This document shows, one piece after another, positions 1-64,000 of a DNA stretch of 64,000 nucleotides. Under the pieces are notes generated by a model. That model did no database searches and was not told the DNA's origin. It was given only the letters and a program-made list of their open reading frames with translations. The translations under genes were made by a program, and so were the position numbers. The DNA comes from Pseudomonas sp. CCI4.2 (GTDB lineage Bacteria > Pseudomonadota > Gammaproteobacteria > Pseudomonadales > Pseudomonadaceae), in contig NZ_CP133781.1 in NCBI RefSeq assembly GCF_034350045.1, positions 1,952,001 through 2,016,000 on the forward strand, given 5' to 3'. How positions within the stretch are numbered: the first letter of the stretch is position 1; every line of letters starts with the position of its first letter.

Positions 1-633
1 CGTGAGAAAATCACGAAGGCCTGTGAGATCGAAGGCAAGTTCGTGCGCCAGTCTGGCGGTCGTGGTCAGTTCGGCCACTGCTGGATCCGTTTTGCACCGG
101 CTGACGAAGGTCAGGAAGGTCTGCAATTTGTGAACGAAGTAGTAGGTGGTGTGGTTCCTAAGGAATTCATCCCGGCTATCCAGAAGGGTATCGAAGAGCA
201 GATGAAGAACGGCGTTGTTGCCGGCTATCCGCTCATCGGCCTGAAGGCTACTGTGTTCGATGGTTCTTACCATGACGTCGACTCAAATGAGATGGCGTTC
301 AGGGTGGCTGCTTCCATGGCGACCAAGCAATTGGCTTCCAAGGGCGGTGGCGTTCTGCTTGAGCCAGTGATGGCAGTAGAAGTTGTGACGCCTGAAGACT
401 ATATGGGTGACGTGATGGGCGACCTGAATCGTCGTCGCGGCATGATCTTGGGTATGGAAGATACGGTTTCCGGCAAAGTGATTCGCGCCGAGGTTCCGTT
501 GGGTGAGATGTTCGGTTATGCGACCGACGTTCGCTCCATGTCTCAGGGTCGCGCAAGCTACTCTATGGAATTCAAAAAATACGATGTAGCTCCGTCGCAT
601 ATCGTCGAAGCTGTCACTAAAAAACAAGGCTGA
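1..633 (+). CDS. fusA: Elongation factor G, C-terminal part (5' end outside window)
   Basis: The reading frame is open from base 1, so only the last 210 codons are present. The translation reads [20 protein letters not shown], then the domain IV and V sequence of EF-G. Familiar blocks include [20 protein letters not shown] and the RRGMILGME segment. EF-G is the cytosolic GTPase that drives ribosomal translocation and, with RRF, ribosome recycling; its GTPase domain lies upstream of the window. tuf follows after 31 bases, which is the usual rpsL-rpsG-fusA-tuf arrangement of the str operon. The GTG at base 43 is internal to the gene and not a real start. Confidence 0.97.
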
Positions 634-664
634 TTCAGCCCCTTTAGGCTAGGAGTTAATTGTC

Positions 665-1858
665 GTGGCTAAAGAAAAATTTGTACGTGATTTACCGCAC
701 GTAAACGTTGGCACCATCGGTCACGTTGACCATGGCAAAACCACGTTGACTGCTGCTCTGACCCGTGTTTGCTCCGAGATCTTCGGTAGCGCCGTTGTTG
801 CTTTCGATAAAATCGACAGCGCTCCGGAAGAAAAAGCTCGTGGTATCACCATCAACACCGCACACGTTGAGTACAACTCAAAGATCCGTCACTACGCTCA
901 CGTTGACTGCCCAGGTCACGCTGACTATGTGAAGAACATGATCACTGGTGCTGCGCAGATGGATGGCGCGATTCTGGTTTGTTCAGCTGCTGATGGTCCG
1001 ATGCCGCAAACTCGTGAGCACATCCTGCTGTCCCGTCAGGTTGGCGTTCCGTACATCGTTGTCTTCCTGAACAAGGCTGACATGGTTGACGACGCTGAGC
1101 TGTTGGAGCTGGTTGAGATGGAAGTGCGCGATCTGCTGAGCACTTACGACTTCCCAGGTGACGACACTCCAATCATCATCGGCTCCGCGCTGATGGCATT
1201 GAATGGTCAAGATGACAACGAGATGGGCACCACTGCCGTTCGTAAACTGGTTGAGACTCTGGATACTTACATCCCAGATCCAATCCGTGTTATCGACAAG
1301 CCGTTCCTGATGCCGATCGAAGACGTATTCTCGATCTCTGGTCGCGGTACTGTTGTGACTGGTCGTATCGAGCGCGGTATCGTTAAGATTCAAGATTCGC
1401 TGGAAATTGTTGGTCTGCGTGACACTGTTGTCACCACCTGCACTGGCGTTGAAATGTTCCGTAAGCTGCTCGACGAAGGCCGTGCAGGCGAAAACTGCGG
1501 CGTTCTGTTGCGCGGTACCAAGCGTGACGACGTGGAGCGTGGCCAGGTTCTGGTTAAGCCGGGTTCGGTTAAGCCGCACACTACGTTCGAAGCTGAAGTT
1601 TACATTCTGAGCAAAGAAGAAGGCGGTCGTCATACTCCTTTCTTCAAAGGCTACCGTCCGCAGTTCTACTTCCGTACAACTGACGTGACTGGTAACTGCG
1701 AATTGCCAGAAGGCGTTGAAATGGTTATGCCTGGCGACAACATCAAAATGGTTGTTACGCTGATCAAGACCATTGCGATGGAAGATGGCCTGCGTTTCGC
1801 TATCCGTGAAGGCGGTCGTACCGTCGGCGCTGGCGTCGTAGCCAAGATCATCGCGTAA
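665..1858 (+). CDS. tuf: Elongation factor Tu
   Basis: 397-residue GTPase that brings aminoacyl-tRNA to the ribosomal A site. The G1 motif GHVDHGKTT lies near residues 19-27, followed by DCPGHADY (G3) and the NKAD motif (G4), then the beta-barrel domains 2 and 3. The start is GTG, placed 9 bases after the AGGAG ribosome binding site at 651-655; the protein begins [11 protein letters not shown] as in the family. It is the last gene of the str operon: a strong intrinsic terminator follows 14 bases after the stop. Pseudomonas genomes often carry a second near-identical copy, which is not in this window. Confidence 0.98.
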
Positions 1859-1872
1859 TCGATGATCTGTCG

Positions 1873-1901
1873 AAAAAGCCCCCGCTTGCGGGGGCTTTTT
1901 T
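1873..1901 (+). terminator. Intrinsic terminator of the fusA-tuf (str) operon
   Basis: A near-perfect inverted repeat (AAAAAGCCCCCGC, then GCGGGGGCTTTTT) ends in a T run. The GC core is five C:G pairs or more around a small GCTTGC loop. It lies just after the tuf stop codon and just before a new promoter. Confidence 0.93.
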
Positions 1902-1907
1902 ATTGGG

Positions 1908-1936
1908 TTGACACTTTGTGGGAGCGTCTATAGAAT
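1908..1936 (+). promoter_or_regulatory. Sigma-70 promoter of the S10 operon
   Basis: A perfect -35 TTGACA (1908-1913) is followed after exactly 17 bases by TAGAAT (1931-1936). It sits between the tuf terminator and rpsJ, leaving a leader of about 55-60 bases. In many gamma-proteobacteria this leader is the target of autoregulation by ribosomal protein L4; whether that applies here was not tested. Confidence 0.85.
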
Positions 1937-1999
1937 TGCGCCTCCTTTTAACGGGCGTATTGCGCTCGGTGGGAACAGCAGCTGGGAGTCTGAAATCCA

Positions 2000-2311
2000 A
2001 TGCAAAATCAGCAAATCCGTATCAGGTTGAAGGCTTTTGACCATCGTCTGATCGACCAATCTACCCAGGAAATCGTGGAAACCGCGAAACGTACTGGTGC
2101 ACAAGTGCGTGGTCCGATTCCACTCCCTACCCGTAAAGAGCGGTTCACTGTTCTGGTTTCTCCGCACGTCAACAAAGACGCGCGCGACCAGTATGAGATC
2201 CGTACTCACAAGCGCGTTCTGGACATCGTCCAGCCAACGGATAAAACCGTTGACGCACTTATGAAGCTTGATCTTGCGGCCGGTGTGGAAGTACAGATCA
2301 GCCTCGGCTAA
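2000..2311 (+). CDS. rpsJ: 30S ribosomal protein S10 (NusE)
   Basis: 103 residues, full length for the family, beginning [20 protein letters not shown]10 is part of the 30S head and also acts as NusE, the partner of NusB and NusG in antitermination and transcription-translation coupling. The conserved segment [15 protein letters not shown] is present. A GGGAG ribosome binding site lies about 11 bases upstream of the ATG. First gene of the S10 operon. Confidence 0.98.
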
Positions 2312-2391
2312 GACTCGGTCTTAGTCGTGTAACGCTCTGAAATGGGCGGCCATAGCGGGTGAAAGCCCCGTACACTCATGAGGTTTACAAC

Positions 2392-3027
2392 ATGACTATT
2401 GGTGTAGTCGGTCGTAAATGCGGTATGACCCGTATTTTCACCGAAGAAGGTGTCTCCATTCCGGTTACGGTCATTGAGATCGAGCCGAATCGCGTCACCC
2501 AGTTTAAAACCGAAGAAACCGATGGCTATCGTGCAGTGCAAGTCACTGTCGGTGTGCGTCGTGCTTCGCGCGTGACTGCTGCTCAAGCAGGTCACTTCGC
2601 TAAAGCGAACGTTGCTGCTGGTCGCGGTGTTTGGGAGTTCCGTCTTGAAGAAGGCGACTACCAAGCTGGCGACGTAATCAATGCAGAAATCTTCGCCGCT
2701 GGGCAGATGGTCGATGTGACCGGTCAGTCCAAGGGTAAAGGTTTCCAGGGTACGATCAAACGCCACAATTTCCGTGGCCAAGATAATACTCACGGCAACT
2801 CCGTATCCCACCGCGTCCCAGGCTCTATCGGCCAGTGCCAGACTCCTGGTCGTGTATTCAAGGGCAAAAAGATGTCCGGTCATATGGGCGCTGAGCGCGT
2901 GACCGTGCAGTCCTTGGAAGTGGTGCGCGTGGACGCTGAACGCAATCTGTTGTTGGTCAAGGGTGCTGTTCCTGGCGCTACTGGCGGCAACCTGGTTGTA
3001 CGTCCGGCAGCCAAGGCTCGCGGTTAA
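2392..3027 (+). CDS. rplC: 50S ribosomal protein L3
   Basis: 211 residues. The start at 2392 was chosen because the protein then begins [16 protein letters not shown] as in orthologs, and an ATGAGG ribosome binding site lies just upstream; a longer reading from 2359 is not supported. L3 is an early assembly protein of the 50S subunit near the peptidyl transferase centre. The loop containing [18 protein letters not shown] is conserved; its first glutamine corresponds to the site methylated by PrmB in E. coli. Second gene of the S10 operon. Confidence 0.97.
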
Positions 3028-3039
3028 GGGGAAGCTGAC

Positions 3040-3642
3040 ATGCAATTAAATGTAAATGACGCTCAAGCGATCGAAGTTTCCGAACTGACATTTGGCGGCG
3101 AGTTCAACGAAACATTGGTACACCAAGCAGTCGTGGCCTACATGGCCGGCGGCCGTCAGGGTAGCAAGGCACAGAAGACCCGTTCCGACGTTTCTGGTGG
3201 CGGTAAGCGCCCTTGGCGTCAGAAAGGTACTGGCCGTGCTCGTGCCGGTACTATCCGTAGCCCAATCTGGCGTGGCGGTGGTACTACTTTCGCAGCTCGT
3301 CCACAAGACCACTCTCAGAAGCTTAACAAGAAGATGTATCGCGCAGCATTGCGCTCCATCCTTGCTGAGCTGGTTCGTACTGACCGTCTGGTCGTGGTTC
3401 AGGACTTCGTTGTTGAAGCACCGAAAACCAAGGATCTGCTGAACAAGCTGAATGGCATGGGTCTGACTGATGTTCTGATCGTGTCCGATGCTGTCGACCA
3501 GAATCTGTACCTGGCTGCTCGCAACCTGCCGCACGTAGATGTACGTGACGTTCAAGGTTCCGACCCAGTTAGTCTGATCGCATACGACAAAGTGTTGATC
3601 ACTGTGTCGGCCGTGAAGAAATTCGAGGAGCTGCTGGGATGA
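3040..3642 (+). CDS. rplD: 50S ribosomal protein L4
   Basis: 200 residues, family length. L4 is an early 50S assembly protein whose long basic loop lines the exit tunnel; the loop is visible as [20 protein letters not shown]. In E. coli, L4 also represses its own operon at the rpsJ leader. Its stop overlaps the rplW start by four bases (ATGA), so the two are translationally coupled. Confidence 0.98.
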
Positions 3643-3938
3643 ACCAGGAACGCGTATTTAAAGTTCTACTTGGCCCGCACGTTTCCGAGAAGGCCACGGT
3701 TCTGGCTGACAAGAAAGGCCAGTTTGTTTTCAAGGTTGCAACTGACGCAACCAAGCTGGAAATCAAGAAGGCCGTCGAAAGCCTGTTCAGCGTGAAAGTA
3801 GAGCGTGTTACTACCCTGAATGTTCTGGGTAAGAGCAAGCGCACTGCTCGCGGTCTGGGCAAGCGTAATGACTGGAAGAAGGCAGTTATCTCCCTTCAAC
3901 CGGGCCAAGATCTCGATTTCAGCAGCAGTGCTGAGTAA
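3639..3938 (+). CDS. rplW: 50S ribosomal protein L23
   Basis: 99 residues. L23 sits at the polypeptide exit and is the docking site for trigger factor and SRP. The sequence starts [20 protein letters not shown] and contains the exposed loop [15 protein letters not shown]. It overlaps the end of rplD by four bases and is followed after 14 bases by rplB. Confidence 0.97.
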
Positions 3939-3952
3939 GGAAGGGGTGCATC

Positions 3953-4777
3953 ATGGCAATCGTTAAATGCAAACCGACTTCCCCTGGCCGCCGTTTCGTG
4001 GTCAAGGTGGTCAATCAGGAGCTGCATAAAGGCGCTCCTCACGCACCGCTGCTCGAGAAGAAATCGAAGACTGGTGGTCGTAACAACAATGGCCGTATTA
4101 CCACGCGTCACATCGGTGGTGGTCATAAGCAGCATTATCGTCTGGTCGATTTCCGTCGCAACGACAAAGATGGCATCAGTGCCACCGTTGAGCGAATTGA
4201 ATACGATCCAAACCGTACTGCTCACATCGCACTGCTGTTGTACGCAGATGGCGAGCGCCGCTACATCATCGCCCCTAAAGGCGTTAGTGCTGGCGACCAG
4301 CTGATCGCAGGTGCTTTGGCACCGATCAAGCCGGGCAACGCTCTTCAACTGCGCAACATTCCAGTTGGTAGCACCGTACACGGCATCGAGTTGAAGCCGG
4401 GTAAAGGCGCGCAAATCGCACGTTCCGCTGGTGCTTCGGCTCAGTTGGTAGCGCGTGATGGTGTCTACGTGACCCTGCGTCTGCGCTCTGGTGAAATGCG
4501 TAAAGTATTGGCTGAATGCCGTGCAACGCTTGGCGAAGTCTCGAACTCCGAGCACAGCCTGCGTTCACTGGGTAAAGCTGGTGCCAAACGCTGGCGTGGC
4601 GTTCGCCCAACCGTTCGTGGTGTTGCCATGAACCCGGTTGACCACCCACATGGTGGTGGTGAAGGTCGTACCTCTGGTGGTCGTCATCCGGTATCGCCGT
4701 GGGGCTTCCCGACTAAGGGCGCGAAGACTCGTGGTAATAAGCGTACCGACAAAATGATCGTCCGTCGTCGCAAGTAA
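3953..4777 (+). CDS. rplB: 50S ribosomal protein L2
   Basis: 274 residues, family length. L2 binds 23S rRNA and is needed for subunit association and peptidyl transferase activity. The hallmark C-terminal segment [20 protein letters not shown], which holds the functionally important histidine, is complete, followed by a basic tail. An AAGGGG-like ribosome binding site precedes the ATG. Part of the S10 operon. Confidence 0.98.
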
Positions 4778-4793
4778 ATAGAGGGATACGACA

Positions 4794-5069
4794 GTGCCAC
4801 GTTCTCTGAAAAAAGGTCCTTTTATTGATCTTCACCTACTGAAGAAGATCGAAGTGGCGGCGGAAAAGAACGATCGCAAACCAGTTAAGACCTGGTCGCG
4901 CCGTTCTATGATCCTGCCACAAATGGTCGGTTTGACCATTGCTGTGCATAACGGTCGTCAACATGTCCCAGTTCTCGTGAACGAAGACATGGTCGGCCAT
5001 AAACTAGGCGAGTTTGCCGGTACCCGCACATATCGTGGGCACGTGGCAGACAAGAAAGCCAAGCGTTAA
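4794..5069 (+). CDS. rpsS: 30S ribosomal protein S19
   Basis: 91 residues beginning [18 protein letters not shown], initiated at a GTG codon 6-10 bases after an AGAGGG ribosome binding site. S19 is in the 30S head next to S13 and contacts the A-site tRNA region. The conserved [22 protein letters not shown] block is present in this gene (residues about 33-54). Part of the S10 operon, 13 bases before rplV. Confidence 0.97.
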
Positions 5070-5082
5070 GGGGTAAGGAACG

Positions 5083-5415
5083 ATGGAAGTAGCCGCTAAG
5101 TTGTCGGGCGCTCGAATCTCCGCCCAGAAAGCCCGCTTGGTCGCCGACCAGATCCGCGGGAAGAAGGTGGGCGAAGCGCTCAACCTGTTGGCTTTCAGCA
5201 GTAAGAAAGCCGCCGAGATCCTGAAGAAAGTGCTGGAGTCGGCTGTAGCCAACGCCGAGCATAACGAAGGCGCAGACGTTGATGACCTTAAGGTCTCCAC
5301 CGTTTTCGTCAACGAAGGGCGTTCGCTGAAGCGCATCATGCCGCGTGCCAAAGGCCGCGCTGATCGCATCGTCAAGCGGTCTTGCCATATCACTGTCAAG
5401 GTTGCTGACAAGTAA
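5083..5415 (+). CDS. rplV: 50S ribosomal protein L22
   Basis: 110 residues. L22 lines the nascent-chain tunnel; its beta-hairpin tip is the segment around [13 protein letters not shown], where macrolide resistance changes are found in other bacteria. The start [20 protein letters not shown] matches the family. The ribosome binding site AAGG lies just upstream. Part of the S10 operon. Confidence 0.97.
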
Positions 5416-5428
5416 CGGAGTCGAAGAG

Positions 5429-6115
5429 ATGGGTCAGAAAGTACATCCCATTGGCATTCGCCTGGGAATCGTCAAGGAGCACACCTCCGTCTGGTACGCA
5501 GACGGTCGGACTTATGCGGACTATTTGTTCGCTGATCTGAAGGTGCGCGAGTATCTCCAAGACAAATTAAAAAGCGCGTCCGTAAGCCGTATCGATATCC
5601 ATCGTCCGGCTCAGACAGCACGTATCACCATCCACACCGCTCGTCCTGGCATTGTGATCGGGAAGAAAGGTGAAGATGTTGAGAAACTGCGTCAGGACCT
5701 GACCAAGCAAATGGGTGTGCCTGTGCACATCAATATCGAAGAGATCCGCAAGCCGGAACTGGACGGTATGTTGGTTGCGCAGAGCGTAGCTCAGCAGCTG
5801 GAGCGCCGTGTAATGTTCCGTCGCGCTATGAAGCGCGCTGTTCAGAACGCCATGCGCATTGGTGCCAAAGGCATCAAAATCCAAGTGAGCGGTCGTCTCG
5901 GCGGTGCTGAAATCGCACGTACTGAATGGTATCGCGAGGGTCGTGTTCCATTGCACACCCTGCGTGCCGACATCGACTATGCCAACTACGAAGCTCACAC
6001 CACTTATGGTGTGATCGGTGTAAAGGTTTGGATCTTTAAAGGCGAAGTAATTGGTGGTCGCCAAGAAGAGCTGAAACCACAAGCACCAGCGCCTCGTAAA
6101 AAAGCTGCTAAGTAA
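5429..6115 (+). CDS. rpsC: 30S ribosomal protein S3
   Basis: 228 residues when started at the ATG at 5429 ([18 protein letters not shown]), the conserved start; the open frame extends upstream into rplV but lacks support. A KH domain RNA-binding motif ([17 protein letters not shown]) lies near residues 75-91, followed by the S3 C-terminal domain and a basic Ala/Lys tail. S3 lines the mRNA entry channel and contributes to ribosomal helicase activity. Confidence 0.97.
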
Positions 6116-6127
6116 GGGGTACGCCAA

Positions 6128-6541
6128 ATGTTGCAACCAAAGCGTACGAAGTTCCGCAAGCAGATGACAGGCCACAACCGTGGCTTGGCACAGCGCGGTA
6201 GCAAAGTCAGCTTCGGCGAATATGCGCTGAAGTCTGTTGCTCGTGGTCGTCTTACCGCCCGTCAGATTGAGTCAGCGCGTCGTGCACTGACCCGTCACGT
6301 TAAACGTGGCGGCAAAATCTGGATCCGTGTATTCCCGGACAAGCCCGTCACCAAAAAGCCACTCGAAGTTCGAATGGGTAAAGGTAAGGGCAACGTAGAG
6401 TACTGGGTTGCCCAGATTCAGCCAGGCAAAGTCCTGTATGAAATCGAGGGTGTTTCTGAAGAGCTGGCGCGTGAGGCTTTCGCCCTGGCTGCTGCAAAGC
6501 TGCCACTCGCCACCTCCTTTGTTAAACGGACGGTGATGTGA
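6128..6541 (+). CDS. rplP: 50S ribosomal protein L16
   Basis: 137 residues starting [20 protein letters not shown]16 organises the A-site tRNA binding pocket of the 50S subunit. The conserved arginine region [20 protein letters not shown] is present. The stop TGA shares its last base with the rpmC ATG, so rplP and rpmC are translationally coupled. Confidence 0.97.
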
Positions 6542-6732
6542 TGAAAGCGAATGAACTTCGTGAAAAATCAGCACAGCAGCTGAACGAGCAACTGCTCGGC
6601 CTGCTGCGTGACCAGTTCAATCTGCGTATGCAGAAGGCAACTGGCCAGTTGGGGCAGTCTCATCTGCTCTCGCGAGTTAAGCGTGACATTGCTCGCGTGA
6701 AGACTGTGCTTAACCAGCAGGCAGGTAAGTGA
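6541..6732 (+). CDS. rpmC: 50S ribosomal protein L29
   Basis: 63 residues, [20 protein letters not shown], a helical hairpin protein near the tunnel exit next to L23. The ATG at 6541 was preferred to the in-frame GTG three bases earlier because it gives the family N-terminus. It overlaps the rplP stop by one base. Confidence 0.95.
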
Positions 6733-6734
6733 TC

Positions 6735-7001
6735 ATGGCTGAAGCCGAAAAAACCGTCCGTACGCTGACTGGCCGTGTTGTCAGCGACAAAATGGACAAG
6801 ACAATCACCGTTCTGATCGAGCGTCGCGTAAAGCACCCGATCTACGGTAAATACGTTAAGCGTTCGACGAAGCTGCACGCGCATGACGAAACTAATCAGA
6901 GCCACATCGGTGACAAAGTCACTATTCGTGAAACTCGTCCAGTTGCCAAGACTAAGTCTTGGGCGCTGGTTGAGATTCTCGAACGCGCTGTGGAAGTCTA
7001 A
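6735..7001 (+). CDS. rpsQ: 30S ribosomal protein S17
   Basis: 88 residues, starting [20 protein letters not shown] at the ATG at 6735; an in-frame GTG six bases upstream is less likely because it overlaps the rpmC stop. S17 is an OB-fold primary binding protein of 16S rRNA in the 30S body. The GGTAAGTGATC just upstream serves as ribosome binding site. Last gene of the classical S10 group. Confidence 0.95.
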
Positions 7002-7024
7002 GGACTAGGGGTCGGAGAAATTAT

Positions 7025-7393
7025 ATGATTCAGACTCAATCCATGCTCGATGTAGCTGATAACAGCGGCGCACGCCGTGTTATGTGCATCAAGGTTCTGG
7101 GTGGCTCCCATCGTCGTTATGCTGGCATCGGTGACATCATCAAAGTAACCGTTAAGGAAGCAATTCCTCGCGGTAAAGTGAAAAAAGGCCAAGTGATGAC
7201 TGCTGTTGTAGTCCGCACTCGCCATGGTGTTCGTCGCGCAGACGGCTCCATTATCCGCTTTGATGGCAACGCTGCTGTTCTGTTGAACAACAAGCAAGAG
7301 CCGATCGGCACCCGTATCTTTGGGCCAGTGACGCGCGAACTTCGGACTGAAAAGTTCATGAAGATCGTCTCTCTCGCCCCAGAAGTGCTGTAA
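7025..7393 (+). CDS. rplN: 50S ribosomal protein L14
   Basis: 122 residues, family length, [21 protein letters not shown]14 sits at the subunit interface and is the binding site of the silencing factor RsfS in many bacteria. A GGGGTCGGAG ribosome binding site precedes the ATG. In E. coli this is the first gene of the spc operon; here only 23 bases separate it from rpsQ and no promoter was recognised, so it is probably co-transcribed with S10. Confidence 0.97.
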
Positions 7394-7404
7394 GGAGATC
7401 CGAC

Positions 7405-7719
7405 ATGCAAAAGATTCGTCGTGACGACGAGATCATCGTGATCGCCGGCAAAGACAAAGGTAAGCGCGGTAAGGTGCTCAAGGTTCTCGTTGACGACCGT
7501 TTGGTCGTTGGTGGGATCAACCTGGTAAAGCGCCATACCAAGCCAAACCCTGCGTCGGGCGTACAAGGCGGTATCGTCGAAAAAGAAGCGCCATTGCACG
7601 CTTCTAACGTCGCCATTTTCAACGGCGCAACCAACAAGGCAGATCGCGTTGGTTTCAAAGTTGAAGAAGGCAAGAAAATTCGTGTCTTCAAGTCGACCCA
7701 AAAAGCGGTTGATGCTTGA
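7405..7719 (+). CDS. rplX: 50S ribosomal protein L24
   Basis: 104 residues with the KOW motif [20 protein letters not shown] near the N-terminus. L24 is one of the two assembly initiators of the 50S subunit and sits at the tunnel exit. A TAAGGAG ribosome binding site lies just before the ATG, partly formed by the rplN stop region. Confidence 0.97.
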
Positions 7720-7739
7720 ACACTGCTAGGTAGAAGACC

Positions 7740-8279
7740 ATGGCACGACTAAAAGAGATTTACCGGAAGGAAATCGCTCCGAAGCTCAAGGAAGAACTTG
7801 AGCTTTCGAACGTGATGGAAGTTCCGCGCGTTACAAAGATCACCTTGAACATGGGTCTGGGCGAAGCGGTCGGTGACAAAAAAGTCATCGAGCACGCTGT
7901 TGCAGACCTGGAAAAGATCACTGGTCAAAAATGCGTTGTTACTTACGCTCGGAAATCCATCGCGGGCTTTAAAGTTCGTGAAGGCTGGCCGATCGGCGTT
8001 AAAGTCACTCTGCGTCGCGATCGTATGTACGAATTCCTGGATCGTCTGCTGTCGATCTCCCTGCCTCGGGTTCGCGACTTTCGCGGCCTGAATGCCAAGT
8101 CCTTCGATGGTCGTGGTAACTACAGCATGGGCGTAAAAGAGCAGATCATTTTCCCGGAAATCGATTACGACAAGATCGATGCTCTTCGCGGTCTGGACAT
8201 TACCCTGACCACCACTGCTCGGACGGATGATGAGGGTCGCGCATTGCTGCGTGCTTTCAAGTTCCCGTTCCGCAACTGA
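7740..8279 (+). CDS. rplE: 50S ribosomal protein L5
   Basis: 179 residues, [21 protein letters not shown]5 binds 5S rRNA in the central protuberance and forms the B1b bridge to S13. The conserved block [20 protein letters not shown] is present near residue 125-145. In E. coli the start region of rplE is the target of repression by S8; this was not tested here. Confidence 0.97.
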
Positions 8280-8292
8280 TTGGAGTAGGACA

Positions 8293-8598
8293 ATGGCCAA
8301 GATGAGCATGAAAAACCGCGAGCTGAAACGTCAGCTCACGGTTGCCAAGTACGCCAAGGCGCGTGCAGCGTTGAAAGTTATCATCGTGGATCTGAACGCA
8401 AGTCCAGAAGCACGTTGGGAAGCTCAAGTAGCTCTGCAGAAGCAGCCACGTGACGCAAGCGCTTCGCGCATGCGTAACCGCTGCCGCATCACCGGCCGTC
8501 CACACGGTGTCTATCGCAAGTTCGGCCTCGGCCGTAACAAGCTGCGTGAAGCAGCTATGCGTGGTGACGTTCCGGGTCTGGTTAAAGCCAGCTGGTAA
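8293..8598 (+). CDS. rpsN: 30S ribosomal protein S14 (zinc-independent type)
   Basis: 101 residues from the ATG at 8293 ([20 protein letters not shown]), preceded by a GGAGTAGGA ribosome binding site. The length and the lack of paired CxxC motifs identify the C-minus, zinc-independent form. The C-terminal signature [19 protein letters not shown] is complete. S14 sits in the 30S head. Unusually, 213 bases separate it from rpsH. Confidence 0.96.
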
Positions 8599-8620
8599 AG
8601 CGTTAATCTCGTTTTGCGTC

Positions 8621-8690
8621 GGTCGATCTTGCATAAGATCGACCCGCGTGAAGCAAGAATTTGAATCAGGCCCCTTTTGGGGCTTGATTC
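8621..8690 (+). other. Two strong hairpins between rpsN and rpsH
   Basis: The first is a perfect 10-base-pair stem with a GCAT loop (8621-8644). The second (8663-8690) is a 12-base-pair stem around TTTT with one G:U pair. Neither is followed by a proper T run, so they are not clear terminators. The second overlaps the -35 box of the next promoter. They may attenuate transcription or mark a processing site in the superoperon transcript. Confidence 0.6.
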
Positions 8691-8712
8691 ATTTCCGGGG
8701 TGTGTCTAGAAT
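8684..8712 (+). promoter_or_regulatory. Promoter upstream of rpsH
   Basis: TTGATT (8684-8689), 17 bases, then TAGAAT (8707-8712). The spacing and -10 box match those of the rpsJ promoter. It would give rpsH and the genes after it a start independent of rpsJ, with a leader of about 90 bases. Confidence 0.65.
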
Positions 8713-8811
8713 GATCGGCTCGCCTGAGCCCGTGTGTTCATTTGCCCGGAGTTTCTCGGCGACAAGCTATAGCCGCAAGGCTTATTTTTATGTATTAGGA
8801 GCGTCTAGCCC

Positions 8812-9204
8812 ATGAGTATGCAGGACCCGTTAGCGGACATGCTAACTCGTATCCGTAATGCCCAGATGGCTGAAAAGCCCGTCGTAAGCATGCCATCTTC
8901 CACGTTGAAGGTTGCTGTTGCCAAAGTCCTGAAGGACGAAGGTTACATTGCGGGTTATCAGATCAGCAGCGAAATCAAACCGTTGCTATCCATCGAGCTG
9001 AAGTACTTCGAAGGCCGTCCAGTCATCGAAGAAGTGAAGCGCGTTAGCCGTCCAGGCCTGCGTCAGTACAAGTCCGTCGATGATCTGCCTAAAGTTCGTG
9101 GCGGTCTCGGTGTGTCTATCGTCTCCACCAATAAAGGTGTGATGACGGATCGTGCTGCGCGCGCTGCCGGTGTCGGCGGCGAAGTTCTTTGCACAGTGTT
9201 CTAA
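8812..9204 (+). CDS. rpsH: 30S ribosomal protein S8
   Basis: 130 residues, [21 protein letters not shown]8 is a primary 16S rRNA binding protein in the 30S platform and, in E. coli, the repressor of the spc operon. The C-terminal signature [20 protein letters not shown] is complete. A TTAGGAG ribosome binding site lies 8-14 bases upstream. It heads the segment served by the internal promoter. Confidence 0.97.
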
Positions 9205-9216
9205 GGGGGGATAAGC

Positions 9217-9750
9217 ATGTCACGCGTAGCTAAGAACCCCGTAAAGTTGCCAGCAGGCGTCGAAGTTAAACTCGTCGGCCAGCAGCTTTCGGTGAAGGGT
9301 GCCAAGGGCACTCTAGATCTGAACATCCATTCGTCCGTTGAGATTGTTGAAGAAGCTGGTGAGCTGCGTTTCGCTGCTCGCAATGGCGATCAACAAACTC
9401 GCGCAATGGCCGGCACCACTCGTGCACTGGTTAACAACATGGTCCAGGGCGTAAGCCAAGGCTTCGAGCGTAAGCTCCAGCTGGTCGGTGTTGGTTATAA
9501 AGCGCAAGCAAAAGACAAAGTGCTGTCTCTGGCACTTGGCTTTTCGCACCCGGTGGAATACGACCTGCCGAACGGCATCACCGCTGAGACTCCCAACCAG
9601 ACCGATATCTTCATCCGAGGTATCGACAAGCAGTTGGTTGGTCAAGTGGCCGCTGAGATCCGCGACTTCCGCCGTCCTGAGCCATACAAAGGCAAAGGTG
9701 TGCGTTACGCGGACGAAGTCGTCCGCCGTAAAGAAGCCAAGAAGAAGTAG
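9217..9750 (+). CDS. rplF: 50S ribosomal protein L6
   Basis: 177 residues, [21 protein letters not shown]6 binds near the sarcin-ricin loop and the L7/L12 stalk base, at the factor-binding site. The C-terminal signature [16 protein letters not shown] is complete. A GGGGG ribosome binding site overlaps the end of rpsH. Confidence 0.97.
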
Positions 9751-9760
9751 GGCATAGCAA

Positions 9761-10111
9761 ATGACCGTCAAAAAAGTTACCCGACTGCGTCGCGCTCGCA
9801 AAGCACGCTTGAAAATGCACGAATTAGAAGTCGTGCGTCTCTGCGTGTACCGCTCTTCGCAGCACATTTATGCCCAGGTCATTTCGGCCGACGGCAGCAA
9901 AGTCTTGGCGAGCGCCTCGACTTTGGACAAAGACCTGCGTGATGGAGCCACTGGCAACATCGACGCGGCCACTAAGGTTGGCCAGCTGGTCGCTGAGCGT
10001 GCGAAAGCCGTCGGCGTTTCACAAGTGGCTTTCGACCGTTCTGGCTTCAAGTACCACGGCCGCGTGAAAGCGCTGGCTGATGCTGCTCGTGAAGGCGGAC
10101 TGGAGTTCTAA
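9761..10111 (+). CDS. rplR: 50S ribosomal protein L18
   Basis: 116 residues, [20 protein letters not shown], with a strongly basic N-terminus. L18 binds 5S rRNA together with L5 in the central protuberance. The conserved end [20 protein letters not shown] is present. Ten bases follow the rplF stop and three bases precede rpsE, typical of a tightly packed operon. Confidence 0.97.
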
Positions 10112-10114
10112 GTT

Positions 10115-10615
10115 ATGTCAAATAACGACCAAAAGCGCGACGAAGGCTACATTGAGAAGCTGGTTCAAGTGAACCGCGTTGCTAAAACCGTAAAAGGCGG
10201 CCGTATCTTCACCTTCACCGCGTTGACCGTGGTTGGTGATGGTAAAGGGCGTGTTGGTTTCGGTCGCGGCAAGTCACGTGAAGTGCCTGCTGCGATTCAG
10301 AAAGCAATGGAAGCTGCTCGCCGTAACATGATCCAAGTAGACCTGAACGGCACTACTCTGCAGTACGCAATGAAGTCTGCCCATGGCGCTTCGAAGGTGT
10401 ACATGCAGCCTGCTTCTGAAGGTACCGGCATCATCGCTGGCGGCGCTATGCGCGCAGTGTTGGAAGTTGCTGGTGTTCAGAACGTGCTCGCCAAGTGCTA
10501 TGGCTCGACTAACCCGGTAAACGTGGTTCACGCTACGTTCAAAGGTTTGAAAGCTATGCAATCTCCTGAATCTATTGCTGCCAAGCGCGGCAAAAGTGTC
10601 AAGGAGATCTTCTGA
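10115..10615 (+). CDS. rpsE: 30S ribosomal protein S5
   Basis: 166 residues. S5 contributes to decoding fidelity and the mRNA entry helicase; its N-terminal double-stranded RNA-binding domain includes the signature [19 protein letters not shown] near residues 31-49, the site of spectinomycin resistance changes in other bacteria. The C-terminal half has the ribosomal S5 beta-alpha-beta fold ([20 protein letters not shown]). Confidence 0.97.
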
Positions 10616-10617
10616 TC

Positions 10618-10794
10618 ATGGCTACCGTTAAAGTAACGCTGATCAAAAGCATGACCGGACGCATCCCTAACCACAAATTGTGCATTAAGGGTTTGGGTCT
10701 GCGTCGCATCGGTCACACTGTAGAAGTGCTGGATACTCCTGAGAATCGCGGGATGATCAACAAGGCTTACTACATGCTGCGAGTCGAGGGTTAA
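10618..10794 (+). CDS. rpmD: 50S ribosomal protein L30
   Basis: 58 residues, [20 protein letters not shown] and ending near YYMLRVEG, exactly the family length. L30 is a small 50S protein absent from some bacterial lineages. It starts two bases after the rpsE stop, and the rplO ATG follows three bases after its own stop, so it lies in the expected place between S5 and L15. Confidence 0.96.
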
Positions 10795-10797
10795 TCG

Positions 10798-11232
10798 ATG
10801 AAACTCAATGATCTGAGTCCAGCGCCGGGTTCCCGTCGCGAAAAGCATCGTCCGGGCCGTGGTATCGGTAGTGGTTTGGGTAAGACAGGTGGCCGCGGCC
10901 ACAAAGGTCAATCCTCCCGCTCCGGTGGCACTATTGCTCCGGGCTTTGAAGGCGGCCAACAGCCGTTGCATCGTCGTCTGCCGAAGTTCGGTTTCGTTTC
11001 CCTGAAGGCTATGGATCGCGCAGAAGTGCGTTTGTCCGAATTGTCTAAAGTGGAAGGCGACATCGTCACCGTGCAGTCCCTGAAGGATGCCAACGTGATT
11101 AACCAAAACGTTCAACGTGTGAAAATCATGTTGTCCGGCGAAGTTACTCGCGCTGTCACCATCAAAGGTATCGCAGCCACCAAAGGTGCGCGTGCGGCTA
11201 TCGAAGCAGCTGGCGGCAAGTTCGAGGAATAA
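10798..11232 (+). CDS. rplO: 50S ribosomal protein L15
   Basis: 144 residues, [20 protein letters not shown], with the glycine- and arginine-rich N-terminal arm ([19 protein letters not shown]) that threads into 23S rRNA. L15 is a late 50S assembly protein. The stop codon is followed at once by the secY ATG with no gap. Confidence 0.97.
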
Positions 11233-12561
11233 ATGGCTAAGCAAGGTGCTCTCTCAGCGCTCAGCAAAGGCGGGTTATCCGAGCTCTGGGCTCGACTGCG
11301 TTTTCTTCTGTTGGCGATTATCGTCTATCGGATAGGCGCACACATCCCAGTTCCTGGTATCAATCCGGACCGGCTGGCGGACCTGTTTCGACAGAATGAG
11401 GGGACCATTCTTAGCTTGTTCAACATGTTTTCCGGCGGCGCGCTGGAGCGGATGAGTATCTTCGCGCTGGGGATCATGCCGTACATTTCGGCATCGATCA
11501 TCATGCAGTTGATGACCGCCGTCAGCCCGCAGTTGGAACAGTTGAAGAAGGAAGGTGAGGCTGGTCGTCGTAAGATCAGTCAATACACCCGCTATGGCAC
11601 CGTTGTCCTCGCTCTCGTGCAAGCTATCGGCATGTCCGTTGGTTTGGCGGGGCAGGGTATAGCGTTCACTGGTGGCCTCGGCTTCTATTTCGTTGCGGTG
11701 TCCACTTTTGTGGCTGGCGCAATGTTTATGATGTGGCTGGGTGAGCAGATTACTGAGCGTGGTGTTGGTAACGGTATCTCGATGTTGATTTTTTCGGGTA
11801 TCGTCGCCGGTCTTCCGAGAGCGATAGGGCAGTCTTTCGAGTCTGCGCGTCAGGGTGATATCAATATTTTCGCCTTGGTTGCCATCGGTTTGCTGGCAGT
11901 AGCGATCATCGGTTTCGTGGTGTTCATTGAGCGTGGCCAGCGTCGTATTGCTGTTCACTACGCCAAGCGTCAGCAGGGTCGTAAGGTTTTTGCTGCGCAG
12001 ACAAGCCACTTGCCGTTGAAAGTGAACATGGCCGGTGTAATACCGGCTATTTTCGCGAGCAGCATTTTGCTGTTCCCGGCTTCGTTGGGTGCCTGGTTTG
12101 GTCAGTCTGAAGGTATGGGCTGGCTGCAGGACATCTCGCAGTCGATCGCTCCTGGTCAGCCGTTGAATATTCTGCTGTTTAGTGCAGGGATTATTTTCTT
12201 CTGCTTCTTCTATACGGCGTTGATGTTCAATCCGAAAGACGTAGCGGAAAACCTGAAGAAGTCCGGTGCCTTTATTCCGGGTATTCGTCCAGGTGAGCAG
12301 TCGGCGCGCTACATTGATGGCGTTTTGACTCGCTTGACCATGTTCGGTGCTCTTTATATGACGGCCGTGTGTCTGCTTCCCCAGTTTCTGGTGGTGGCAG
12401 CAAACGTACCGTTCTACCTTGGCGGGACTTCGTTGCTGATCGTCGTAGTGGTTGTGATGGACTTCATGTCCCAAGTACAATCGCACCTCGTTTCGCACCA
12501 GTACGAATCCCTGATGAAGAAAGCCAACCTGAAGGGCTACGGTAGCGGCATGCTGCGCTGA
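11233..12561 (+). CDS. secY: Preprotein translocase subunit SecY
   Basis: 442 residues, the channel subunit of the SecYEG translocon in the inner membrane. About ten hydrophobic segments are visible, the first near residues 20-40 ([19 protein letters not shown]). Family signatures include [17 protein letters not shown] and GGVGN-like [14 protein letters not shown]. It is placed between rplO and rpmJ as in other gamma-proteobacteria and begins on the base after the rplO stop, which implies coupled translation. Confidence 0.97.
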
Positions 12562-12588
12562 AGCACCCATAAGGTTTAGGAGTTGGTC

Positions 12589-12705
12589 ATGAAAGTTCGT
12601 GCATCGGTTAAAAAGCTGTGCCGTAACTGCAAGATTATTCGCCGCGAAGGTGTGGTTCGAGTAATTTGCAGCGCGGAACCACGTCATAAGCAGCGCCAAG
12701 GCTGA
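12589..12705 (+). CDS. rpmJ: 50S ribosomal protein L36 (zinc-ribbon type)
   Basis: 38 residues, [20 protein letters not shown] followed by a short basic tail. Cys11, Cys14, Cys27 and a histidine near residue 33 form the zinc-binding set of the C-plus type, the form replaced under zinc limitation in many bacteria. The gene has a TTAGGAG ribosome binding site. It closes the spc operon and is followed by a terminator-like hairpin. Confidence 0.96.
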
Positions 12706-12722
12706 GTGTGATTTGTGCTAAA

Positions 12723-12754
12723 AGCCCAGCAGCTAGTGCGCTGCTGGGTTGATT
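12723..12754 (+). terminator. Hairpin ending the spc operon
   Basis: CCCAGCAGC (12725-12733) pairs with GCTGCTGGG (12740-12748) around a 6-base loop, followed by a T-rich but interrupted run. It lies 20 bases after rpmJ and may terminate only partly, since the alpha operon follows. Confidence 0.7.
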
Positions 12755-12777
12755 ATTTGTTATTACAGCGATATTAT
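12749..12777 (+). promoter_or_regulatory. Promoter of the alpha operon
   Basis: TTGATT (12749-12754), exactly 17 bases, then TATTAT (12772-12777). The -35 box directly abuts the preceding hairpin. It leaves a leader of about 55 bases before rpsM; in E. coli the corresponding leader holds an S4-binding pseudoknot. Confidence 0.7.
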
Positions 12778-12836
12778 CTCGCGCCCTATTTCTTGGCTTC
12801 CGGGGCGTAGGTAGCTGTCAATTGGAGTCCCACTGA

Positions 12837-13193
12837 ATGGCCCGTATTGCAGGCGTTAACATTCCAGATAACAAGCATACTGTTATCTCGTTGACCTACA
12901 TCTATGGTGTTGGTCGCACCACTGCACAGAAGATTTGTGCAACCACTGGGGTTAACCCAGCGGTGAAGATCAAAGATCTGAGCGACGAGCAGATTGAACA
13001 GCTGCGTGGCGAAGTGGCGAAGTTCACCACTGAAGGTGACCTGCGTCGCGAAATCAACATGAAAATCAAGCGCTTGATGGATTTGGGCTGCTATCGCGGT
13101 CTGCGCCATCGTCGTGGTCTTCCAGTGCGCGGTCAGCGTACCAAGACCAACGCGCGTACTCGCAAAGGTCCGCGTAAGCCGATCCGCAAGTAA
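12837..13193 (+). CDS. rpsM: 30S ribosomal protein S13
   Basis: 118 residues, [21 protein letters not shown]13 lies at the top of the 30S head and contacts P-site tRNA through its basic tail ([18 protein letters not shown]). A helix-two-turns-helix motif around [11 protein letters not shown] is present. A TTGGAG ribosome binding site precedes the ATG. First gene of the alpha operon. Confidence 0.97.
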
Positions 13194-13223
13194 TCGCACC
13201 AGCGAATCGACAGGAAACTAGTC

Positions 13224-13613
13224 ATGGCAAAACCTGCTGCTCGTCCTCGTAAAAAAGTTAAAAAGACAGTGGTTGATGGCATCGCCCACATCCACGCGTC
13301 GTTTAACAACACAATCGTCACCATCACCGACCGTCAAGGTAATGCGCTTTCTTGGGCTACCTCCGGTGGCTCGGGTTTCCGCGGTTCACGCAAGTCCACT
13401 CCGTTCGCTGCTCAAGTAGCCGCTGAACGTGCTGGTCAAGCTGCGCTGGAATACGGCTTGAAGAACCTCGACGTTAACGTCAAGGGTCCAGGTCCAGGTC
13501 GTGAGTCTGCTGTCCGTGCTTTGAACGGCTGTGGCTATAAGATCGCCAGCATCACCGACGTGACGCCAATCCCGCACAACGGGTGCCGTCCGCCGAAGAA
13601 GCGCCGCGTGTAA
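13224..13613 (+). CDS. rpsK: 30S ribosomal protein S11
   Basis: 129 residues. S11 is on the 30S platform near the E-site mRNA. The conserved block [20 protein letters not shown] and the C-terminal [16 protein letters not shown] are both complete. A CAGGAAAC ribosome binding site precedes the ATG. Second gene of the alpha operon. Confidence 0.97.
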
Positions 13614-13631
13614 TCCAGGAGACTGTAAGAA

Positions 13632-14252
13632 ATGGCTCGTTACATTGGTCCAAAATGCAAGCTTGCACGTCGTGAAGGCACCGATCTCTTCTTGAAGAGC
13701 GGCGTCCGCGCTATCGAATCCAAGTGCAACATCGAAGCAGCCCCTGGTATCCACGGCCAACGCCGCGGTCGCCAGTCCGATTACGGCACCCAACTGCGTG
13801 AAAAGCAGAAGGTCCGTCGTATTTACGGCGTTCTCGAACGTCAATTCAGTGGTTATTACAAAGAAGCAGCCGGCAAGAAAGGCGCTACTGGTGAGAACCT
13901 GCTGCAATTGCTCGAATGCCGTTTGGACAACGTTGTATACCGTATGGGCTTTGGTTCGACTCGCGCCGAATCTCGTCAGTTGGTATCGCACAAGTCGGTC
14001 AGCATTAACGGCAAAACCGTTAACGTTCCGTCGTATCAGGTTCGTCCTGGTGACGTGGTCGCTATCCGCGAGAAGGCTAAGAACCAACTGCGCATTGTCC
14101 AAGCTCTCGATCTGTGTGCCCAACGTGGCCGCGTAGAATGGGTAGAAGTAGACACTGAGAAAAAATCTGGCGTCTTCAAAAACGTTCCAGCTCGCAGTGA
14201 TCTTTCCGCCGACATCAACGAAAGCCTGATTGTCGAGCTCTACTCCAAGTAA
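13632..14252 (+). CDS. rpsD: 30S ribosomal protein S4
   Basis: 206 residues, [21 protein letters not shown]4 is an assembly initiator of the 30S subunit and contributes to decoding fidelity. Its S4 RNA-binding domain spans roughly residues 95-155 ([20 protein letters not shown] and [14 protein letters not shown]). In E. coli it represses the alpha operon. CCAGGAGAC upstream is the ribosome binding site. Confidence 0.97.
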
Positions 14253-14274
14253 GGGCTAGAAAATAGGTGCATCC

Positions 14275-15276
14275 ATGCAGATTTCGGTAAATGAGTTCCT
14301 GACACCCCGTCACATTGACGTGCAGGTTGTCAGTCCAACCCGCGCTAAAATCACACTCGAGCCTCTCGAGCGTGGTTTCGGCCACACCCTGGGCAATGCG
14401 CTGCGTCGCATCTTGTTGTCCTCAATGCCCGGCTGTGCAGTAGTCGAGGCCGAGATTGACGGTGTACTCCATGAGTACAGCGCCATCGAAGGTGTACAGG
14501 AAGATGTCATTGAAATCCTGTTGAACCTTAAAGGTCTCGCTATCAAGCTGCACGGTCGTGACGAAGTTACGCTGACCTTGTCGAAGAAGGGTTCGGGGGT
14601 GGTTACCGCTGCCGATATTCAGCTGGATCATGATGTCGAGATCGTTAATCCCGATCACGTAATCGCTAACCTGGCGTCTAACGGCGCCTTGAACATGAAG
14701 CTCACCGTAGCTCGTGGTCGTGGTTATGAGCCGGCCGATTCGCGTCAGAGCGATGAAGACGAAAGCCGCAGCATTGGTCGCTTGCAGGTTGACTCTTCGT
14801 TTAGCCCGGTTCGCCGTATCGCATACGTGGTGGAAAACGCCCGTGTCGAACAGCGTACTAACCTGGACAAGCTGGTTATTGATCTGGAAACCAACGGCAC
14901 GTTGGATCCTGAAGAGGCTATTCGCCGCGCTGCAACCATTCTGCAACAGCAGTTGGCTGCGTTCGTCGATCTCAAAGGTGATAGCGAGCCAGTGGTTATC
15001 GAACAGGAAGACGAGATCGATCCGATCCTGCTCCGTCCGGTTGACGATCTGGAACTGACTGTACGTTCGGCCAACTGCCTTAAGGCGGAGAACATTTACT
15101 ACATCGGTGACCTGATTCAGCGCACCGAAGTAGAACTGTTGAAGACTCCGAACCTGGGCAAGAAATCCTTGACCGAAATCAAGGACGTTCTGGCCTCCCG
15201 TGGTCTGTCCCTCGGCATGCGCCTCGACAACTGGCCGCCTGCAAGTCTTAAGAAGGACGACAAGGCGACTGCCTGA
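14275..15276 (+). CDS. rpoA: RNA polymerase subunit alpha
   Basis: 333 residues. The N-terminal assembly domain includes [19 protein letters not shown] near residues 35-53. The C-terminal domain after about residue 245 has the helix-hairpin-helix segment [20 protein letters not shown] that contacts UP elements and activators. It lies in the usual place between rpsD and rplQ, with the ATG following a GTGCATCC spacer. Confidence 0.98.
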
Positions 15277-15318
15277 TCGTCGTAACCACCGAACGTTGTG
15301 TTTGGTAAGGAATGAACC

Positions 15319-15705
15319 ATGCGTCATCGTAAAAGTGGACGTCATCTGAGCCGTACTAGCTCTCACCGTAAGGCCATGTTTCAAAACATGGCGGTGTCGC
15401 TGTTCGAGCACGAGCTGATCAAAACTACACTGCCGAAAGCCAAGGAACTGCGTCGCGTTGCTGAGCCGCTGATCACCCTGGCTAAGATCGACAGTCTGGC
15501 TAACCGCCGCCTGGCATTCGACCGTACTCGTTCGAAAGCCATCGTTGGTAAGCTGTTCAACGATCTGGGCAAGCGTTATGCAACCCGTGAGGGTGGCTAC
15601 TTGCGCATCCTCAAGTGCGGTTTCCGCACTGGCGACAATGCGCCTATGGCGTACGTCGAACTGGTTGATCGTCCTATCGGTGGTGTTGTAGAAGCCGCTG
15701 AATAA
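15319..15705 (+). CDS. rplQ: 50S ribosomal protein L17
   Basis: 128 residues, [21 protein letters not shown]17 sits near the tunnel exit of the 50S subunit. The conserved [20 protein letters not shown] segment is present. A GGTAAGGAA ribosome binding site lies just before the ATG. It is the last gene of the ribosomal superoperon and is followed by an intrinsic terminator. Confidence 0.97.
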
Positions 15706-15724
15706 GACGTCAGTCTGATCAAAG

Positions 15725-15749
15725 AACCGGGCCTAGTGCCCGGTTTTTT
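15725..15749 (+). terminator. Intrinsic terminator of the alpha operon
   Basis: AACCGGGC pairs with GCCCGGTT around a CTAGT loop and is followed by TTTT. It lies 20 bases after the rplQ stop and ends the superoperon before katA. Confidence 0.93.
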
Positions 15750-15878
15750 GTTATCTGTGAATTATAAAATTCTATCGATCTTCACAATTTAATGAATTTG
15801 CTGGTGTAACGTTTTTGACGAATACTCCGTTTCATGCCGATTAGCCGGCAAGATATGTTCGCCAGAGGAAGACTTTGC

Positions 15879-17327
15879 ATGAGCCAGAATAAAACGCTTA
15901 CAACCGCCAGCGGCGCCCCTGTCGCCGACAACCAGAATTCTCGTTCCGCCGGCCCCCGAGGCCCGTTATTGCTTGATGACTTCCACCTGATCGAAAAGCT
16001 CGCGCACTTCAACCGTGAAAACGTCCCTGAACGCCGCGTCCATGCGAAAGGGTCAGGTGCCCACGGTACGTTTACGGTAAACCGCGACATCACTCAGTAC
16101 ACCAGCGCAAAACTGTTCGACACCGTTGGTAAGCAGACCCCGATTTTCATGCGCTTTTCCACAGTCGGTGGCGAACGCGGTTCAGCTGACACTGAGCGCG
16201 ACCCACGTGGCTTCTCCGTAAAGTTTTATACCGAAGAGGGCAACTGGGACATTGTTGGCAACAACACGCCCGTGTTCTTCATCCGTGACCCGCTTAAATT
16301 CCCGGATTTCATCCACACCCAAAAGCGTCAGCCACAAACCAACTTGAAAAGCGGGCAAATGGTGTGGGACTTCTGGTCGCACTCACCAGAAGCGCTGCAC
16401 CAAGTCACGATCCTGTTCTCGGATCGCGGCATTCCAGACGGCTATCGCTTCATGCACGGCTTCGGCAGCCACACTTACAGCCTGATCAGCGCCAACGGCG
16501 AGCGTCACTGGGTCAAATGGCACTACAAGACCAAGCAGGGCATCAAAAACCTTGCCGCGGCAGACGCTGCGCGCTTGGCAGGTACTGACCCGGATTATTC
16601 GCAGCGCGACCTGTTTTCTGCGATTGAACGAGGCGACTTCCCGAAATGGCAAGTCTGCATCCAGATCATGACCGAAACCCAGGCGGGCGCTCATCACGAA
16701 AATCCGTTTGACGTCACCAAAACCTGGTCGCAGAAAGAATATCCGCTGATTGAAGTGGGCGAGCTTGAGCTGAACCGTAACCCGGCGAACTACTTCGCTG
16801 AAGTTGAACAAGTGGCATTCGGTCCAAGCAACATGGTGCCTGGCGTTGGCTTGTCACCAGACCGCATGCTGCAAGGTCGGGTCTTTGCCTACGCCGACGC
16901 GCATCGCTATCGCATTGGTACAAACCACCAGCAGTTGCCGATCAACGCACCGAAAAGCCCGGTTCACAGCTACCAGCGTGATGGGTCAATGCGTTTTGGT
17001 GACAATGGGGGCGGTACGCCTAACTACGAGCCGAACAGCTACGCCGACGCGCCGAAACAAGCCCCGGCCTACGCTGAGCCCGCGTTGGCATTGAGCGGCG
17101 TGGCAACCCGTTACGATCATCGGGAAGACACCGATTACTTCAGCCATGCAGGCGCGCTCTTCAACTTAATGAGTGCCGAACAGAAGGCTCTGCTGATCAA
17201 CAACATTGCTGGCTCTATGTCCGGCGTCACCAGCGATGTCGTTCAACGTCAGCTGCAGTATTTCTACAAAGCTGATCCAGCTTACGGCGAAGGTGTTGCC
17301 AAAGCCTTGGGTGTTCAACTCGGCTGA
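15879..17327 (+). CDS. katA: Monofunctional heme catalase KatA
   Basis: 482 residues from the ATG at 15879 ([20 protein letters not shown]), with AGAGGAAG 7 bases upstream; the frame extends upstream to 15834 without good support. The enzyme decomposes hydrogen peroxide. The distal histidine motif is in [14 protein letters not shown] (residues about 52-65), the proximal heme tyrosine is in [14 protein letters not shown] near residues 339-352, and the core [11 protein letters not shown] follows at about 126. It is a clade-3 small-subunit catalase like P. aeruginosa KatA, with the same neighbours: rplQ before it and a bacterioferritin gene after it. No OxyR site could be assigned by eye. Confidence 0.96.
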
Positions 17328-17344
17328 CTCTAAGTGATAAACAG

Positions 17345-17369
17345 AACCGCCCTCATTTGGGCGGTTTTT
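17345..17369 (+). terminator. Intrinsic terminator after katA
   Basis: AACCGCCC (17345-17352), a TCATTT loop and GGGCGGTT (17359-17366) are followed by a T run. It separates katA from the ferritin gene, so the latter probably has its own promoter. Confidence 0.92.
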
Positions 17370-17483
17370 CCCATCCAGTTGTCCGACTTTCGCAGAATTT
17401 TAACGTTTTAATGCGTTTTCTGAAGTGACCTTCTCCTCGGCTTGGTCCAGACTAGGGCCTTTCAAGTAGGGAGATTTAGGGCG

Positions 17484-17948
17484 ATGCAAGGTCACCCAGT
17501 AGTAATCGATTACCTCAAGACGTTGCTGACAGGCGAACTGGCAGCGCGTGATCAATATTTTATCCATTCTCGGATGTACGAAGATTGGGGCTTCAGTAAG
17601 CTCTACGAACGTATGAGCCATGAGATGCAGGAAGAGACGGAGCACGCCGACGCGTTGATGCGCCGGATTCTGATGCTCGAAGGCACTCCGCGTATGCGTG
17701 CTGATGATGTAGACGTCGGTACCACGGTCCCTGAGATGCTCGCCAGCGATTTGCGCCTGGAATACAAGGTCCGTGCCGCGCTTTGCCAGGGCATCGCCCT
17801 GTGTGAGCTGCACAAGGACTACGTTTCCCGCGACATTCTTCGTGTTCAGTTGGCCGATACCGAAGAAGATCACACCTATTGGCTAGAGCAGCAATTGGGT
17901 CTGATCAAATCGATTGGCTTGGAAAATTACCTGCAATCGCAGTTCTGA
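17484..17948 (+). CDS. Bacterioferritin-like ferritin lacking the heme methionine
   Basis: 154 residues from the ATG at 17484 ([20 protein letters not shown]), preceded by GGGAG/AGGG sequence; the longer frame from 17442 lacks support. It is a four-helix iron-storage protein that forms 24-mer shells in the cytosol. Ferroxidase ligands Glu18, Glu51, His54, Glu93, Glu127 and His130 are visible. Residue 52, which is the heme-ligating methionine in true bacterioferritins, is threonine. The katA-linked P. aeruginosa protein, first called BfrA and then renamed FtnA, has the same feature. The gene is convergent with uvrA and shares a bidirectional terminator with it. Role in iron buffering next to catalase is inferred from context. 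Confidence 0.93.
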
Positions 17949-17963
17949 TTCCAGCACCGCAAT

Positions 17964-18001
17964 AAAAAGCCCCTGCCGCAGCGATGCGACAGGGGCTTTT
18001 T
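17964..18001. terminator. Bidirectional terminator between the ferritin gene and uvrA
   Basis: AAAAAGCCCCTG (17964-17975) pairs with CAGGGGCTTTTT (17990-18001). A-run and T-run on opposite sides let it act on both strands, as expected between convergent genes. Confidence 0.93.
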
Positions 18002-18015
18002 AATGCGCTATCAAG

Positions 18016-20859
18016 CTAGACCGCAGTGGCTTTATCCCGAATCAGCAACGGCTTGAGGTAGTGACCGGTGTAGGACTGCTCCATCTCGGCGACTTCCTCT
18101 GGCGTGCCACAGGCGATGATTTGACCACCTTTGGAGCCGCCTTCTGGCCCAAGGTCGACAAGCCAGTCGGCCGTCTTGATCACGTCCAGGTTGTGCTCGA
18201 TCACCACCACGGTGTTGCCGTGATCGCGCAAGCGGTGCAGCACATCGAGCAACTGCTGAATATCCGCGAAGTGCAGGCCGGTAGTCGGCTCATCAAGGAT
18301 ATACAGGGTCTTGCCGGTATCGCGCTTGGACAGCTCGCGAGACAGCTTGACCCGCTGCGCTTCACCACCGGACAGCGTGGTCGCGGATTGTCCTAGCTTG
18401 ATGTAGGACAAACCCACGTCCATCAGCGTCTGAAGCTTGCGAGCCAGCGCTGGCACTGCATCGAAGAATACCCGCGCTTCCTCGATGGTCATTTCCAAGA
18501 CCTCGTGGATGCTTTTGCTCTTGTATTTGATCTCCAGCGTTTCGCGGTTATAACGCTTGCTCTTGCACACGTCGCACGGCACATAGATGTCCGGCAGAAA
18601 GTGCATTTCGACCTTGATCAAGCCATCGCCCTGACACGCTTCACAGCGCCCACCCTTCACGTTGAACGAGAAGCGCCCAGGGCCATAACCCCGTGATCGC
18701 GACTCCGGCACCCCGGAAAACAATTCGCGGATAGGCGTGAACAACCCGGTGTACGTCGCCGGGTTGGAGCGCGGCGTCCGCCCGATAGGGCTCTGGTCGA
18801 TGTCGACCACTTTGTCCAAATGCTGCAGACCGTCGATGCTGTCATGCACCGCCGCTTCAAGCGTGGTGGCACCGTTGAGGGCCGTGGCGCTCAAAGGAAA
18901 CAGCGTGTTGTTGATCAGCGTCGACTTGCCCGAGCCGGAAACACCCGTCACGCAGGTCAGCAAGCCAATCGGGATTTCCAGATCGACATTGCGCAAGTTA
19001 TTGCCGCGAGCGCCTTTGAGCGTCAGCGACAGCTTCTTGTTACGCGGCGTGCGCTTGGCCGGCACTTCTATCTTCACGCGTCCCGACAGGTATTTGCCGG
19101 TCAGCGAATCCGGGTGTGCCATAACTTCAGCGGGCGTGCCCTCGGCGACAACGTGGCCGCCGTGAATGCCGGCGCCCGGGCCGATGTCCACCACGTAGTC
19201 CGCCAGACGAATCGCGTCTTCGTCGTGCTCAACCACAATCACCGTATTACCGATATCGCGCAGGTGTTTCAGCGTGCCCAACAGGCGGTCGTTATCCCGT
19301 TGGTGCAGGCCAATGGACGGCTCATCGAGAATGTACAACACCCCCACAAGACCCGCGCCGATCTGGCTCGCTAGACGGATACGCTGCGCCTCGCCACCAG
19401 ACAAGGTGTCGGCGCTACGGTCCAGAGACAAGTAGTCAAGTCCGACGTTGACCAAAAATTGCAAGCGCTCGCGAATTTCCTTGAGAATCTTGTCGGCAAT
19501 TTCACCGCGTCGGCCCGTCAGTTTCAGCGTGGCGAAATATTCAGTCGCATCGCCAATTGGCAGGCTGGTCACCGCAGGCAAGGTTTTCTCGCCGACCCAC
19601 ACGTGACGCGCTTCGCGACGCAAACGCGTGCCACGGCAGTCAGGGCACGGCTGAGTGCTGAGAAACTTGGCCAGTTCCTCACGAACCGTTGCCGATTCAG
19701 TCTCGCGGTAACGCCGCTCAAGGTTTGGCACGATGCCCTCGAAAGGGTGCGCACGCTTAACGATGTCGCCGCGATCATTGAGATACCGGAAGTCGACGTT
19801 TTGCGTACCGCTGCCATTCAGCAAAATCTTCTGCTGGTCAGCCGGTAACTCGTTGAACGGCACTTCCAGGCTGAAGCCGTAGTGACTCGCCAGCGAACCG
19901 AGCATCTGGAAGTAATACACGTTGCGCCGGTCCCAGCCGCGAATCGCGCCCTCGGCCAACGTCAGTTCACCGTTGACCAACCGCTTGATGTCGAAAAACT
20001 GCTTCACGCCCAAACCGTCGCAAGTCGGGCACGCGCCGGCCGGGTTGTTGAAGGAGAACAGCTTGGGTTCCAGCTCGCTGATTGCATGCCCACAAATCGG
20101 ACAGGCAAAGCGCGCCGAGAAAATCATTTCTTCGCCGGGCTCGTCGTCCATCGGCGCCACCCAGGCGATACCGTCAGCCAACTTCAGCGCGGTTTCAAAC
20201 GATTCGGCAAGCCGCTGCTGCATGTCCTCGCGCACCTTGAAGCGGTCAACCACCACATCAATAGAGTGCTTCTTCTGCTTGTCGAGCTTGGGCAGCTCAT
20301 CTAGCTCGCACAGTCGGCCATTGACTCGGGCGCGGACGAAGCCTTGAGCGCGCAACTCTTCGAAGATCGCCAAGTGCTCGCCCTTGCGTTCACGGATTAC
20401 GGGCGCGAGCAGCATCAGCTTGCTGCCTTCCGGTTGCGCCAGCACCAAGTCGACCATTTGGCTGACCGTCTGCGCTTCCAGCGCAATATCGTGATCCGGG
20501 CAGCGCGGCTGACCGACCCGTGCATAAAGCAGGCGCAGGTAATCGTAAATTTCGGTAATCGTACCCACGGTCGAGCGTGGGTTGTGCGACGTGGACTTCT
20601 GTTCGATAGAAATCGCCGGCGATAGTCCTTCAATCGTATCGACGTCCGGTTTTTCCATCATCGACAGAAATTGCCGCGCGTACGCAGAAAGCGATTCGAC
20701 ATAGCGCCGCTGCCCTTCGGCGTACAGCGTGTCAAAGGCCAGCGACGACTTGCCAGAGCCGGAAAGCCCGGTAATAACGATCAATTTGTCGCGTGGCAGG
20801 GTTAGGTCAATGTTCTTCAAGTTGTGGGTTCGGGCCCCACGTATCACGATCTTGTCCAC
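18016..20859 (-). CDS. uvrA: UvrABC excinuclease subunit A
   Basis: 947 residues when started at the GTG at 20859 ([20 protein letters not shown]); the open frame runs to 20994 but the extra N-terminus is not family-like. UvrA is the ATP-dependent damage sensor of nucleotide excision repair. It has two ABC ATPase modules: Walker [10 protein letters not shown] near residue 31-39 and GVSGSGKST near residue 640. Zinc-binding CPICGH...CPTCDG and CEACQG...CDVCKS cysteine sets are both present, as are two LSGGEAQR signatures. No CTG-N10-CAG LexA-type operator was seen in the 129-base divergent region shared with the transporter gene. The UvrA-MFS-ssb neighbourhood is conserved in Pseudomonas. Confidence 0.97.
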
Positions 20860-20988
20860 TGCGGCCTCGCTTGGCGGGCATAAACACGGGAGTATACGGC
20901 TCCATGCCAGTACGCGGCAAAGCGTCGCGTATGTGCTGCTAACCGATGGGACTGGTAGAATCATTGCCGGTTCACATGAGGTTTCTCC

Positions 20989-22386
20989 ATGCACGATCCC
21001 CTTAGCGAACGCATGAGTGGCAGCGAGACCCGCGCAGCAAGCGGCCTGGCGCTGGTGTTCGCCTTCCGAATGCTTGGCATGTTTATGGTTTTACCGGTCC
21101 TCGCCACCTACGGCATGGACCTCGCGGGCGCTTCTCCAGCGCTCATCGGTTTGGCAATCGGCGCGTATGGCCTGACCCAAGCAGTGCTGCAGATACCGTT
21201 CGGGATGATTTCTGACCGAATCGGTCGGCGGCCAGTTATTTATTTAGGCTTGATTATCTTTGCCCTTGGCAGTTTGTTGGCGGCCAACGCGGACTCAATC
21301 TGGGGCGTGATCGCCGGGCGGATCCTACAAGGTGCGGGCGCGATATCGGCAGCCGTGATGGCGTTGTTATCGGACCTTACCCGTGAGCAGCATCGCACCA
21401 AGGCCATGGCCATGATCGGTATGACCATTGGCCTGTCGTTCGCGGTGGCCATGGTTGTCGGGCCGTTGTTGACGAGGGCGTTCGGCTTGTCCGGGTTATT
21501 TCTGGCCACGGGCGGCATGGCATTGTTGGGAATTCTCGTCGTCGCCTTCATGGTGCCGCATTCAACCGGACCGCTGACCCATCGGGAATCGGGCGTTGCA
21601 CGAGCAGCGTTGGGCGCGACACTGCGTCATCCCGACCTGCTGCGACTGGATTTAGGTATCTTCGTGTTGCACGCGATGCTCATGTCCAGCTTCGTCGCGC
21701 TGCCCTTGGCCCTGGTCGAAAAAGCCGGTTTGCCCAAAGAACAGCACTGGTGGGTCTACCTGACCGCTTTGCTGATTTCGTTCTTCGCGATGATTCCGTT
21801 CATCATCTACGGTGAGAAAAAACGCCAGATGAAGCGCGTCCTGCTCGGCGCCGTCTGCGTGCTGTTGCTGACTGAGCTATTCTTCTGGGCGTTCGGCGAT
21901 ACGTTGCGGGCGTTGGTGATTGGAACGGTGGTGTTTTTCACCGCATTCAATCTGCTGGAAGCTTCGCTGCCATCGCTGATCAGTAAAGTGTCACCGGCGG
22001 GCGCCAAAGGCACGGCCATGGGGATTTATTCCACCAGCCAGTTCCTCGGTTCAGCCGCAGGAGGCATTCTTGGAGGCTGGCTTTTTCAGCACGGAGGACT
22101 CAGTATTGTGTTCCTCGGCGGTGCCGCTCTATGCGCCATCTGGCTAGCCTTTGCTGTAACTATGCGCGAGCCACCGTATGTGACGAGCCTACGCGTGCCG
22201 TTGACGCCTGAAGCACAACGCGAAGGCGGCCTGATCGCGCGTTTGATGGCCGTCCCGGGGGTAACAGATGCGGTAGTCGTCAGTGACGAAGCTGCAATCT
22301 ATATCAAATTGGATACCGAATTATTGGATCGCAACTCCCTTGAGCGCTTGGTCAACGACCCGGAGCCAGCGGAATGCGAAGCCTAG
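20989..22386 (+). CDS. MFS transporter (12 membrane segments)
   Basis: 465 residues. About twelve hydrophobic segments are visible between residues 15 and 395, with the MFS loop motif [18 protein letters not shown] near residue 70. A soluble tail of about 70 residues follows (from [13 protein letters not shown]). The gene is divergent from uvrA and ends nine bases before ssb, so it probably shares the ssb transcript. Substrate is unknown; homologs at this locus in Pseudomonas are annotated only as major facilitator transporters. ATGAGG at 20976-20981 is the ribosome binding site. Confidence 0.93.
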
Positions 22387-22395
22387 GAGAACGTT

Positions 22396-22932
22396 ATGGC
22401 CCGTGGGGTTAACAAAGTCATATTGGTCGGTACATGCGGCCAGGATCCCGAAGTTCGCTACTTGCCTAACGGTAACGCCGTGACCAACCTGAGTCTGGCG
22501 ACCAGCGAACAATGGACCGACAAACAAACCGGTCAGAAAGTCGAAAAGACTGAATGGCACCGTGTTTCGATGTTCGGCAAAGTCGCTGAAATCGCTGGCG
22601 AATACCTGCGCAAAGGTTCGCAGGTCTACATCGAGGGCAAGCTGCAAACCCGCGAGTGGGAAAAAGACGGCATCAAGCGCTACACCACTGAAATCGTCGT
22701 CGACATGCAAGGCACCATGCAACTGCTGGGCGGTCGCCCACAAGGCGACGGTGCTCCACAGGGTCAAGGCGGCAACAGCAACTCTGCGCCACGCCCTCAA
22801 CAGCAGCGTCCGCAGCAGTCATCGCAGCCGCAGCAATCCCAGCCACAACGCGAATCGCGTCCTGCTCCCCAGCAGCAAGCGCCGCAACCGGCTCCGGATT
22901 TTGATAGTTTTGATGACGATATTCCGTTCTGA
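22396..22932 (+). CDS. ssb: Single-stranded DNA-binding protein
   Basis: 178 residues. The N-terminal OB fold (residues about 1-110; [20 protein letters not shown], then [18 protein letters not shown]) binds single-stranded DNA. A Gln/Pro/Ser-rich linker follows, and the acidic tip [11 protein letters not shown] recruits replication and repair partners. An AGGAGAACGTT ribosome binding site overlaps the end of the transporter gene. It ends the conserved uvrA-MFS-ssb block; the genomic island starts right after it. Confidence 0.97.
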
Positions 22933-22949
22933 GGAACCGTAGAGACTTC

Positions 22950-22962
22950 TTTGTAAAGTTTC
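22950..22962. repeat. Left copy of a 13-base direct repeat, possible attachment site
   Basis: TTTGTAAAGTTTC lies 18 bases after the ssb stop. The same 13 bases occur at 38879-38891, at the far end of the foreign-looking DNA. Whether this is the recombination core is an inference. Confidence 0.4.
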
Positions 22963-22968
22963 TTCAGG

Positions 22969-22993
22969 AAGCCCCCGCATTGCGGGGGCTTTC
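22969..22993 (+). terminator. Intrinsic terminator after ssb
   Basis: AAGCCCCCGCA pairs with TGCGGGGGCTT and leads into TTCTCGTTTT. It lies 36 bases after the ssb stop. If the 13-base repeat is the true island edge, this terminator would lie just inside the island. Confidence 0.85.
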
Positions 22994-23018
22994 TCGTTTT
23001 CGCGTTGTAAAAAATAAG

Positions 23019-23047
23019 TTGACCTGTTTTAACTAGGTTCATACCTT
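23019..23047 (+). promoter_or_regulatory. Possible promoter of the recombinase operon
   Basis: TTGACC (23019-23024), 17 bases, then TACCTT (23042-23047), 28 bases before the first recombinase start. The -10 box is only a moderate match. Confidence 0.4.
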
Positions 23048-23075
23048 GAATTTACGTAAGTAATTCGAGGTGCGT

Positions 23076-24296
23076 ATGCAGTTAGCAATCAGACGGTTTC
23101 AGGGGGAGTCAGGAGAACGGTTTTCAATCCTCGTCGATAACGCCGGCATGCCGCTTTATTATCCCGCGCTGTACGTGACCGCTGAGATGCGTGGGCGCTC
23201 GCTTTCCATTAACACGATCAATAACGCTCTATCAGCGCTCAAGGCCATGTGCGCTTGGCAAAATTACTACGACCTTGATCTAGAGTCGCGTTTTAAGCAT
23301 AGCGAGCTGCTTTGTCGTCATGAGATCCATTCTTTGCGGGACTTCATGCAAAAGCCTCTGGAAGATATGTGTTCAAAGGACAAGCAGGTCGTGGCCCTCA
23401 AAGGCCGTCATAGAAGGGTCGCCAAGGACAATCAGTACAACCGAATCACCGTTATCGCTGGGTACGTCGGATTTCTTGCGGGCAGATTGCACCCAGTAAC
23501 AGAGACCAGCGCGCAGGAAATTGATGTCATGGTGGCTCAGATCAAAGCTAATCGCCCAAAGATTAGCGATAAAACTGACGAGGACAGATCTGATTTCCAT
23601 CTGGATGACTCCGTTTTGGATACGCTTGAAGAAGTTCTCAAGCCAGGTAGCGCATCCAACCCGGTTACTGAGGTGGGCCTTCAATTTCGGAACGCATTGA
23701 TGTTCACAATTCTTCGTCTCACCGGAATGCGGCGTGGAGAATTGCTGAACCTCAAAACGGAAGACTTCGATTTTTCGAAAAACACGGTCAAAATTGTGCG
23801 GCGTGCAGACTCTGTTGGAGATCCGAGAACTTATCAGCCGGTCGCTAAAACGCGGGAGCGTACATTTCCTCTAATCCCTGAGCTGATGCAGCGAGTCCAT
23901 GAATACATCGCCAAGTTCCGCAACAAGATTCCGGGTGCTCGTAAGCATGGATATCTTTTTGTGATTCATCGCTCAGGAAGAACTGTGGGCTGGCCACTTT
24001 CTAATTCTGGCTTCGGAAAATTTATTGCATCTCTGTCGACTTTAACCGATGAATTTTCTGGTCTGCATACCCATGCCCTTCGGCACCATTGGAACTATAT
24101 TTTTTCAAGGAGCTGCGATAAAGACAGCATAACCCCTGAGCGAGAACAAAAGCTCCGCTCTTACTTGATGGGGTGGAGTGAAACGTCTGGCACTGCGTCC
24201 ATTTATAACAAGCGCCATATCAAAGAAGCAGCTGGAAAGGCTGTGATGGGATTGCAAATAAAACACTTGAGGAGGTCATCTGGTGATAGTGAATAA
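23076..24296 (+). CDS. Tyrosine recombinase 1 of the island (site-specific integrase)
   Basis: 406 residues from the ATG at 23076, with GAGG five bases upstream. The N-terminal half is a SAM-like core-binding domain (LSINTINNALSALKAMCAW). The C-terminal catalytic domain has Arg219 (TGMRRGELLNL), His333-x-x-Arg336 (HTHALRHHW) and a candidate nucleophile Tyr377 (TASIYNKRH). All parts needed for catalysis are visible. It overlaps the next gene by 14 bases, forming a three-gene recombinase operon. Such sets normally act together to insert their element at a preferred site. The exact family is not certain. Confidence 0.88.
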   Translation: MQLAIRRFQGESGERFSILVDNAGMPLYYPALYVTAEMRGRSLSINTINNALSALKAMCAWQNYYDLDLESRFKHSELLCRHEIHSLRDFMQKPLEDMCSKDKQVVALKGRHRRVAKDNQYNRITVIAGYVGFLAGRLHPVTETSAQEIDVMVAQIKANRPKISDKTDEDRSDFHLDDSVLDTLEEVLKPGSASNPVTEVGLQFRNALMFTILRLTGMRRGELLNLKTEDFDFSKNTVKIVRRADSVGDPRTYQPVAKTRERTFPLIPELMQRVHEYIAKFRNKIPGARKHGYLFVIHRSGRTVGWPLSNSGFGKFIASLSTLTDEFSGLHTHALRHHWNYIFSRSCDKDSITPEREQKLRSYLMGWSETSGTASIYNKRHIKEAAGKAVMGLQIKHLRRSSGDSE

Positions 24297-25803
24297 TAGT
24301 GCAGTCCTAGCCCGGTATGAGCGCACTTCGTTTTTATCAAAAGATGGCTATGAAGTGGAGGTTTACTCGAGTAAGTGGAGGCTGAGTAAAGATGTTAGAA
24401 TCCACTTTGGTACTCTTCCTGCATGGCTGGATGGCGATTTAAAACGCACATTTAAGCAGGTTTTGGCCATCTATGGAGAGACCTGCTCAGCGCAGTACAC
24501 GATATTACTTTACCACCGATTCAAATCTTATTTTGAGGCGACTCATAGTCTCCCACTATTCAGTCCAGAATCGATGATCTCCTACCGCTCACAAATAGCT
24601 GATACTGAGTGGGAGCTGAGCCCTATGCGTGCATTCATTCGCACATGGGTAAGTCTTGGATATCCTGGAGCCTCCGCTGATACCTTGAAAATGATGGAGG
24701 GCTGGAGGATCAAAGGGAGCGAAAAAGGCTACGCGGTACAGTCGATGTGTCCAGAAAATGGGCCGCTTACAGATATTGAGATGGAGGCTATCGTCTCAGG
24801 CGTGCTTGATTGTTATGCAATTGGAAAACTCGATTTGCGAGCAACTTGCTTCGCGATGATTTTGGCCATGACTGGCAGACGCCCAACTCAAATCGCAGCT
24901 TTGAAAATTAAAGACCTTATGTCTGTCGGGCAGCGTTATTTCATCAATTTTCCGCGTGGTAAGTAAAAGCACGAGGGGTGGCGCCAGTCGTTCTCTAAGT
25001 TTGAGGTTGTTGAAGACTTGTGGACGCTTCTTAATGAGCAGGCAGGCTATGTAAAATCAACTTTTTCTGATCTGTGCAGTTGGTCTAACCAGCAGAATCT
25101 TGTGCCCGAGTTGCCACTGTTTCCGGCAATCAAACACTACGACGTGAATAAAGACCTTGAGGCGCAACTGGCAGGAGATTTTTTGCATGCCCGGGGGAGT
25201 GAGATCGGTCACTCGATGTCGAGCGTTAAAGAAGTGATCGCCGTTACCAGTCACAGAACTGGCGCTTACACCAACATTAACCCATACCGCTTCCGCTATA
25301 CCCTCGGGACCAACCTCGCGAGGGAAGGCAGAGGGGAATACATCATCGCGCAAGCGCTTGATCACTCCGACATCCAAAATGCTGGCGTCTATGTGAGGAA
25401 CATTCCCGAGATCGTTGAACGCATCGATAAAGCTGTGGCGCTGCAATTGGCTCCACTTGCGCAAGCGTTCCAAGGCGTCCTTGTTGTTGATGAAACCAAG
25501 GCTCGCCGTGGTGGGGATCGTTCAAGCAGGATTTGCAGTGCAGGTGGCAACGTCGGTAGCTGCGGGAGCTATGGATTTTGTGGCGCTCTGGCCCCGGTCG
25601 CCTGTTATACCTGTTCTCATTTTCAGCCTTGGCTGGATGGACCTCATGAGGCTGTCTTAGATCAGCTAATTCTTGAGCGTGACGGCGTTTATGAAGGCAC
25701 TGGTGACCTGAAGATCGCATCCGTCAATGACCGACTCATTCTTGCAGTTAGTGATGTAGTAACTCGTTGCAATGCCATGAAGAGCGATCTCGCCAATGTC
25801 TAA
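24283..25803 (+). pseudogene. Tyrosine recombinase 2, interrupted by an in-frame TAA
   Basis: One frame of 507 codons is broken by a single TAA at 24964-24966 (codon 228); the coding sense continues in the same frame directly after it (KHEGWRQSFSKFEVVEDLW) to the stop at 25801-25803. The start is GTG with AGGAGG seven bases upstream. The first part holds the catalytic arginine region MTGRRPTQIAALKIKDL; the second holds NPYRFRYTLGTNLAREG and the tyrosine region IQNAGVYVRN. The stop therefore separates essential parts. A cysteine-rich segment follows near the C-terminus (CSAGGNVGSCGSYGFCG, then CYTCSH). It overlaps the next gene by eight bases. CAA to TAA is the simplest origin; sequencing error or readthrough cannot be ruled out. 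Confidence 0.85.
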
Positions 25804-27664
25804 CATCTTTCAGTTTATTCCGAAGGCCCAAGCTGCCAGCCTGCAGAACCTTGATGAGTTCATCGTCATGTGTCGGGACAGGCTTACAGTGTTTGGTGCC
25901 GATCTAGATTGGTACAGCCATGCTTGGCCAGGTGTAGGCAACGTCACAAAAAAGGGTGCTCCGTCTCGCGGCTATAGCGAAGCGCAACTTCTGGACGCAG
26001 GCATCATTCCATTCGCCAAGGCATACGTTCGTTATCAGCAAGGCCATAACCCTAACAAGCTGAAGAGTGAGTTCAAGGCCATTCGCTGCGTTGAAGCTGC
26101 TTTGCTTGAAATCAAAGGCTGTGCTGACATCACGCAGACCGATATCAGTGTCTTGGATGAAGCCGCCAAGGTAGCGTTTACTTACGGCGCAAGTTCATAT
26201 CAAGCGGGCATCAGCTTGGCGAAACTCGTTGAATTCCTGAATCAAAGCCGAATCATCCCAGCACCAATTTCCTGGAAGAACCCGGTTAAAAAACCTAAGG
26301 AGATTCATCGTACTGATTCCGTCGGCAAGCAACGGCGCGAGGACAAAATGCCTCCAGAGCGAACACTTGAGGCAATGGCGGAGATGTTCAGCAACGACCT
26401 TCAGGGAGCGCGAGATCGCTTCACTACATCAATCTTTGCGCTCTGCATGTGCGCTCCATCCCGCATTAGCGAAGTACAAGACCTTCCCCTTAACTGCCTG
26501 CACCGGGAGACCGACAGCAAAGGCGTAGAGCGTCTCGGGCTCAGGTTTTACGCTGGGAAGGGATATGAATCTGATATTAAATGGCTTCCTTCCGTTCTGA
26601 TGCAAACCGCTGAGGAAGCTGTTCGCCGTCTCACAGAAATGTCCGAGCCTGGGCGCAGGCTCGCGAAGTGGATTGAAAGCCATCCGGACAAGTTCTATCG
26701 CCATGAAAACTGCCCTAACATCGGTGAAGATCACCCTTTAAGTGACACCCAAGCCTGCCTTGCTCTGGGGTTAGATCCGAGTGACGTAGCGGCGGTAGCT
26801 ACCGTTAGGCTGAAAGCGGGAATGAAATCCTACAAACCATTTCCGGCCTTTTATGCAGAGAACGGGTACGTCACATTGCGGTTTTTGAACGGCTTCATGC
26901 ACAGCAAGCTGCCGAAGGGGTGGCCGTGGCTCAACAAAGAGCGGCACATCAAGTATTCGGAGGCGCTCTGCTGTTTCAGGCAAAACGAACTGAGGATGGA
27001 CTATCCCGCACGACCGATCATTGTCTGGTCTCCGGGGAAGAGTACGTTCACCACCGACATCAACTACATCGATGGCCAAGAGCGCAGCATCTGGGAACGG
27101 AATGGCTATAAAAACCCTGATGGAACCCCTATTTCTATGGGGTCTCATCAAGTTCGGCACTACCTGAATACGCTGGCTCAGCGCGGCAGCTTAGGCCAAT
27201 TGGACATTGCTAAATGGTCAGGGCGAGCCAACATCCACCAGAACGCTACCTACAACCACATGACAGCCGATGAGCACGTCGAGATGGCCAGGGAAGCGGG
27301 TATTGGTGTCGCGTTGACCAAGATCAGGGAGAACGCGCCAGTGACGTTGGCTGACCTTGACGCCACGGGGGAGGGAATTGCCCACATCACAATTTTCGGC
27401 TTCTGCGTGCATGACTATTCAATGCTTCCGTGTCAGAAGCACCGTGACTGCCTGAATTGCACTGAGCAAGTCTGCGTCAAGGGGGATGCCAACAAGCTCG
27501 AAAGACTCAAAAGTCATCGTGACAGTATCCGCCGTCAGCTTGGCAAGGCTCAGGCGGCGAACGAAGACGGTATCTACGGTGCCGACCGCTGGAGTCAGCA
27601 TCAGATCAAAACCTTGGAACGGGCTGATCAACTGATCGAGATTTTGGTCGAAGGACACTCCTGA
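25796..27664 (+). CDS. Tyrosine recombinase 3 of the island
   Basis: 622 residues to the first stop. The catalytic domain shows Arg223 (APSRISEVQDL), His451-x-x-Arg454 (SHQVRHYLNTLAQRG) and Tyr486 (NATYNHMTADEHV). After it comes a cysteine/histidine cluster (FCVHDYSMLPCQKHRDCLNC, then C), likely a zinc-binding element, and a helical tail. The ATG overlaps the end of recombinase 2 by eight bases. The reading frame ends at a TGA at 27662, but clear protein sequence continues in the +1 frame for 47 more codons, up to three bases before the next gene. The original product was therefore probably about 669 residues. It is comparable in size and position to Tn554 TnpB-like and GMT integrases. Confidence 0.87.
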   Translation: MSNIFQFIPKAQAASLQNLDEFIVMCRDRLTVFGADLDWYSHAWPGVGNVTKKGAPSRGYSEAQLLDAGIIPFAKAYVRYQQGHNPNKLKSEFKAIRCVEAALLEIKGCADITQTDISVLDEAAKVAFTYGASSYQAGISLAKLVEFLNQSRIIPAPISWKNPVKKPKEIHRTDSVGKQRREDKMPPERTLEAMAEMFSNDLQGARDRFTTSIFALCMCAPSRISEVQDLPLNCLHRETDSKGVERLGLRFYAGKGYESDIKWLPSVLMQTAEEAVRRLTEMSEPGRRLAKWIESHPDKFYRHENCPNIGEDHPLSDTQACLALGLDPSDVAAVATVRLKAGMKSYKPFPAFYAENGYVTLRFLNGFMHSKLPKGWPWLNKERHIKYSEALCCFRQNELRMDYPARPIIVWSPGKSTFTTDINYIDGQERSIWERNGYKNPDGTPISMGSHQVRHYLNTLAQRGSLGQLDIAKWSGRANIHQNATYNHMTADEHVEMAREAGIGVALTKIRENAPVTLADLDATGEGIAHITIFGFCVHDYSMLPCQKHRDCLNCTEQVCVKGDANKLERLKSHRDSIRRQLGKAQAANEDGIYGADRWSQHQIKTLERADQLIEILVEGHS

Positions 27665-27806
27665 CGGCACCATCATCCGTTTAAGCAATAACCAAGAGTT
27701 CAGCCCGCTTAAGCGTGCTATTGCCGCCCGGTCAACTGCGCCAAGCCTACCTGCTCCCAAAGAAGAGCCAGATATGGACGAGCTTCGTGCGTTGATGGGG
27801 ATATAA
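27651..27806 (+). other. +1-frame continuation of recombinase 3 after a UGA
   Basis: After GGA CAC TCC TGA C, skipping one base gives GAC GGC ACC and a 47-codon open frame (DGTIIRLSNNQEFSPLKRAI, ending MDELRALMGI) to the TAA at 27804-27806. This frame has no ATG, GTG or TTG near its beginning, so it is not a separate gene. AAGGA, then a three-base spacer, then UCC-UGA-C has the layout of the prfB frameshift site. A plain frameshift mutation is the alternative. Confidence 0.7.
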
Positions 27807-27809
27807 GCC

Positions 27810-28223
27810 ATGGCAAAGCATTTGAGTCTAAAAGACCTGGATCTGATTGTCAGCCTGATTGACGGCTGGGAGGGAAAGCTTACCTGGGAGGGGCTCTGCG
27901 ATGCTATTGAACCGTTGATAGGGACGCGGCCGACTCGCCAAACCCTGAATTCGCACGAGAAGATCAAGAGCGCGTTCACTCACCATAAGGCTAGGATGAA
28001 GTCAGGTTTCGTTTCCACGAAACGCCCGGCGAGTTTGAGTATTGCCGAGCAGCGGATTCGGCGGCTGGAGGCAGAAAACCATCGACTTGAACGTGAAAAT
28101 GCTTGCCTGATGGAACGGTTTGTTCGCTGGCAGTACAACGCTTATAAATTTAACGTTTCTGCAGAGAAGCTGGATGCGCCGCTTCCGATTGTGGATCGTG
28201 GCTCTTCGGAGGTTGGACCCTGA
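27810..28223 (+). CDS. Small coiled-coil protein of the recombinase module (TnpC/GmtX-like by position)
   Basis: 137 residues. The N-terminal half (MAKHLSLKDLDLIVSLIDGW to about residue 60) is helical and may bind DNA. Residues about 76-100 form a leucine-bearing coiled coil (IAEQRIRRLEAENHRLEREN). It starts three bases after the end of the frame-shifted recombinase 3 tail, so it belongs to the same operon. Small accessory proteins in this position are found in Tn554 (TnpC) and in gamma-mobile-trio elements (GmtX), where they help or direct recombination. The match is by size, layout and position only. Confidence 0.75.
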   Translation: MAKHLSLKDLDLIVSLIDGWEGKLTWEGLCDAIEPLIGTRPTRQTLNSHEKIKSAFTHHKARMKSGFVSTKRPASLSIAEQRIRRLEAENHRLERENACLMERFVRWQYNAYKFNVSAEKLDAPLPIVDRGSSEVGP

Positions 28224-28304
28224 GCGTAATATTGCATTGAGGCTCTTTAAATCAATGACTCATTGCGGCTTGGCTAGGTAGGTTTGGTGTATGGAGGGTT
28301 GTAC

Positions 28305-28532
28305 ATGTTTATGAAGATCCCCCCGAAAGGCCCGCTGGGTGTTCTAACTATGAGCGAAACAATTTCGAGACTGACCAATCTTGAATTATCGAGGTCTTCT
28401 GGAAAGCGTCCTCGTTGTGGCTCGGTTCTTACTGAGAATGAATTGCAATCGTTACGCGCAGAAATGATCAGAGATGGCGCTTATATTTATATAAAGGAAT
28501 GGTTAAGCCTTAAGCTGGGAAAGCGCTCATGA
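28305..28532 (+). CDS. Small hypothetical protein
   Basis: 75 residues from the ATG at 28305, with a strong GGAGGG six bases upstream. The sequence begins MFMKIPPKGPLGVLTMSETI and ends in a short basic helix (YIKEWLSLKLGKRS). Not recognised. The good ribosome binding site and plausible composition support a real gene. A direct repeat starts at its stop codon. Confidence 0.5.
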   Translation: MFMKIPPKGPLGVLTMSETISRLTNLELSRSSGKRPRCGSVLTENELQSLRAEMIRDGAYIYIKEWLSLKLGKRS

Positions 28533-28599
28533 ATGGGCTAGGGGTAGGTCATCGGTGAACGATAGCGCTCATGGATGAGCTAGGGTCAGCTCACCGATG
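28522..28599. repeat. Imperfect tandem direct repeat
   Basis: Two copies of about 37 bases, 28522-28558 and 28564-28599, share AGCGCTCATG, then ATG-GCTAGGG and TCA-CGGTG/CACCGATG blocks. The first copy spans the stop codon of the small gene. It lies between the recombinase module and the first cargo gene. Confidence 0.65.
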
Positions 28600-28672
28600 C
28601 TACGTAAAGACGATAATTCGCCTATTCGAGGTCAACCGGTCGGTTGTCCACTTAATGGCCCTTGTGTCTTTT

Positions 28673-29416
28673 TCAGTCCGTTAGTGGTGCTTTCGCCTCC
28701 CATGTGCTCAAAAGGTATAGTGCTAGCGATCCGGCTAAATTAACCGCCAATTCCGCATGTCTTGGAGCTGGTTTGACGCCTGCCTTTCCTGTGCCATGAG
28801 AATCGCTGAGTCGATTTCGAAGAGCGCCCAGTCCTTCTACTACTGATGTGCATCCACCAAGAATCTGTTTAAAGACCTTCTCCGTGTGTTGAGAGGGAGC
28901 AAGGTTGAGCTGTTCAGCTGTTTGGCGATACAGCTTGTTAAGGTCCGGAGTCTCTTCATATTTGGCACCTGCTTCCTCTAAGATGTGCTTGCAGACAGAT
29001 TCGAGAAGGGTTCGCGCCATTGTGATTGCACCTTCTGGGTCAGTCGTGCGCCTCTCCAGCGATTTCGTCCAAGCTGTCCTTACATTCTCTGAGTCGAATC
29101 TCTCAATTGCACCAGTGACCACATCGTCTGCAGGTGAAAAATTACCTTTTTCAACGTAGTCCAGCAACGGACGGAACTGGTCCCAGAGATAAGCTCTGCG
29201 TTCCGCATATGTGCCGTACTTATTCTTTATATATTGCCAAAACTGACTGAGGCTGCGGCATGTGTTGACGAACCGAGGTAGCATCGTTGCAAGCGTAGGG
29301 TCATCAAGGAGGGCGCGTCTAAGCATCAGGTACGCCGTATCGTCCTCTTTACCGCCTGTAGCCTGCGAGACCAGAATGTTTTGGAGCGATTCTGCTTCTT
29401 CTGATAGTGGATGCAT
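28673..29416 (-). CDS. Abortive-infection family protein (AbiJ/AbiC C-terminal domain)
   Basis: 247 residues. The C-terminal half (from about residue 105) matches the abortive-infection C-terminus pattern: a helical segment EGAITMARTLLESVCKHILE, then LNLAPSQHTEKVFKQILGG and LGALRNRLSDSHGTGKAGVK, and a final helix. Proteins with this domain are found in phage-exclusion loci; the mechanism is unknown. The ATG at 29416 lacks a clear ribosome binding site, so the start is uncertain. The gene faces back toward the recombinase module and lies 247 bases from the CHAT gene on the same strand. Confidence 0.8.
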   Translation of the reverse strand: MHPLSEEAESLQNILVSQATGGKEDDTAYLMLRRALLDDPTLATMLPRFVNTCRSLSQFWQYIKNKYGTYAERRAYLWDQFRPLLDYVEKGNFSPADDVVTGAIERFDSENVRTAWTKSLERRTTDPEGAITMARTLLESVCKHILEEAGAKYEETPDLNKLYRQTAEQLNLAPSQHTEKVFKQILGGCTSVVEGLGALRNRLSDSHGTGKAGVKPAPRHAELAVNLAGSLALYLLSTWEAKAPLTD

Positions 29417-29663
29417 GGCGATGCTCTGTTCGACGGGGCGTGATATATCGCCATACTAATGCCATGACCCCGTGGGATCCAATCACTTCGAGTCCCGGCT
29501 GAGGCTTGACGGCTTCAGCTATGGCCGGTCGCCTTAGTGTAATTAGTCGTCGCGTAAATACAATCCATAAAGAAGTTAGATAGCCTTGTGATTAGTCGTC
29601 GAAATTTGCTTGGGAAAATATTCTCAATATGAAGAGTCAGGTTTTTCTCGCTTTTTCATTTGG

Positions 29664-31790
29664 TTATTGAGTGGTATGTGTTTTTTTATCAGTCAATATT
29701 ATTAAGGTTTCTGGTCGGCCAAGCTGGCAGTAGTTCATCGTCTCCATCATTGGATGGTTATTTTTTATTTGGTCGATAAAGTGGCTAGGGGGTAGTGATG
29801 TCAGTTTGGCTAGCTTTTCAAGAATATTTTCGTGCCAGTCCGGGTTTAGTGAGTTTATGTCCTCACTTGCCTGAATATGAATTTCATTATATTGTATATC
29901 ATTAATCAGCGCTAAGTCGTCTCTGAAGTAATGGAGCATGTCTGTCGTATAGGACATTTTCAAAAACGTACTAATCATGCTTCGCCAGGAAATTGCATTA
30001 AAGTCTAGTACCTTTAAGACTGGCAGGAAACTGTCTATCCTAAACAAAATCCTTGCCATAAATATTGCGGACGGCGTCGCTTCTACTGGTAAAAATGTTC
30101 CAATAACACTAAGTGCGCCGGATCGAAGTAGCCCATTTGCTACAGATGCATGAGAGCCGCTTATTGGGCTAGTCAGGCATGCACTGAGCATAACTATAGG
30201 CGGGATTCTTGCCTTCTCATATAAGTCCCATGTATTCAACTTCTCCTCCCCAATTGCAAGCCAACTAATACCCTCAGGACCGTCATGGTCGCCATGGCAG
30301 TCAAAAATCACAATCGCACCATTGTAGCTATTCAATGCAGATATGGTTTCTTCGATTGTTTCGACGTCAATTATTTTTACGGAGAGGCCATGCTTGAAAG
30401 GGAAAGTCTCGGTTGCTACTTGAAGATAATTTTTAATTGGGTCGCTTGGTCGGAATGAGCGTATTACTAATACATTTAGTAGGGAGTCTTTGTGGATATA
30501 TTTTTTCTGCCCTGCGAAGCTGAGTTGCATTAGCATATTGCCCGGTGTCGTTGGTATTTTCGATACTTCATGACTAATCATCAGCGGAAGTTTGTCGAAG
30601 TATAGCCATTCTATTGGGACATCGCTTAGTATTTTGCAAGCGCCGCTTTTCGTATTGATGTGATTGATCAGTTTTTCGTCTATGTCGCCGATTAAGCCCT
30701 CAGTTATTTTTCTAAAGGCTTGCTGAAATTTTTGGCTTGAATTAGGGTTCTCTTTTTTCGAAAGCTGTTCAATTTCCTTGAGCTGTTTAGATCTCAGATT
30801 TACACTATTAGGTAGCCGAGCTGCGGGTAAAAACTCACTGGTGGCTATGAAGGCTGCACAAAGATTCGTTATAAAAAGCTCTTTTTGTCGGGAAGCTATT
30901 ATTAAACCAGCCATCGGGTCATGATATGGATTGTTTTTGTCAGCCCCTTCAACGGATATTCCAGAATATTGGCGGTTTTTGAATATTCCATTTTTTATTA
31001 GTTCTCGGTGCCACTTTAATTTTACCTTTCGTAAGATTTGATTCCAGTAAATGCTGCTCATATCTTGGTATTTTGTAAACACAGATGGTGCGTACAACAC
31101 GATTTCTTGGCGGCCGTCATATGCTTGGGTATTTATGATACTGAATATTGAGTCCGCATTTTCCAGCATTGCGTCTATATAAGAGTCTGGGTCGGATGCG
31201 ACCAAGGTTTCTGACTCTGTGAACTCGAAGCCCAGTGCGTGGTGTGTTAGTTCTCCAGCTACTGTGACACCGGAAGAGCGAATAGGAAAAGGAGCTTTGA
31301 GGTTGTAAGTGCTTCTAGTTTCTTTGGATGGGTGTTGACCTGTTTTGTGTAAGTGAATCGATATGTATTGATCGAGTACTTGGGATAAAGGTGTGGTTTG
31401 GTTTTGAAGGTTTATAACGTCATAGGTATCATGATCGATGAGGCTTACAATGAGTGGAGGATGTTTAAATTTTCTACAGGTTCGTATGACGGAATCTAAA
31501 TCTACCGGGCGACAAAAGAAAATACAAAAGCACTCGCTATGTGTATCAGGAACGGAATCTATATGCGAGGCGCTTATGGGAGTCGCATTCTTGAAAGAAG
31601 ATTCGCGCCTTGACTCAAGTAGTTGTTCATATGTATAGAAAATTTCAAATGGAGTATTTGGTGCGCAGCACAGGGCATGAAATAAGAGTATCGATTCTGC
31701 TTCTGCTAACCCAGGGTGGAACCCCTGAAAGGTAGTGAATTTTTCTTCCGTGAGGGCAGGGATTACAAAAAAATAGTGAATTTCATCCAT
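29664..31790 (-). CDS. CHAT-domain (caspase-like) protease protein, candidate defence effector
   Basis: 708 residues, encoded in DNA that is visibly AT-rich compared with the flanks, a sign of transfer. The first 400 residues are not recognised. The region of about residues 440-620 looks like a CHAT peptidase: a hydrophobic strand leads into DCHGDHDG with His499, and MLSACLTSP carries Cys538, the expected catalytic dyad; SVANGLLRSGALSVIGTFLP follows as in the family. CHAT proteases act as effectors in some bacterial defence systems, for example type III-E CRISPR (TPR-CHAT) and gasdermin loci. No TPR repeats or membrane segments were seen. The partner or substrate is unknown. Two interleaved inverted repeats lie directly upstream of the start. 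Confidence 0.75.
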   Translation of the reverse strand: MDEIHYFFVIPALTEEKFTTFQGFHPGLAEAESILLFHALCCAPNTPFEIFYTYEQLLESRRESSFKNATPISASHIDSVPDTHSECFCIFFCRPVDLDSVIRTCRKFKHPPLIVSLIDHDTYDVINLQNQTTPLSQVLDQYISIHLHKTGQHPSKETRSTYNLKAPFPIRSSGVTVAGELTHHALGFEFTESETLVASDPDSYIDAMLENADSIFSIINTQAYDGRQEIVLYAPSVFTKYQDMSSIYWNQILRKVKLKWHRELIKNGIFKNRQYSGISVEGADKNNPYHDPMAGLIIASRQKELFITNLCAAFIATSEFLPAARLPNSVNLRSKQLKEIEQLSKKENPNSSQKFQQAFRKITEGLIGDIDEKLINHINTKSGACKILSDVPIEWLYFDKLPLMISHEVSKIPTTPGNMLMQLSFAGQKKYIHKDSLLNVLVIRSFRPSDPIKNYLQVATETFPFKHGLSVKIIDVETIEETISALNSYNGAIVIFDCHGDHDGPEGISWLAIGEEKLNTWDLYEKARIPPIVMLSACLTSPISGSHASVANGLLRSGALSVIGTFLPVEATPSAIFMARILFRIDSFLPVLKVLDFNAISWRSMISTFLKMSYTTDMLHYFRDDLALINDIQYNEIHIQASEDINSLNPDWHENILEKLAKLTSLPPSHFIDQIKNNHPMMETMNYCQLGRPETLIILTDKKTHTTQ

Positions 31791-32111
31791 GATGGCTCCG
31801 CTAAGCGTGTTGATCCAGCCATCAAAGCTTAGCTGGGCTAATGTCTATATGCTATTACTCGCTCATAAGGAGAACCAAACAACCAGTTCAATGTAGCTGC
31901 TGTCTATGGGCACAATGCCATCATTCAGATACCATTCGCATCAATCGGGATACAGGGACAAGCCTACGGGACTTATCTGAGTCTGAAGCTAGCACTGACA
32001 GCGTTTATTAAAAGCCAGCAGGAGCTGTGGCTGAGACGAGCTGGTTGCCAAGGAGGCACTATTCCCTAGGCGCCGCTCCATGGGCTGCAGGTCGGCAACA
32101 GGGAAGCCATT
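31791..32111. other. Divergent intergenic region with interleaved inverted repeats
   Basis: This 321-base region separates the CHAT gene (-) from the helicase operon (+). GATGGCT (31791-31797) is inverted at 31817-31823, and GCTAAGC (31800-31806) is inverted at 31827-31833; the two dyads interlock. No coding sequence or clear sigma-70 promoter was recognised. A ribosome binding site AGGGAAG lies just before the helicase ATG. Confidence 0.5.
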
Positions 32112-35100
32112 ATGCAAATCGTCGTTCGGGGCAATGGGTTGCACAAGAGCGAGACAAACGCTCTGGATCAGATGCAAAAGCACCTGCGTGAGAGCTGGTT
32201 CGGTTACGCATCGGTATTGGTTGCGGATAAGCAGGGGTCGATGGAGTTCGACCTCATTGTCGTGACGCATGACCGCGTGCTCGTGGTCGAACTCAAAGAA
32301 TGGCACGGCAAGCTGACCAACTATGATGGCAACTGGATCATTACCACCCCGCGTGGCGAGCAGAACAGGGGCAAAAGTGCCTATCACCGCAAGCGAGACC
32401 AGGGGTATCGTCTGGCGGCCATTCTCAAAAAAGAAATAGGACACAAGCTGTCCTACGACCCCTACGTCGAAGCGCACGTGGTGCTCTGTGGTAGCGCGAC
32501 GCCTGAGCACCTGCCTGAAGGGGAGCGCAAGTATGTTCACACCCTTGAAGACTTTCTGAAGATCGCGGGCAAAGGCTATGAGAGCCTCGTTCAGCAAGTG
32601 CGAATGATCAAGTTCGACGAAATGGGCAGGCTAAGACCCAACAAAGCCCAGCCCATTTTCGACAGCTTCTTTCGGGGTAACCGTGTAGAACTTGCTGAAT
32701 TCCAATATCTAGAATACACCGCTGCTCATGCCCCAGACCGCGTGCATGATCAGCATCTGTTCAGTGAGTATCCCGCCACCAACGTCGGCCCTCCTATTGG
32801 CAAGGCCATGATGCGTCGCTGGGATTTGGCAGCTTTGGGGTTGGCATTTCACGATGACGAGACTTGGCGCCGTGTGGTGACGCGAGAAGACTTTGTCTTT
32901 CGTACCGCCAGCGCTGCGAACAGCCCGCTAGAAGATTTTCTTCTCAGGCCTTTGTCCCCGATGGTTGAGGACAACATCACTAGTGACTGCGTCGAACTAT
33001 TCGAGATTCGCAAGAACACCCTGCGTCTTGAGCAGCACCTGAATCTGCATGGCCACAAATGGTCGGTTGATGATCGTCTTGACCTGACCAAGGCCCTATT
33101 GGCGCCCTTTGCCGAAATGCACAGCATGGGTTTTGCACACCGGGACATCGACACGCAGAACCTTTGGTACTCTCAGGATTCGCGCATCGTCTTGGCCTCC
33201 AGTTTCCACGCAGCCTTCGTCCCTGACAAAGGCACGGTCAAGGATCTGGCCGAACGTCTAAAAAGCAACACGACTCTCCTTCCAGAAGATGTTTATGCCT
33301 CACAGGGTGATGTACTCAGCCCGTTTGCCAAAGACGTCTACCTGCTGGCCCTGGTCGCCCACAAGATTTGTTTTCACTGCGCCAAGTTTGTCCTAGAAGA
33401 AGGTATTTGCGTATGGCGCTCGGTGGCCAGTGACCCCTTCGATGGCAAACTGGACGCATTCTTCGCCAAGGCAATGGATCTAGAGCAGAAGAACCGCTTT
33501 GCCAATGCTTCTGAAATGCTCGCTGAATTTAACACCCTGGCGATCGGCAAACCGCTGCAATATGACGACACCCAGGAGGTCATGCAGGAGATTGCCAAGG
33601 GCGATTTCGTCAAGGCCGATTGGAACCCCTACATGCTGATGAGCTACTTCCCGCCAGCGCCAGGGATCGTTCCTATCGGCACTGCAGAGAAAATGGTTTA
33701 TCGGTGTGTGTTCGACTCTGAAGAGGCGCTATTCAAGTTCTGGCCGAAGGCCGTGGTCGACCTGAAGAATCCTGGCACCAACCGCCGTATCCTGCGCATG
33801 AGAAAGCGCATTGAGCAGTCCCTTGAGGACGAATTGCCACTGCCAGCGCTGCTGACCCATGGCATGTTTGCAGGCGGCAACGGACTGTTTGTCGTCACGC
33901 GCTTCGAGCAGGGCACTGGCTGGCCTGAATTTGTTACGACCCTGGACAAGCTTGAGCAAAAGCTGGAGGCCGCTTCGGCACTCTGCAATCTGCTGATCAA
34001 CGTGCACGGCCTAGATTTTGCGCACGGGGATCTGCACCCAGACAACATTCTGGTTCGTCCAAGCGATGAGGGTGACCCTCTTTCGCTGATGTTCATTGAC
34101 GCACTCGATTTTGGCGACACCTCTGATCCCTACAATGTCGAATATGGCCCGGCAAACCCGGCCAGCACCGACAGCTTTGGTCGCGACTGCTATGCGCTCT
34201 ACAAGATCGTAGGCGAGCTCCTAGGAGCTGAAGCCCCTACATCTCTGGTCGCCGAGTTAGCTTTGGCTAAAGAGCAGCCGAACGGGATTCCCGTTGCCAT
34301 CGATCCACTGAATGAGACCCTCAAGGCAGAGCTCGAAGCTCTTCGAAAGCCTATCGCACCTGAATTACCTGCGCTGAAATTTGTCGCTGACGTCTTCCGG
34401 TGGCCCACAGAAGAGACATTACTTCAGGGCAGAGAGTCTGCGTATTACCTGCAGGTCGAGCGCGCTGACCGCAATCCAGAGCAGCTATACATCAGGCTGA
34501 CCGCGCTGGACAGGCGTCTGGCATTCAATTTTGATCCCGTGCACCAGACGCTGTCTTCGCCTTGGCTCTCCGATGTGTCGTTCAGCGATTACATTTCGGC
34601 AGGGCACAAAGCTCAGGCTACCTTCATCCAACCCATCACCGTTCAGAAAGGTATTTCAACCAAGGCTACTGATGAGGCGTTCGTACACTTTCTGCTGAGC
34701 CAAGAGCCCGTGCAGAGCTTCCTGAAGAAACCCGAGTCGGTATCAGGTGAAGAGGAGGGCTGTGAAGACAGTGATGAGTTCGCCGATCAGAGCATCAGGC
34801 CATCGGCAATCTGGAAGGCAATGCTGGAAACCGAAGGTGACCAGCTGATGCGCGTCGAAATCGAGAATGCCGCCTTTGAAGAGAGCGCTAGTGGAGCACT
34901 ACTCATTCCCTATGTGCCGCAAAATGGCCAGGATCTAGACTTCAACGAAGATGCCGGTGACATCGGCATCTTCCTGGAGGGCGAGAACCGCCCGTTTGGT
35001 GAGGTGGTGGCCGAAGAGTGCAGTTCAACACGAATGGCTGTGCGTATTTTTTCTGCCGGCATTCGCAGCGTCAAACAGAAGCTGACTCCGGGCACGGAGC

Positions 35101-37070
35101 TTATTTTTGAGTCCAAACTCAACAACGCCTCTCGCGAGCGCCGCAAGAAAGCCATGGAGCGCGTGCTCAACGGAGTGTCCCGAATTGCTCACCTCCCTGT
35201 CTACTTCGATCAAGCCGGGGCCCTGCAGTCCAAGGTGACTGGCAAGATCCCGGATGAAGTTGCTATCCGAGAGCGCTATGACTCGGATAAGGGGCAACTC
35301 AATCCACGCCAAGTCATAGCTTTCCAGCGGGTAATCTCCGAAGGGCCGATCGGTGTATTGCAGGGGCCGCCTGGCACGGGGAAAACCGCCTTCGTCACCA
35401 AGCTGATCCACTACCTGTTTGAAAATGAGCTGGCGGGTAACATCCTGCTGGTGGGGCAATCACATGCCTCGGTGGACACGGTCGCGCTCAAGGCTCGCGA
35501 ACTGTGCTCAGAGCTCGGCACAGACATCAGCGTCATTCGCCTGGGCCACGAATCGGCCATTGACGATCAGATGCTCCAGTGCCATTCCAGTTCAATTCAG
35601 CGCCAGATCCGCTTCAAGTTTCAACGTGAGTACGAAAAGCGGATCAATGCCCTGGCTTCCCGGCTCATGCTCAGCCAAGATCTGGTCGAAGAACTGGCCA
35701 AGCTGCACCGCAGCATCAGTCCGCTTCTCGATCGTATGCGCACGTACACCAAGCAGAGGGACGATATCGCTTCCAAGCGCCAAATTAGCGAAGAAATCCG
35801 AAGCGAAAGGGTGATCGACTATGACAACAAGATCAAAAGCTGTGTCGAGTCACTGCAGCATCACATGGACAGCCGGGGCTATGAATTCACCCTGCCCTCG
35901 CCCACCGCGCCCGAGTTCTGGCGCGAGTTGTCCAACCAGGTGGCGCGCCAGCACGGTGTGACCAATCAGCTGGCCCTGCAGCGCCTGAACAACCTGATCA
36001 GCATCAGCCAGGACTGGATCGATGTTTTGGGCTCGGGAGCGGCCAACTACGACAAGTTTCTGGTCAAGACCTCCCAACTGGTGTGCGGCACCCTGGTAGG
36101 CATTGGAGCGGGAGCCTTGCACATCGAAGAGATGGAGTTCGACTGGGTCATCGTCGACGAGGCAGGCCGTGCGCAAGCTTCGGAGCTCATGATTGCCATG
36201 CAGTGCGGGCGCCGCGTTTTGCTGGTGGGTGACCACAAGCAGTTGGCCCCCATGTACGAGAAAAAACACGTGCGCGCAGTGGCCAGGAACCTGCAGATTG
36301 ATGAGCGTGAAGTGGTGAAGACCGACTTCGAGCGCGCCTTTACGGTGAACAATGGCATTACCCTCGACACTCAGTACCGAATGATTGAGCCGATTGGAAA
36401 CATTGTCAGCCACTGCTTCTATAACGACGAGCTGCACAGCTACCGCAAGAAAGCGGATTCGTGGTGCGATGAACTTCCGTATCCGTTCAACAAACCTGTC
36501 AGCTGGATCGACAGTGGTTCGGGAGACCGCGCGGTCAATGAGGATGAGCCCCAGAAGGGTAAATTCGTCAACAAGCATGAGGTTGCGATTTGCTTGCACT
36601 TGCTGCGTCAGCTCGCAAGACCCGAACACATGGAAAAGCTGAATGCCAAACGTACGCCGATGAACCCTCAACCCATAGGGCTGATCACCATGTACCGAGG
36701 TCAAAAGCGCTTGATCGAGGAAGAGTTGAGTCGTGCTGAGTGGGCGGCACCGCTTAGAGATGCAGTCAGAATCGATACGGTTGACTCGTACCAAGGCAGC
36801 GAAAACACGTTATTAATTCTTAGCTTGGTGAGGAACAATGACAAAGGCCTCCAAGGCTTTCTTGTTGATCAATCGCGAATCAATGTTGCCTTGTCCCGGG
36901 CCAAAGATCGCTTAGTCATCATCGGTTCCAAGAAAATGTGGAGCGGGGTGAATACACCAACTGCACTAGGGAGTGTGGTCAGTTATGTGACCGAGCAACA
37001 TGCCAAGTCACCTGACGATTACGAAATCGTAGATGGCACCACTGTGATCGAGGGTCAGCGCCATGAGTGA
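32112..37070 (+). CDS. NERD / kinase-like / kinase-like / SF1 helicase fusion protein, candidate defence factor
   Basis: 1652 residues. Domains in order: (1) a NERD-type nuclease fold, residues about 1-190, with Asp47 and Glu60-x-Lys62 (EFDLIV and VVELKEWHG); (2) a protein-kinase-like fold, about 250-475, with His343-Arg344-Asp345 but ASSF where DFG should be, so probably inactive; (3) a second kinase-like fold, about 520-720, with HGDLHPDN (638-645) and FIDALDFGD, which looks intact; (4) a linker; (5) an SF1 helicase of the DNA2/UPF1 type with GPPGTGKT (1085-1092), DEAG (1349-1352), GDHKQLAP, QYRM and SYQGSE plus NVALSRAKDRLVI motifs. The stop overlaps the next start by eight bases. NERD-plus-kinase proteins occur in defence (PglW of BREX type 2); this exact architecture was not matched to a named system. 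Confidence 0.85.
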   Translation: MQIVVRGNGLHKSETNALDQMQKHLRESWFGYASVLVADKQGSMEFDLIVVTHDRVLVVELKEWHGKLTNYDGNWIITTPRGEQNRGKSAYHRKRDQGYRLAAILKKEIGHKLSYDPYVEAHVVLCGSATPEHLPEGERKYVHTLEDFLKIAGKGYESLVQQVRMIKFDEMGRLRPNKAQPIFDSFFRGNRVELAEFQYLEYTAAHAPDRVHDQHLFSEYPATNVGPPIGKAMMRRWDLAALGLAFHDDETWRRVVTREDFVFRTASAANSPLEDFLLRPLSPMVEDNITSDCVELFEIRKNTLRLEQHLNLHGHKWSVDDRLDLTKALLAPFAEMHSMGFAHRDIDTQNLWYSQDSRIVLASSFHAAFVPDKGTVKDLAERLKSNTTLLPEDVYASQGDVLSPFAKDVYLLALVAHKICFHCAKFVLEEGICVWRSVASDPFDGKLDAFFAKAMDLEQKNRFANASEMLAEFNTLAIGKPLQYDDTQEVMQEIAKGDFVKADWNPYMLMSYFPPAPGIVPIGTAEKMVYRCVFDSEEALFKFWPKAVVDLKNPGTNRRILRMRKRIEQSLEDELPLPALLTHGMFAGGNGLFVVTRFEQGTGWPEFVTTLDKLEQKLEAASALCNLLINVHGLDFAHGDLHPDNILVRPSDEGDPLSLMFIDALDFGDTSDPYNVEYGPANPASTDSFGRDCYALYKIVGELLGAEAPTSLVAELALAKEQPNGIPVAIDPLNETLKAELEALRKPIAPELPALKFVADVFRWPTEETLLQGRESAYYLQVERADRNPEQLYIRLTALDRRLAFNFDPVHQTLSSPWLSDVSFSDYISAGHKAQATFIQPITVQKGISTKATDEAFVHFLLSQEPVQSFLKKPESVSGEEEGCEDSDEFADQSIRPSAIWKAMLETEGDQLMRVEIENAAFEESASGALLIPYVPQNGQDLDFNEDAGDIGIFLEGENRPFGEVVAEECSSTRMAVRIFSAGIRSVKQKLTPGTELIFESKLNNASRERRKKAMERVLNGVSRIAHLPVYFDQAGALQSKVTGKIPDEVAIRERYDSDKGQLNPRQVIAFQRVISEGPIGVLQGPPGTGKTAFVTKLIHYLFENELAGNILLVGQSHASVDTVALKARELCSELGTDISVIRLGHESAIDDQMLQCHSSSIQRQIRFKFQREYEKRINALASRLMLSQDLVEELAKLHRSISPLLDRMRTYTKQRDDIASKRQISEEIRSERVIDYDNKIKSCVESLQHHMDSRGYEFTLPSPTAPEFWRELSNQVARQHGVTNQLALQRLNNLISISQDWIDVLGSGAANYDKFLVKTSQLVCGTLVGIGAGALHIEEMEFDWVIVDEAGRAQASELMIAMQCGRRVLLVGDHKQLAPMYEKKHVRAVARNLQIDEREVVKTDFERAFTVNNGITLDTQYRMIEPIGNIVSHCFYNDELHSYRKKADSWCDELPYPFNKPVSWIDSGSGDRAVNEDEPQKGKFVNKHEVAICLHLLRQLARPEHMEKLNAKRTPMNPQPIGLITMYRGQKRLIEEELSRAEWAAPLRDAVRIDTVDSYQGSENTLLILSLVRNNDKGLQGFLVDQSRINVALSRAKDRLVIIGSKKMWSGVNTPTALGSVVSYVTEQHAKSPDDYEIVDGTTVIEGQRHE

Positions 37071-38619
37071 AGAATACCAAGCTGTTGATGCCTCAGGCTT
37101 TCGCATTTGCAACACAATCTCCCTGCTTTTGCCTGCATACCAGTATCAAATAAGCTGCTCATGGACGAAGGAAGTCTCCTTGCCTGCGGTAGAGGAGTTC
37201 ACGTGTCGTCTGCTGTTGGCCTTGCACGAAGTGCTGCCTGGAGAGATTCGTGAGTATTTCGGCTTGTCCAAGCGCGAATGCGAGGTATTGATCGAAACTC
37301 TCATCCGAAACAAGCTGGCCGTCTATACGAATGACGGACATTTGACGCCTTCAGCGATGCTCACAGATCGCACCAAGGGAAGCACATCGGCCAGTCCGAG
37401 TCTCACCAAGTATGAAGAGCGGATCGAGCGCCCGATTTTTGAGTTGCTGACCAAGACCATAATGCCGGCCAGTCAGAACAATCGCACTCGCTGGGGGCTG
37501 CCGCAAATTCCGGTGCCGGCGGAAAATAAAGCTTGGTCCGTTCAGGCTGTGGCAGATGCTTTCGGCGACCAGTATCGCGCTTTTCTGGATTTCTCCAAGC
37601 TGCCCGAGTCCGAAGCTCGGAAGACCAGGCTCTATAAGGTCGGTGCATGCGATCAGGCGGCTCCAGTGAACATTCAGGTGGATCTGGAGATCGGTCTGCT
37701 GCCAACCCAGGCGGGCAATGTCGAAGTCATCAAGCGCGTTGCCGAGAAAGTTGGCGGCACTCGCCAGCGCCCCTTAAGTATGGAGCTCGAAGCCAAGATT
37801 TCCGACTATCTTAATAGCCTACGGATGCCTAAGGGCGGCATGACTCTCCAAGCCTATTGTGAGGAGTTCGGGGATGAAGTGTTGACCCGTTATCTAGATG
37901 ACCGAGGTCTGGATATCAACACGTGGCTGATCGATCATAAGGAACGTAGGACGGGCTACGGCAGCCAAGCCACTAGGGCTATGATCGGGCCGATTTACGA
38001 GAACAACAACCGGATTGCTTTGGGGCGGATGCTCGAAGACCTCTCTCGGGACTGGCCAGAGGGTCAGGTTCACTCGGCATTGTGGCTGTCGAGCTCTGTG
38101 CCTCTGTGGGCAGCCAACGGGACATTGATCAGCGACTTCTGCCGCAGGACCGCTGAGAAGCTCAGTGAGGCGCCTCACGTCAAAGGTCGAATTACCGCTA
38201 TCGTCCCATTCGATGAAAAAAGGGAGTTCGGCCAGCTGCGCAGCACGTATCACAATCGGATTCCTAACGGAATTGCTTTCGAAGGAGCGGATCTTCAGGA
38301 CCGGTTCGAGATCTTCCTGGTCCCTGGGCAGTTGGCCGTGGTGCAGTACCACTTTCAGCCCAGTGACGAGAGCGCGGCGACGGTCCCGATTGGTTACATC
38401 ACCTGTGATCCGCAGCGTGTTGCCCACATTGACGGCTTCCTAAATTCCCGACTGGTCGGGAGAGGTGAGGGCCATGTGGTGTGGAGTGAGGATTCTGAGC
38501 GAGACATCGCTAATCATATGGAAAAGGATCGCCTGGAGCTAATCCAGTCCAGTGGGTCCGGACTTCCGATGTCTAGCCAAGTTAAGCTCACAATCAAGAA
38601 GCCGCCTAGAAAATTCTAG
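37063..38619 (+). CDS. Helicase partner protein with probable N-terminal winged helix
   Basis: 518 residues, not recognised as a named family. Residues about 45-105 (LLLALHEVLPGEIREYFGLS and the following ECEVLIETLIRNKLAV) fit a winged helix. The middle is helical. The last 200 residues alternate short strands and helices (ALWLSSSVPLWAANGTLISD; ITAIVPFDEK; EIFLVPGQLAVVQYHF), a layout vaguely like a phospholipase-D-type fold, but no HxK motif was found. Its ATG lies inside the end of the helicase gene (ATGAGTGA), so the two products are probably made in a fixed ratio and work together. No membrane segment or signal peptide. Confidence 0.75.
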   Translation: MSEEYQAVDASGFRICNTISLLLPAYQYQISCSWTKEVSLPAVEEFTCRLLLALHEVLPGEIREYFGLSKRECEVLIETLIRNKLAVYTNDGHLTPSAMLTDRTKGSTSASPSLTKYEERIERPIFELLTKTIMPASQNNRTRWGLPQIPVPAENKAWSVQAVADAFGDQYRAFLDFSKLPESEARKTRLYKVGACDQAAPVNIQVDLEIGLLPTQAGNVEVIKRVAEKVGGTRQRPLSMELEAKISDYLNSLRMPKGGMTLQAYCEEFGDEVLTRYLDDRGLDINTWLIDHKERRTGYGSQATRAMIGPIYENNNRIALGRMLEDLSRDWPEGQVHSALWLSSSVPLWAANGTLISDFCRRTAEKLSEAPHVKGRITAIVPFDEKREFGQLRSTYHNRIPNGIAFEGADLQDRFEIFLVPGQLAVVQYHFQPSDESAATVPIGYITCDPQRVAHIDGFLNSRLVGRGEGHVVWSEDSERDIANHMEKDRLELIQSSGSGLPMSSQVKLTIKKPPRKF

Positions 38620-39020
38620 TGGGTTATAACGGGCTGCTTTAGAATTTTTACAGTTCTAGTATGTTCAGCTCAACGGGGCGTTGTGTGCACGCGGCGCCTC
38701 GGTCGAGGCGCCATACATATATGCTCCATTCAATTTTAGGCTGGTGGAGGCGGATGCTACAAACGTGACTCCAGGCCTTCAATGGAAATCGTTTGGCACT
38801 CTATGTTCTGAGGCTCGTACCGTTGGTCTGAATTTAAGCGAAGTTCAGACAAGCAGCTTGAGAAATACACTTATCGATTTTGTAAAGTTTCCTAAGCCTT
38901 GCACGGCATAAATTTACGAAAAACCTTACACTGATAAGGTTCCGGTGTAGTGATGATCCGTCCAATACCCAATAAGATATGAGCTTAAGCCCACTCAGTC
39001 GTTCGTCTTGCTGACTGTCT
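38620..39020. other. Non-coding end of the island
   Basis: No supported gene. A perfect hairpin GGCGCCTC-GGTC-GAGGCGCC lies at 38693-38712 without a T run. A 76-codon frame (38681-38911) starting at GTG has no ribosome binding site and no recognised match; it may be a gene remnant. The right copy of the 13-base direct repeat lies here. Confidence 0.5.
38879..38891. repeat. Right copy of the 13-base direct repeat, possible attachment site
   Basis: TTTGTAAAGTTTC, identical to 22950-22962 and in the same orientation. It is located beyond the last island gene. Confidence 0.4.
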
Positions 39021-39046
39021 GGTACTCATAACCGTTCTAGAGTACC
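39021..39046 (+). other. Hairpin upstream of a terminator, possible small RNA
   Basis: GGTACTC (39021-39027) and GAGTACC (39040-39046) form a perfect seven-base-pair stem. Twenty bases later comes a good intrinsic terminator. No open frame crosses the pair. This could be the 3' part of a small RNA or the end of an island transcript. Confidence 0.35.
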
Positions 39047-39066
39047 GCTCCTAAAGAACTAAACAG

Positions 39067-39100
39067 AGGCTCCCAGCTCAAGCAGCCGGGGGCCTTTTTT
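39067..39100 (+). terminator. Intrinsic terminator before the peptide synthetase leader
   Basis: AGGCTCCC (39067-39074) pairs with GGGGGCCT (39088-39095) with one G:U pair, followed by six T. It would stop transcripts arriving from the island. Confidence 0.85.
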
Positions 39101-39300
39101 GTTAGCCCCATCTAACCCTCGATAACACCTCCATCCTGCGCATCACCCCTCAAACGCATCTAACTCTAAATAACTCCCCCGACAAACGGTCCCACCCAAC
39201 GCCACCAACCCCAAAACCTTACCCCATCTTCGCAATCCCCCATCCCGCTCCCCACCCACACCAAGCGTTCAACCTCCGTACAGCTTTCCTCTGACAGACT
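39101..39300 (+). promoter_or_regulatory. C-rich, G-poor leader upstream of the peptide synthetase, Rho-type candidate
   Basis: By hand count this 200-base stretch has about 93 C and 18 G on the + strand, with CCCACCCAACGCCACCAACC-like runs and little secondary structure. Such C>G bubbles are typical of Rho utilisation sites. The imbalance fades near the synthetase start at 39387. No open frame is present. Confidence 0.45.
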
Positions 39301-39386
39301 CATTTTTGCCGAGCCCCAGCGCCTAAAGGGACAGCCTGCCGCCGCCCCCCAATACTTCCAAAAACAATAATCCGAAGGCCTCCCCC

Positions 39387-42300
39387 ATGAATACTTCGAC
39401 TTTGCTGGAGCCTGATCAGAGCGTCTGTTTATCAGACGTGCTGTATGGCGCGATTCGCCCTGAGTTATTGCGTGAGGAGGTACTTGCCGATTTGCTCGAA
39501 GCCAGTGCGCTGCGCAGTCCGGGGCAGATTGCTTTGATTTTTGGGGATCGGCAGCTCAGCTATCGCGAGTTGGATCGGCAGGCGGATCAGGTGGCGTCGG
39601 GTTTGATCAATGCGGGCGTGTTGCCGGGGCAGATTGTCGGGTTGTGGCTGCCACGCGGTATCGAATTGTTGGTGATGCAAGCGGGTATCGCTAAGGCGGG
39701 AGCGGCGTGGTTGCCGCTGGATCAGGACACGCCGGTTGACCGCTTGCACATCTGGATGGACGACGCGGGGGCGGTGGGCGTTGTGTGTTGTGAGGCGTTG
39801 GCGTCGAGCTTGTCCGGCATTGGTCTGCCGCTGTGGACTGCCGAGGCGTTGTTGAGTCCAGGGGAGGGTGCGTTGTTGCGTCGGCACGGCGCGTTGCCGG
39901 AGCATCCTGCTTATGTGATCTACACCTCGGGTTCTACCGGGAAGCCCAAAGGCATCGTGATTTCCCAGCGCAGCATTTGCCACTTTTTGCGCAGTGAAAA
40001 CGCGGTGCTTGGCATCCGCGCGGCGGACCGGGTGTATCAAGGTTTCTCTGTAGCGTTTGACATGTCGTTCGAAGAAATCTGGATCGCCTATCTGGTGGGC
40101 GCGACGCTGTGGATCGGCCCCAAAGAAACCAGCGGCGACCCGGAAACCTTGCCACGCATGCTGACCGAGCAGCGCATCAGCGTGTTGCACGCCGTCCCGA
40201 CTTTGCTGGCGTTGTTCAGCGAAGACGTGCCGAGCCTGCGCCTGATCAACCTCGGCGGCGAGATGTGCCCCGAGTCGTTGGTAGAGCGCTGGAGCCGGGC
40301 CGGTCGGCAGATGTTCAACACCTATGGACCCACCGAAGCGACAGTCTCGGCCAGCCTTGCGCGGCTGTCGCCTGGGCAGCCGGTCACCATCGGAACGCCA
40401 TTGCCCAATTATGGTTTGTTGGTGATTGCCCCCGATGTGGTGGCCGGCCTCCCGTTAATCCTGTTGCCTCGTGGTCAGACCGGCGAGCTGTGCATCATCG
40501 GCCCCGGCTTGGCCGACGGTTACCTCGGGCGGCCGGACCTGACCGTGGAAAAATTCCTGCCCAATCCATGGGCCACGGGTTACCACGATGAGTGCCTTTA
40601 CCGCACCGGTGACTTGGCGCGAATAGACGTCGACGGCCAGGTGCAGTGCCTGGGTCGGGCCGATGATCAAGTAAAAATTCGCGGTTTCCGGGTTGAGCTG
40701 GGTGAAATCGAATCCCTGCTGGCGCAGCAGCCCGGCGTCGGCACGGTGGCGGTTTTGCTGCGCAACGAAGACGGTATCGACCAACTGATTGCCTATCTGG
40801 TCGCGGACACTGTATTGCCGCCCCAAACCTTGGCCGCTCAGTTGCGTAAAACCCTGCAAGCGTCTTTACCGGCCTACATGGTACCGGGGCGGTTCGAGCT
40901 GCTGGACAGCATGCCGCGCCTGACCTCTGGGAAGATTGACCGTAAAACGCTCAAGTCCCGACCAATCAGCATTGATACCAGCAGCGCCAGTCTTGAGTCC
41001 GACGTGGCTGAGAGCGCGGCCGAGCAGTTTCTGTTTGCAGCTTTGGGAGCACTCTTCCCCAGCCAGCCAATCCGCCGCGATGCTGACTTTTTCACAGATC
41101 TGGGCGGCCACTCGTTCTTCGCCGCCCGGCTGGCCTCAGCCTTGCGCGCCGATGCACGGTTTGCCCACATCACCGTGCGCGACATTTATCATCAGCGTCG
41201 CGTCGGTGCCATCGCCGCCGTATTGGAGCAAACCCCTGAGCAAGGCCCGGCCCACGTGACGTGGACGCCGCCTTCAGCTTTTCGTCGTTGGCGCTGTGGC
41301 GCGGCTCAGGCACTGGCATTACCGGCGCTGGTCTGCCTACGAATGATCCAATGGCTGGCGCCGTTTTTTGCGTACGACTTTCTTACCAGCAATTCGGGCG
41401 ACTCCGCAGCTTTCGCCACCGTCGCCTCGGTGGCGGTATTCCTAGCGGCTACCGTGTTGCAATTCGGCGTCGCGATCATTGGTAAATGGTTGATTGCGGG
41501 CCGGCTGAAACCGGGCAGTTACCCGTTGTGGGGCGTGACCTATTACCGCTGGTGGGCTGCCGACCGTCTGGTCGAGTCGGCGCCGGTGTACCTGTTGAGT
41601 GGCTCATCGCTTTACCCCCTCTGGTTGCGTGCGCTCGGTGCCAAAATCGGCAGCGAGGTCATCATTGGTTCGATGAACGTGCGGGCTCCAGAGCTGTTGG
41701 TCATCGGTAACGAGGTTAGCGTCGGCAACGGGGTCAGCTTCGAAAACGCCCGTGTTGAACGCGGAGAGTTGCACTTGGGCGCCATCACCGTGGGCGACAA
41801 CGCCTGCGTCAGTTCTTATGTGGTGATGGAAGGCGGCACTGCCGTCGGCGAACTCGGCCATTTAGAGGCTCAATCAGCCCTGGCTCAGGGTTGCAAGGTA
41901 CCGGCTGGCCGGGTCTGGAAAGGTTCGCCAGCACGGGATGTCGGCGCGTTCGATGCTCGATCCCAGCGACCAAGGCCTGACGTCACGCAGCAACGTCGTC
42001 TCGGGGAGACGCTGTTTTTCGTGTTTGGCATCCTCCTTGTCGCCCTGCTGTTTTTCATCCCGGTGTTTCCGACCTTTGTGCTGATCGACTGGCTTGACGT
42101 GCAGAGCGTTATGCCTTGGCTGCAAGGTGACTCCGTTGTCGTGCAACTGGCGCGCTATTTCGTCTTGGCGTTCCCGGCCAGTGCCGTACTGATTGTGCTG
42201 ACTGCATTGTTATCGGCGGCCCTGCGCTGGATCGCGCTGCCGCGCCTGAAACCTGGCAGCTACCCGGTTCACAGCACGACCTACTGTGCCAAATGGTTGG

Positions 42301-43427
42301 TCAGTCATATTCAAGAATCGAGCTTGAACGTGTTGTCCGGCATTTACGCCACGGTTTATGCGCCGTTCTGGTTTCGTCTGCTAGGCGCCAAGGTCGGCCG
42401 CGACGCCGAGATTTCCACCGCCCAAGGGGTTATCCCGGACATGCTGACGCTGGGCGATGAAACCTTCATTGCCGACGCCGTTATGCTCGGCGACGAGCAG
42501 ATCGACGGTGGCTGGATGACCATGCGCCCAACGGTGATCTCCCACCGTAGCTTCGTCGGCAATGGCAGCTACATTCCAGACGGCACCGTGTTGCCGGAGA
42601 ACGTCTTGATCGGCGTTCATTCCCACGCGCCACTCAACTCACAACTGTCGGACGGCGACACGTGGCTCGGTTCGCCGCCAATCAATCTGCCGGCGCGGGA
42701 AAAGGTCATCGGCAGCTACCCCGAGTCCCTGACCTTTCGCCCATCGCCCCTGCGGCGGTTAGCACGGGGATCGATTGAAGCGGTGCGCATCGTTGTACCT
42801 CACGCGTTGGTGGTCGCGGTCGGTTACACCGTGATGCTCGATTTGATGCCGCTGGCCAAAGACGGTCGCTGGGCGGCAGTGATCGGCTACCTCGCCCTTA
42901 TTGGACTGGCGTATGGCGTCGGCAATTACCTGTTTGTCGTGGCATTGAAATGGCTGCTGATGGGCCGTTATCGCAAGCGCGCCGAACCAATGTGGACCCC
43001 GTTTGTGTGGGTGTCCGAAAGCATCACCAGTGTCTACGAAAGCATGGCGGCGCCGAACTTCATGCGTTACCTGAGGGGCACGCCGTGGTTGCCTTTGGCG
43101 TTCAATCTGCTGGGCTGCAAGATTGGCCCAGGGGTGTACATGGACACTACAGACATCACCGAATTCGATTGCGTCTCCATTGGCGATGACAGCGAGTTGA
43201 ACGCAGGTGTGTGCCCCCAAACCCACCTGTTCGAAGACCGAATAATGAAAATCGATCACGTGGTTATCGGCAAGCGAGTCTACATGGGGCCACGCAGCGC
43301 CGTGCTGTACAGCGCGCAAGTGGGTGACGACGCACGCCTTGGTCCGCTGACGTTGGTAATGAAAGGCGAACACATTCCGGCCACCAGCAGTTGGACCGGT
43401 TGTCCGGCGGCACCGGCCCGAGCATGA
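39387..43427 (+). CDS. Pls/PosA-type single-module membrane peptide synthetase
   Basis: 1346 residues. An adenylation domain (about 35-530) carries the core motifs YTSGSTGKPKGI, FNTYGPTEATV, YRTGDLARI, GRADDQVKIRGFRVELGEIE and LTSGKIDRKTL. A carrier domain follows with the phosphopantetheine serine at 576 (DLGGHSFF). The C-terminal half alternates pairs of membrane segments (near 640-700, 870-960, 1130-1190) with three left-handed beta-helix-like soluble domains (KIGSEVIIGSMNV, KVGRDAEISTAQG, KIGPGVYMDTTD). This is the layout of epsilon-poly-lysine synthetase Pls, which joins one kind of amino acid into a homopolymer at the inner membrane. The Asp-Met-Ser-Phe-Glu sequence in motif A4 has an acidic residue that could favour a basic amino acid substrate; that is inference. 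It overlaps the transferase gene (ATGA). Confidence 0.9.
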   Translation: MNTSTLLEPDQSVCLSDVLYGAIRPELLREEVLADLLEASALRSPGQIALIFGDRQLSYRELDRQADQVASGLINAGVLPGQIVGLWLPRGIELLVMQAGIAKAGAAWLPLDQDTPVDRLHIWMDDAGAVGVVCCEALASSLSGIGLPLWTAEALLSPGEGALLRRHGALPEHPAYVIYTSGSTGKPKGIVISQRSICHFLRSENAVLGIRAADRVYQGFSVAFDMSFEEIWIAYLVGATLWIGPKETSGDPETLPRMLTEQRISVLHAVPTLLALFSEDVPSLRLINLGGEMCPESLVERWSRAGRQMFNTYGPTEATVSASLARLSPGQPVTIGTPLPNYGLLVIAPDVVAGLPLILLPRGQTGELCIIGPGLADGYLGRPDLTVEKFLPNPWATGYHDECLYRTGDLARIDVDGQVQCLGRADDQVKIRGFRVELGEIESLLAQQPGVGTVAVLLRNEDGIDQLIAYLVADTVLPPQTLAAQLRKTLQASLPAYMVPGRFELLDSMPRLTSGKIDRKTLKSRPISIDTSSASLESDVAESAAEQFLFAALGALFPSQPIRRDADFFTDLGGHSFFAARLASALRADARFAHITVRDIYHQRRVGAIAAVLEQTPEQGPAHVTWTPPSAFRRWRCGAAQALALPALVCLRMIQWLAPFFAYDFLTSNSGDSAAFATVASVAVFLAATVLQFGVAIIGKWLIAGRLKPGSYPLWGVTYYRWWAADRLVESAPVYLLSGSSLYPLWLRALGAKIGSEVIIGSMNVRAPELLVIGNEVSVGNGVSFENARVERGELHLGAITVGDNACVSSYVVMEGGTAVGELGHLEAQSALAQGCKVPAGRVWKGSPARDVGAFDARSQRPRPDVTQQRRLGETLFFVFGILLVALLFFIPVFPTFVLIDWLDVQSVMPWLQGDSVVVQLARYFVLAFPASAVLIVLTALLSAALRWIALPRLKPGSYPVHSTTYCAKWLVSHIQESSLNVLSGIYATVYAPFWFRLLGAKVGRDAEISTAQGVIPDMLTLGDETFIADAVMLGDEQIDGGWMTMRPTVISHRSFVGNGSYIPDGTVLPENVLIGVHSHAPLNSQLSDGDTWLGSPPINLPAREKVIGSYPESLTFRPSPLRRLARGSIEAVRIVVPHALVVAVGYTVMLDLMPLAKDGRWAAVIGYLALIGLAYGVGNYLFVVALKWLLMGRYRKRAEPMWTPFVWVSESITSVYESMAAPNFMRYLRGTPWLPLAFNLLGCKIGPGVYMDTTDITEFDCVSIGDDSELNAGVCPQTHLFEDRIMKIDHVVIGKRVYMGPRSAVLYSAQVGDDARLGPLTLVMKGEHIPATSSWTGCPAAPARA

Positions 43428-44029
43428 TCCCTAACGCGCTCGACGCCTTAACCGTATTTCCATGGCCTGGTCCGCCGTCGCACATACGGACCGGCGTGCT
43501 ATTGCTGCGCACCGCAACCCCGGTCGGCGCCAGTCGAGTCTACGCCAGGGATCACATTCGGCAGGCGTTAACCGAAACCCTCGCACTGACCCTGAATGTG
43601 CCGCAGTCGGCTATCGTGGTTATGTCGACGCCAGGACAACGGCCGCACATTGTCATTTCGGGTATCGGTGAAGTGGGTTTGTCGATCAGCCACGAAAGCA
43701 CCCTGTCGCTGGCGGCGGTGAATTTACACGGCCAAGTCGGCGTAGACGTGATGCAGGTGCAGCAAACGCCAGATTGGCACGCGGTGGCGCTTGATTATCT
43801 CGGTCCGGTCGTCGCGGCGCAGTTAATGGACATTGAACCTGCGCAGCGTGAGAAGGCGTTCGCCCAAGCCTGGTGTGCCCATGAAGCGCGTCTGAAATGC
43901 CGAGGTCGGGCGTTGGATGAGTGGTCCCAAGAGAAACAACTCTCGTGCCGTACTTCAGAACTGGCGTTGCCCGAGGGATTCGTTGGCGCATTGGCCCTGT
44001 GTTCCACAAAGGCCCCCCTCGCTAAATAA
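43424..44029 (+). CDS. 4'-phosphopantetheinyl transferase (Sfp-type)
   Basis: 201 residues from the ATG at 43424, which overlaps the synthetase stop by four bases. The enzyme moves phosphopantetheine from coenzyme A to the carrier-domain serine, almost certainly Ser576 of the synthetase next to it. Motifs: GVDVMQVQ, where the usual GVDIE has Met in place of Glu, and FAQAWCAHEARLKCRGRAL, matching the WxxKEA...K core with His for Lys. The double departure from consensus suggests a divergent dedicated transferase; activity is not certain. The gene ends with a GCTCCGG/CCGGAGC hairpin at 44031-44052 without a T run. Confidence 0.85.
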   Translation: MIPNALDALTVFPWPGPPSHIRTGVLLLRTATPVGASRVYARDHIRQALTETLALTLNVPQSAIVVMSTPGQRPHIVISGIGEVGLSISHESTLSLAAVNLHGQVGVDVMQVQQTPDWHAVALDYLGPVVAAQLMDIEPAQREKAFAQAWCAHEARLKCRGRALDEWSQEKQLSCRTSELALPEGFVGALALCSTKAPLAK

Positions 44030-44065
44030 CGCTCCGGTTTTTCTGCCGGAGCCATCACCTCATCT

Positions 44066-44201
44066 ATCGCCCGTTTGTCTAGCTCCAGCGCGCCCTCCAC
44101 TGCGCCCGTTGCTGATTTGCCTGATCTCAACCCATCGAAATCTCCGTTTCCAGATATCTGCTCATGGCTTCGACCCGACTGCGAGTCTTGTCGGCTGTAG
44201 G
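44066..44201 (-). pseudogene. Fossil of the 3' end of a second solute-binding protein gene
   Basis: Read on the - strand, this stretch gives PTADKTRSRVEAMSRYLETE, then ISMG, a stop, and DQANQQRAQWRALE. The intact neighbour gene ends PTTDKTRARVEAMNKYLETA, then ISIDWDQVNQQRPEWNARW. The DNA alignment with 44450-44586 is ungapped over most of its length. A TGG has become TGA, and the rest of the gene is missing. A tandem duplication followed by deletion is the simplest explanation. Confidence 0.85.
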
Positions 44202-44226
44202 CGGGGTGGTTCATATAAGCCGCGTC

Positions 44227-44280
44227 GCCAACAAGTTGGCTCTCAGATCCTGTGGGAGCAGGCTTGCCTGCGAAGAGGCC
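44227..44280. repeat. REP-type palindromes
   Basis: GCCAACAAGTTGGC (44227-44240) and TGTGGGAGCAGGCTTGCCTG (44251-44270, followed by CGAAGAGG) are typical Pseudomonas REP sequences. They lie between the fossil and the live binding-protein gene. Confidence 0.8.
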
Positions 44281-44345
44281 CATCACCCCCCTGCTGATTT
44301 CGAGCGGAAAACCTGGGTCGCCGACATTGATGCAGCAAACACAAT

Positions 44346-44425
44346 CTGTAGGGGCCAACGTGTTGGCGGTAGGCTGAATGCGGTTTATCAGGCACACCGC
44401 TTCGCGAACACGTTCACTCCTATAG
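44346..44425. repeat. REPIN-like pair of inverted REP sequences
   Basis: CTGTAGGGGCCAACGTGTTG begins one arm at 44346; the other, CGCTTCGCGAACACGTTCAC then TCCTATAG, ends at 44425 in the opposite orientation. This is the usual organisation of mobile REP doublets in Pseudomonas. Confidence 0.75.
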
Positions 44426-44448
44426 CCGATTGACTCGGCTCTCCAGAC

Positions 44449-45492
44449 CTACCGCTCGATGGTCTTGCTCCAGCGCGCATTCCACTCTGGCCGTTGTTGA
44501 TTCACCTGATCCCAATCGATCGAAATCGCTGTTTCCAGGTATTTGTTCATGGCCTCGACTCGAGCGCGGGTTTTGTCGGTGGTTGGGGTTTTTGGGTTGG
44601 AAGGGATTTGATCGCCTTCTTCCAGTGCCGGGCCTTGGGCTTCTGGGCTCAGCAGAAACGCCGCCAGTTTTTGCGCCAGTTCCGGTTGGTCGTTGTGGGC
44701 GATGGCGCATTCGGCGACGTTAAGCACCACGGCGCCTTCTTTCGGTTGCGCGTATTCCACCGGCACGCCCAGCAGTTGCAGGGTGCTGACGCCGGTCGGG
44801 GTCAGCGGAAAGATGGCCGCTTCATTGGTCTGGACCATTTCCGAGATCTTCGCCGAGCTGGCGATGTATTCCAAAACGTTAGGGCCGACGGTTTTCGGCC
44901 ACGCTTTGAAGCCCGGTTCAACGTTGGCTTCGCTGCCGCCCTGAATACGGTTGAACATCAAGAAACCGTGCAGGCCGAACGTCGATGACGCCAGGGACTG
45001 GAACACCACCTTGTCCTTGAACTGCGGGTTGGCCAAGTCCATCCACGAAGTCGGCGCGCTCCAGCCTTTTTCTTTAAACATTCGCGTGTTGTAGGCGAGG
45101 CCGGTTACGCCGAGGGTCACGGCCACGGCCTGATCCTTGATCTTCGCTTTGGCCGGAATATCCGCCAGCACCGGGCTGTCCTGAAGCGTGTCGCACAAAC
45201 CCATGGAAATGGCGCGGTACATGATGCCGTCGTCGAGGAATATGACGTGCATCTGTGGGTTGTCTTTGCTCGCTTGAACCTTGGCCAAAATGTCCGACGA
45301 GGTGCCAGGCACGATCACGACTTTAACGTGGTTGGCCTTCTCGAATGCGGGCAACACCTTGTCGGCGTAAACCCGTTCCATGGTGCCGCCGTTCATGCCC
45401 AGGTACAGCGTCGGATCGGCGTGGGCCGTGCCCGTCATTAGCAAGCTGGCCAAGGGTAGACAAGACAGGGCGATACGATTGATGTTCTTCAT
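44449..45492 (-). CDS. ABC transporter periplasmic solute-binding protein (polyamine/opine type)
   Basis: 347 residues with a signal peptide cleaved after about Ala25 (SLLMTGTAHA, then DPTLYLGMNG). It resembles the spermidine/putrescine-type extracellular binding proteins (PotD/PotF class): YADKVLPAFEKANHVKVVIV, SSDILAKVQASKDNPQMHVI. It captures substrate in the periplasm for the two permeases and ATPase encoded at the other end of the operon. It is the last gene of the seven-gene - strand operon; its start overlaps the stop of the flavoprotein gene by one base. The exact ligand is not known. Confidence 0.9.
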   Translation of the reverse strand: MKNINRIALSCLPLASLLMTGTAHADPTLYLGMNGGTMERVYADKVLPAFEKANHVKVVIVPGTSSDILAKVQASKDNPQMHVIFLDDGIMYRAISMGLCDTLQDSPVLADIPAKAKIKDQAVAVTLGVTGLAYNTRMFKEKGWSAPTSWMDLANPQFKDKVVFQSLASSTFGLHGFLMFNRIQGGSEANVEPGFKAWPKTVGPNVLEYIASSAKISEMVQTNEAAIFPLTPTGVSTLQLLGVPVEYAQPKEGAVVLNVAECAIAHNDQPELAQKLAAFLLSPEAQGPALEEGDQIPSNPKTPTTDKTRARVEAMNKYLETAISIDWDQVNQQRPEWNARWSKTIER

Positions 45493-46658
45493 TAACGCGA
45501 TCTTCCTCTAGGCAATTGAACGACGGTCCCCGCTTGCGCGGTTTGAGTGGTTTGAAAACGAGCGATTGAAAACGCTTCAATCGGCTGTGTAGCGGAACCT
45601 GAACACACCAGTTCGGCGAGGGCCTCACCCACCGCCGGGGCGATCTGGAAACCGGACCCGGCGAAACCGAAACCGTGCAGCAAACCCGCTTGGGTGGTGC
45701 TGACGCCAATCACGGGTTCGCGATCTGGCAGATAACCTTCGGTGCCGCTCCAGGTCCGAATCGCTTGGGCGTGCGCAAGAAACGGATACAGCTCGGCGGC
45801 GTTGCGCAGGATCTCAAGCACGGCGGCTTGGCCTGGACGTGCCTGCTCCGGGGTCATTGCAAACCCTTGGCCGCCGCCCAACACGCAATTGCCCCGCGCC
45901 ACTTGGCGCGCATAAATCCCACCGCCTTCTACCCCGGTGCTGACGTCCATCACCATGGGCAACGGTTCGGTGACCAGCATCGCCGGGTGCCCGGTGCGCA
46001 TCGGCACCGACTCGCCAAATTGGGCGGCGACGTTCCCGGCCCAGGCGCCAGCGCAATTGAGCAGCCACGGCGCGCGAACCTTGATCCCGTTGGCGCAGTG
46101 GACGTTGAATGCTTGCCCGTCATGTTCGATGTCGATGACGTTGGCCTGCTCGAACACCCGGGCGCCAGCACGTTGCGCGGCACGGGCAAAAGCGGGCGAA
46201 ATCAAACGCGGGTTGGCGTGGCCATCGTCCGGGCACAACGACGCTCCTTGCGCCACGTCCCCCACCCACGGATAACGCTCGCGAAGTTCGGCGCGATCAA
46301 GCAACTGCAAGCCCAAGCCAAAACCGCGTGTGGAGTCGGCATACGATTGAAGGGCGGCCATGTCCTCGTGACTGCGGGCCAGTTTCAAATGCCCTGATTT
46401 CACGTATTCGCCGTCGGTGCCGATCAGTTCGAGCAGGTTGTCCCACATCGCGTGGGCGCGCTGGGACAAGGGCAACTGACTCAGTGGCCGACCTTGCCGG
46501 CGAACACCTCCATAGTTAACCCCGCTGGAATGCGAGCCACAAAAATCACGCTCCAGCAGCACCACCCGTTTGCCTTTGCGCGCGAGCATCAAGGCCGCCG
46601 AAGCCCCGACGATGCCGCCGCCGAGCACCACGACATCGGTTTCGATCAGCGTGCTCAT
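45492..46658 (-). CDS. FAD-dependent amino-acid-type oxidoreductase subunit (DAO family, HcnC/OoxB-like)
   Basis: 388 residues. The FAD-binding dinucleotide fold is at the N-terminus (VVLGGGIVGASAALMLARKG, residues about 10-29), and the DAO-family end FGFAGSGFQIAPAVGEALAE is near residues 342-361. Alone it resembles glycine/sarcosine/D-amino-acid oxidases; with the next two genes it matches three-subunit dehydrogenases such as HcnABC, opine oxidases and related enzymes, in which it is the substrate-oxidising subunit. Its ATG overlaps the preceding gene by four bases. Confidence 0.88.
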   Translation of the reverse strand: MSTLIETDVVVLGGGIVGASAALMLARKGKRVVLLERDFCGSHSSGVNYGGVRRQGRPLSQLPLSQRAHAMWDNLLELIGTDGEYVKSGHLKLARSHEDMAALQSYADSTRGFGLGLQLLDRAELRERYPWVGDVAQGASLCPDDGHANPRLISPAFARAAQRAGARVFEQANVIDIEHDGQAFNVHCANGIKVRAPWLLNCAGAWAGNVAAQFGESVPMRTGHPAMLVTEPLPMVMDVSTGVEGGGIYARQVARGNCVLGGGQGFAMTPEQARPGQAAVLEILRNAAELYPFLAHAQAIRTWSGTEGYLPDREPVIGVSTTQAGLLHGFGFAGSGFQIAPAVGEALAELVCSGSATQPIEAFSIARFQTTQTAQAGTVVQLPRGRSR

Positions 46659-48007
46659 GACTCAATCTCCACGCCAAACGGCAAGGGTTTGATCGGCGCC
46701 TGACCGCGCAACCGACCGATGCTGTTCAGCGCTCGGCCGCTGCGTTGGGCGACAATCTCTGCCGCCGCCGATCCGCACATCCGGCCCTGACAGCGGCCCA
46801 TGCCCACCCGGCAATGGGCTTTGACCCGATTAAGTTCCCAGTGGCCGTCATCCACCACCGCACGGACTTCACCGGCTGAAACTTCTTCACAGCGGCAAAC
46901 GATCAATTCGTCTGGCGCATTGGTCGCCCAGTCGGTCGGGAACGGGAACGCCGTTTCCAGCCCATGCCGGAAGTGCTCGATGGCCGCGAGTTTGTGTTCC
47001 AAAAACCGGCTGCGAGCGCTGTCGATGGCGCGTCCATTGTCTTCAAGTACGGCCAGTGCGGCCCGCTCACCGGTCATTTCCGCTCCATCGGCGCCCATGA
47101 TCCCGGCGCCATCGCCGGCCAAGTACACGCCCTCAACCGAACTGCGACCTGCGCTGTCGCGGGACGGCAACCAGGCGCGGTTCAACTCACTCCAGTAGAA
47201 GTCGCAGCTCAACAAGTCGGCCAATTGGGTTTCGCTGCGCAGGGCGTGGGCGAATGCCACCGCGTCACATTCCAGCCGTTGCTGGTGTTTACCTTGGCGC
47301 CAAGTGATGGCGCCAACCCGTTGCTCGCCGTCGATACGTTCCAGGGTTGCGCCCTGATGCACCGCAATGCCGTGGGCGGTTAGCCAACTGCGGTAATACA
47401 AACCTTTGGCCAAAAGGGCGGGTTGGCAAAGCAATGCCGGTAGCGCCCGGCATTGCGCACTGATTGGGGCGCTGTCGAGTACCGCGACCACCGTGGCCCC
47501 GGCTTTGGCGTACTGATAAGCGACCAGATACAGCAGCGGCCCGCTGCCACAAAACGCCACGCGCTCACCGATGGCGCAGCCCTGATACTTCAACGCAATC
47601 TGCGCCGCGCCCAAGCTGTAGACCCCGGGCAGCGTCCAGCCCGGCACCGGCAAAATGCGGTCGGTGGCGCCGGTGGCGACGATAATCTGCGAATAATTGA
47701 CTGCGCGAGCATGACCATCGCTCAAGGTGTCCAGGCGCCCGTCTTCGGCATTCCACACCAGCGTCTCGGGACGGTAGTCGATTTGGGTCGACAGATCGTC
47801 GATGGCGCGATGCACCGATTCGGCCTTCGACGCCTCAAAGCCATAAATCTGTTTAGCCGTGCGCCGAAAGTTGGCCGGTTGGCGGCGATAGACCTGACCG
47901 CCGCCGCGTGGCGATTCGTCAAGCAAACAGGCTTTAACGCCGTGGGCCAACAAAGTGTGTGCCGCCCGAATTCCGGCCGGACCCGCGCCAACAATCACCA
48001 CGTTCAT
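46655..48007 (-). CDS. NAD(P)/FAD-dependent oxidoreductase subunit with C-terminal [2Fe-2S] domain (HcnB/OoxA-like)
   Basis: 450 residues. The N-terminal fold MNVVIVGAGPAGIRAAHTLL binds a dinucleotide, a second site lies at IVATGATDRILPVPGWTLPG, and the C-terminal BFD-like domain has VCRCEEVSAGEV, then CRVGMGRCQGRMC with cysteines for an iron-sulfur cluster. This is the alpha-type subunit of HcnB/opine-oxidase complexes and passes electrons between flavin and Fe-S centres. It overlaps both neighbours by four bases (48004-48007 and 46655-46658). Confidence 0.9.
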   Translation of the reverse strand: MNVVIVGAGPAGIRAAHTLLAHGVKACLLDESPRGGGQVYRRQPANFRRTAKQIYGFEASKAESVHRAIDDLSTQIDYRPETLVWNAEDGRLDTLSDGHARAVNYSQIIVATGATDRILPVPGWTLPGVYSLGAAQIALKYQGCAIGERVAFCGSGPLLYLVAYQYAKAGATVVAVLDSAPISAQCRALPALLCQPALLAKGLYYRSWLTAHGIAVHQGATLERIDGEQRVGAITWRQGKHQQRLECDAVAFAHALRSETQLADLLSCDFYWSELNRAWLPSRDSAGRSSVEGVYLAGDGAGIMGADGAEMTGERAALAVLEDNGRAIDSARSRFLEHKLAAIEHFRHGLETAFPFPTDWATNAPDELIVCRCEEVSAGEVRAVVDDGHWELNRVKAHCRVGMGRCQGRMCGSAAAEIVAQRSGRALNSIGRLRGQAPIKPLPFGVEIES

Positions 48008-48294
48008 AGGCGGCGCCCCGGTTCACGGCTGATGATCTGTCCGGCTTCCAGCAACGTCGAGCAGGCCCGCACGCGGCGTCCATCATCCAAGCGCACCCAG
48101 CAATCCTGGCAGGCGCCCATCATGCAAAAGCCCGCGCGCGGTTCGGCGCTGAAATCACTGCCGCGCACGAACTCGCCGCAGGTCAACACGGCCGTCAGCA
48201 GGGTGTCGCCTTGCAAACCGGTGGCCGGTTGACCGTCGAGGGTGAACGCCAGCGTCGGTCGATCTTTCTCGACCAATCGTTTAAACAACGCCAT
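48004..48294 (-). CDS. Small (2Fe-2S)-binding subunit (HcnA-like)
   Basis: 96 residues of the Fer2_4 type. The cluster ligands are visible in AGFCMMGACQDCWVRLDDGR, with the fourth cysteine at RACSTL. It is the gamma/small subunit of the three-part flavoenzyme and carries electrons from the flavoprotein. It starts 15 bases after the permease gene on the operon and overlaps the next gene by four bases. Confidence 0.9.
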   Translation of the reverse strand: MALFKRLVEKDRPTLAFTLDGQPATGLQGDTLLTAVLTCGEFVRGSDFSAEPRAGFCMMGACQDCWVRLDDGRRVRACSTLLEAGQIISREPGRRL

Positions 48295-48309
48295 GTCAGT
48301 GCATCCCTC

Positions 48310-49104
48310 TCAATGTTTACCGACCAAAACTCGGTCTAGGCCATAGACCCGGTCGAGCACGATCATGGCCGCTGCGGTTAACGCGATGACCAATGCCGAC
48401 ACTGCTGCCATCATCGGGTCAATGGATTCGGTGGCGTACACGTACATGCGCACCGGCAGGGTCTGGGTCGATGGCGAACTGACGAAAATCGACAGCGTGA
48501 CCTCGTCGAAACTGTTGATGAACGCCAGCAGCCAACCCCCGGCGACACCCGGCAAAATCATCGGTAAGGTGATTTGGCGAAACAGGGTAAAGCGGCTGGC
48601 GCCCAATGATTCAGCGGCTTGTTCAGCGCTGCGGTCGATGCCGATGGCGGCGGCGATCACCAACCGCAATACGTACGGCGTGATGATCACCACGTGGGCA
48701 AGCATCAGCCAGGCGAAACTGCCGTTGACCCCCATCAGCGCGAACAGCCGCAGCATGGCCACGCCCAAGACCAAGTGCGGCATGATGATCGGCGACAGAA
48801 ACAGGCTGTTCAGGAAGTCGCGGCCAGGGAATGTATAGCGGGTGATCGCTAGTGCGGCGGGCACGGCAATCAGGGTCGCCAGCGAGGCGGCCACGAACGC
48901 CAGAATCAGACTGTTGTAGAACGCATGAATGAAATCGGCGCGTTCAAACACTGCTTTGAACCAGCGCAGGGAAAACCCCGAAGTGGGCAAGCTCAGGGTG
49001 TTTTCCGGAGTGAACGCCACCAGGCACACCACCACCAGCGGCGCCATCATGAACACCACCACCAAGGCATGAAAACTTAACGACAAAGGACCGTTTTTGG
49101 ACAT
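48310..49104 (-). CDS. ABC transporter permease (PotC type)
   Basis: 264 residues with about six membrane segments, the first near residues 11-32 (FHALVVVFMMAPLVVVCLVA). The EAA loop that contacts the ATPase is EQAAESLGASRFTLFRQITL near residues 162-181. Paired with the upstream permease, it forms the inner-membrane channel. Three bases separate it from that gene. Confidence 0.9.
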   Translation of the reverse strand: MSKNGPLSLSFHALVVVFMMAPLVVVCLVAFTPENTLSLPTSGFSLRWFKAVFERADFIHAFYNSLILAFVAASLATLIAVPAALAITRYTFPGRDFLNSLFLSPIIMPHLVLGVAMLRLFALMGVNGSFAWLMLAHVVIITPYVLRLVIAAAIGIDRSAEQAAESLGASRFTLFRQITLPMILPGVAGGWLLAFINSFDEVTLSIFVSSPSTQTLPVRMYVYATESIDPMMAAVSALVIALTAAAMIVLDRVYGLDRVLVGKH

Positions 49105-49107
49105 GTC

Positions 49108-49980
49108 TTATTCCCCCAAGGTCTTTTTATAGCGGCGTTCGACAAACCGGTTCCACGTCAGCATCACCAGCAAATTGATCACCAGCAGCACCACCGCGAT
49201 GGCCGCGCCCATGGGCCAGTTCAGTTCCGACAGGTATTGGTCGTAGACCACGGTGGCGACCATTTTCAAACGTCGTCCACCTAACAGGCCGGGAATGGCG
49301 AAGGAACTGGCAGACAACCCGAAGACGATCAGCGTCCCCGACAGCACACCGGGCATGACTTGCGGCAGCACCACCAAGCGCATGACCTTGGCCTGACTGG
49401 CGCCGAGGGACAGCGCGGCTTGTTCAGCCGAGGGGTCGAGCTTTTGCAGCGAGGTCCAGACCGGAATGATCATGAACGGCAGCATCACGTGGACCAGCGC
49501 GATGATTATCGCGAACGAGGTATAGAGCAGCTTCACCGGATGTCCGCCAAACGCCTGAATCGCCTGGTTGACCAAGCCATCGGAGCCGAGCAGCAAGCTC
49601 CAGCCAAATGCCCGCACCACCACGGAAATCAGCAGCGGGGTCAAAATCAAAATCAGGAAAATTGAGCGCCACGGTGTGCCCATGCGGCTGAGGATGTACG
49701 CCTCGGGGACGCCGATCACCACGCACAACAGCGTGACCACGGCGCTGATCCACAGCGTGCGAAAGAAGATTTCGTAATAGTACGAATCACTGAACAGGTC
49801 GATGTAATGGGCGAAGGTGAACTCGCCGTTTTTGACCCCAAGCTGGTAGTCGAACACGTTGAACGACAACACCAGCGTCAGCACCAGCGGCAGTATCAAC
49901 AGGCAACTGAACAGAATAATGGCCGGCAGTGACAGCAGATAACCACGTCCGCCGTTGCGCAAAAAGGCGAGCGCATTCAT
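49108..49980 (-). CDS. ABC transporter permease (PotB type)
   Basis: 290 residues, about six membrane segments, beginning MNALAFLRNGGRGYLLSLPA. The EAA loop is EQAALSLGASQAKVMRLVVL near residues 181-200. Its start overlaps the end of the ATPase gene by four bases. It is the second half of the polyamine/opine-type transport channel. Confidence 0.9.
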   Translation of the reverse strand: MNALAFLRNGGRGYLLSLPAIILFSCLLILPLVLTLVLSFNVFDYQLGVKNGEFTFAHYIDLFSDSYYYEIFFRTLWISAVVTLLCVVIGVPEAYILSRMGTPWRSIFLILILTPLLISVVVRAFGWSLLLGSDGLVNQAIQAFGGHPVKLLYTSFAIIIALVHVMLPFMIIPVWTSLQKLDPSAEQAALSLGASQAKVMRLVVLPQVMPGVLSGTLIVFGLSASSFAIPGLLGGRRLKMVATVVYDQYLSELNWPMGAAIAVVLLVINLLVMLTWNRFVERRYKKTLGE

Positions 49981-51005
49981 GCATGCACCTCGTCGGCGGC
50001 CAGCACGCGCAATAAATCAGCTTGCCAGTCGAGTCCCACCGCCGTGCCTTCAGTCAGCGGCGCGCTGCCGTCGTTGCGGCGGACCACAGTTAGTTCGCCC
50101 AATGCAGTGTCGATGCGGTACAGCCATTGGCTGCCGAGGAAATAGCGGACTGAAATACGCCCCTGCAACCGACCGTTGCCGGCGTCGAGCAGGTCGATTT
50201 TTTCCGGGCGCAAACTGAGGGTTAGCGCGCCATGGCCAGGGGTGTGGCGTACCTGCGGGCAACCGGCGGCATCGAGGTCTCCGGCGAGCATGTTGGCTTT
50301 GCCGACGAAGCCGGAAATAAACGGCGTGCGCGGATGTTCGTAGAGTTTGTAGGGCTCGTCGATCTGGGTCACGCGGCCGGCCTGCATCACCACCACCCGG
50401 TCACTGATCGACAGCGCTTCCGCTTGATCGTGGGTCACCATCAAGGTCGTGATGCCGACTTCGCACTGGATGCGACGAATCTCAAACTGCATCTCTTCGC
50501 GCAAATTGGCGTCGAGGTTGGACAGCGGTTCGTCGAGCAACAGCACGGGCGGTTCAATCACCAATGCGCGGGCCAGGGCCACACGCTGGCGCTGGCCGCC
50601 GGACAATTCTCGCGGGTAACGCTCGGCATGCGCTGCCAATCGCACCAAGTCCAATACCGTGGTCACGCGCCGGGCCATATCGGCCGATGGCACCTTACGC
50701 ATCCGCAAGCCAAAAGCGACGTTGTCGCGGACGGTCATGTGGGGAAACAGCGCGTAACTTTGAAACACAACGCCCAGCCCACGGCTGCTGGGTTTGGCGT
50801 GAGTAATGTCGCGGCCGTCCAGCACGATGCGCCCGGCCGTGGCGTCGACAAAGCCCGCGATCATTTGCAGGGTGGTGGTTTTGCCGCAGCCGGAGGGGCC
50901 GAGCAGAGAAACGAATTCGCCTTTTTCAACCGCCAGATCCGTGGCGACAACGGCGTCGATGGCGCCATAGCGTTTGCTGAGGCCTTCGAGTTGGAGAAAT
51001 GCCAT
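49977..51005 (-). CDS. ABC transporter ATP-binding protein (PotA type)
   Basis: 342 residues. Walker A GPSGCGKTT is at residues 36-44, the LSGGQRQRVALARAL signature near 135-149, Walker B VLLLDEPLSNLD next, and the switch histidine in VTHDQAEAL. A C-terminal TOBE domain follows from about residue 235. It powers import by the two permeases. As first gene of the operon, it starts 242 bases from the divergent regulator gene, which probably controls it. Confidence 0.93.
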   Translation of the reverse strand: MAFLQLEGLSKRYGAIDAVVATDLAVEKGEFVSLLGPSGCGKTTTLQMIAGFVDATAGRIVLDGRDITHAKPSSRGLGVVFQSYALFPHMTVRDNVAFGLRMRKVPSADMARRVTTVLDLVRLAAHAERYPRELSGGQRQRVALARALVIEPPVLLLDEPLSNLDANLREEMQFEIRRIQCEVGITTLMVTHDQAEALSISDRVVVMQAGRVTQIDEPYKLYEHPRTPFISGFVGKANMLAGDLDAAGCPQVRHTPGHGALTLSLRPEKIDLLDAGNGRLQGRISVRYFLGSQWLYRIDTALGELTVVRRNDGSAPLTEGTAVGLDWQADLLRVLAADEVHA

Positions 51006-51247
51006 GTGCGCGTTCCACCTTGTTTATTGGGCGCGTCGAAACACGCTCTTTTGTAATGGGCAGATGCGAAGGGATACAGCGGGGTGCGTTGGCGCTCGTT
51101 CTAAGCCGGCTGCCAGTGTTGTTCGATTCGCCCCTGTGGACTCAGATTAGGACGAAGCCTAGGATGTGCGAAAGAGCAAATTTCACTGAAAGGATTACTT
51201 TTTTCACTTTTATTCGATGACCAAATTTATAAGAAGGAAATAAAGCC

Positions 51248-52084
51248 ATGTCTTCCACTGAGCGGAATCATGAGCCGAAAGAAGTCGGCGTTGGCAGTGT
51301 CTCCCGGTTGTTTGCCGTATTGCGCACCCTTGGCACCGCCCCCGACGGCGGCGAGCGAGTCACCCAGTTGGCGCAGCAGGTCGGTTTGTCGCAACCGACC
51401 ACCCACCGTTTGCTGCGCAACCTGATGGACGAAGGCATGGTCGAGCAGGACGAGCGCAGCAAGCGCTACCGGCTGAGCCTGGAGTTTTTCGCATTGGCGG
51501 CGCGGGCAGGCAACACCGGTAACCTTCGGGATCTGGTTCGGCCAAGCATGTTACGACTGAGTGCCTCGTTGGGGGATTCATTGTTTCTGTTGGCCCGCAG
51601 CGGCTTCGATGCCATTTGCCTGGACCGCAGCGAGGGGCCATACCCGATTCGGACCTTCACCGGCGACATCGGCGGGCGCGTGGCGTTGGGCGTGGGGCAG
51701 GGCAGCTTGGCGATTCTGGCGTTCTTGCCTGAAGAAGAGCGCGAGACCGTGATCTGCTACAACCTGCCACGGCTCAAGGACTTTCACCTGTATGACGAAG
51801 TGTTTCTGCGTTCGGAAGTGGAGAACGTTCGGCGCCTGGGGTATGCGGCGCGCAATACCGGCGCGCTGCCGGGAATGGCCGGCCTTGCCGTGCCCATTCT
51901 CAACCGCGACGGGCATGCCGTTGCGGCGCTCAGCGTTGCGACCATCACTGATCGCTTGGGGCCGGATCGACTGCCGACGGTAGTTGAGTTGCTCAAACGC
52001 GAAGCGGCGGCCATCGGCCCTAAGATCAACCCTTTCGACCCCACCCTGCGCCGGCCTTCGCAGATTTTTGGGGGAAGAAGTTAA
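51248..52084 (+). CDS. IclR-family transcriptional regulator
   Basis: 278 residues. The N-terminal winged helix (VSRLFAVLRTLGTAPDGGER, then VTQLAQQVGLSQPTTHRLLR) spans residues about 15-75; the C-terminal effector domain follows (GYAARNTGALPGMAGLAVPI, then ALSVATITDRL). It is divergent from the transporter/oxidase operon with 242 bases between them, the classical position of a local regulator. The start has an AGAAGGAAATAA ribosome binding site. The effector is probably the compound imported or a product of it; not shown by sequence. Confidence 0.92.
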   Translation: MSSTERNHEPKEVGVGSVSRLFAVLRTLGTAPDGGERVTQLAQQVGLSQPTTHRLLRNLMDEGMVEQDERSKRYRLSLEFFALAARAGNTGNLRDLVRPSMLRLSASLGDSLFLLARSGFDAICLDRSEGPYPIRTFTGDIGGRVALGVGQGSLAILAFLPEEERETVICYNLPRLKDFHLYDEVFLRSEVENVRRLGYAARNTGALPGMAGLAVPILNRDGHAVAALSVATITDRLGPDRLPTVVELLKREAAAIGPKINPFDPTLRRPSQIFGGRS

Positions 52085-52125
52085 ATCGCAGGCTTCGCAA
52101 TGTGCCTGAAACACCGGGTCGTTCC

Positions 52126-52190
52126 CTTCCCGAATAAATTCGGTCCCACCGATAAACCTGATCTCTGTAGGACCGAATTCATTCGGGAAG
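52126..52190. repeat. REPIN (inverted pair of REP sequences)
   Basis: CTTCCCGAATAAATTCGGTC (from 52126) and its inverted partner GACCGAATTCATTCGGGAAG (52171-52190) flank a short spacer. It is a standard Pseudomonas mobile doublet, located between the regulator and the aminotransferase gene. Confidence 0.88.
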
Positions 52191-52343
52191 CTTTGCCTCT
52201 GAGTCCCCGCATTGATCGAAGTAGGCATGCACGAATTTCAGGAATAACCCCGCGATTTAATTTCGCTTGTGACCGGAGTGCATTCCTCGCTTATATAACC
52301 CCACGCATTTTTTTGACGAAGTCTTTTGTATGAGCAGCCAAGC

Positions 52344-53594
52344 ATGAGCGAATCATCGATCAGCGGTTCGATTTCCAGGGTCCACCCCATTACCCTGGAC
52401 CACGGCAAGAACGCCGAAGTCTGGGATGAAGACGGCAAACGCTACATCGACTTCGTCGGCGGGATCGGCGTTTTGAACCTTGGGCATTGCAACCCGCGTA
52501 TCGTCGACGCCATTCGCGAACAAGCCACCAAACTGACCCATTACTGCTTCAACGCCGTGCCCCACAGCCCGTATAAACAATTCATGGCCCAGCTCGCAGC
52601 GTTCATTCCGGTGAGTTACCCGGTCAGCGGCATGCTTACCAACAGCGGGGCCGAGGCAGCGGAAAATGCGTTGAAAATCGTCCGTGGCTGCACCGGACGT
52701 ACCGCAGTCATTGCTTTCGACGGCGCCTTTCACGGCCGAACCCTCGCCACCTTGAACCTCAATGGCAAAGTGACGCCGTACAAGCAAAAAGTCGGCGTAC
52801 TGCCCGGTCCGGTCTTCCACTTGCCTTACCCGAGCAAGGATAACGGCGTCACCGTCGCCGAGGCCATGAAGGCCATGGACCGCTTGTTCAGCGTCGAAAT
52901 CGACGTGGCCGACATCGCCTGCTTCATCCTCGAACCGATTCAAGGTGAAGCTGGGTTTCTCGCGATGGACATCGAGTTCGCGCAAAACCTGCGCGCGTTC
53001 TGCGATGAAAAAGGCATTTTGCTGATCATCGACGAAATCCAGTCCGGGTTCGGCCGCACCGGTGAACGCTTCGCCTTTTCGCGCTTGGGGATCGAACCGG
53101 ACCTGCTTCTGCTGGGTAAAAGCATCGCGGGCGGCATGCCACTCGGCGCAGTCGTGGGCAAAAAAGCGCTCATGGATGTGCTGCCAAAAGGCGGACTGGG
53201 TGGCACCTATTCGGGTAACCCCATCGCCTGCGCCGCCGGCCTGGCCACGCTGGAACAACTGACCGACGCTAACCTGTCGGCATGGGGCGAGGCCCAGAGC
53301 CACGCCATCGCCACCCGTTACCAACACTGGATTGACAGCAAGCTCTCACCATTTCTCCGGCGATTGACCGGCGTGGGCGCAATGCGCGGAATCGAGCTGA
53401 CAACCCCAGAGGGTAAACCCGCCACCGCCCAATTGGCCGCGTTACTTGAAGCCGCCCGGAACAAAGGCCTGCTACTGATGCCCAGTGGCAAAGCGCGACA
53501 CATCATCCGCTTGCTGCCGCCGCTGACCACCGAACTGCATGTGCTCAACGAAGGGCTGGATATTCTTGAAGGGTGTTTGGCGCAGTTGCGTTGA
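52344..53594 (+). CDS. Class III (PLP) aminotransferase, 4-aminobutyrate-transaminase-like
   Basis: 416 residues from the ATG at 52344 (MSESSISGSISRVHPITLDH). The fold-type I class III pattern is clear: TNSGAEAAENALKIVRGCTG, FDGAFHGRT, EPIQGEAGF, IIDEIQSGFGRTG, and the PLP lysine at 259 (LLLLGKSIAGG). The enzyme moves an omega- or alpha-amino group to a keto acid; GABA, 5-aminovalerate or a related product of the neighbouring oxidase are reasonable substrates, but specificity cannot be read here. It is followed by mobA in the opposite direction after 20 bases. Confidence 0.9.
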   Translation: MSESSISGSISRVHPITLDHGKNAEVWDEDGKRYIDFVGGIGVLNLGHCNPRIVDAIREQATKLTHYCFNAVPHSPYKQFMAQLAAFIPVSYPVSGMLTNSGAEAAENALKIVRGCTGRTAVIAFDGAFHGRTLATLNLNGKVTPYKQKVGVLPGPVFHLPYPSKDNGVTVAEAMKAMDRLFSVEIDVADIACFILEPIQGEAGFLAMDIEFAQNLRAFCDEKGILLIIDEIQSGFGRTGERFAFSRLGIEPDLLLLGKSIAGGMPLGAVVGKKALMDVLPKGGLGGTYSGNPIACAAGLATLEQLTDANLSAWGEAQSHAIATRYQHWIDSKLSPFLRRLTGVGAMRGIELTTPEGKPATAQLAALLEAARNKGLLLMPSGKARHIIRLLPPLTTELHVLNEGLDILEGCLAQLR

Positions 53595-53614
53595 TCCTAC
53601 AGATGCCCTGGATC

Positions 53615-54196
53615 TTAGGTTTTTAACAGGTCCGGGGTGTTGAAGTTGGTGAGCCTTGGATCATCGGGCGTGCATTCCATTGCCCTTAAATCCTGCCCCA
53701 ACAACGCCCGTAACAGGCTGCGCTCGCCAGCCTCCCAGCGCTTGCGCAACACGGGCAACAACGCGGTCGGAATCAAGCTGAACATCGGTTGCCATTGCCC
53801 TGCCTGGCGCACCATGAGCGGTGACGCCGCAGAATCGGCGCCCGACAACAGTTGCTCAATCAATGCGCGGTCAATCCTCGGCGCATCACACGCCAGTACC
53901 AACATCCATGGGTGACGAGCAATCCCAAGCCCCGCTAAAACCCCCGCCAGCGGCCCCGGAAAATCCTGTTGTTCATCGCCCACTAGCTGGTCGGCAAACG
54001 CCGCATAACGCGCCTGATTCCGGTTGCAGGAAATAATCAGATCGGTTGTCAGCGGCCTGACAACCTCGTGCACATACGCAATCAATGGCCGTTCATTCCA
54101 CAGCATCAGCCCCTTGTCTTGACCGCCCATGCGCTGACCTCGCCCACCGGCCAGTAGCAAGATCGAACACGGGTTGTGACGTGGAGAAGTGGTCAT
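53615..54196 (-). CDS. mobA: Molybdenum cofactor guanylyltransferase
   Basis: 193 residues. MobA attaches GMP to molybdopterin to give the bis-MGD cofactor of DMSO-reductase-family enzymes. The nucleotide-binding signature LLAGGRGQRMGGQDKGLML is at residues 14-32, and VLACDAPRID near 95-105 fits the metal-binding aspartate. It lies 44 bases after moaA on the same strand, forming a small cofactor operon. Confidence 0.93.
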   Translation of the reverse strand: MTTSPRHNPCSILLLAGGRGQRMGGQDKGLMLWNERPLIAYVHEVVRPLTTDLIISCNRNQARYAAFADQLVGDEQQDFPGPLAGVLAGLGIARHPWMLVLACDAPRIDRALIEQLLSGADSAASPLMVRQAGQWQPMFSLIPTALLPVLRKRWEAGERSLLRALLGQDLRAMECTPDDPRLTNFNTPDLLKT

Positions 54197-54240
54197 GGTG
54201 GCGCCTGGCTGTGCAGCAAAAGCGGCTCAAGACAGCGGCA

Positions 54241-55239
54241 CTAGCCGCCTGTCATGTTCATGAACCGCACGACCTGCACATCATCGTTGATTTCGAAGTT
54301 GTGGCGGTAGGGCTTGAGGTGCATGGCGTCGATGATGGCATTTTCCAGCTTCTGCGGCTGACCGGGATGGCTGCGCAAAACGGCTTTCAGGTCCACCGAA
54401 TGTTCGTTGCCCAGGCACAGCAGCAAGCGGCCTTCCACGGTCAGGCGCACCCGGTTGCAGGTCGCGCAGAAGTTGTGGCTGTGGGGCGAAATAAAGCCGA
54501 CGCGTATATCCGGCGCCTCGGCCAAACGCCAGTAACGCGACGGGCCTTGGGTCGATTCTGCGGAGTCGATCAGGGTGTAGCGCTCGGCGATTAGCTCGCG
54601 TACTTGGGCGCTGGAGAAAAATGAATCGGCACGGCTGTGTTCACTGATGATGCCCAAGGGCATTTCTTCGATAAACGTGATGTCGAGTTTGCGGTCGATG
54701 GCGAAACTGACCAGATCAACGATTTCGTGCTCGTTGCGGCCCTTCATCACCACGCAGTTGAGTTTGGTATGGGTAAACCCGGCCGCGCTGGCGGCGTCGA
54801 TCCCGGCAATCACCTTGCTCAGGTCGCCGGTGCGGGTCAGCTCACGAAAGCGCTCGGGGTTAAGGCTGTCGAGGCTGATGTTCAGGCGCTTGAGGCCCGC
54901 ATCGAACAACGGGCCAGCCAACCGACTCAGTTGCGAACCATTAGTGGTCATGCACAGCTCACGCAATCCTGGCAGCGCGGCGATTTGCCGACACAGCTCG
55001 ACCACGCCGGGACGCACCAGCGGTTCGCCCCCGGTCAGGCGAATCTTGCGGGTGCCGAGAGCGACGAAGCGTTCCGCCAACTGGAAAAGCTCTTCCAGGG
55101 TCAGGATGCGTTGGCGCGGCAAGAATTCCATGTCTTCGGCCATGCAATAGACACAGCGAAAATCGCAGCGATCAGTCACCGACATGCGCAGGTAATCGAC
55201 CTTGCGCGAGTAGCTGTCCATCAGGATCCGATCTTGCAA
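54241..55239 (-). CDS. moaA: GTP 3',8-cyclase (radical SAM)
   Basis: 332 residues if started at the TTG at 55239, which follows a GAGG ribosome binding site; the ATG at 55221 ([20 protein letters not shown]) is the alternative, and the frame runs further upstream without support. MoaA catalyses the first step of molybdenum cofactor synthesis. The SAM cluster ligands are in [10 protein letters not shown], the second cluster in [20 protein letters not shown], and the protein ends with the expected Gly-Gly. Upstream of mobA in the same transcript. Confidence 0.93.
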
Positions 55240-55418
55240 TGTCACCTCATTCGCTCTCATGGCTGGCGCGGGAACGTTATTGTGGATTTTGGCGGTTAGA
55301 CAAGTTTGCCTCGCGAGCCTAAGCGGCTCACAACTATTTATCCAATCGCTATTGGTGAATGAATGATAGATACGATCTATCGGCAGCCTTCCATGCCGTC
55401 CCAACGTTGATGCATGCG

Positions 55419-55895
55419 TTACAGACCGAGGTCGCAAAGACCGGGGTGATCATCTGGACGGCGACCCAGCGGCCAGTGAAATTTGCGTTCGGACTCTTTA
55501 ATCGGCACGTCGTTGATGCAGGCAAATCGATGGGCCATCAAACCGTTTTCAGCAAACTCCCAGTTTTCGTTGCCGTACGAGCGAAACCAATTGCCCGAGT
55601 CGTCATGCCATTCGTAGGCGTACCGCACAGCAATACGATTGTCGGTGAAGGCCCACAGTTCCTTGATCAAGCGGTAATCCAGCTCCTTGGCCCACTTGCG
55701 TGTCAGAAAGCCCTTGGCTTCCTCGCGGTTGCTGGCGAACTCCGCTCGATTGCGCCATTTAGTATCGAGGGTATACGCCAGTGAGACTTTTTCCGGGTCG
55801 CGGCCGTTCCAGCCATCTTCGGCCAAACGAACTTTCAACGTGGCGGATTCGCGGGTAAACGGAGGTAACGGTGGGCGAGTTTCGGCGTTAGGCAT
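55419..55895 (-). CDS. DUF1348 / nuclear-transport-factor-2-like protein
   Basis: 158 residues from the ATG at 55895 ([20 protein letters not shown]), with GGAGATTT just upstream; a longer frame to 56114 is not supported. The family signatures [20 protein letters not shown] and [20 protein letters not shown] are clear. Such small cone-shaped proteins often bind a small ligand, but function is not known. It stands alone between the moaA region and the molybdoenzyme gene. Confidence 0.9.
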
Positions 55896-55928
55896 TAAGA
55901 AATCTCCTGTTAAAAACGCATGACGGTA

Positions 55929-55955
55929 AAGCGAGTTCATTCGCGAAGCGGCGTG
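55929..55955. repeat. REP-like sequence
   Basis: AAGCGAGTTCATTCGCGAAG with an imperfect GCGA...TCGC palindrome matches the Pseudomonas REP consensus seen elsewhere in the window. Single copy upstream of the DUF1348 gene. Confidence 0.55.
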
Positions 55956-56165
55956 CCTGAGACTGCGCAAGGTATTTTCGCCCACAAGACGTTCTCTACA
56001 GAGAAGCCCATCAGGCACCAACTGGCGAGCAATCAGCCTGCCATACACCGCTCTCACTTTCGATTCTATTCTTCTCGGCAGGCACACGCTGCGAAGGCTG
56101 CGAAAAACCGGCATACACAGAACAGTAGGTACTGAACATTCACTTATTGCAGCGCCTACAGAGCC

Positions 56166-58517
56166 TTACTGAATCTGGTCCTTATCCGGCACCGCACGTT
56201 CAAGGTCTTCAGGCCTCGGTTGGGTTTTGCGCAGAGTAATCGGAACTGATTTCGCAGCCGGCACTTTGCTGCGCTCGGCATGGTGCCAGAGCGGGACAAG
56301 TGGATTACATTCCGGGTAATAGCCTGCGGTGCAGCCTTCGGGAATGTCATAGGCGACGATCTGCATCGGACCGACTTCTCGAATCACTTCCAGCTCGACA
56401 GCGGTGGTGAGCATCACCCAATCCCCAGCGATGAACCCTAAACGCACGACGTCGTTGCGATTCATGAAGACCACATTGCGAGTGCCACTGATTCCACGGA
56501 AGCGGTCTTCGTAGCCATAAATCGTGGTGTTGAATTGATCATTGCTGCGCAGCGTCATCAGTTGCAGCACATCACGACGGTCAGGTCCGGGATTGACGTC
56601 AGTGTTTTCGTTCAGACTCTTAGGGACAATGAATTGGGCGCGCTCGCTGGGGGTTTTCCACTTCCGTTCGGCTGCCGGGAGCGGCCGGTGAAAACCGCCG
56701 GGTTCCCACATCCGGGTTTCCATGTCGTGAAATATTTCCGGGTAGACCTCACCGATGGCAGAGCGAATTTGCGCGTAGTCGCCGCGCCATGCTTCCCAAT
56801 CAATACGTTCGATGCCAGACAACGTTGCCAGCGCCAACCCGGCGATGATTGCAGTTTCTGATCGAAGGTGTTCGCTGGCAGGTTCGCTATTGCCCCACCA
56901 ACCGTGAATACAGCCGGTGCTGTCTTCTGTGCTGTAGGCCTGAGCCTTACCGTTTTGCCGATCAATCTCGATTCGGCCCAAACACGGCAACAGCCAGTTC
57001 TGTTCGGCCGTCACCAAATGGGTGCGATTGAGCTTGGTCGCGATTTGCACATTCAACTGCAGGTTTTGCCAGGCCGGCTCCATGCGCGAGGTATCAGGAA
57101 CGGCGCGTAAGAAATTACCGCCCAGCCCGATGAAGGCATGCACGCTACCGTCGAGAATGCCTTCGCAGGCATCCACTGTGCAGAGGCCTTTTTTCTCAGG
57201 TACATGGAAACCGAACAGCGCTTCGATTTTATCCACAGGGACTTTTTTCGGATCCTCGGTGATGCCCACTGTGCGCTGGCCCTGAACGTTGGAATGCCCG
57301 CGCACCGGACAAATACCAGCGCCGGGTTTGCCAATGTTGCCGCGTAGCAACAGTAAGTTGACCAGCATCTGCACGTTTTCCACGCCGTGGCGATGCTGAG
57401 TCAACCCCATTCCATAGACGAACATCGTGCGTTCGCTGCGGGCGTACACGGTGGCTGCCGCTTCCATCGCCGAGCGCGAAAGGCCGGCGCGTGCCTCCAG
57501 GACGTTCCATTCGCAGCTACGCGCGGCGGTGGCAAACTCGTTAAACCCTTCGGTGTGCTCGGCGATAAACCCTTGATCGATGACTGCCGGTTCGCCCCTG
57601 ATCAGCGCTGCCTTGTCCATCTCGAACAGCGCTTTAGCGATGCCCATCACGGCGGCAGAGTCGCCACCAATTGCCACCTGATGGTATTGGGTGCTGATGA
57701 CGGTGGATTCAGGCCCGAGCATTTCAGCCGGCGATTGTGGATTGACGAAACGCTCCAGTCCACGCTCGCGCAAGGGGTTGAAGGTAATAATCGGCACGTC
57801 GCGCTTACGCGCTTCCTGCAACGGGTGAAGCATGCGCGGACTGTTGCTGCCAACGTTTTGACCGAAGAAAAAGATGCAGTCGGTTAACTCGAAATCTGCC
57901 AGCGTCACCGTGCCGACCGGCACGCCAATACTTTCCTGCAAGCCCACCGAGGTGCTTTCGTGGCACATGTTCGAACTGTCGGGCAGGTTGTTATTGCCGT
58001 AAGCCCGGGCAAACAATTGGTACATGAACGACGTTTCCAGCGAAGCGCGGCCCGAGGCATAAAACACCACGCGTTCAGGTTCCATAGCCCGAAGTTGCGT
58101 ACCGATGTCGCGATAGGCCTCTTCCCACGTGGTTTCCAGGTATTTATCGCTGGCGCGGTCATAACGCAGCGGATGGGTCAGACGTCCGTGCTGTTCGAGG
58201 TCATAATCGGGCCATTGCAGCAATTCACTGACCGTGTGTCGTTGAAAAAACGCCGGGCTGGTCTTGAGTGAGGTCAGTTCCCACGCGGTGGCTTTGGCGC
58301 CGTTCTCACAAAACTCAAGGTGATGCGGTTTGCCGGGTTTGGCCCACGCACAACTGACACAGGCAAATCCTCCGGGCTTGTTTTGTTTTAACAATGCTAC
58401 GGGCGCTTTGATCAGGGCTTGCTCGCGCCAGAGAATTTCCATCACTGACTTCGCTGAGCCCCAGCCCCCGGACGATGATTCGTAGGGCTTATAGCGTGCT
58501 TTCGGATGAATGAGCAT
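56166..58517 (-). CDS. Molybdopterin oxidoreductase, FdhF/YdeP family
   Basis: 783 residues. Cys53, Cys56 (FACVSCAWAK) and Cys70 lie in the N-terminal cluster region; DSSNMCHESTSVGLQ places Cys185 at the position of the molybdenum ligand (selenocysteine or cysteine) of formate dehydrogenases. Further family parts are the bis-MGD domain (GMGLTQHRHGVENVQMLVNL) and the C-terminal dinucleotide-binding domain (RSNDQFNTTIYGYEDRFRGI). No twin-arginine signal is present, so it is cytosolic. YdeP-type proteins are linked with acid resistance in E. coli, but the substrate is unsettled. It is close to mobA and moaA, which supply its cofactor. Confidence 0.9.
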   Translation of the reverse strand: MLIHPKARYKPYESSSGGWGSAKSVMEILWREQALIKAPVALLKQNKPGGFACVSCAWAKPGKPHHLEFCENGAKATAWELTSLKTSPAFFQRHTVSELLQWPDYDLEQHGRLTHPLRYDRASDKYLETTWEEAYRDIGTQLRAMEPERVVFYASGRASLETSFMYQLFARAYGNNNLPDSSNMCHESTSVGLQESIGVPVGTVTLADFELTDCIFFFGQNVGSNSPRMLHPLQEARKRDVPIITFNPLRERGLERFVNPQSPAEMLGPESTVISTQYHQVAIGGDSAAVMGIAKALFEMDKAALIRGEPAVIDQGFIAEHTEGFNEFATAARSCEWNVLEARAGLSRSAMEAAATVYARSERTMFVYGMGLTQHRHGVENVQMLVNLLLLRGNIGKPGAGICPVRGHSNVQGQRTVGITEDPKKVPVDKIEALFGFHVPEKKGLCTVDACEGILDGSVHAFIGLGGNFLRAVPDTSRMEPAWQNLQLNVQIATKLNRTHLVTAEQNWLLPCLGRIEIDRQNGKAQAYSTEDSTGCIHGWWGNSEPASEHLRSETAIIAGLALATLSGIERIDWEAWRGDYAQIRSAIGEVYPEIFHDMETRMWEPGGFHRPLPAAERKWKTPSERAQFIVPKSLNENTDVNPGPDRRDVLQLMTLRSNDQFNTTIYGYEDRFRGISGTRNVVFMNRNDVVRLGFIAGDWVMLTTAVELEVIREVGPMQIVAYDIPEGCTAGYYPECNPLVPLWHHAERSKVPAAKSVPITLRKTQPRPEDLERAVPDKDQIQ

Positions 58518-58746
58518 CGGATGTCACCTCTGGCAGACCGTAATGCTGTTACAACTTCAGCGTTATGAAGCTACGACGAGGCGGCGCGGCAAAAGGTTCG
58601 TTGCCGCTTACGGACGGCGATAACGCCTTTTTTTACGCGCACTTGCATGACCGTGCGCAAGGCTAAACGAACTTGCGCAGCTAATATCGATCAGTTCCAA
58701 GGTGCTTCATGTTTATGGGCGAATTAACGTTGGAGGGGCCAGAGTT

Positions 58747-61023
58747 TTGTTGAAGTTCAAGACCATTTCGCTGCTGTGCTTTCTATTCTGCGTGGGAAAT
58801 TTCAACCTGCAAGCTGCTGAACTCCCCGGGTTTGTGCTTGATGCGGTGGGGATAGCAACGCCTGCCGCCGCCGCTGACCCGGCCGCCGCCAAGGCACCGG
58901 CAGCCCCAGCGACACCCGCGTCCGCCGCGACGACTGCACCTGCGGCGCCCGCGACTACGCCCGCGGCTCCGGCGCCAGCCACACCCGCCGCGCCGGCATC
59001 GCAACCTGCTAAACCGGAGATTCTGGTTCAAGGCGGTTTGCTGGGGGCTATCAGTTCCAGCATTGATAGCGTCCAAGATAATCTCGACATGAGCAACCAT
59101 CTGGTTGACGCCTGGCGCTTGCGAGCAGATCGCGCCGCTGATGAAATGGATGTTCTGGTAAATCAGCGTACCTCACGCTCGAAGGTCAGCATCGCTGGCG
59201 ATTTCCTGATGCTTTCTGCGGTGTGGATCGGCGCGTTCGCGACGCTTTTGCTGTTAGGTCGTTTTATCTCCAGGCGTCTCAGTCAGCATCGCTTCCTCGC
59301 CAGGCGTTACCGTCCGCAAGCGCTGCTTCACTACCTGTTGTCGTACACATTACCGGCGGTGGTCAGCTTGCCGTTGACCTTGTACGTCAGCCATTTCCTG
59401 CAGACATCCGTCGGGCGCGCGTTGGCGCTGTGTTTCGCTTACGCCACCAGCAGCGGTATTGTTTCGACGTCAGTGATCTTGTGCGTCATCGTGATGTTCA
59501 ATGCCGGGCACAAGCGCGTTGCGGTGCGCATCATTCGCCAATACAGCCCACGGCCGCTGTTCGTGATTGGCTTTCTTGCGGCGTTGAGCGATGCGCTGAC
59601 CAGCCCGCAAATCTCCCGTCAGTTGGGCAGCAACATCACCAGCAGCATCGCGGTGTTCACCGGACTGTTTGCATCGGTGGTGTTCTGCATTCTGGTGATC
59701 AAATTACGGCGCCCGGTTGCTCACCTGATTCGCGATCGGTCGTTAGCGGGCCGCTTGCGACAACCCGCGTTGCAAGAGTCACTGAATATATTTTCCAGCG
59801 TGTGGTACTTGCCGATTTTGTTGATGATTCTTGTCTCGGCGATCCACCTGGTCGGCGCCGGCCAAGACAGCCAAAAGGCCTTGCGCTGCGCATTACTGAC
59901 CACCGTGCTGTTGATCGCCACGGTATTTTTGAGCACGATCTTTCACCACCTTTTCAAGCCATCGGAGCCCGATGATCATAGCGGTCATGTGTATAAAACA
60001 CGGCTGCTGAGCTTGCTGCATGCGGTGCTGCGAATCGTGTTGGCCGTGACGTTCATCGAAGTGCTGGCACGGATTTGGGGGTTTTCGCTGTTGGAGTTTG
60101 CCCAAGGTAATACCGTTGGCCGTGCAATCAGTGATTCGCTGAGCCGTATTGGCCTGATCTTTCTGGTCACGTGGTTGCTGTGGGTGATTTTGGATACGGC
60201 GATTCAGGAAGCCTTGAAGCCGCCGATGAACAAACGCTCATCGCATCAGCCCAGCACCCGGATAAAAACCATTCTGCCGCTGTTGCGCAACGCGATAAAA
60301 GTCATCCTGCTGGTGATTTGCGCGATCACCACCATGGCCAATCTCGGGATCAACGTCGCGCCGCTGCTGGCCGGTGCCGGTGTGGTCGGCCTGGCCATCG
60401 GTTTTGGTTCGCAGCAGTTGGTGCAAGACGTGATCACCGGGTTGTTCATCATCATCGAAGACACGATTTCCATCGGCGATTGGGTGGTGCTGGATTCCGG
60501 GCACTCCGGGACGGTTGAAAGCCTGACCATTCGCACCTTGCGGTTGCGCGACGGCAAAGGGTTTGTGCACTCGGTGCCGTTTGGTCAGATCAAGGCGGTG
60601 ACCAACCAATCCCGGCAGTTTGCGTACGCGTTCTTTGCCGTTCAGTTTACTTATGACACTGACATTGATTCGGCCATGGCGTTGATTCGCGAGGCGGGCA
60701 GCTCCATCAGTGATGACCTGTTGCTCAGCAGCAATCTGCAAGGGCCGTTGGAAGTGTTCGGTTTGGACCGTATGGACCTGAACGGCATTGTGTTGACCGC
60801 GCAATTCCGCACCGTTTCGGGCGGGCAATATGGCGTGAGCCGTGCGTTCAACGAGCGGTTGAAAAAGCTTGTGGATAAAACCCCGAATGTGCATTTTGCC
60901 CAAACTTATCCACAGATGGTCATGAGCCCCCAACGTGAGCCTGGCGTTGAAGAACAACCGGCGCTCGCCAAACCTACGGTGACCAATGGCGACGGATCGG
61001 AGAGCCCGGCGCCGACCGTATAA
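58747..61023 (+). CDS. MscS-family mechanosensitive channel with alanine/proline-rich periplasmic segment
   Basis: 758 residues from the TTG at 58747, chosen because GGAGGGG lies eight bases upstream and the protein then begins with a signal peptide (MLKFKTISLLCFLFCVGNFN); starts at GTG 58702 are possible. An Ala/Pro/Thr-rich stretch covers residues about 35-95. Several membrane helices follow from about 150. The MscS pore signature GAGVVGLAIGFGSQQLVQDV is near residues 541-560, then ISIGDWVVL of the beta domain and the mixed C-terminal domain. It is larger than MscS itself and resembles YbdG/MscM-like members, which release solutes on osmotic downshock. Confidence 0.88.
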   Translation: MLKFKTISLLCFLFCVGNFNLQAAELPGFVLDAVGIATPAAAADPAAAKAPAAPATPASAATTAPAAPATTPAAPAPATPAAPASQPAKPEILVQGGLLGAISSSIDSVQDNLDMSNHLVDAWRLRADRAADEMDVLVNQRTSRSKVSIAGDFLMLSAVWIGAFATLLLLGRFISRRLSQHRFLARRYRPQALLHYLLSYTLPAVVSLPLTLYVSHFLQTSVGRALALCFAYATSSGIVSTSVILCVIVMFNAGHKRVAVRIIRQYSPRPLFVIGFLAALSDALTSPQISRQLGSNITSSIAVFTGLFASVVFCILVIKLRRPVAHLIRDRSLAGRLRQPALQESLNIFSSVWYLPILLMILVSAIHLVGAGQDSQKALRCALLTTVLLIATVFLSTIFHHLFKPSEPDDHSGHVYKTRLLSLLHAVLRIVLAVTFIEVLARIWGFSLLEFAQGNTVGRAISDSLSRIGLIFLVTWLLWVILDTAIQEALKPPMNKRSSHQPSTRIKTILPLLRNAIKVILLVICAITTMANLGINVAPLLAGAGVVGLAIGFGSQQLVQDVITGLFIIIEDTISIGDWVVLDSGHSGTVESLTIRTLRLRDGKGFVHSVPFGQIKAVTNQSRQFAYAFFAVQFTYDTDIDSAMALIREAGSSISDDLLLSSNLQGPLEVFGLDRMDLNGIVLTAQFRTVSGGQYGVSRAFNERLKKLVDKTPNVHFAQTYPQMVMSPQREPGVEEQPALAKPTVTNGDGSESPAPTV

Positions 61024-61039
61024 ACCGCCTTCGCAAGAG

Positions 61040-61098
61040 TCTGTAGGAAAAAGTGGCTCCACCACGGTTTGGTGGGAGCGAATTCATTCGCGAAGGGT
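61040..61098. repeat. REP sequence pair (degenerate)
   Basis: GTGGGAGCGAATTCATTCGC (from 61072) with GAAGG is a standard REP; the upstream TGTAGGAAAAAGTGGCTCCA portion is a decayed inverted partner. It lies between the convergent channel and helicase genes. Confidence 0.7.
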
Positions 61099-61109
61099 GC
61101 GGTGCGGCT

Positions 61110-64000
61110 TCAATGCAGCAACCGATCCCTAAGCAGCGCCGCAGCTTGTGGTTCCAGCTCCAGCCAATACTGCGGTTTCCCGGCGATGATCGCGGCTGCC
61201 GGAATACCATCGCGGTACACCAGCCGGTTACCTACCAACGCCGGGACTTTTTGGCCGGGGAGCAGGGTGCCGACCAGATTCAGCGGGTCAGCGCCGCAGA
61301 GGCGGATCAAGCTGCCATCCAGCGGCCGCCGCCGAATCTCTCGCAGCAGCGGGATGGCTTCTGGCAACGCAAACTGCTCGCCCGCCAACCCGCTGATAAA
61401 CCGACCGCCACGAATCTCGCCTCGCGCCTCCAGCCGGTGGAAGGTACGCAGTAATTCACGCCAGCTCGGCAACCAATCTGCCTCTCGCTCCAACACTCGC
61501 CAGAACACCACGCCGTAACGTCGCAGCAGGGTCATGGCAACATGCTCCAGGGTCTCGATCTTTGGGGTTTTACTGGCCTTCGAAACCGATGCTCGGCGCA
61601 GCAACGCCCAGCGCCCGGCATCGTCCATGCCGCCGATAAACGCGCCACGGTTGCGTCGGCTGGTGTGCGCCGAGCGCTTACTCGCCGGTGTGATCAGCGC
61701 CCGCAGCCCGGCGAAACTGTCGGCGTTTACCAGCCCGGCACCGACCAATTCCTGCAGTGCGTTTTCTAATTCGCTGCGCAGTAAATGGGCCTCGTGAACC
61801 AGTTCATCGAAAAACAGTGCGCCATGGCTGACCAACGCCGCGTGGACTTTTTGCGCGCGCAATGACAACTCCGAAGGCGATGGCTGTTCAGTCAGCTCGC
61901 TCCACAGGTTCACTTGGCGCCGGGGCAGCAACACAATGGGCGTACTGCGCAACGCCGCCGCGACGGTCTTGTTGCGCGGGGCCAAACGTGTCCAGACTGT
62001 TTTGCCCGACCGACACAGCTCATCGAGCCATATCAGTGAATAGTCCTTGAGCCGCGCCGGGAGAATATCGCTGTCCCAGGCACCGGCCGCCGCCGAATAC
62101 CCTTCGAGCTGTTCCACCACCTCTGGCAGCGCGGCTTTGCCCTGACTGCGGGTGGCTGTGGACAAATGCTGCCAATCGAACAGAAACCGCATGTAATCCT
62201 GCAACGAGACCGGCTCGATTTCCCGCCGCAGACGTTTCACCGTGTAGCGATGGATGCGCGCCAACAGATGCCGCTCGCACCATTGATCATCCGCCGCTCC
62301 TGGGCTGAAGCGACCGCGCAGCACGTAGCCTTCGCTTTCCAGTAGGGCCAGTGCCTGATTCACCCGAGCGGTGGGCAATGCCAGTGGTTCGGCAATCGCT
62401 GCCAACGACAGCGGACCAAAACCGGCGAGGCGTGCGCGGAGGATTTCCACGGTGGCCTCGTCGGCGTCCCACGAATCGTCAAACCCCGGCCACGGTTGTA
62501 ATGGCGGGTGCATCTCTGCCTGTGGATAAACGGCGCGCAAACACGTCAGGCGTTCGAGCGCCAACCACAGCGCGTTATCCGGACTGACTTGCAAGCGGGT
62601 AGCGCGTCCGCTGTTGGCCAGAGCTTCGAGCCACGCCAACCACTGCGGATACTCGCGAACTTCAGCGCCGCTGATGCAACACAGGGTCATCAATGCTTCG
62701 TGCATTTCATCCAAGGTGTGCGGCTGCGGCCAGGCTTCTGCGCCAACGGCGGTAATCGCGTCAGCGTCTAGTGCGCCGAGATCGTCGGTGGAGGTCGGAT
62801 CAGTCCAGCGCCGATTGAGCACTGCTTGGGTGCGGCGTTCTTCCAGCGGCGCATCGTCAAGAAACGCAAACGGGCGCGCATTAAGGATTTCTGCTGCCAA
62901 GGGTGAGGGCGTGGGCAAGTCCTTACTGATCAAGCGCACATCGCCGTTTTCCATCCGCCGCAGCAGCGTCAGCCAGCCTTCGCAATCCATAGCCTCATGC
63001 AGGCAATCGTCGAGGGTTTGTTCAATCAGCGGATGGTCGGGAATGTCACGCTCGCCGACTACGTTTTCCAGGCAGGCGATCTGGTCGGGAAACACCGTGG
63101 CAATCAAGTCTTCGCTTTTCATGCGTTGCAGTTGCGGCGCCACTTTTCGCCCGCCGCTGTAACGCGGCAGGGCCAGCGCGGTACCGGCGTTCCAGCGCCA
63201 GCGCACACCGAACAGCGGTGCATCGAGCAGCGCTTGAACCAATAGGTGTTCGGCGCTGTTTGAGTTGATATAACGCCAAACGTCGTCCAGCTCGAAACTG
63301 TGGCTGGTGGACAGCGACAGCACGATGGCGTCTTCACTGGCCGCCGCTTGCAGCTCGAAATTGAACGTGCGGCAAAAGCGTTTGCGCAACGCCAAGCCCC
63401 AGGCACGGTTGATCCGGCTGCCGAACGGGGTGTGGATGATCAGTTGCGTGCCGCCCGATTCATCGAAAAAGCGCTCCATTAGCAAGGTGTCTTGGGACGG
63501 CAGCGCCCCCAGCGCCAAACGCGTGCGCGCCAAGTAATCCACCAGTTGATCGGCGCTGGCGAGGTCCAGTCCCAGGGTGCTCATCAACCAATCGATGCAC
63601 GGCTGCAGATCGCCGGGGCTGGCGCCGAGCAGTGCATCAATGTCGGCTTGCAGGCGCGCCACCGCCGAAGACAATTCTGCGCTGCGCCCCGGCGCCTCCC
63701 CGAGCCAGAAGGGGATGGTCGGCGATTGACCGTGGGCATCCTCGACCCGTACGCGTCCGGTTTCCACCCGCAAAATTCGGTAGGACGTATTGCCCAGTTG
63801 GAACACGTCGCCGGCAATACTTTCCACGGCAAAATCTTCGTTCACCGTACCGATATTCAATGCCTGCGGTTCAAGGATCACGCTGTAATCGGCGTTATCC
63901 GGGATAGTGCCGCCGCTGGTGACGGCCGTCAGTTTGCTGCCACGGCGCCCGCGCAAGGTTCGCGTCAGCGCGTCGCGATGAAGATACGCGCCGCGTACAC
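61110..64000 (-). CDS. lhr: Lhr-type large helicase-related protein, C-terminal part (N-terminus outside window)
   Basis: At least 963 codons; the frame is open through the right edge, so the helicase core with its Walker motifs lies outside. The visible part begins in the middle of the Lhr core (GRRGSKLTAVTSGGTIPDNA, then NEDFAVES and GDVFQLGNTSYRILRVE), followed by the winged-helix and bundle region and the large Lhr C-terminal domain (to RDRLLH). Lhr is a 3'-5' DNA/RNA-DNA helicase with a role in DNA repair; the C-terminal domain carries uracil-DNA glycosylase activity in some bacteria. The gene name is assigned from length and overall pattern. Confidence 0.8.
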   Translation of the reverse strand, partial: VRGAYLHRDALTRTLRGRRGSKLTAVTSGGTIPDNADYSVILEPQALNIGTVNEDFAVESIAGDVFQLGNTSYRILRVETGRVRVEDAHGQSPTIPFWLGEAPGRSAELSSAVARLQADIDALLGASPGDLQPCIDWLMSTLGLDLASADQLVDYLARTRLALGALPSQDTLLMERFFDESGGTQLIIHTPFGSRINRAWGLALRKRFCRTFNFELQAAASEDAIVLSLSTSHSFELDDVWRYINSNSAEHLLVQALLDAPLFGVRWRWNAGTALALPRYSGGRKVAPQLQRMKSEDLIATVFPDQIACLENVVGERDIPDHPLIEQTLDDCLHEAMDCEGWLTLLRRMENGDVRLISKDLPTPSPLAAEILNARPFAFLDDAPLEERRTQAVLNRRWTDPTSTDDLGALDADAITAVGAEAWPQPHTLDEMHEALMTLCCISGAEVREYPQWLAWLEALANSGRATRLQVSPDNALWLALERLTCLRAVYPQAEMHPPLQPWPGFDDSWDADEATVEILRARLAGFGPLSLAAIAEPLALPTARVNQALALLESEGYVLRGRFSPGAADDQWCERHLLARIHRYTVKRLRREIEPVSLQDYMRFLFDWQHLSTATRSQGKAALPEVVEQLEGYSAAAGAWDSDILPARLKDYSLIWLDELCRSGKTVWTRLAPRNKTVAAALRSTPIVLLPRRQVNLWSELTEQPSPSELSLRAQKVHAALVSHGALFFDELVHEAHLLRSELENALQELVGAGLVNADSFAGLRALITPASKRSAHTSRRNRGAFIGGMDDAGRWALLRRASVSKASKTPKIETLEHVAMTLLRRYGVVFWRVLEREADWLPSWRELLRTFHRLEARGEIRGGRFISGLAGEQFALPEAIPLLREIRRRPLDGSLIRLCGADPLNLVGTLLPGQKVPALVGNRLVYRDGIPAAAIIAGKPQYWLELEPQAAALLRDRLLH

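Follow-up and report, generated by a model that had tools for sequence, protein, structure and literature searches.

A NERD-Bearing mkoA-mkoB Gene Pair of Pseudomonas sp. CCI4.2 Very Probably Represents One of Two Forms of Mokosh Type I

Introduction

Does a two-gene operon of Pseudomonas sp. CCI4.2, in which a protein of 1652 residues is followed by a smaller partner, represent an undescribed defence system or a member of a named one, and which of the two proteins would cut nucleic acid? The DNA stretch that was analysed, here called the window, comprises 64,000 nucleotides (positions 1952001-2016000) of a single-contig 5.57-Mb genome. An earlier note, made from the letters of this DNA, had proposed a self-contained, undescribed defence module. 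The bacterial anti-phage system Mokosh type I has been described as a COG1112 RNA helicase to which an STK domain is added, together with a separate second gene (PMC11672841), to which a PLD nuclease is assigned (PMC11672841; PMC10952713), and NERD (PF08378) appears under Mokosh type I in a review table (PMC10952713).

Domain Architecture of MkoA and MkoB

The two genes and the sequence features that are relevant for their assignment are as follows:

32112-37070, plus strand: mkoA, 1652 aa, ATG start, assigned by PADLOC, Pfam and conservation; domains are NERD (about 12-125), pseudokinase (about 230-480), kinase (about 510-700), a linker and an SF1 Upf1-like helicase (about 1060-1610)
32145-32486, plus strand: NERD, mkoA residues 12-125 with Asp47, Glu60 and Lys62; Pfam PF08378 at 46.1 bits, invariant in 14 sequences
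33135-33236, plus strand: first kinase, residues 342-375, HRD catalytic loop present and DFG Asp gone in a 19-sequence alignment
34023-34103, plus strand: second kinase, residues 638-664, HGDLHPDN and the DFG-position Asp663 present in the alignment
35364-35387, plus strand: helicase Walker A motif GPPGTGKT, residues 1085-1092, read from the sequence and invariant in 14 sequences
37063-38619, plus strand: mkoB, 518 aa, ATG start, HTH-like N-terminus and a C-terminal domain without HKD motif, assigned by PADLOC and alignment

The open reading frame, Pfam, profile comparison and alignment agree on a single protein in which NERD is followed by a degenerate kinase, a kinase that looks intact and a complete SF1 helicase. 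This is the architecture that the earlier note had read, with the Walker A motif at the very residues where it had been placed and with the end of mkoA overlapping the start of the second gene, by 8 bp. The NERD match exceeds the Pfam cut-off of 22.1 bits, and the helicase is covered by AAA_11 (1062-1382) and AAA_12 (1405-1608) with E values of about 1e-42. The kinases are weak in Pfam, where Pkinase (306-359) stays below the cut-off; a profile of 14 MkoA sequences matched solved kinases in two separate stretches, e.g., residues 264-477 in 9ymt and 543-635 in PknB, and for the helicase gave Upf1/NAM7 and Sen1 as the best solved matches.

All 14 MkoA proteins share Asp47, Glu60, Lys62, HRD343-345, HGD638-640, Asn645, Asp663 and G1085-T1092, and Lys542 of the second kinase is nearly invariant among them. 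In an alignment of 19 MkoA sequences, D-(12)-ExK of NERD is conserved wherever the region exists, whereby one sequence has DxK, and one, whose locus has an in-frame stop, lacks the region. The first kinase carries HRD in 18 of the 19 and the DFG Asp in none, the latter being replaced by SSF, SNF or SGF; the second kinase retains HGD, Asn645 and Asp663, and nearly always Lys542. The order of a degenerate kinase before a functional-looking one, as suggested previously, is thus borne out. Locus L025 has an in-frame TAG in mkoA, and most of the NERD region is missing from its long open frame, with kinases and helicase present, which possibly represents a natural NERD loss.

For the window MkoB, neither Pfam nor the PDB sequences of solved structures gave a match. 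The partner had been called a winged-helix protein; its place as second gene of the unit stands, while the winged helix itself is hinted at by a few relatives that match MarR_2, HTH_Crp_2 or wHTH-PRTase_assc with E values of 0.006-0.008. Within the C-terminal domain of MkoB (residues 300-450), Gly309, Trp341, Trp349, Glu416, His430, Pro442 and Gly444 are invariant in the alignment. AlphaFold2 models of MkoB and of residues 1-1060 of MkoA, for which five 73-98% identical sequences served as input, had a mean pLDDT of 33.

Assignment to Mokosh Type I

A search with the PADLOC models, which the earlier note had named among its checks, assigned both genes to a named system. Residues 1-1643 of MkoA matched PDLC03921 (model positions 1-1601 of 1607) with 1280.6 bits, and residues 12-467 of MkoB matched PDLC03923 with 258 bits; the latter model was also matched by all 14 aligned MkoB proteins. 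Full-length MkoA, adjoining MkoB, a COG1112-type SF1 helicase, a Ser/Thr kinase and NERD are all present. The published PLD of the second gene is the one type I trait for which the window MkoB and its relatives yielded neither an HKD motif nor a PLD profile match, with the curated MkoB model still being matched. Because of both model matches and the published domain descriptions, the pair almost certainly belongs to Mokosh type I. The claim of an undescribed system had to be given up, since the Mokosh type I models cover both proteins nearly end to end, a match to a named system being what the earlier note itself had said would count against it. Compared to the NERD-type Mokosh type I that is defined by PDLC03921 and PDLC03923, the window pair has the same full-length proteins, gene order and overlap and differs by ordinary divergence alone, e.g., 87.6% identity of MkoB to plasmid copies. 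Thus, the pair is a further Mokosh type I copy and no new system. Overall, it is best explained as mkoA and mkoB of that form of Mokosh type I whose MkoA includes a NERD nuclease cassette, and we regard this as very probable.

The N-terminal cassette of NERD, inactive kinase and active kinase has been described for PglW of BREX type 2 and for DndF (PMC12839542; PMC10853773), in line with the link between NERD and a kinase in PglW that had been pointed out before. It shares the identical domain order with MkoA, and the NERD-kinase part of MkoA matches PglW (65.5 bits) and MAD6 of MADS (90.6 bits over residues 3-479), which would be expected if the gene were a misplaced BREX type 2 or Dnd component. 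However, the PglW model matches residues 11-357 alone, the C-terminal half of MkoA is an SF1 helicase instead of a wHTH and inactive STAND or a P-loop kinase, and no pglX, pglZ, brxC, brxD or dnd genes were found among the neighbours scanned, so that a PglW or DndF origin has a negligible probability. Likewise, the MAD6 model of 612 residues lacks the helicase half, and the family cut-off, at 460 bits, is far above the score of its match.

NERD and PLD Forms of Mokosh Type I

The sampled type I Mokosh loci split into two forms, a NERD form and a PLD form, whereby the PLD-form sample consists of 13 loci, mostly from alphaproteobacterial plasmids, and exceptions to the split may exist. In the NERD form, to which the window belongs, MkoA contains NERD with Asp47, Glu60 and Lys62, and MkoB has no HKD motif or PLD match. 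In the PLD form, a PLD profile found 12 of 12 MkoB proteins (E 1e-18 to 4e-9), each with two HKD motifs except for a single truncated copy with one, whereas the best E value for NERD in the 13 MkoA proteins was 0.6. The two PLD-form loci that were scanned matched PDLC03920 and PDLC03922 and contained Pfam PLDc_2. The kinase of this form has HRS, HRN, HRA or HGS instead of HRD in all eight loci with the loop read (L120, L121, L123, L124, L126, L127, L131, and L132); in these eight, a dead kinase thus appears to accompany an intact PLD nuclease.

Profile comparison revealed that the entire PLD-form MkoA aligns to residues 512-1652 of the window MkoA (E 3.8e-63, 982 columns); therefore, the extra part of the window MkoA corresponds to NERD and the first kinase. 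Between the MkoB groups, similarity is confined to the N-terminal 120 columns (E 1.1e-5) and ends thereafter. The PLD form thereby resembles the window pair in the kinase-linker-helicase core of MkoA and in the N-terminal part of MkoB, but differs in lacking NERD and the first kinase, in the degenerate kinase where the loop was read, and in the two HKD motifs of MkoB.

In a helicase tree each form constitutes one group (99/99 and 100/100), with other COG1112 helicases between them. This position could be taken to mean that the window pair is an unrelated, undescribed NERD-kinase-helicase defence system which is Mokosh-like in its helicase alone, since no MkoB was found beside the intervening helicases. 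Against this, the MkoA model covers residues 1-1643, the MkoB model is matched in all 14 relatives, and the 982 aligned columns of the PLD form include kinase and linker and not the helicase alone, which makes an unrelated system very improbable and leaves Mokosh type I as the assignment. As possible Mokosh variants, the COG1112 helicases of L019-L021 and of L028-L030 were rejected, as no MkoB was found beside them, although L028/L139 is truncated by the contig end. In one intact locus that was read, an HxK motif was absent from MkoC, and this copy may be atypical.

PADLOC already has separate models for the two groups, and hence the split is implicit in existing tools. An exchange of effectors between type I forms is stated in no paper found in the literature searched. 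With other COG1112 helicases lying between the forms, the tree does not establish that an exchange took place directly in a single lineage.

Which Protein Carries the Nuclease

The simplest reading of the sequence comparison would be a swap of the nuclease between the forms, with NERD as the likely cutter in the window form, and canonical PLD appears to be restricted to the PLD form. More specifically, Mokosh type I might comprise two systems with exchanged effectors: a NERD branch with an imported NERD-pseudokinase module and a non-PLD MkoB that acts as sensor or adaptor, and a branch with a two-HKD PLD and a dead kinase. We give this version about an even chance. Either the published PLD description refers to the form with HKD motifs, or the window-form MkoB has a divergent PLD that escaped detection.

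The latter leads to a different assignment within Mokosh type I, in which MkoB is the nuclease by means of a strongly diverged PLD or another undetected nuclease fold, with Glu416 and His430 as candidate residues and NERD as backup or regulatory domain. It would agree with the publications that ascribe PLD to the partner gene of the helicase in type I (PMC11672841; PMC10952713), with the invariance of these two polar residues and with a co-linear hhalign path between the MkoB C-terminus and the PLD profile, which is not significant (P 0.048). However, the HKD motif occurs in 0 of 22 NERD-form MkoB proteins (several of them near-identical). The PLD profile, which was made from ordinary PLD enzymes and detects the 12 PLD-form MkoB proteins without exception, gave no match better than E 0.3 in 17 of the NERD form. 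Furthermore, the similarity between the MkoB groups does not extend into the C-terminal part. A nuclease function of MkoB is therefore unlikely in our view, and NERD is preferred as the candidate effector.

What seems mildly new here is that, in the window branch, the part that cuts nucleic acid would belong to the first protein and not to the second. The split into NERD-bearing and HKD-bearing loci yields a direct, mutable prediction of which domain is the effector.

Proposed Mechanism

Mokosh is said to degrade viral transcripts (PMC11291487), and its mechanism is listed as unknown elsewhere (PMC12926258). The idea of the earlier note, that the helicase senses, a kinase sets the state and NERD cuts, is a reasonable hypothesis given the domains present. 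In an extended scheme, MkoA and MkoB would form one complex, in which the Upf1-like 5'-3' helicase together with MkoB might recognise phage-derived RNA or single-stranded nucleic acid; this type of target is suggested because of the helicase family. The active kinase, controlled by the pseudokinase, could then switch the state of the complex, whereupon NERD, not MkoB, would cut nucleic acid and thereby stop the phage or the cell. Cutting by NERD is favoured a little because the window-form MkoB has no HKD motif. As a whole, the scheme is tentative, and we hold its chances to be somewhat below even.

Distribution and Genomic Context

Of the 299 genomes sampled from the genus, 11 contain full-length MkoA, with the window's genome included in this count (14 passed the MkoA threshold, three of them by the helicase alone); a phylum sample of 398 genomes added another five. 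In the NERD-form loci examined, MkoB lies directly downstream of MkoA, overlapping or abutting, and both genes remain linked in an overlapping operon throughout Gammaproteobacteria and on plasmids. MkoB occurs at 80-90% identity on 25 plasmid records; among the 20 plasmid matches listed, 19 are from P. aeruginosa and one from P. putida, all at 87.6% to the window MkoB. Viral contigs yielded distant helicases alone and no MkoB.

The surroundings of the operon in the window contain the following features:

23070-25803, plus strand: two genes that match tyrosine recombinases (408 and 261 aa), situated right after ssb, a core gene
28673-29416, minus strand: AbiJ-like protein of 247 aa with Abi_C C-terminal domain (Pfam PF14355, 79.5 bits; PADLOC PDLC02347, 79.4 bits)
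29664-31790, minus strand: bovA of Borvo with CHAT domain (PADLOC PDLC03831, 659.7 bits)
31929-38715, plus strand: Mokosh block in common with locus L007 (blastn 94.2%)

The Mokosh locus sits in a defence island, as follows from its Borvo and AbiJ-like neighbours, from the variable stretch after ssb, and from CBASS and TIR genes near the plasmid Mokosh copy of a relative. The variable stretch of about 32 kb extends from 22.9 to 55.4 kb, because in a related genome (G020) ssb is followed within about 90 bases by sequence that matches the window from 55420 on. The defence role and the two-gene unit that had been proposed earlier are in accordance with these neighbours, with the matched Mokosh models and with the position of MkoB beside MkoA in the loci examined. 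A PADLOC mad3 match at 18016-20994 is UvrA and was discarded as a defence gene.

Locus L002 shares Borvo and Mokosh with the window as a single block (window 29544-39038, blastn 93.8%), L007 shares Mokosh alone, without Borvo, and L005 aligns over 31929-38632 (blastn 78.4%). From these alignments, 31929-38715 is probably a transfer unit of the Mokosh module. Pseudomonas sp. Ant30-3 harbours two Mokosh type I copies on different contigs (L002 and L007), with MkoA identities of 96% and 97% to that of the window.

Together with a 227-aa ORF between the recombinase matches and a 622-aa ORF after them, both without Pfam match, the recombinase genes make up a row (23070-27664, plus strand) that resembles a recombinase element of several genes, placed where the variable region borders on ssb. 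Beyond the defence genes, 39387-43427 (plus strand) encodes a protein of 1346 aa with an AMP-binding adenylation domain and hexapeptide-repeat stretches, which was found in one of 37 other genomes searched.
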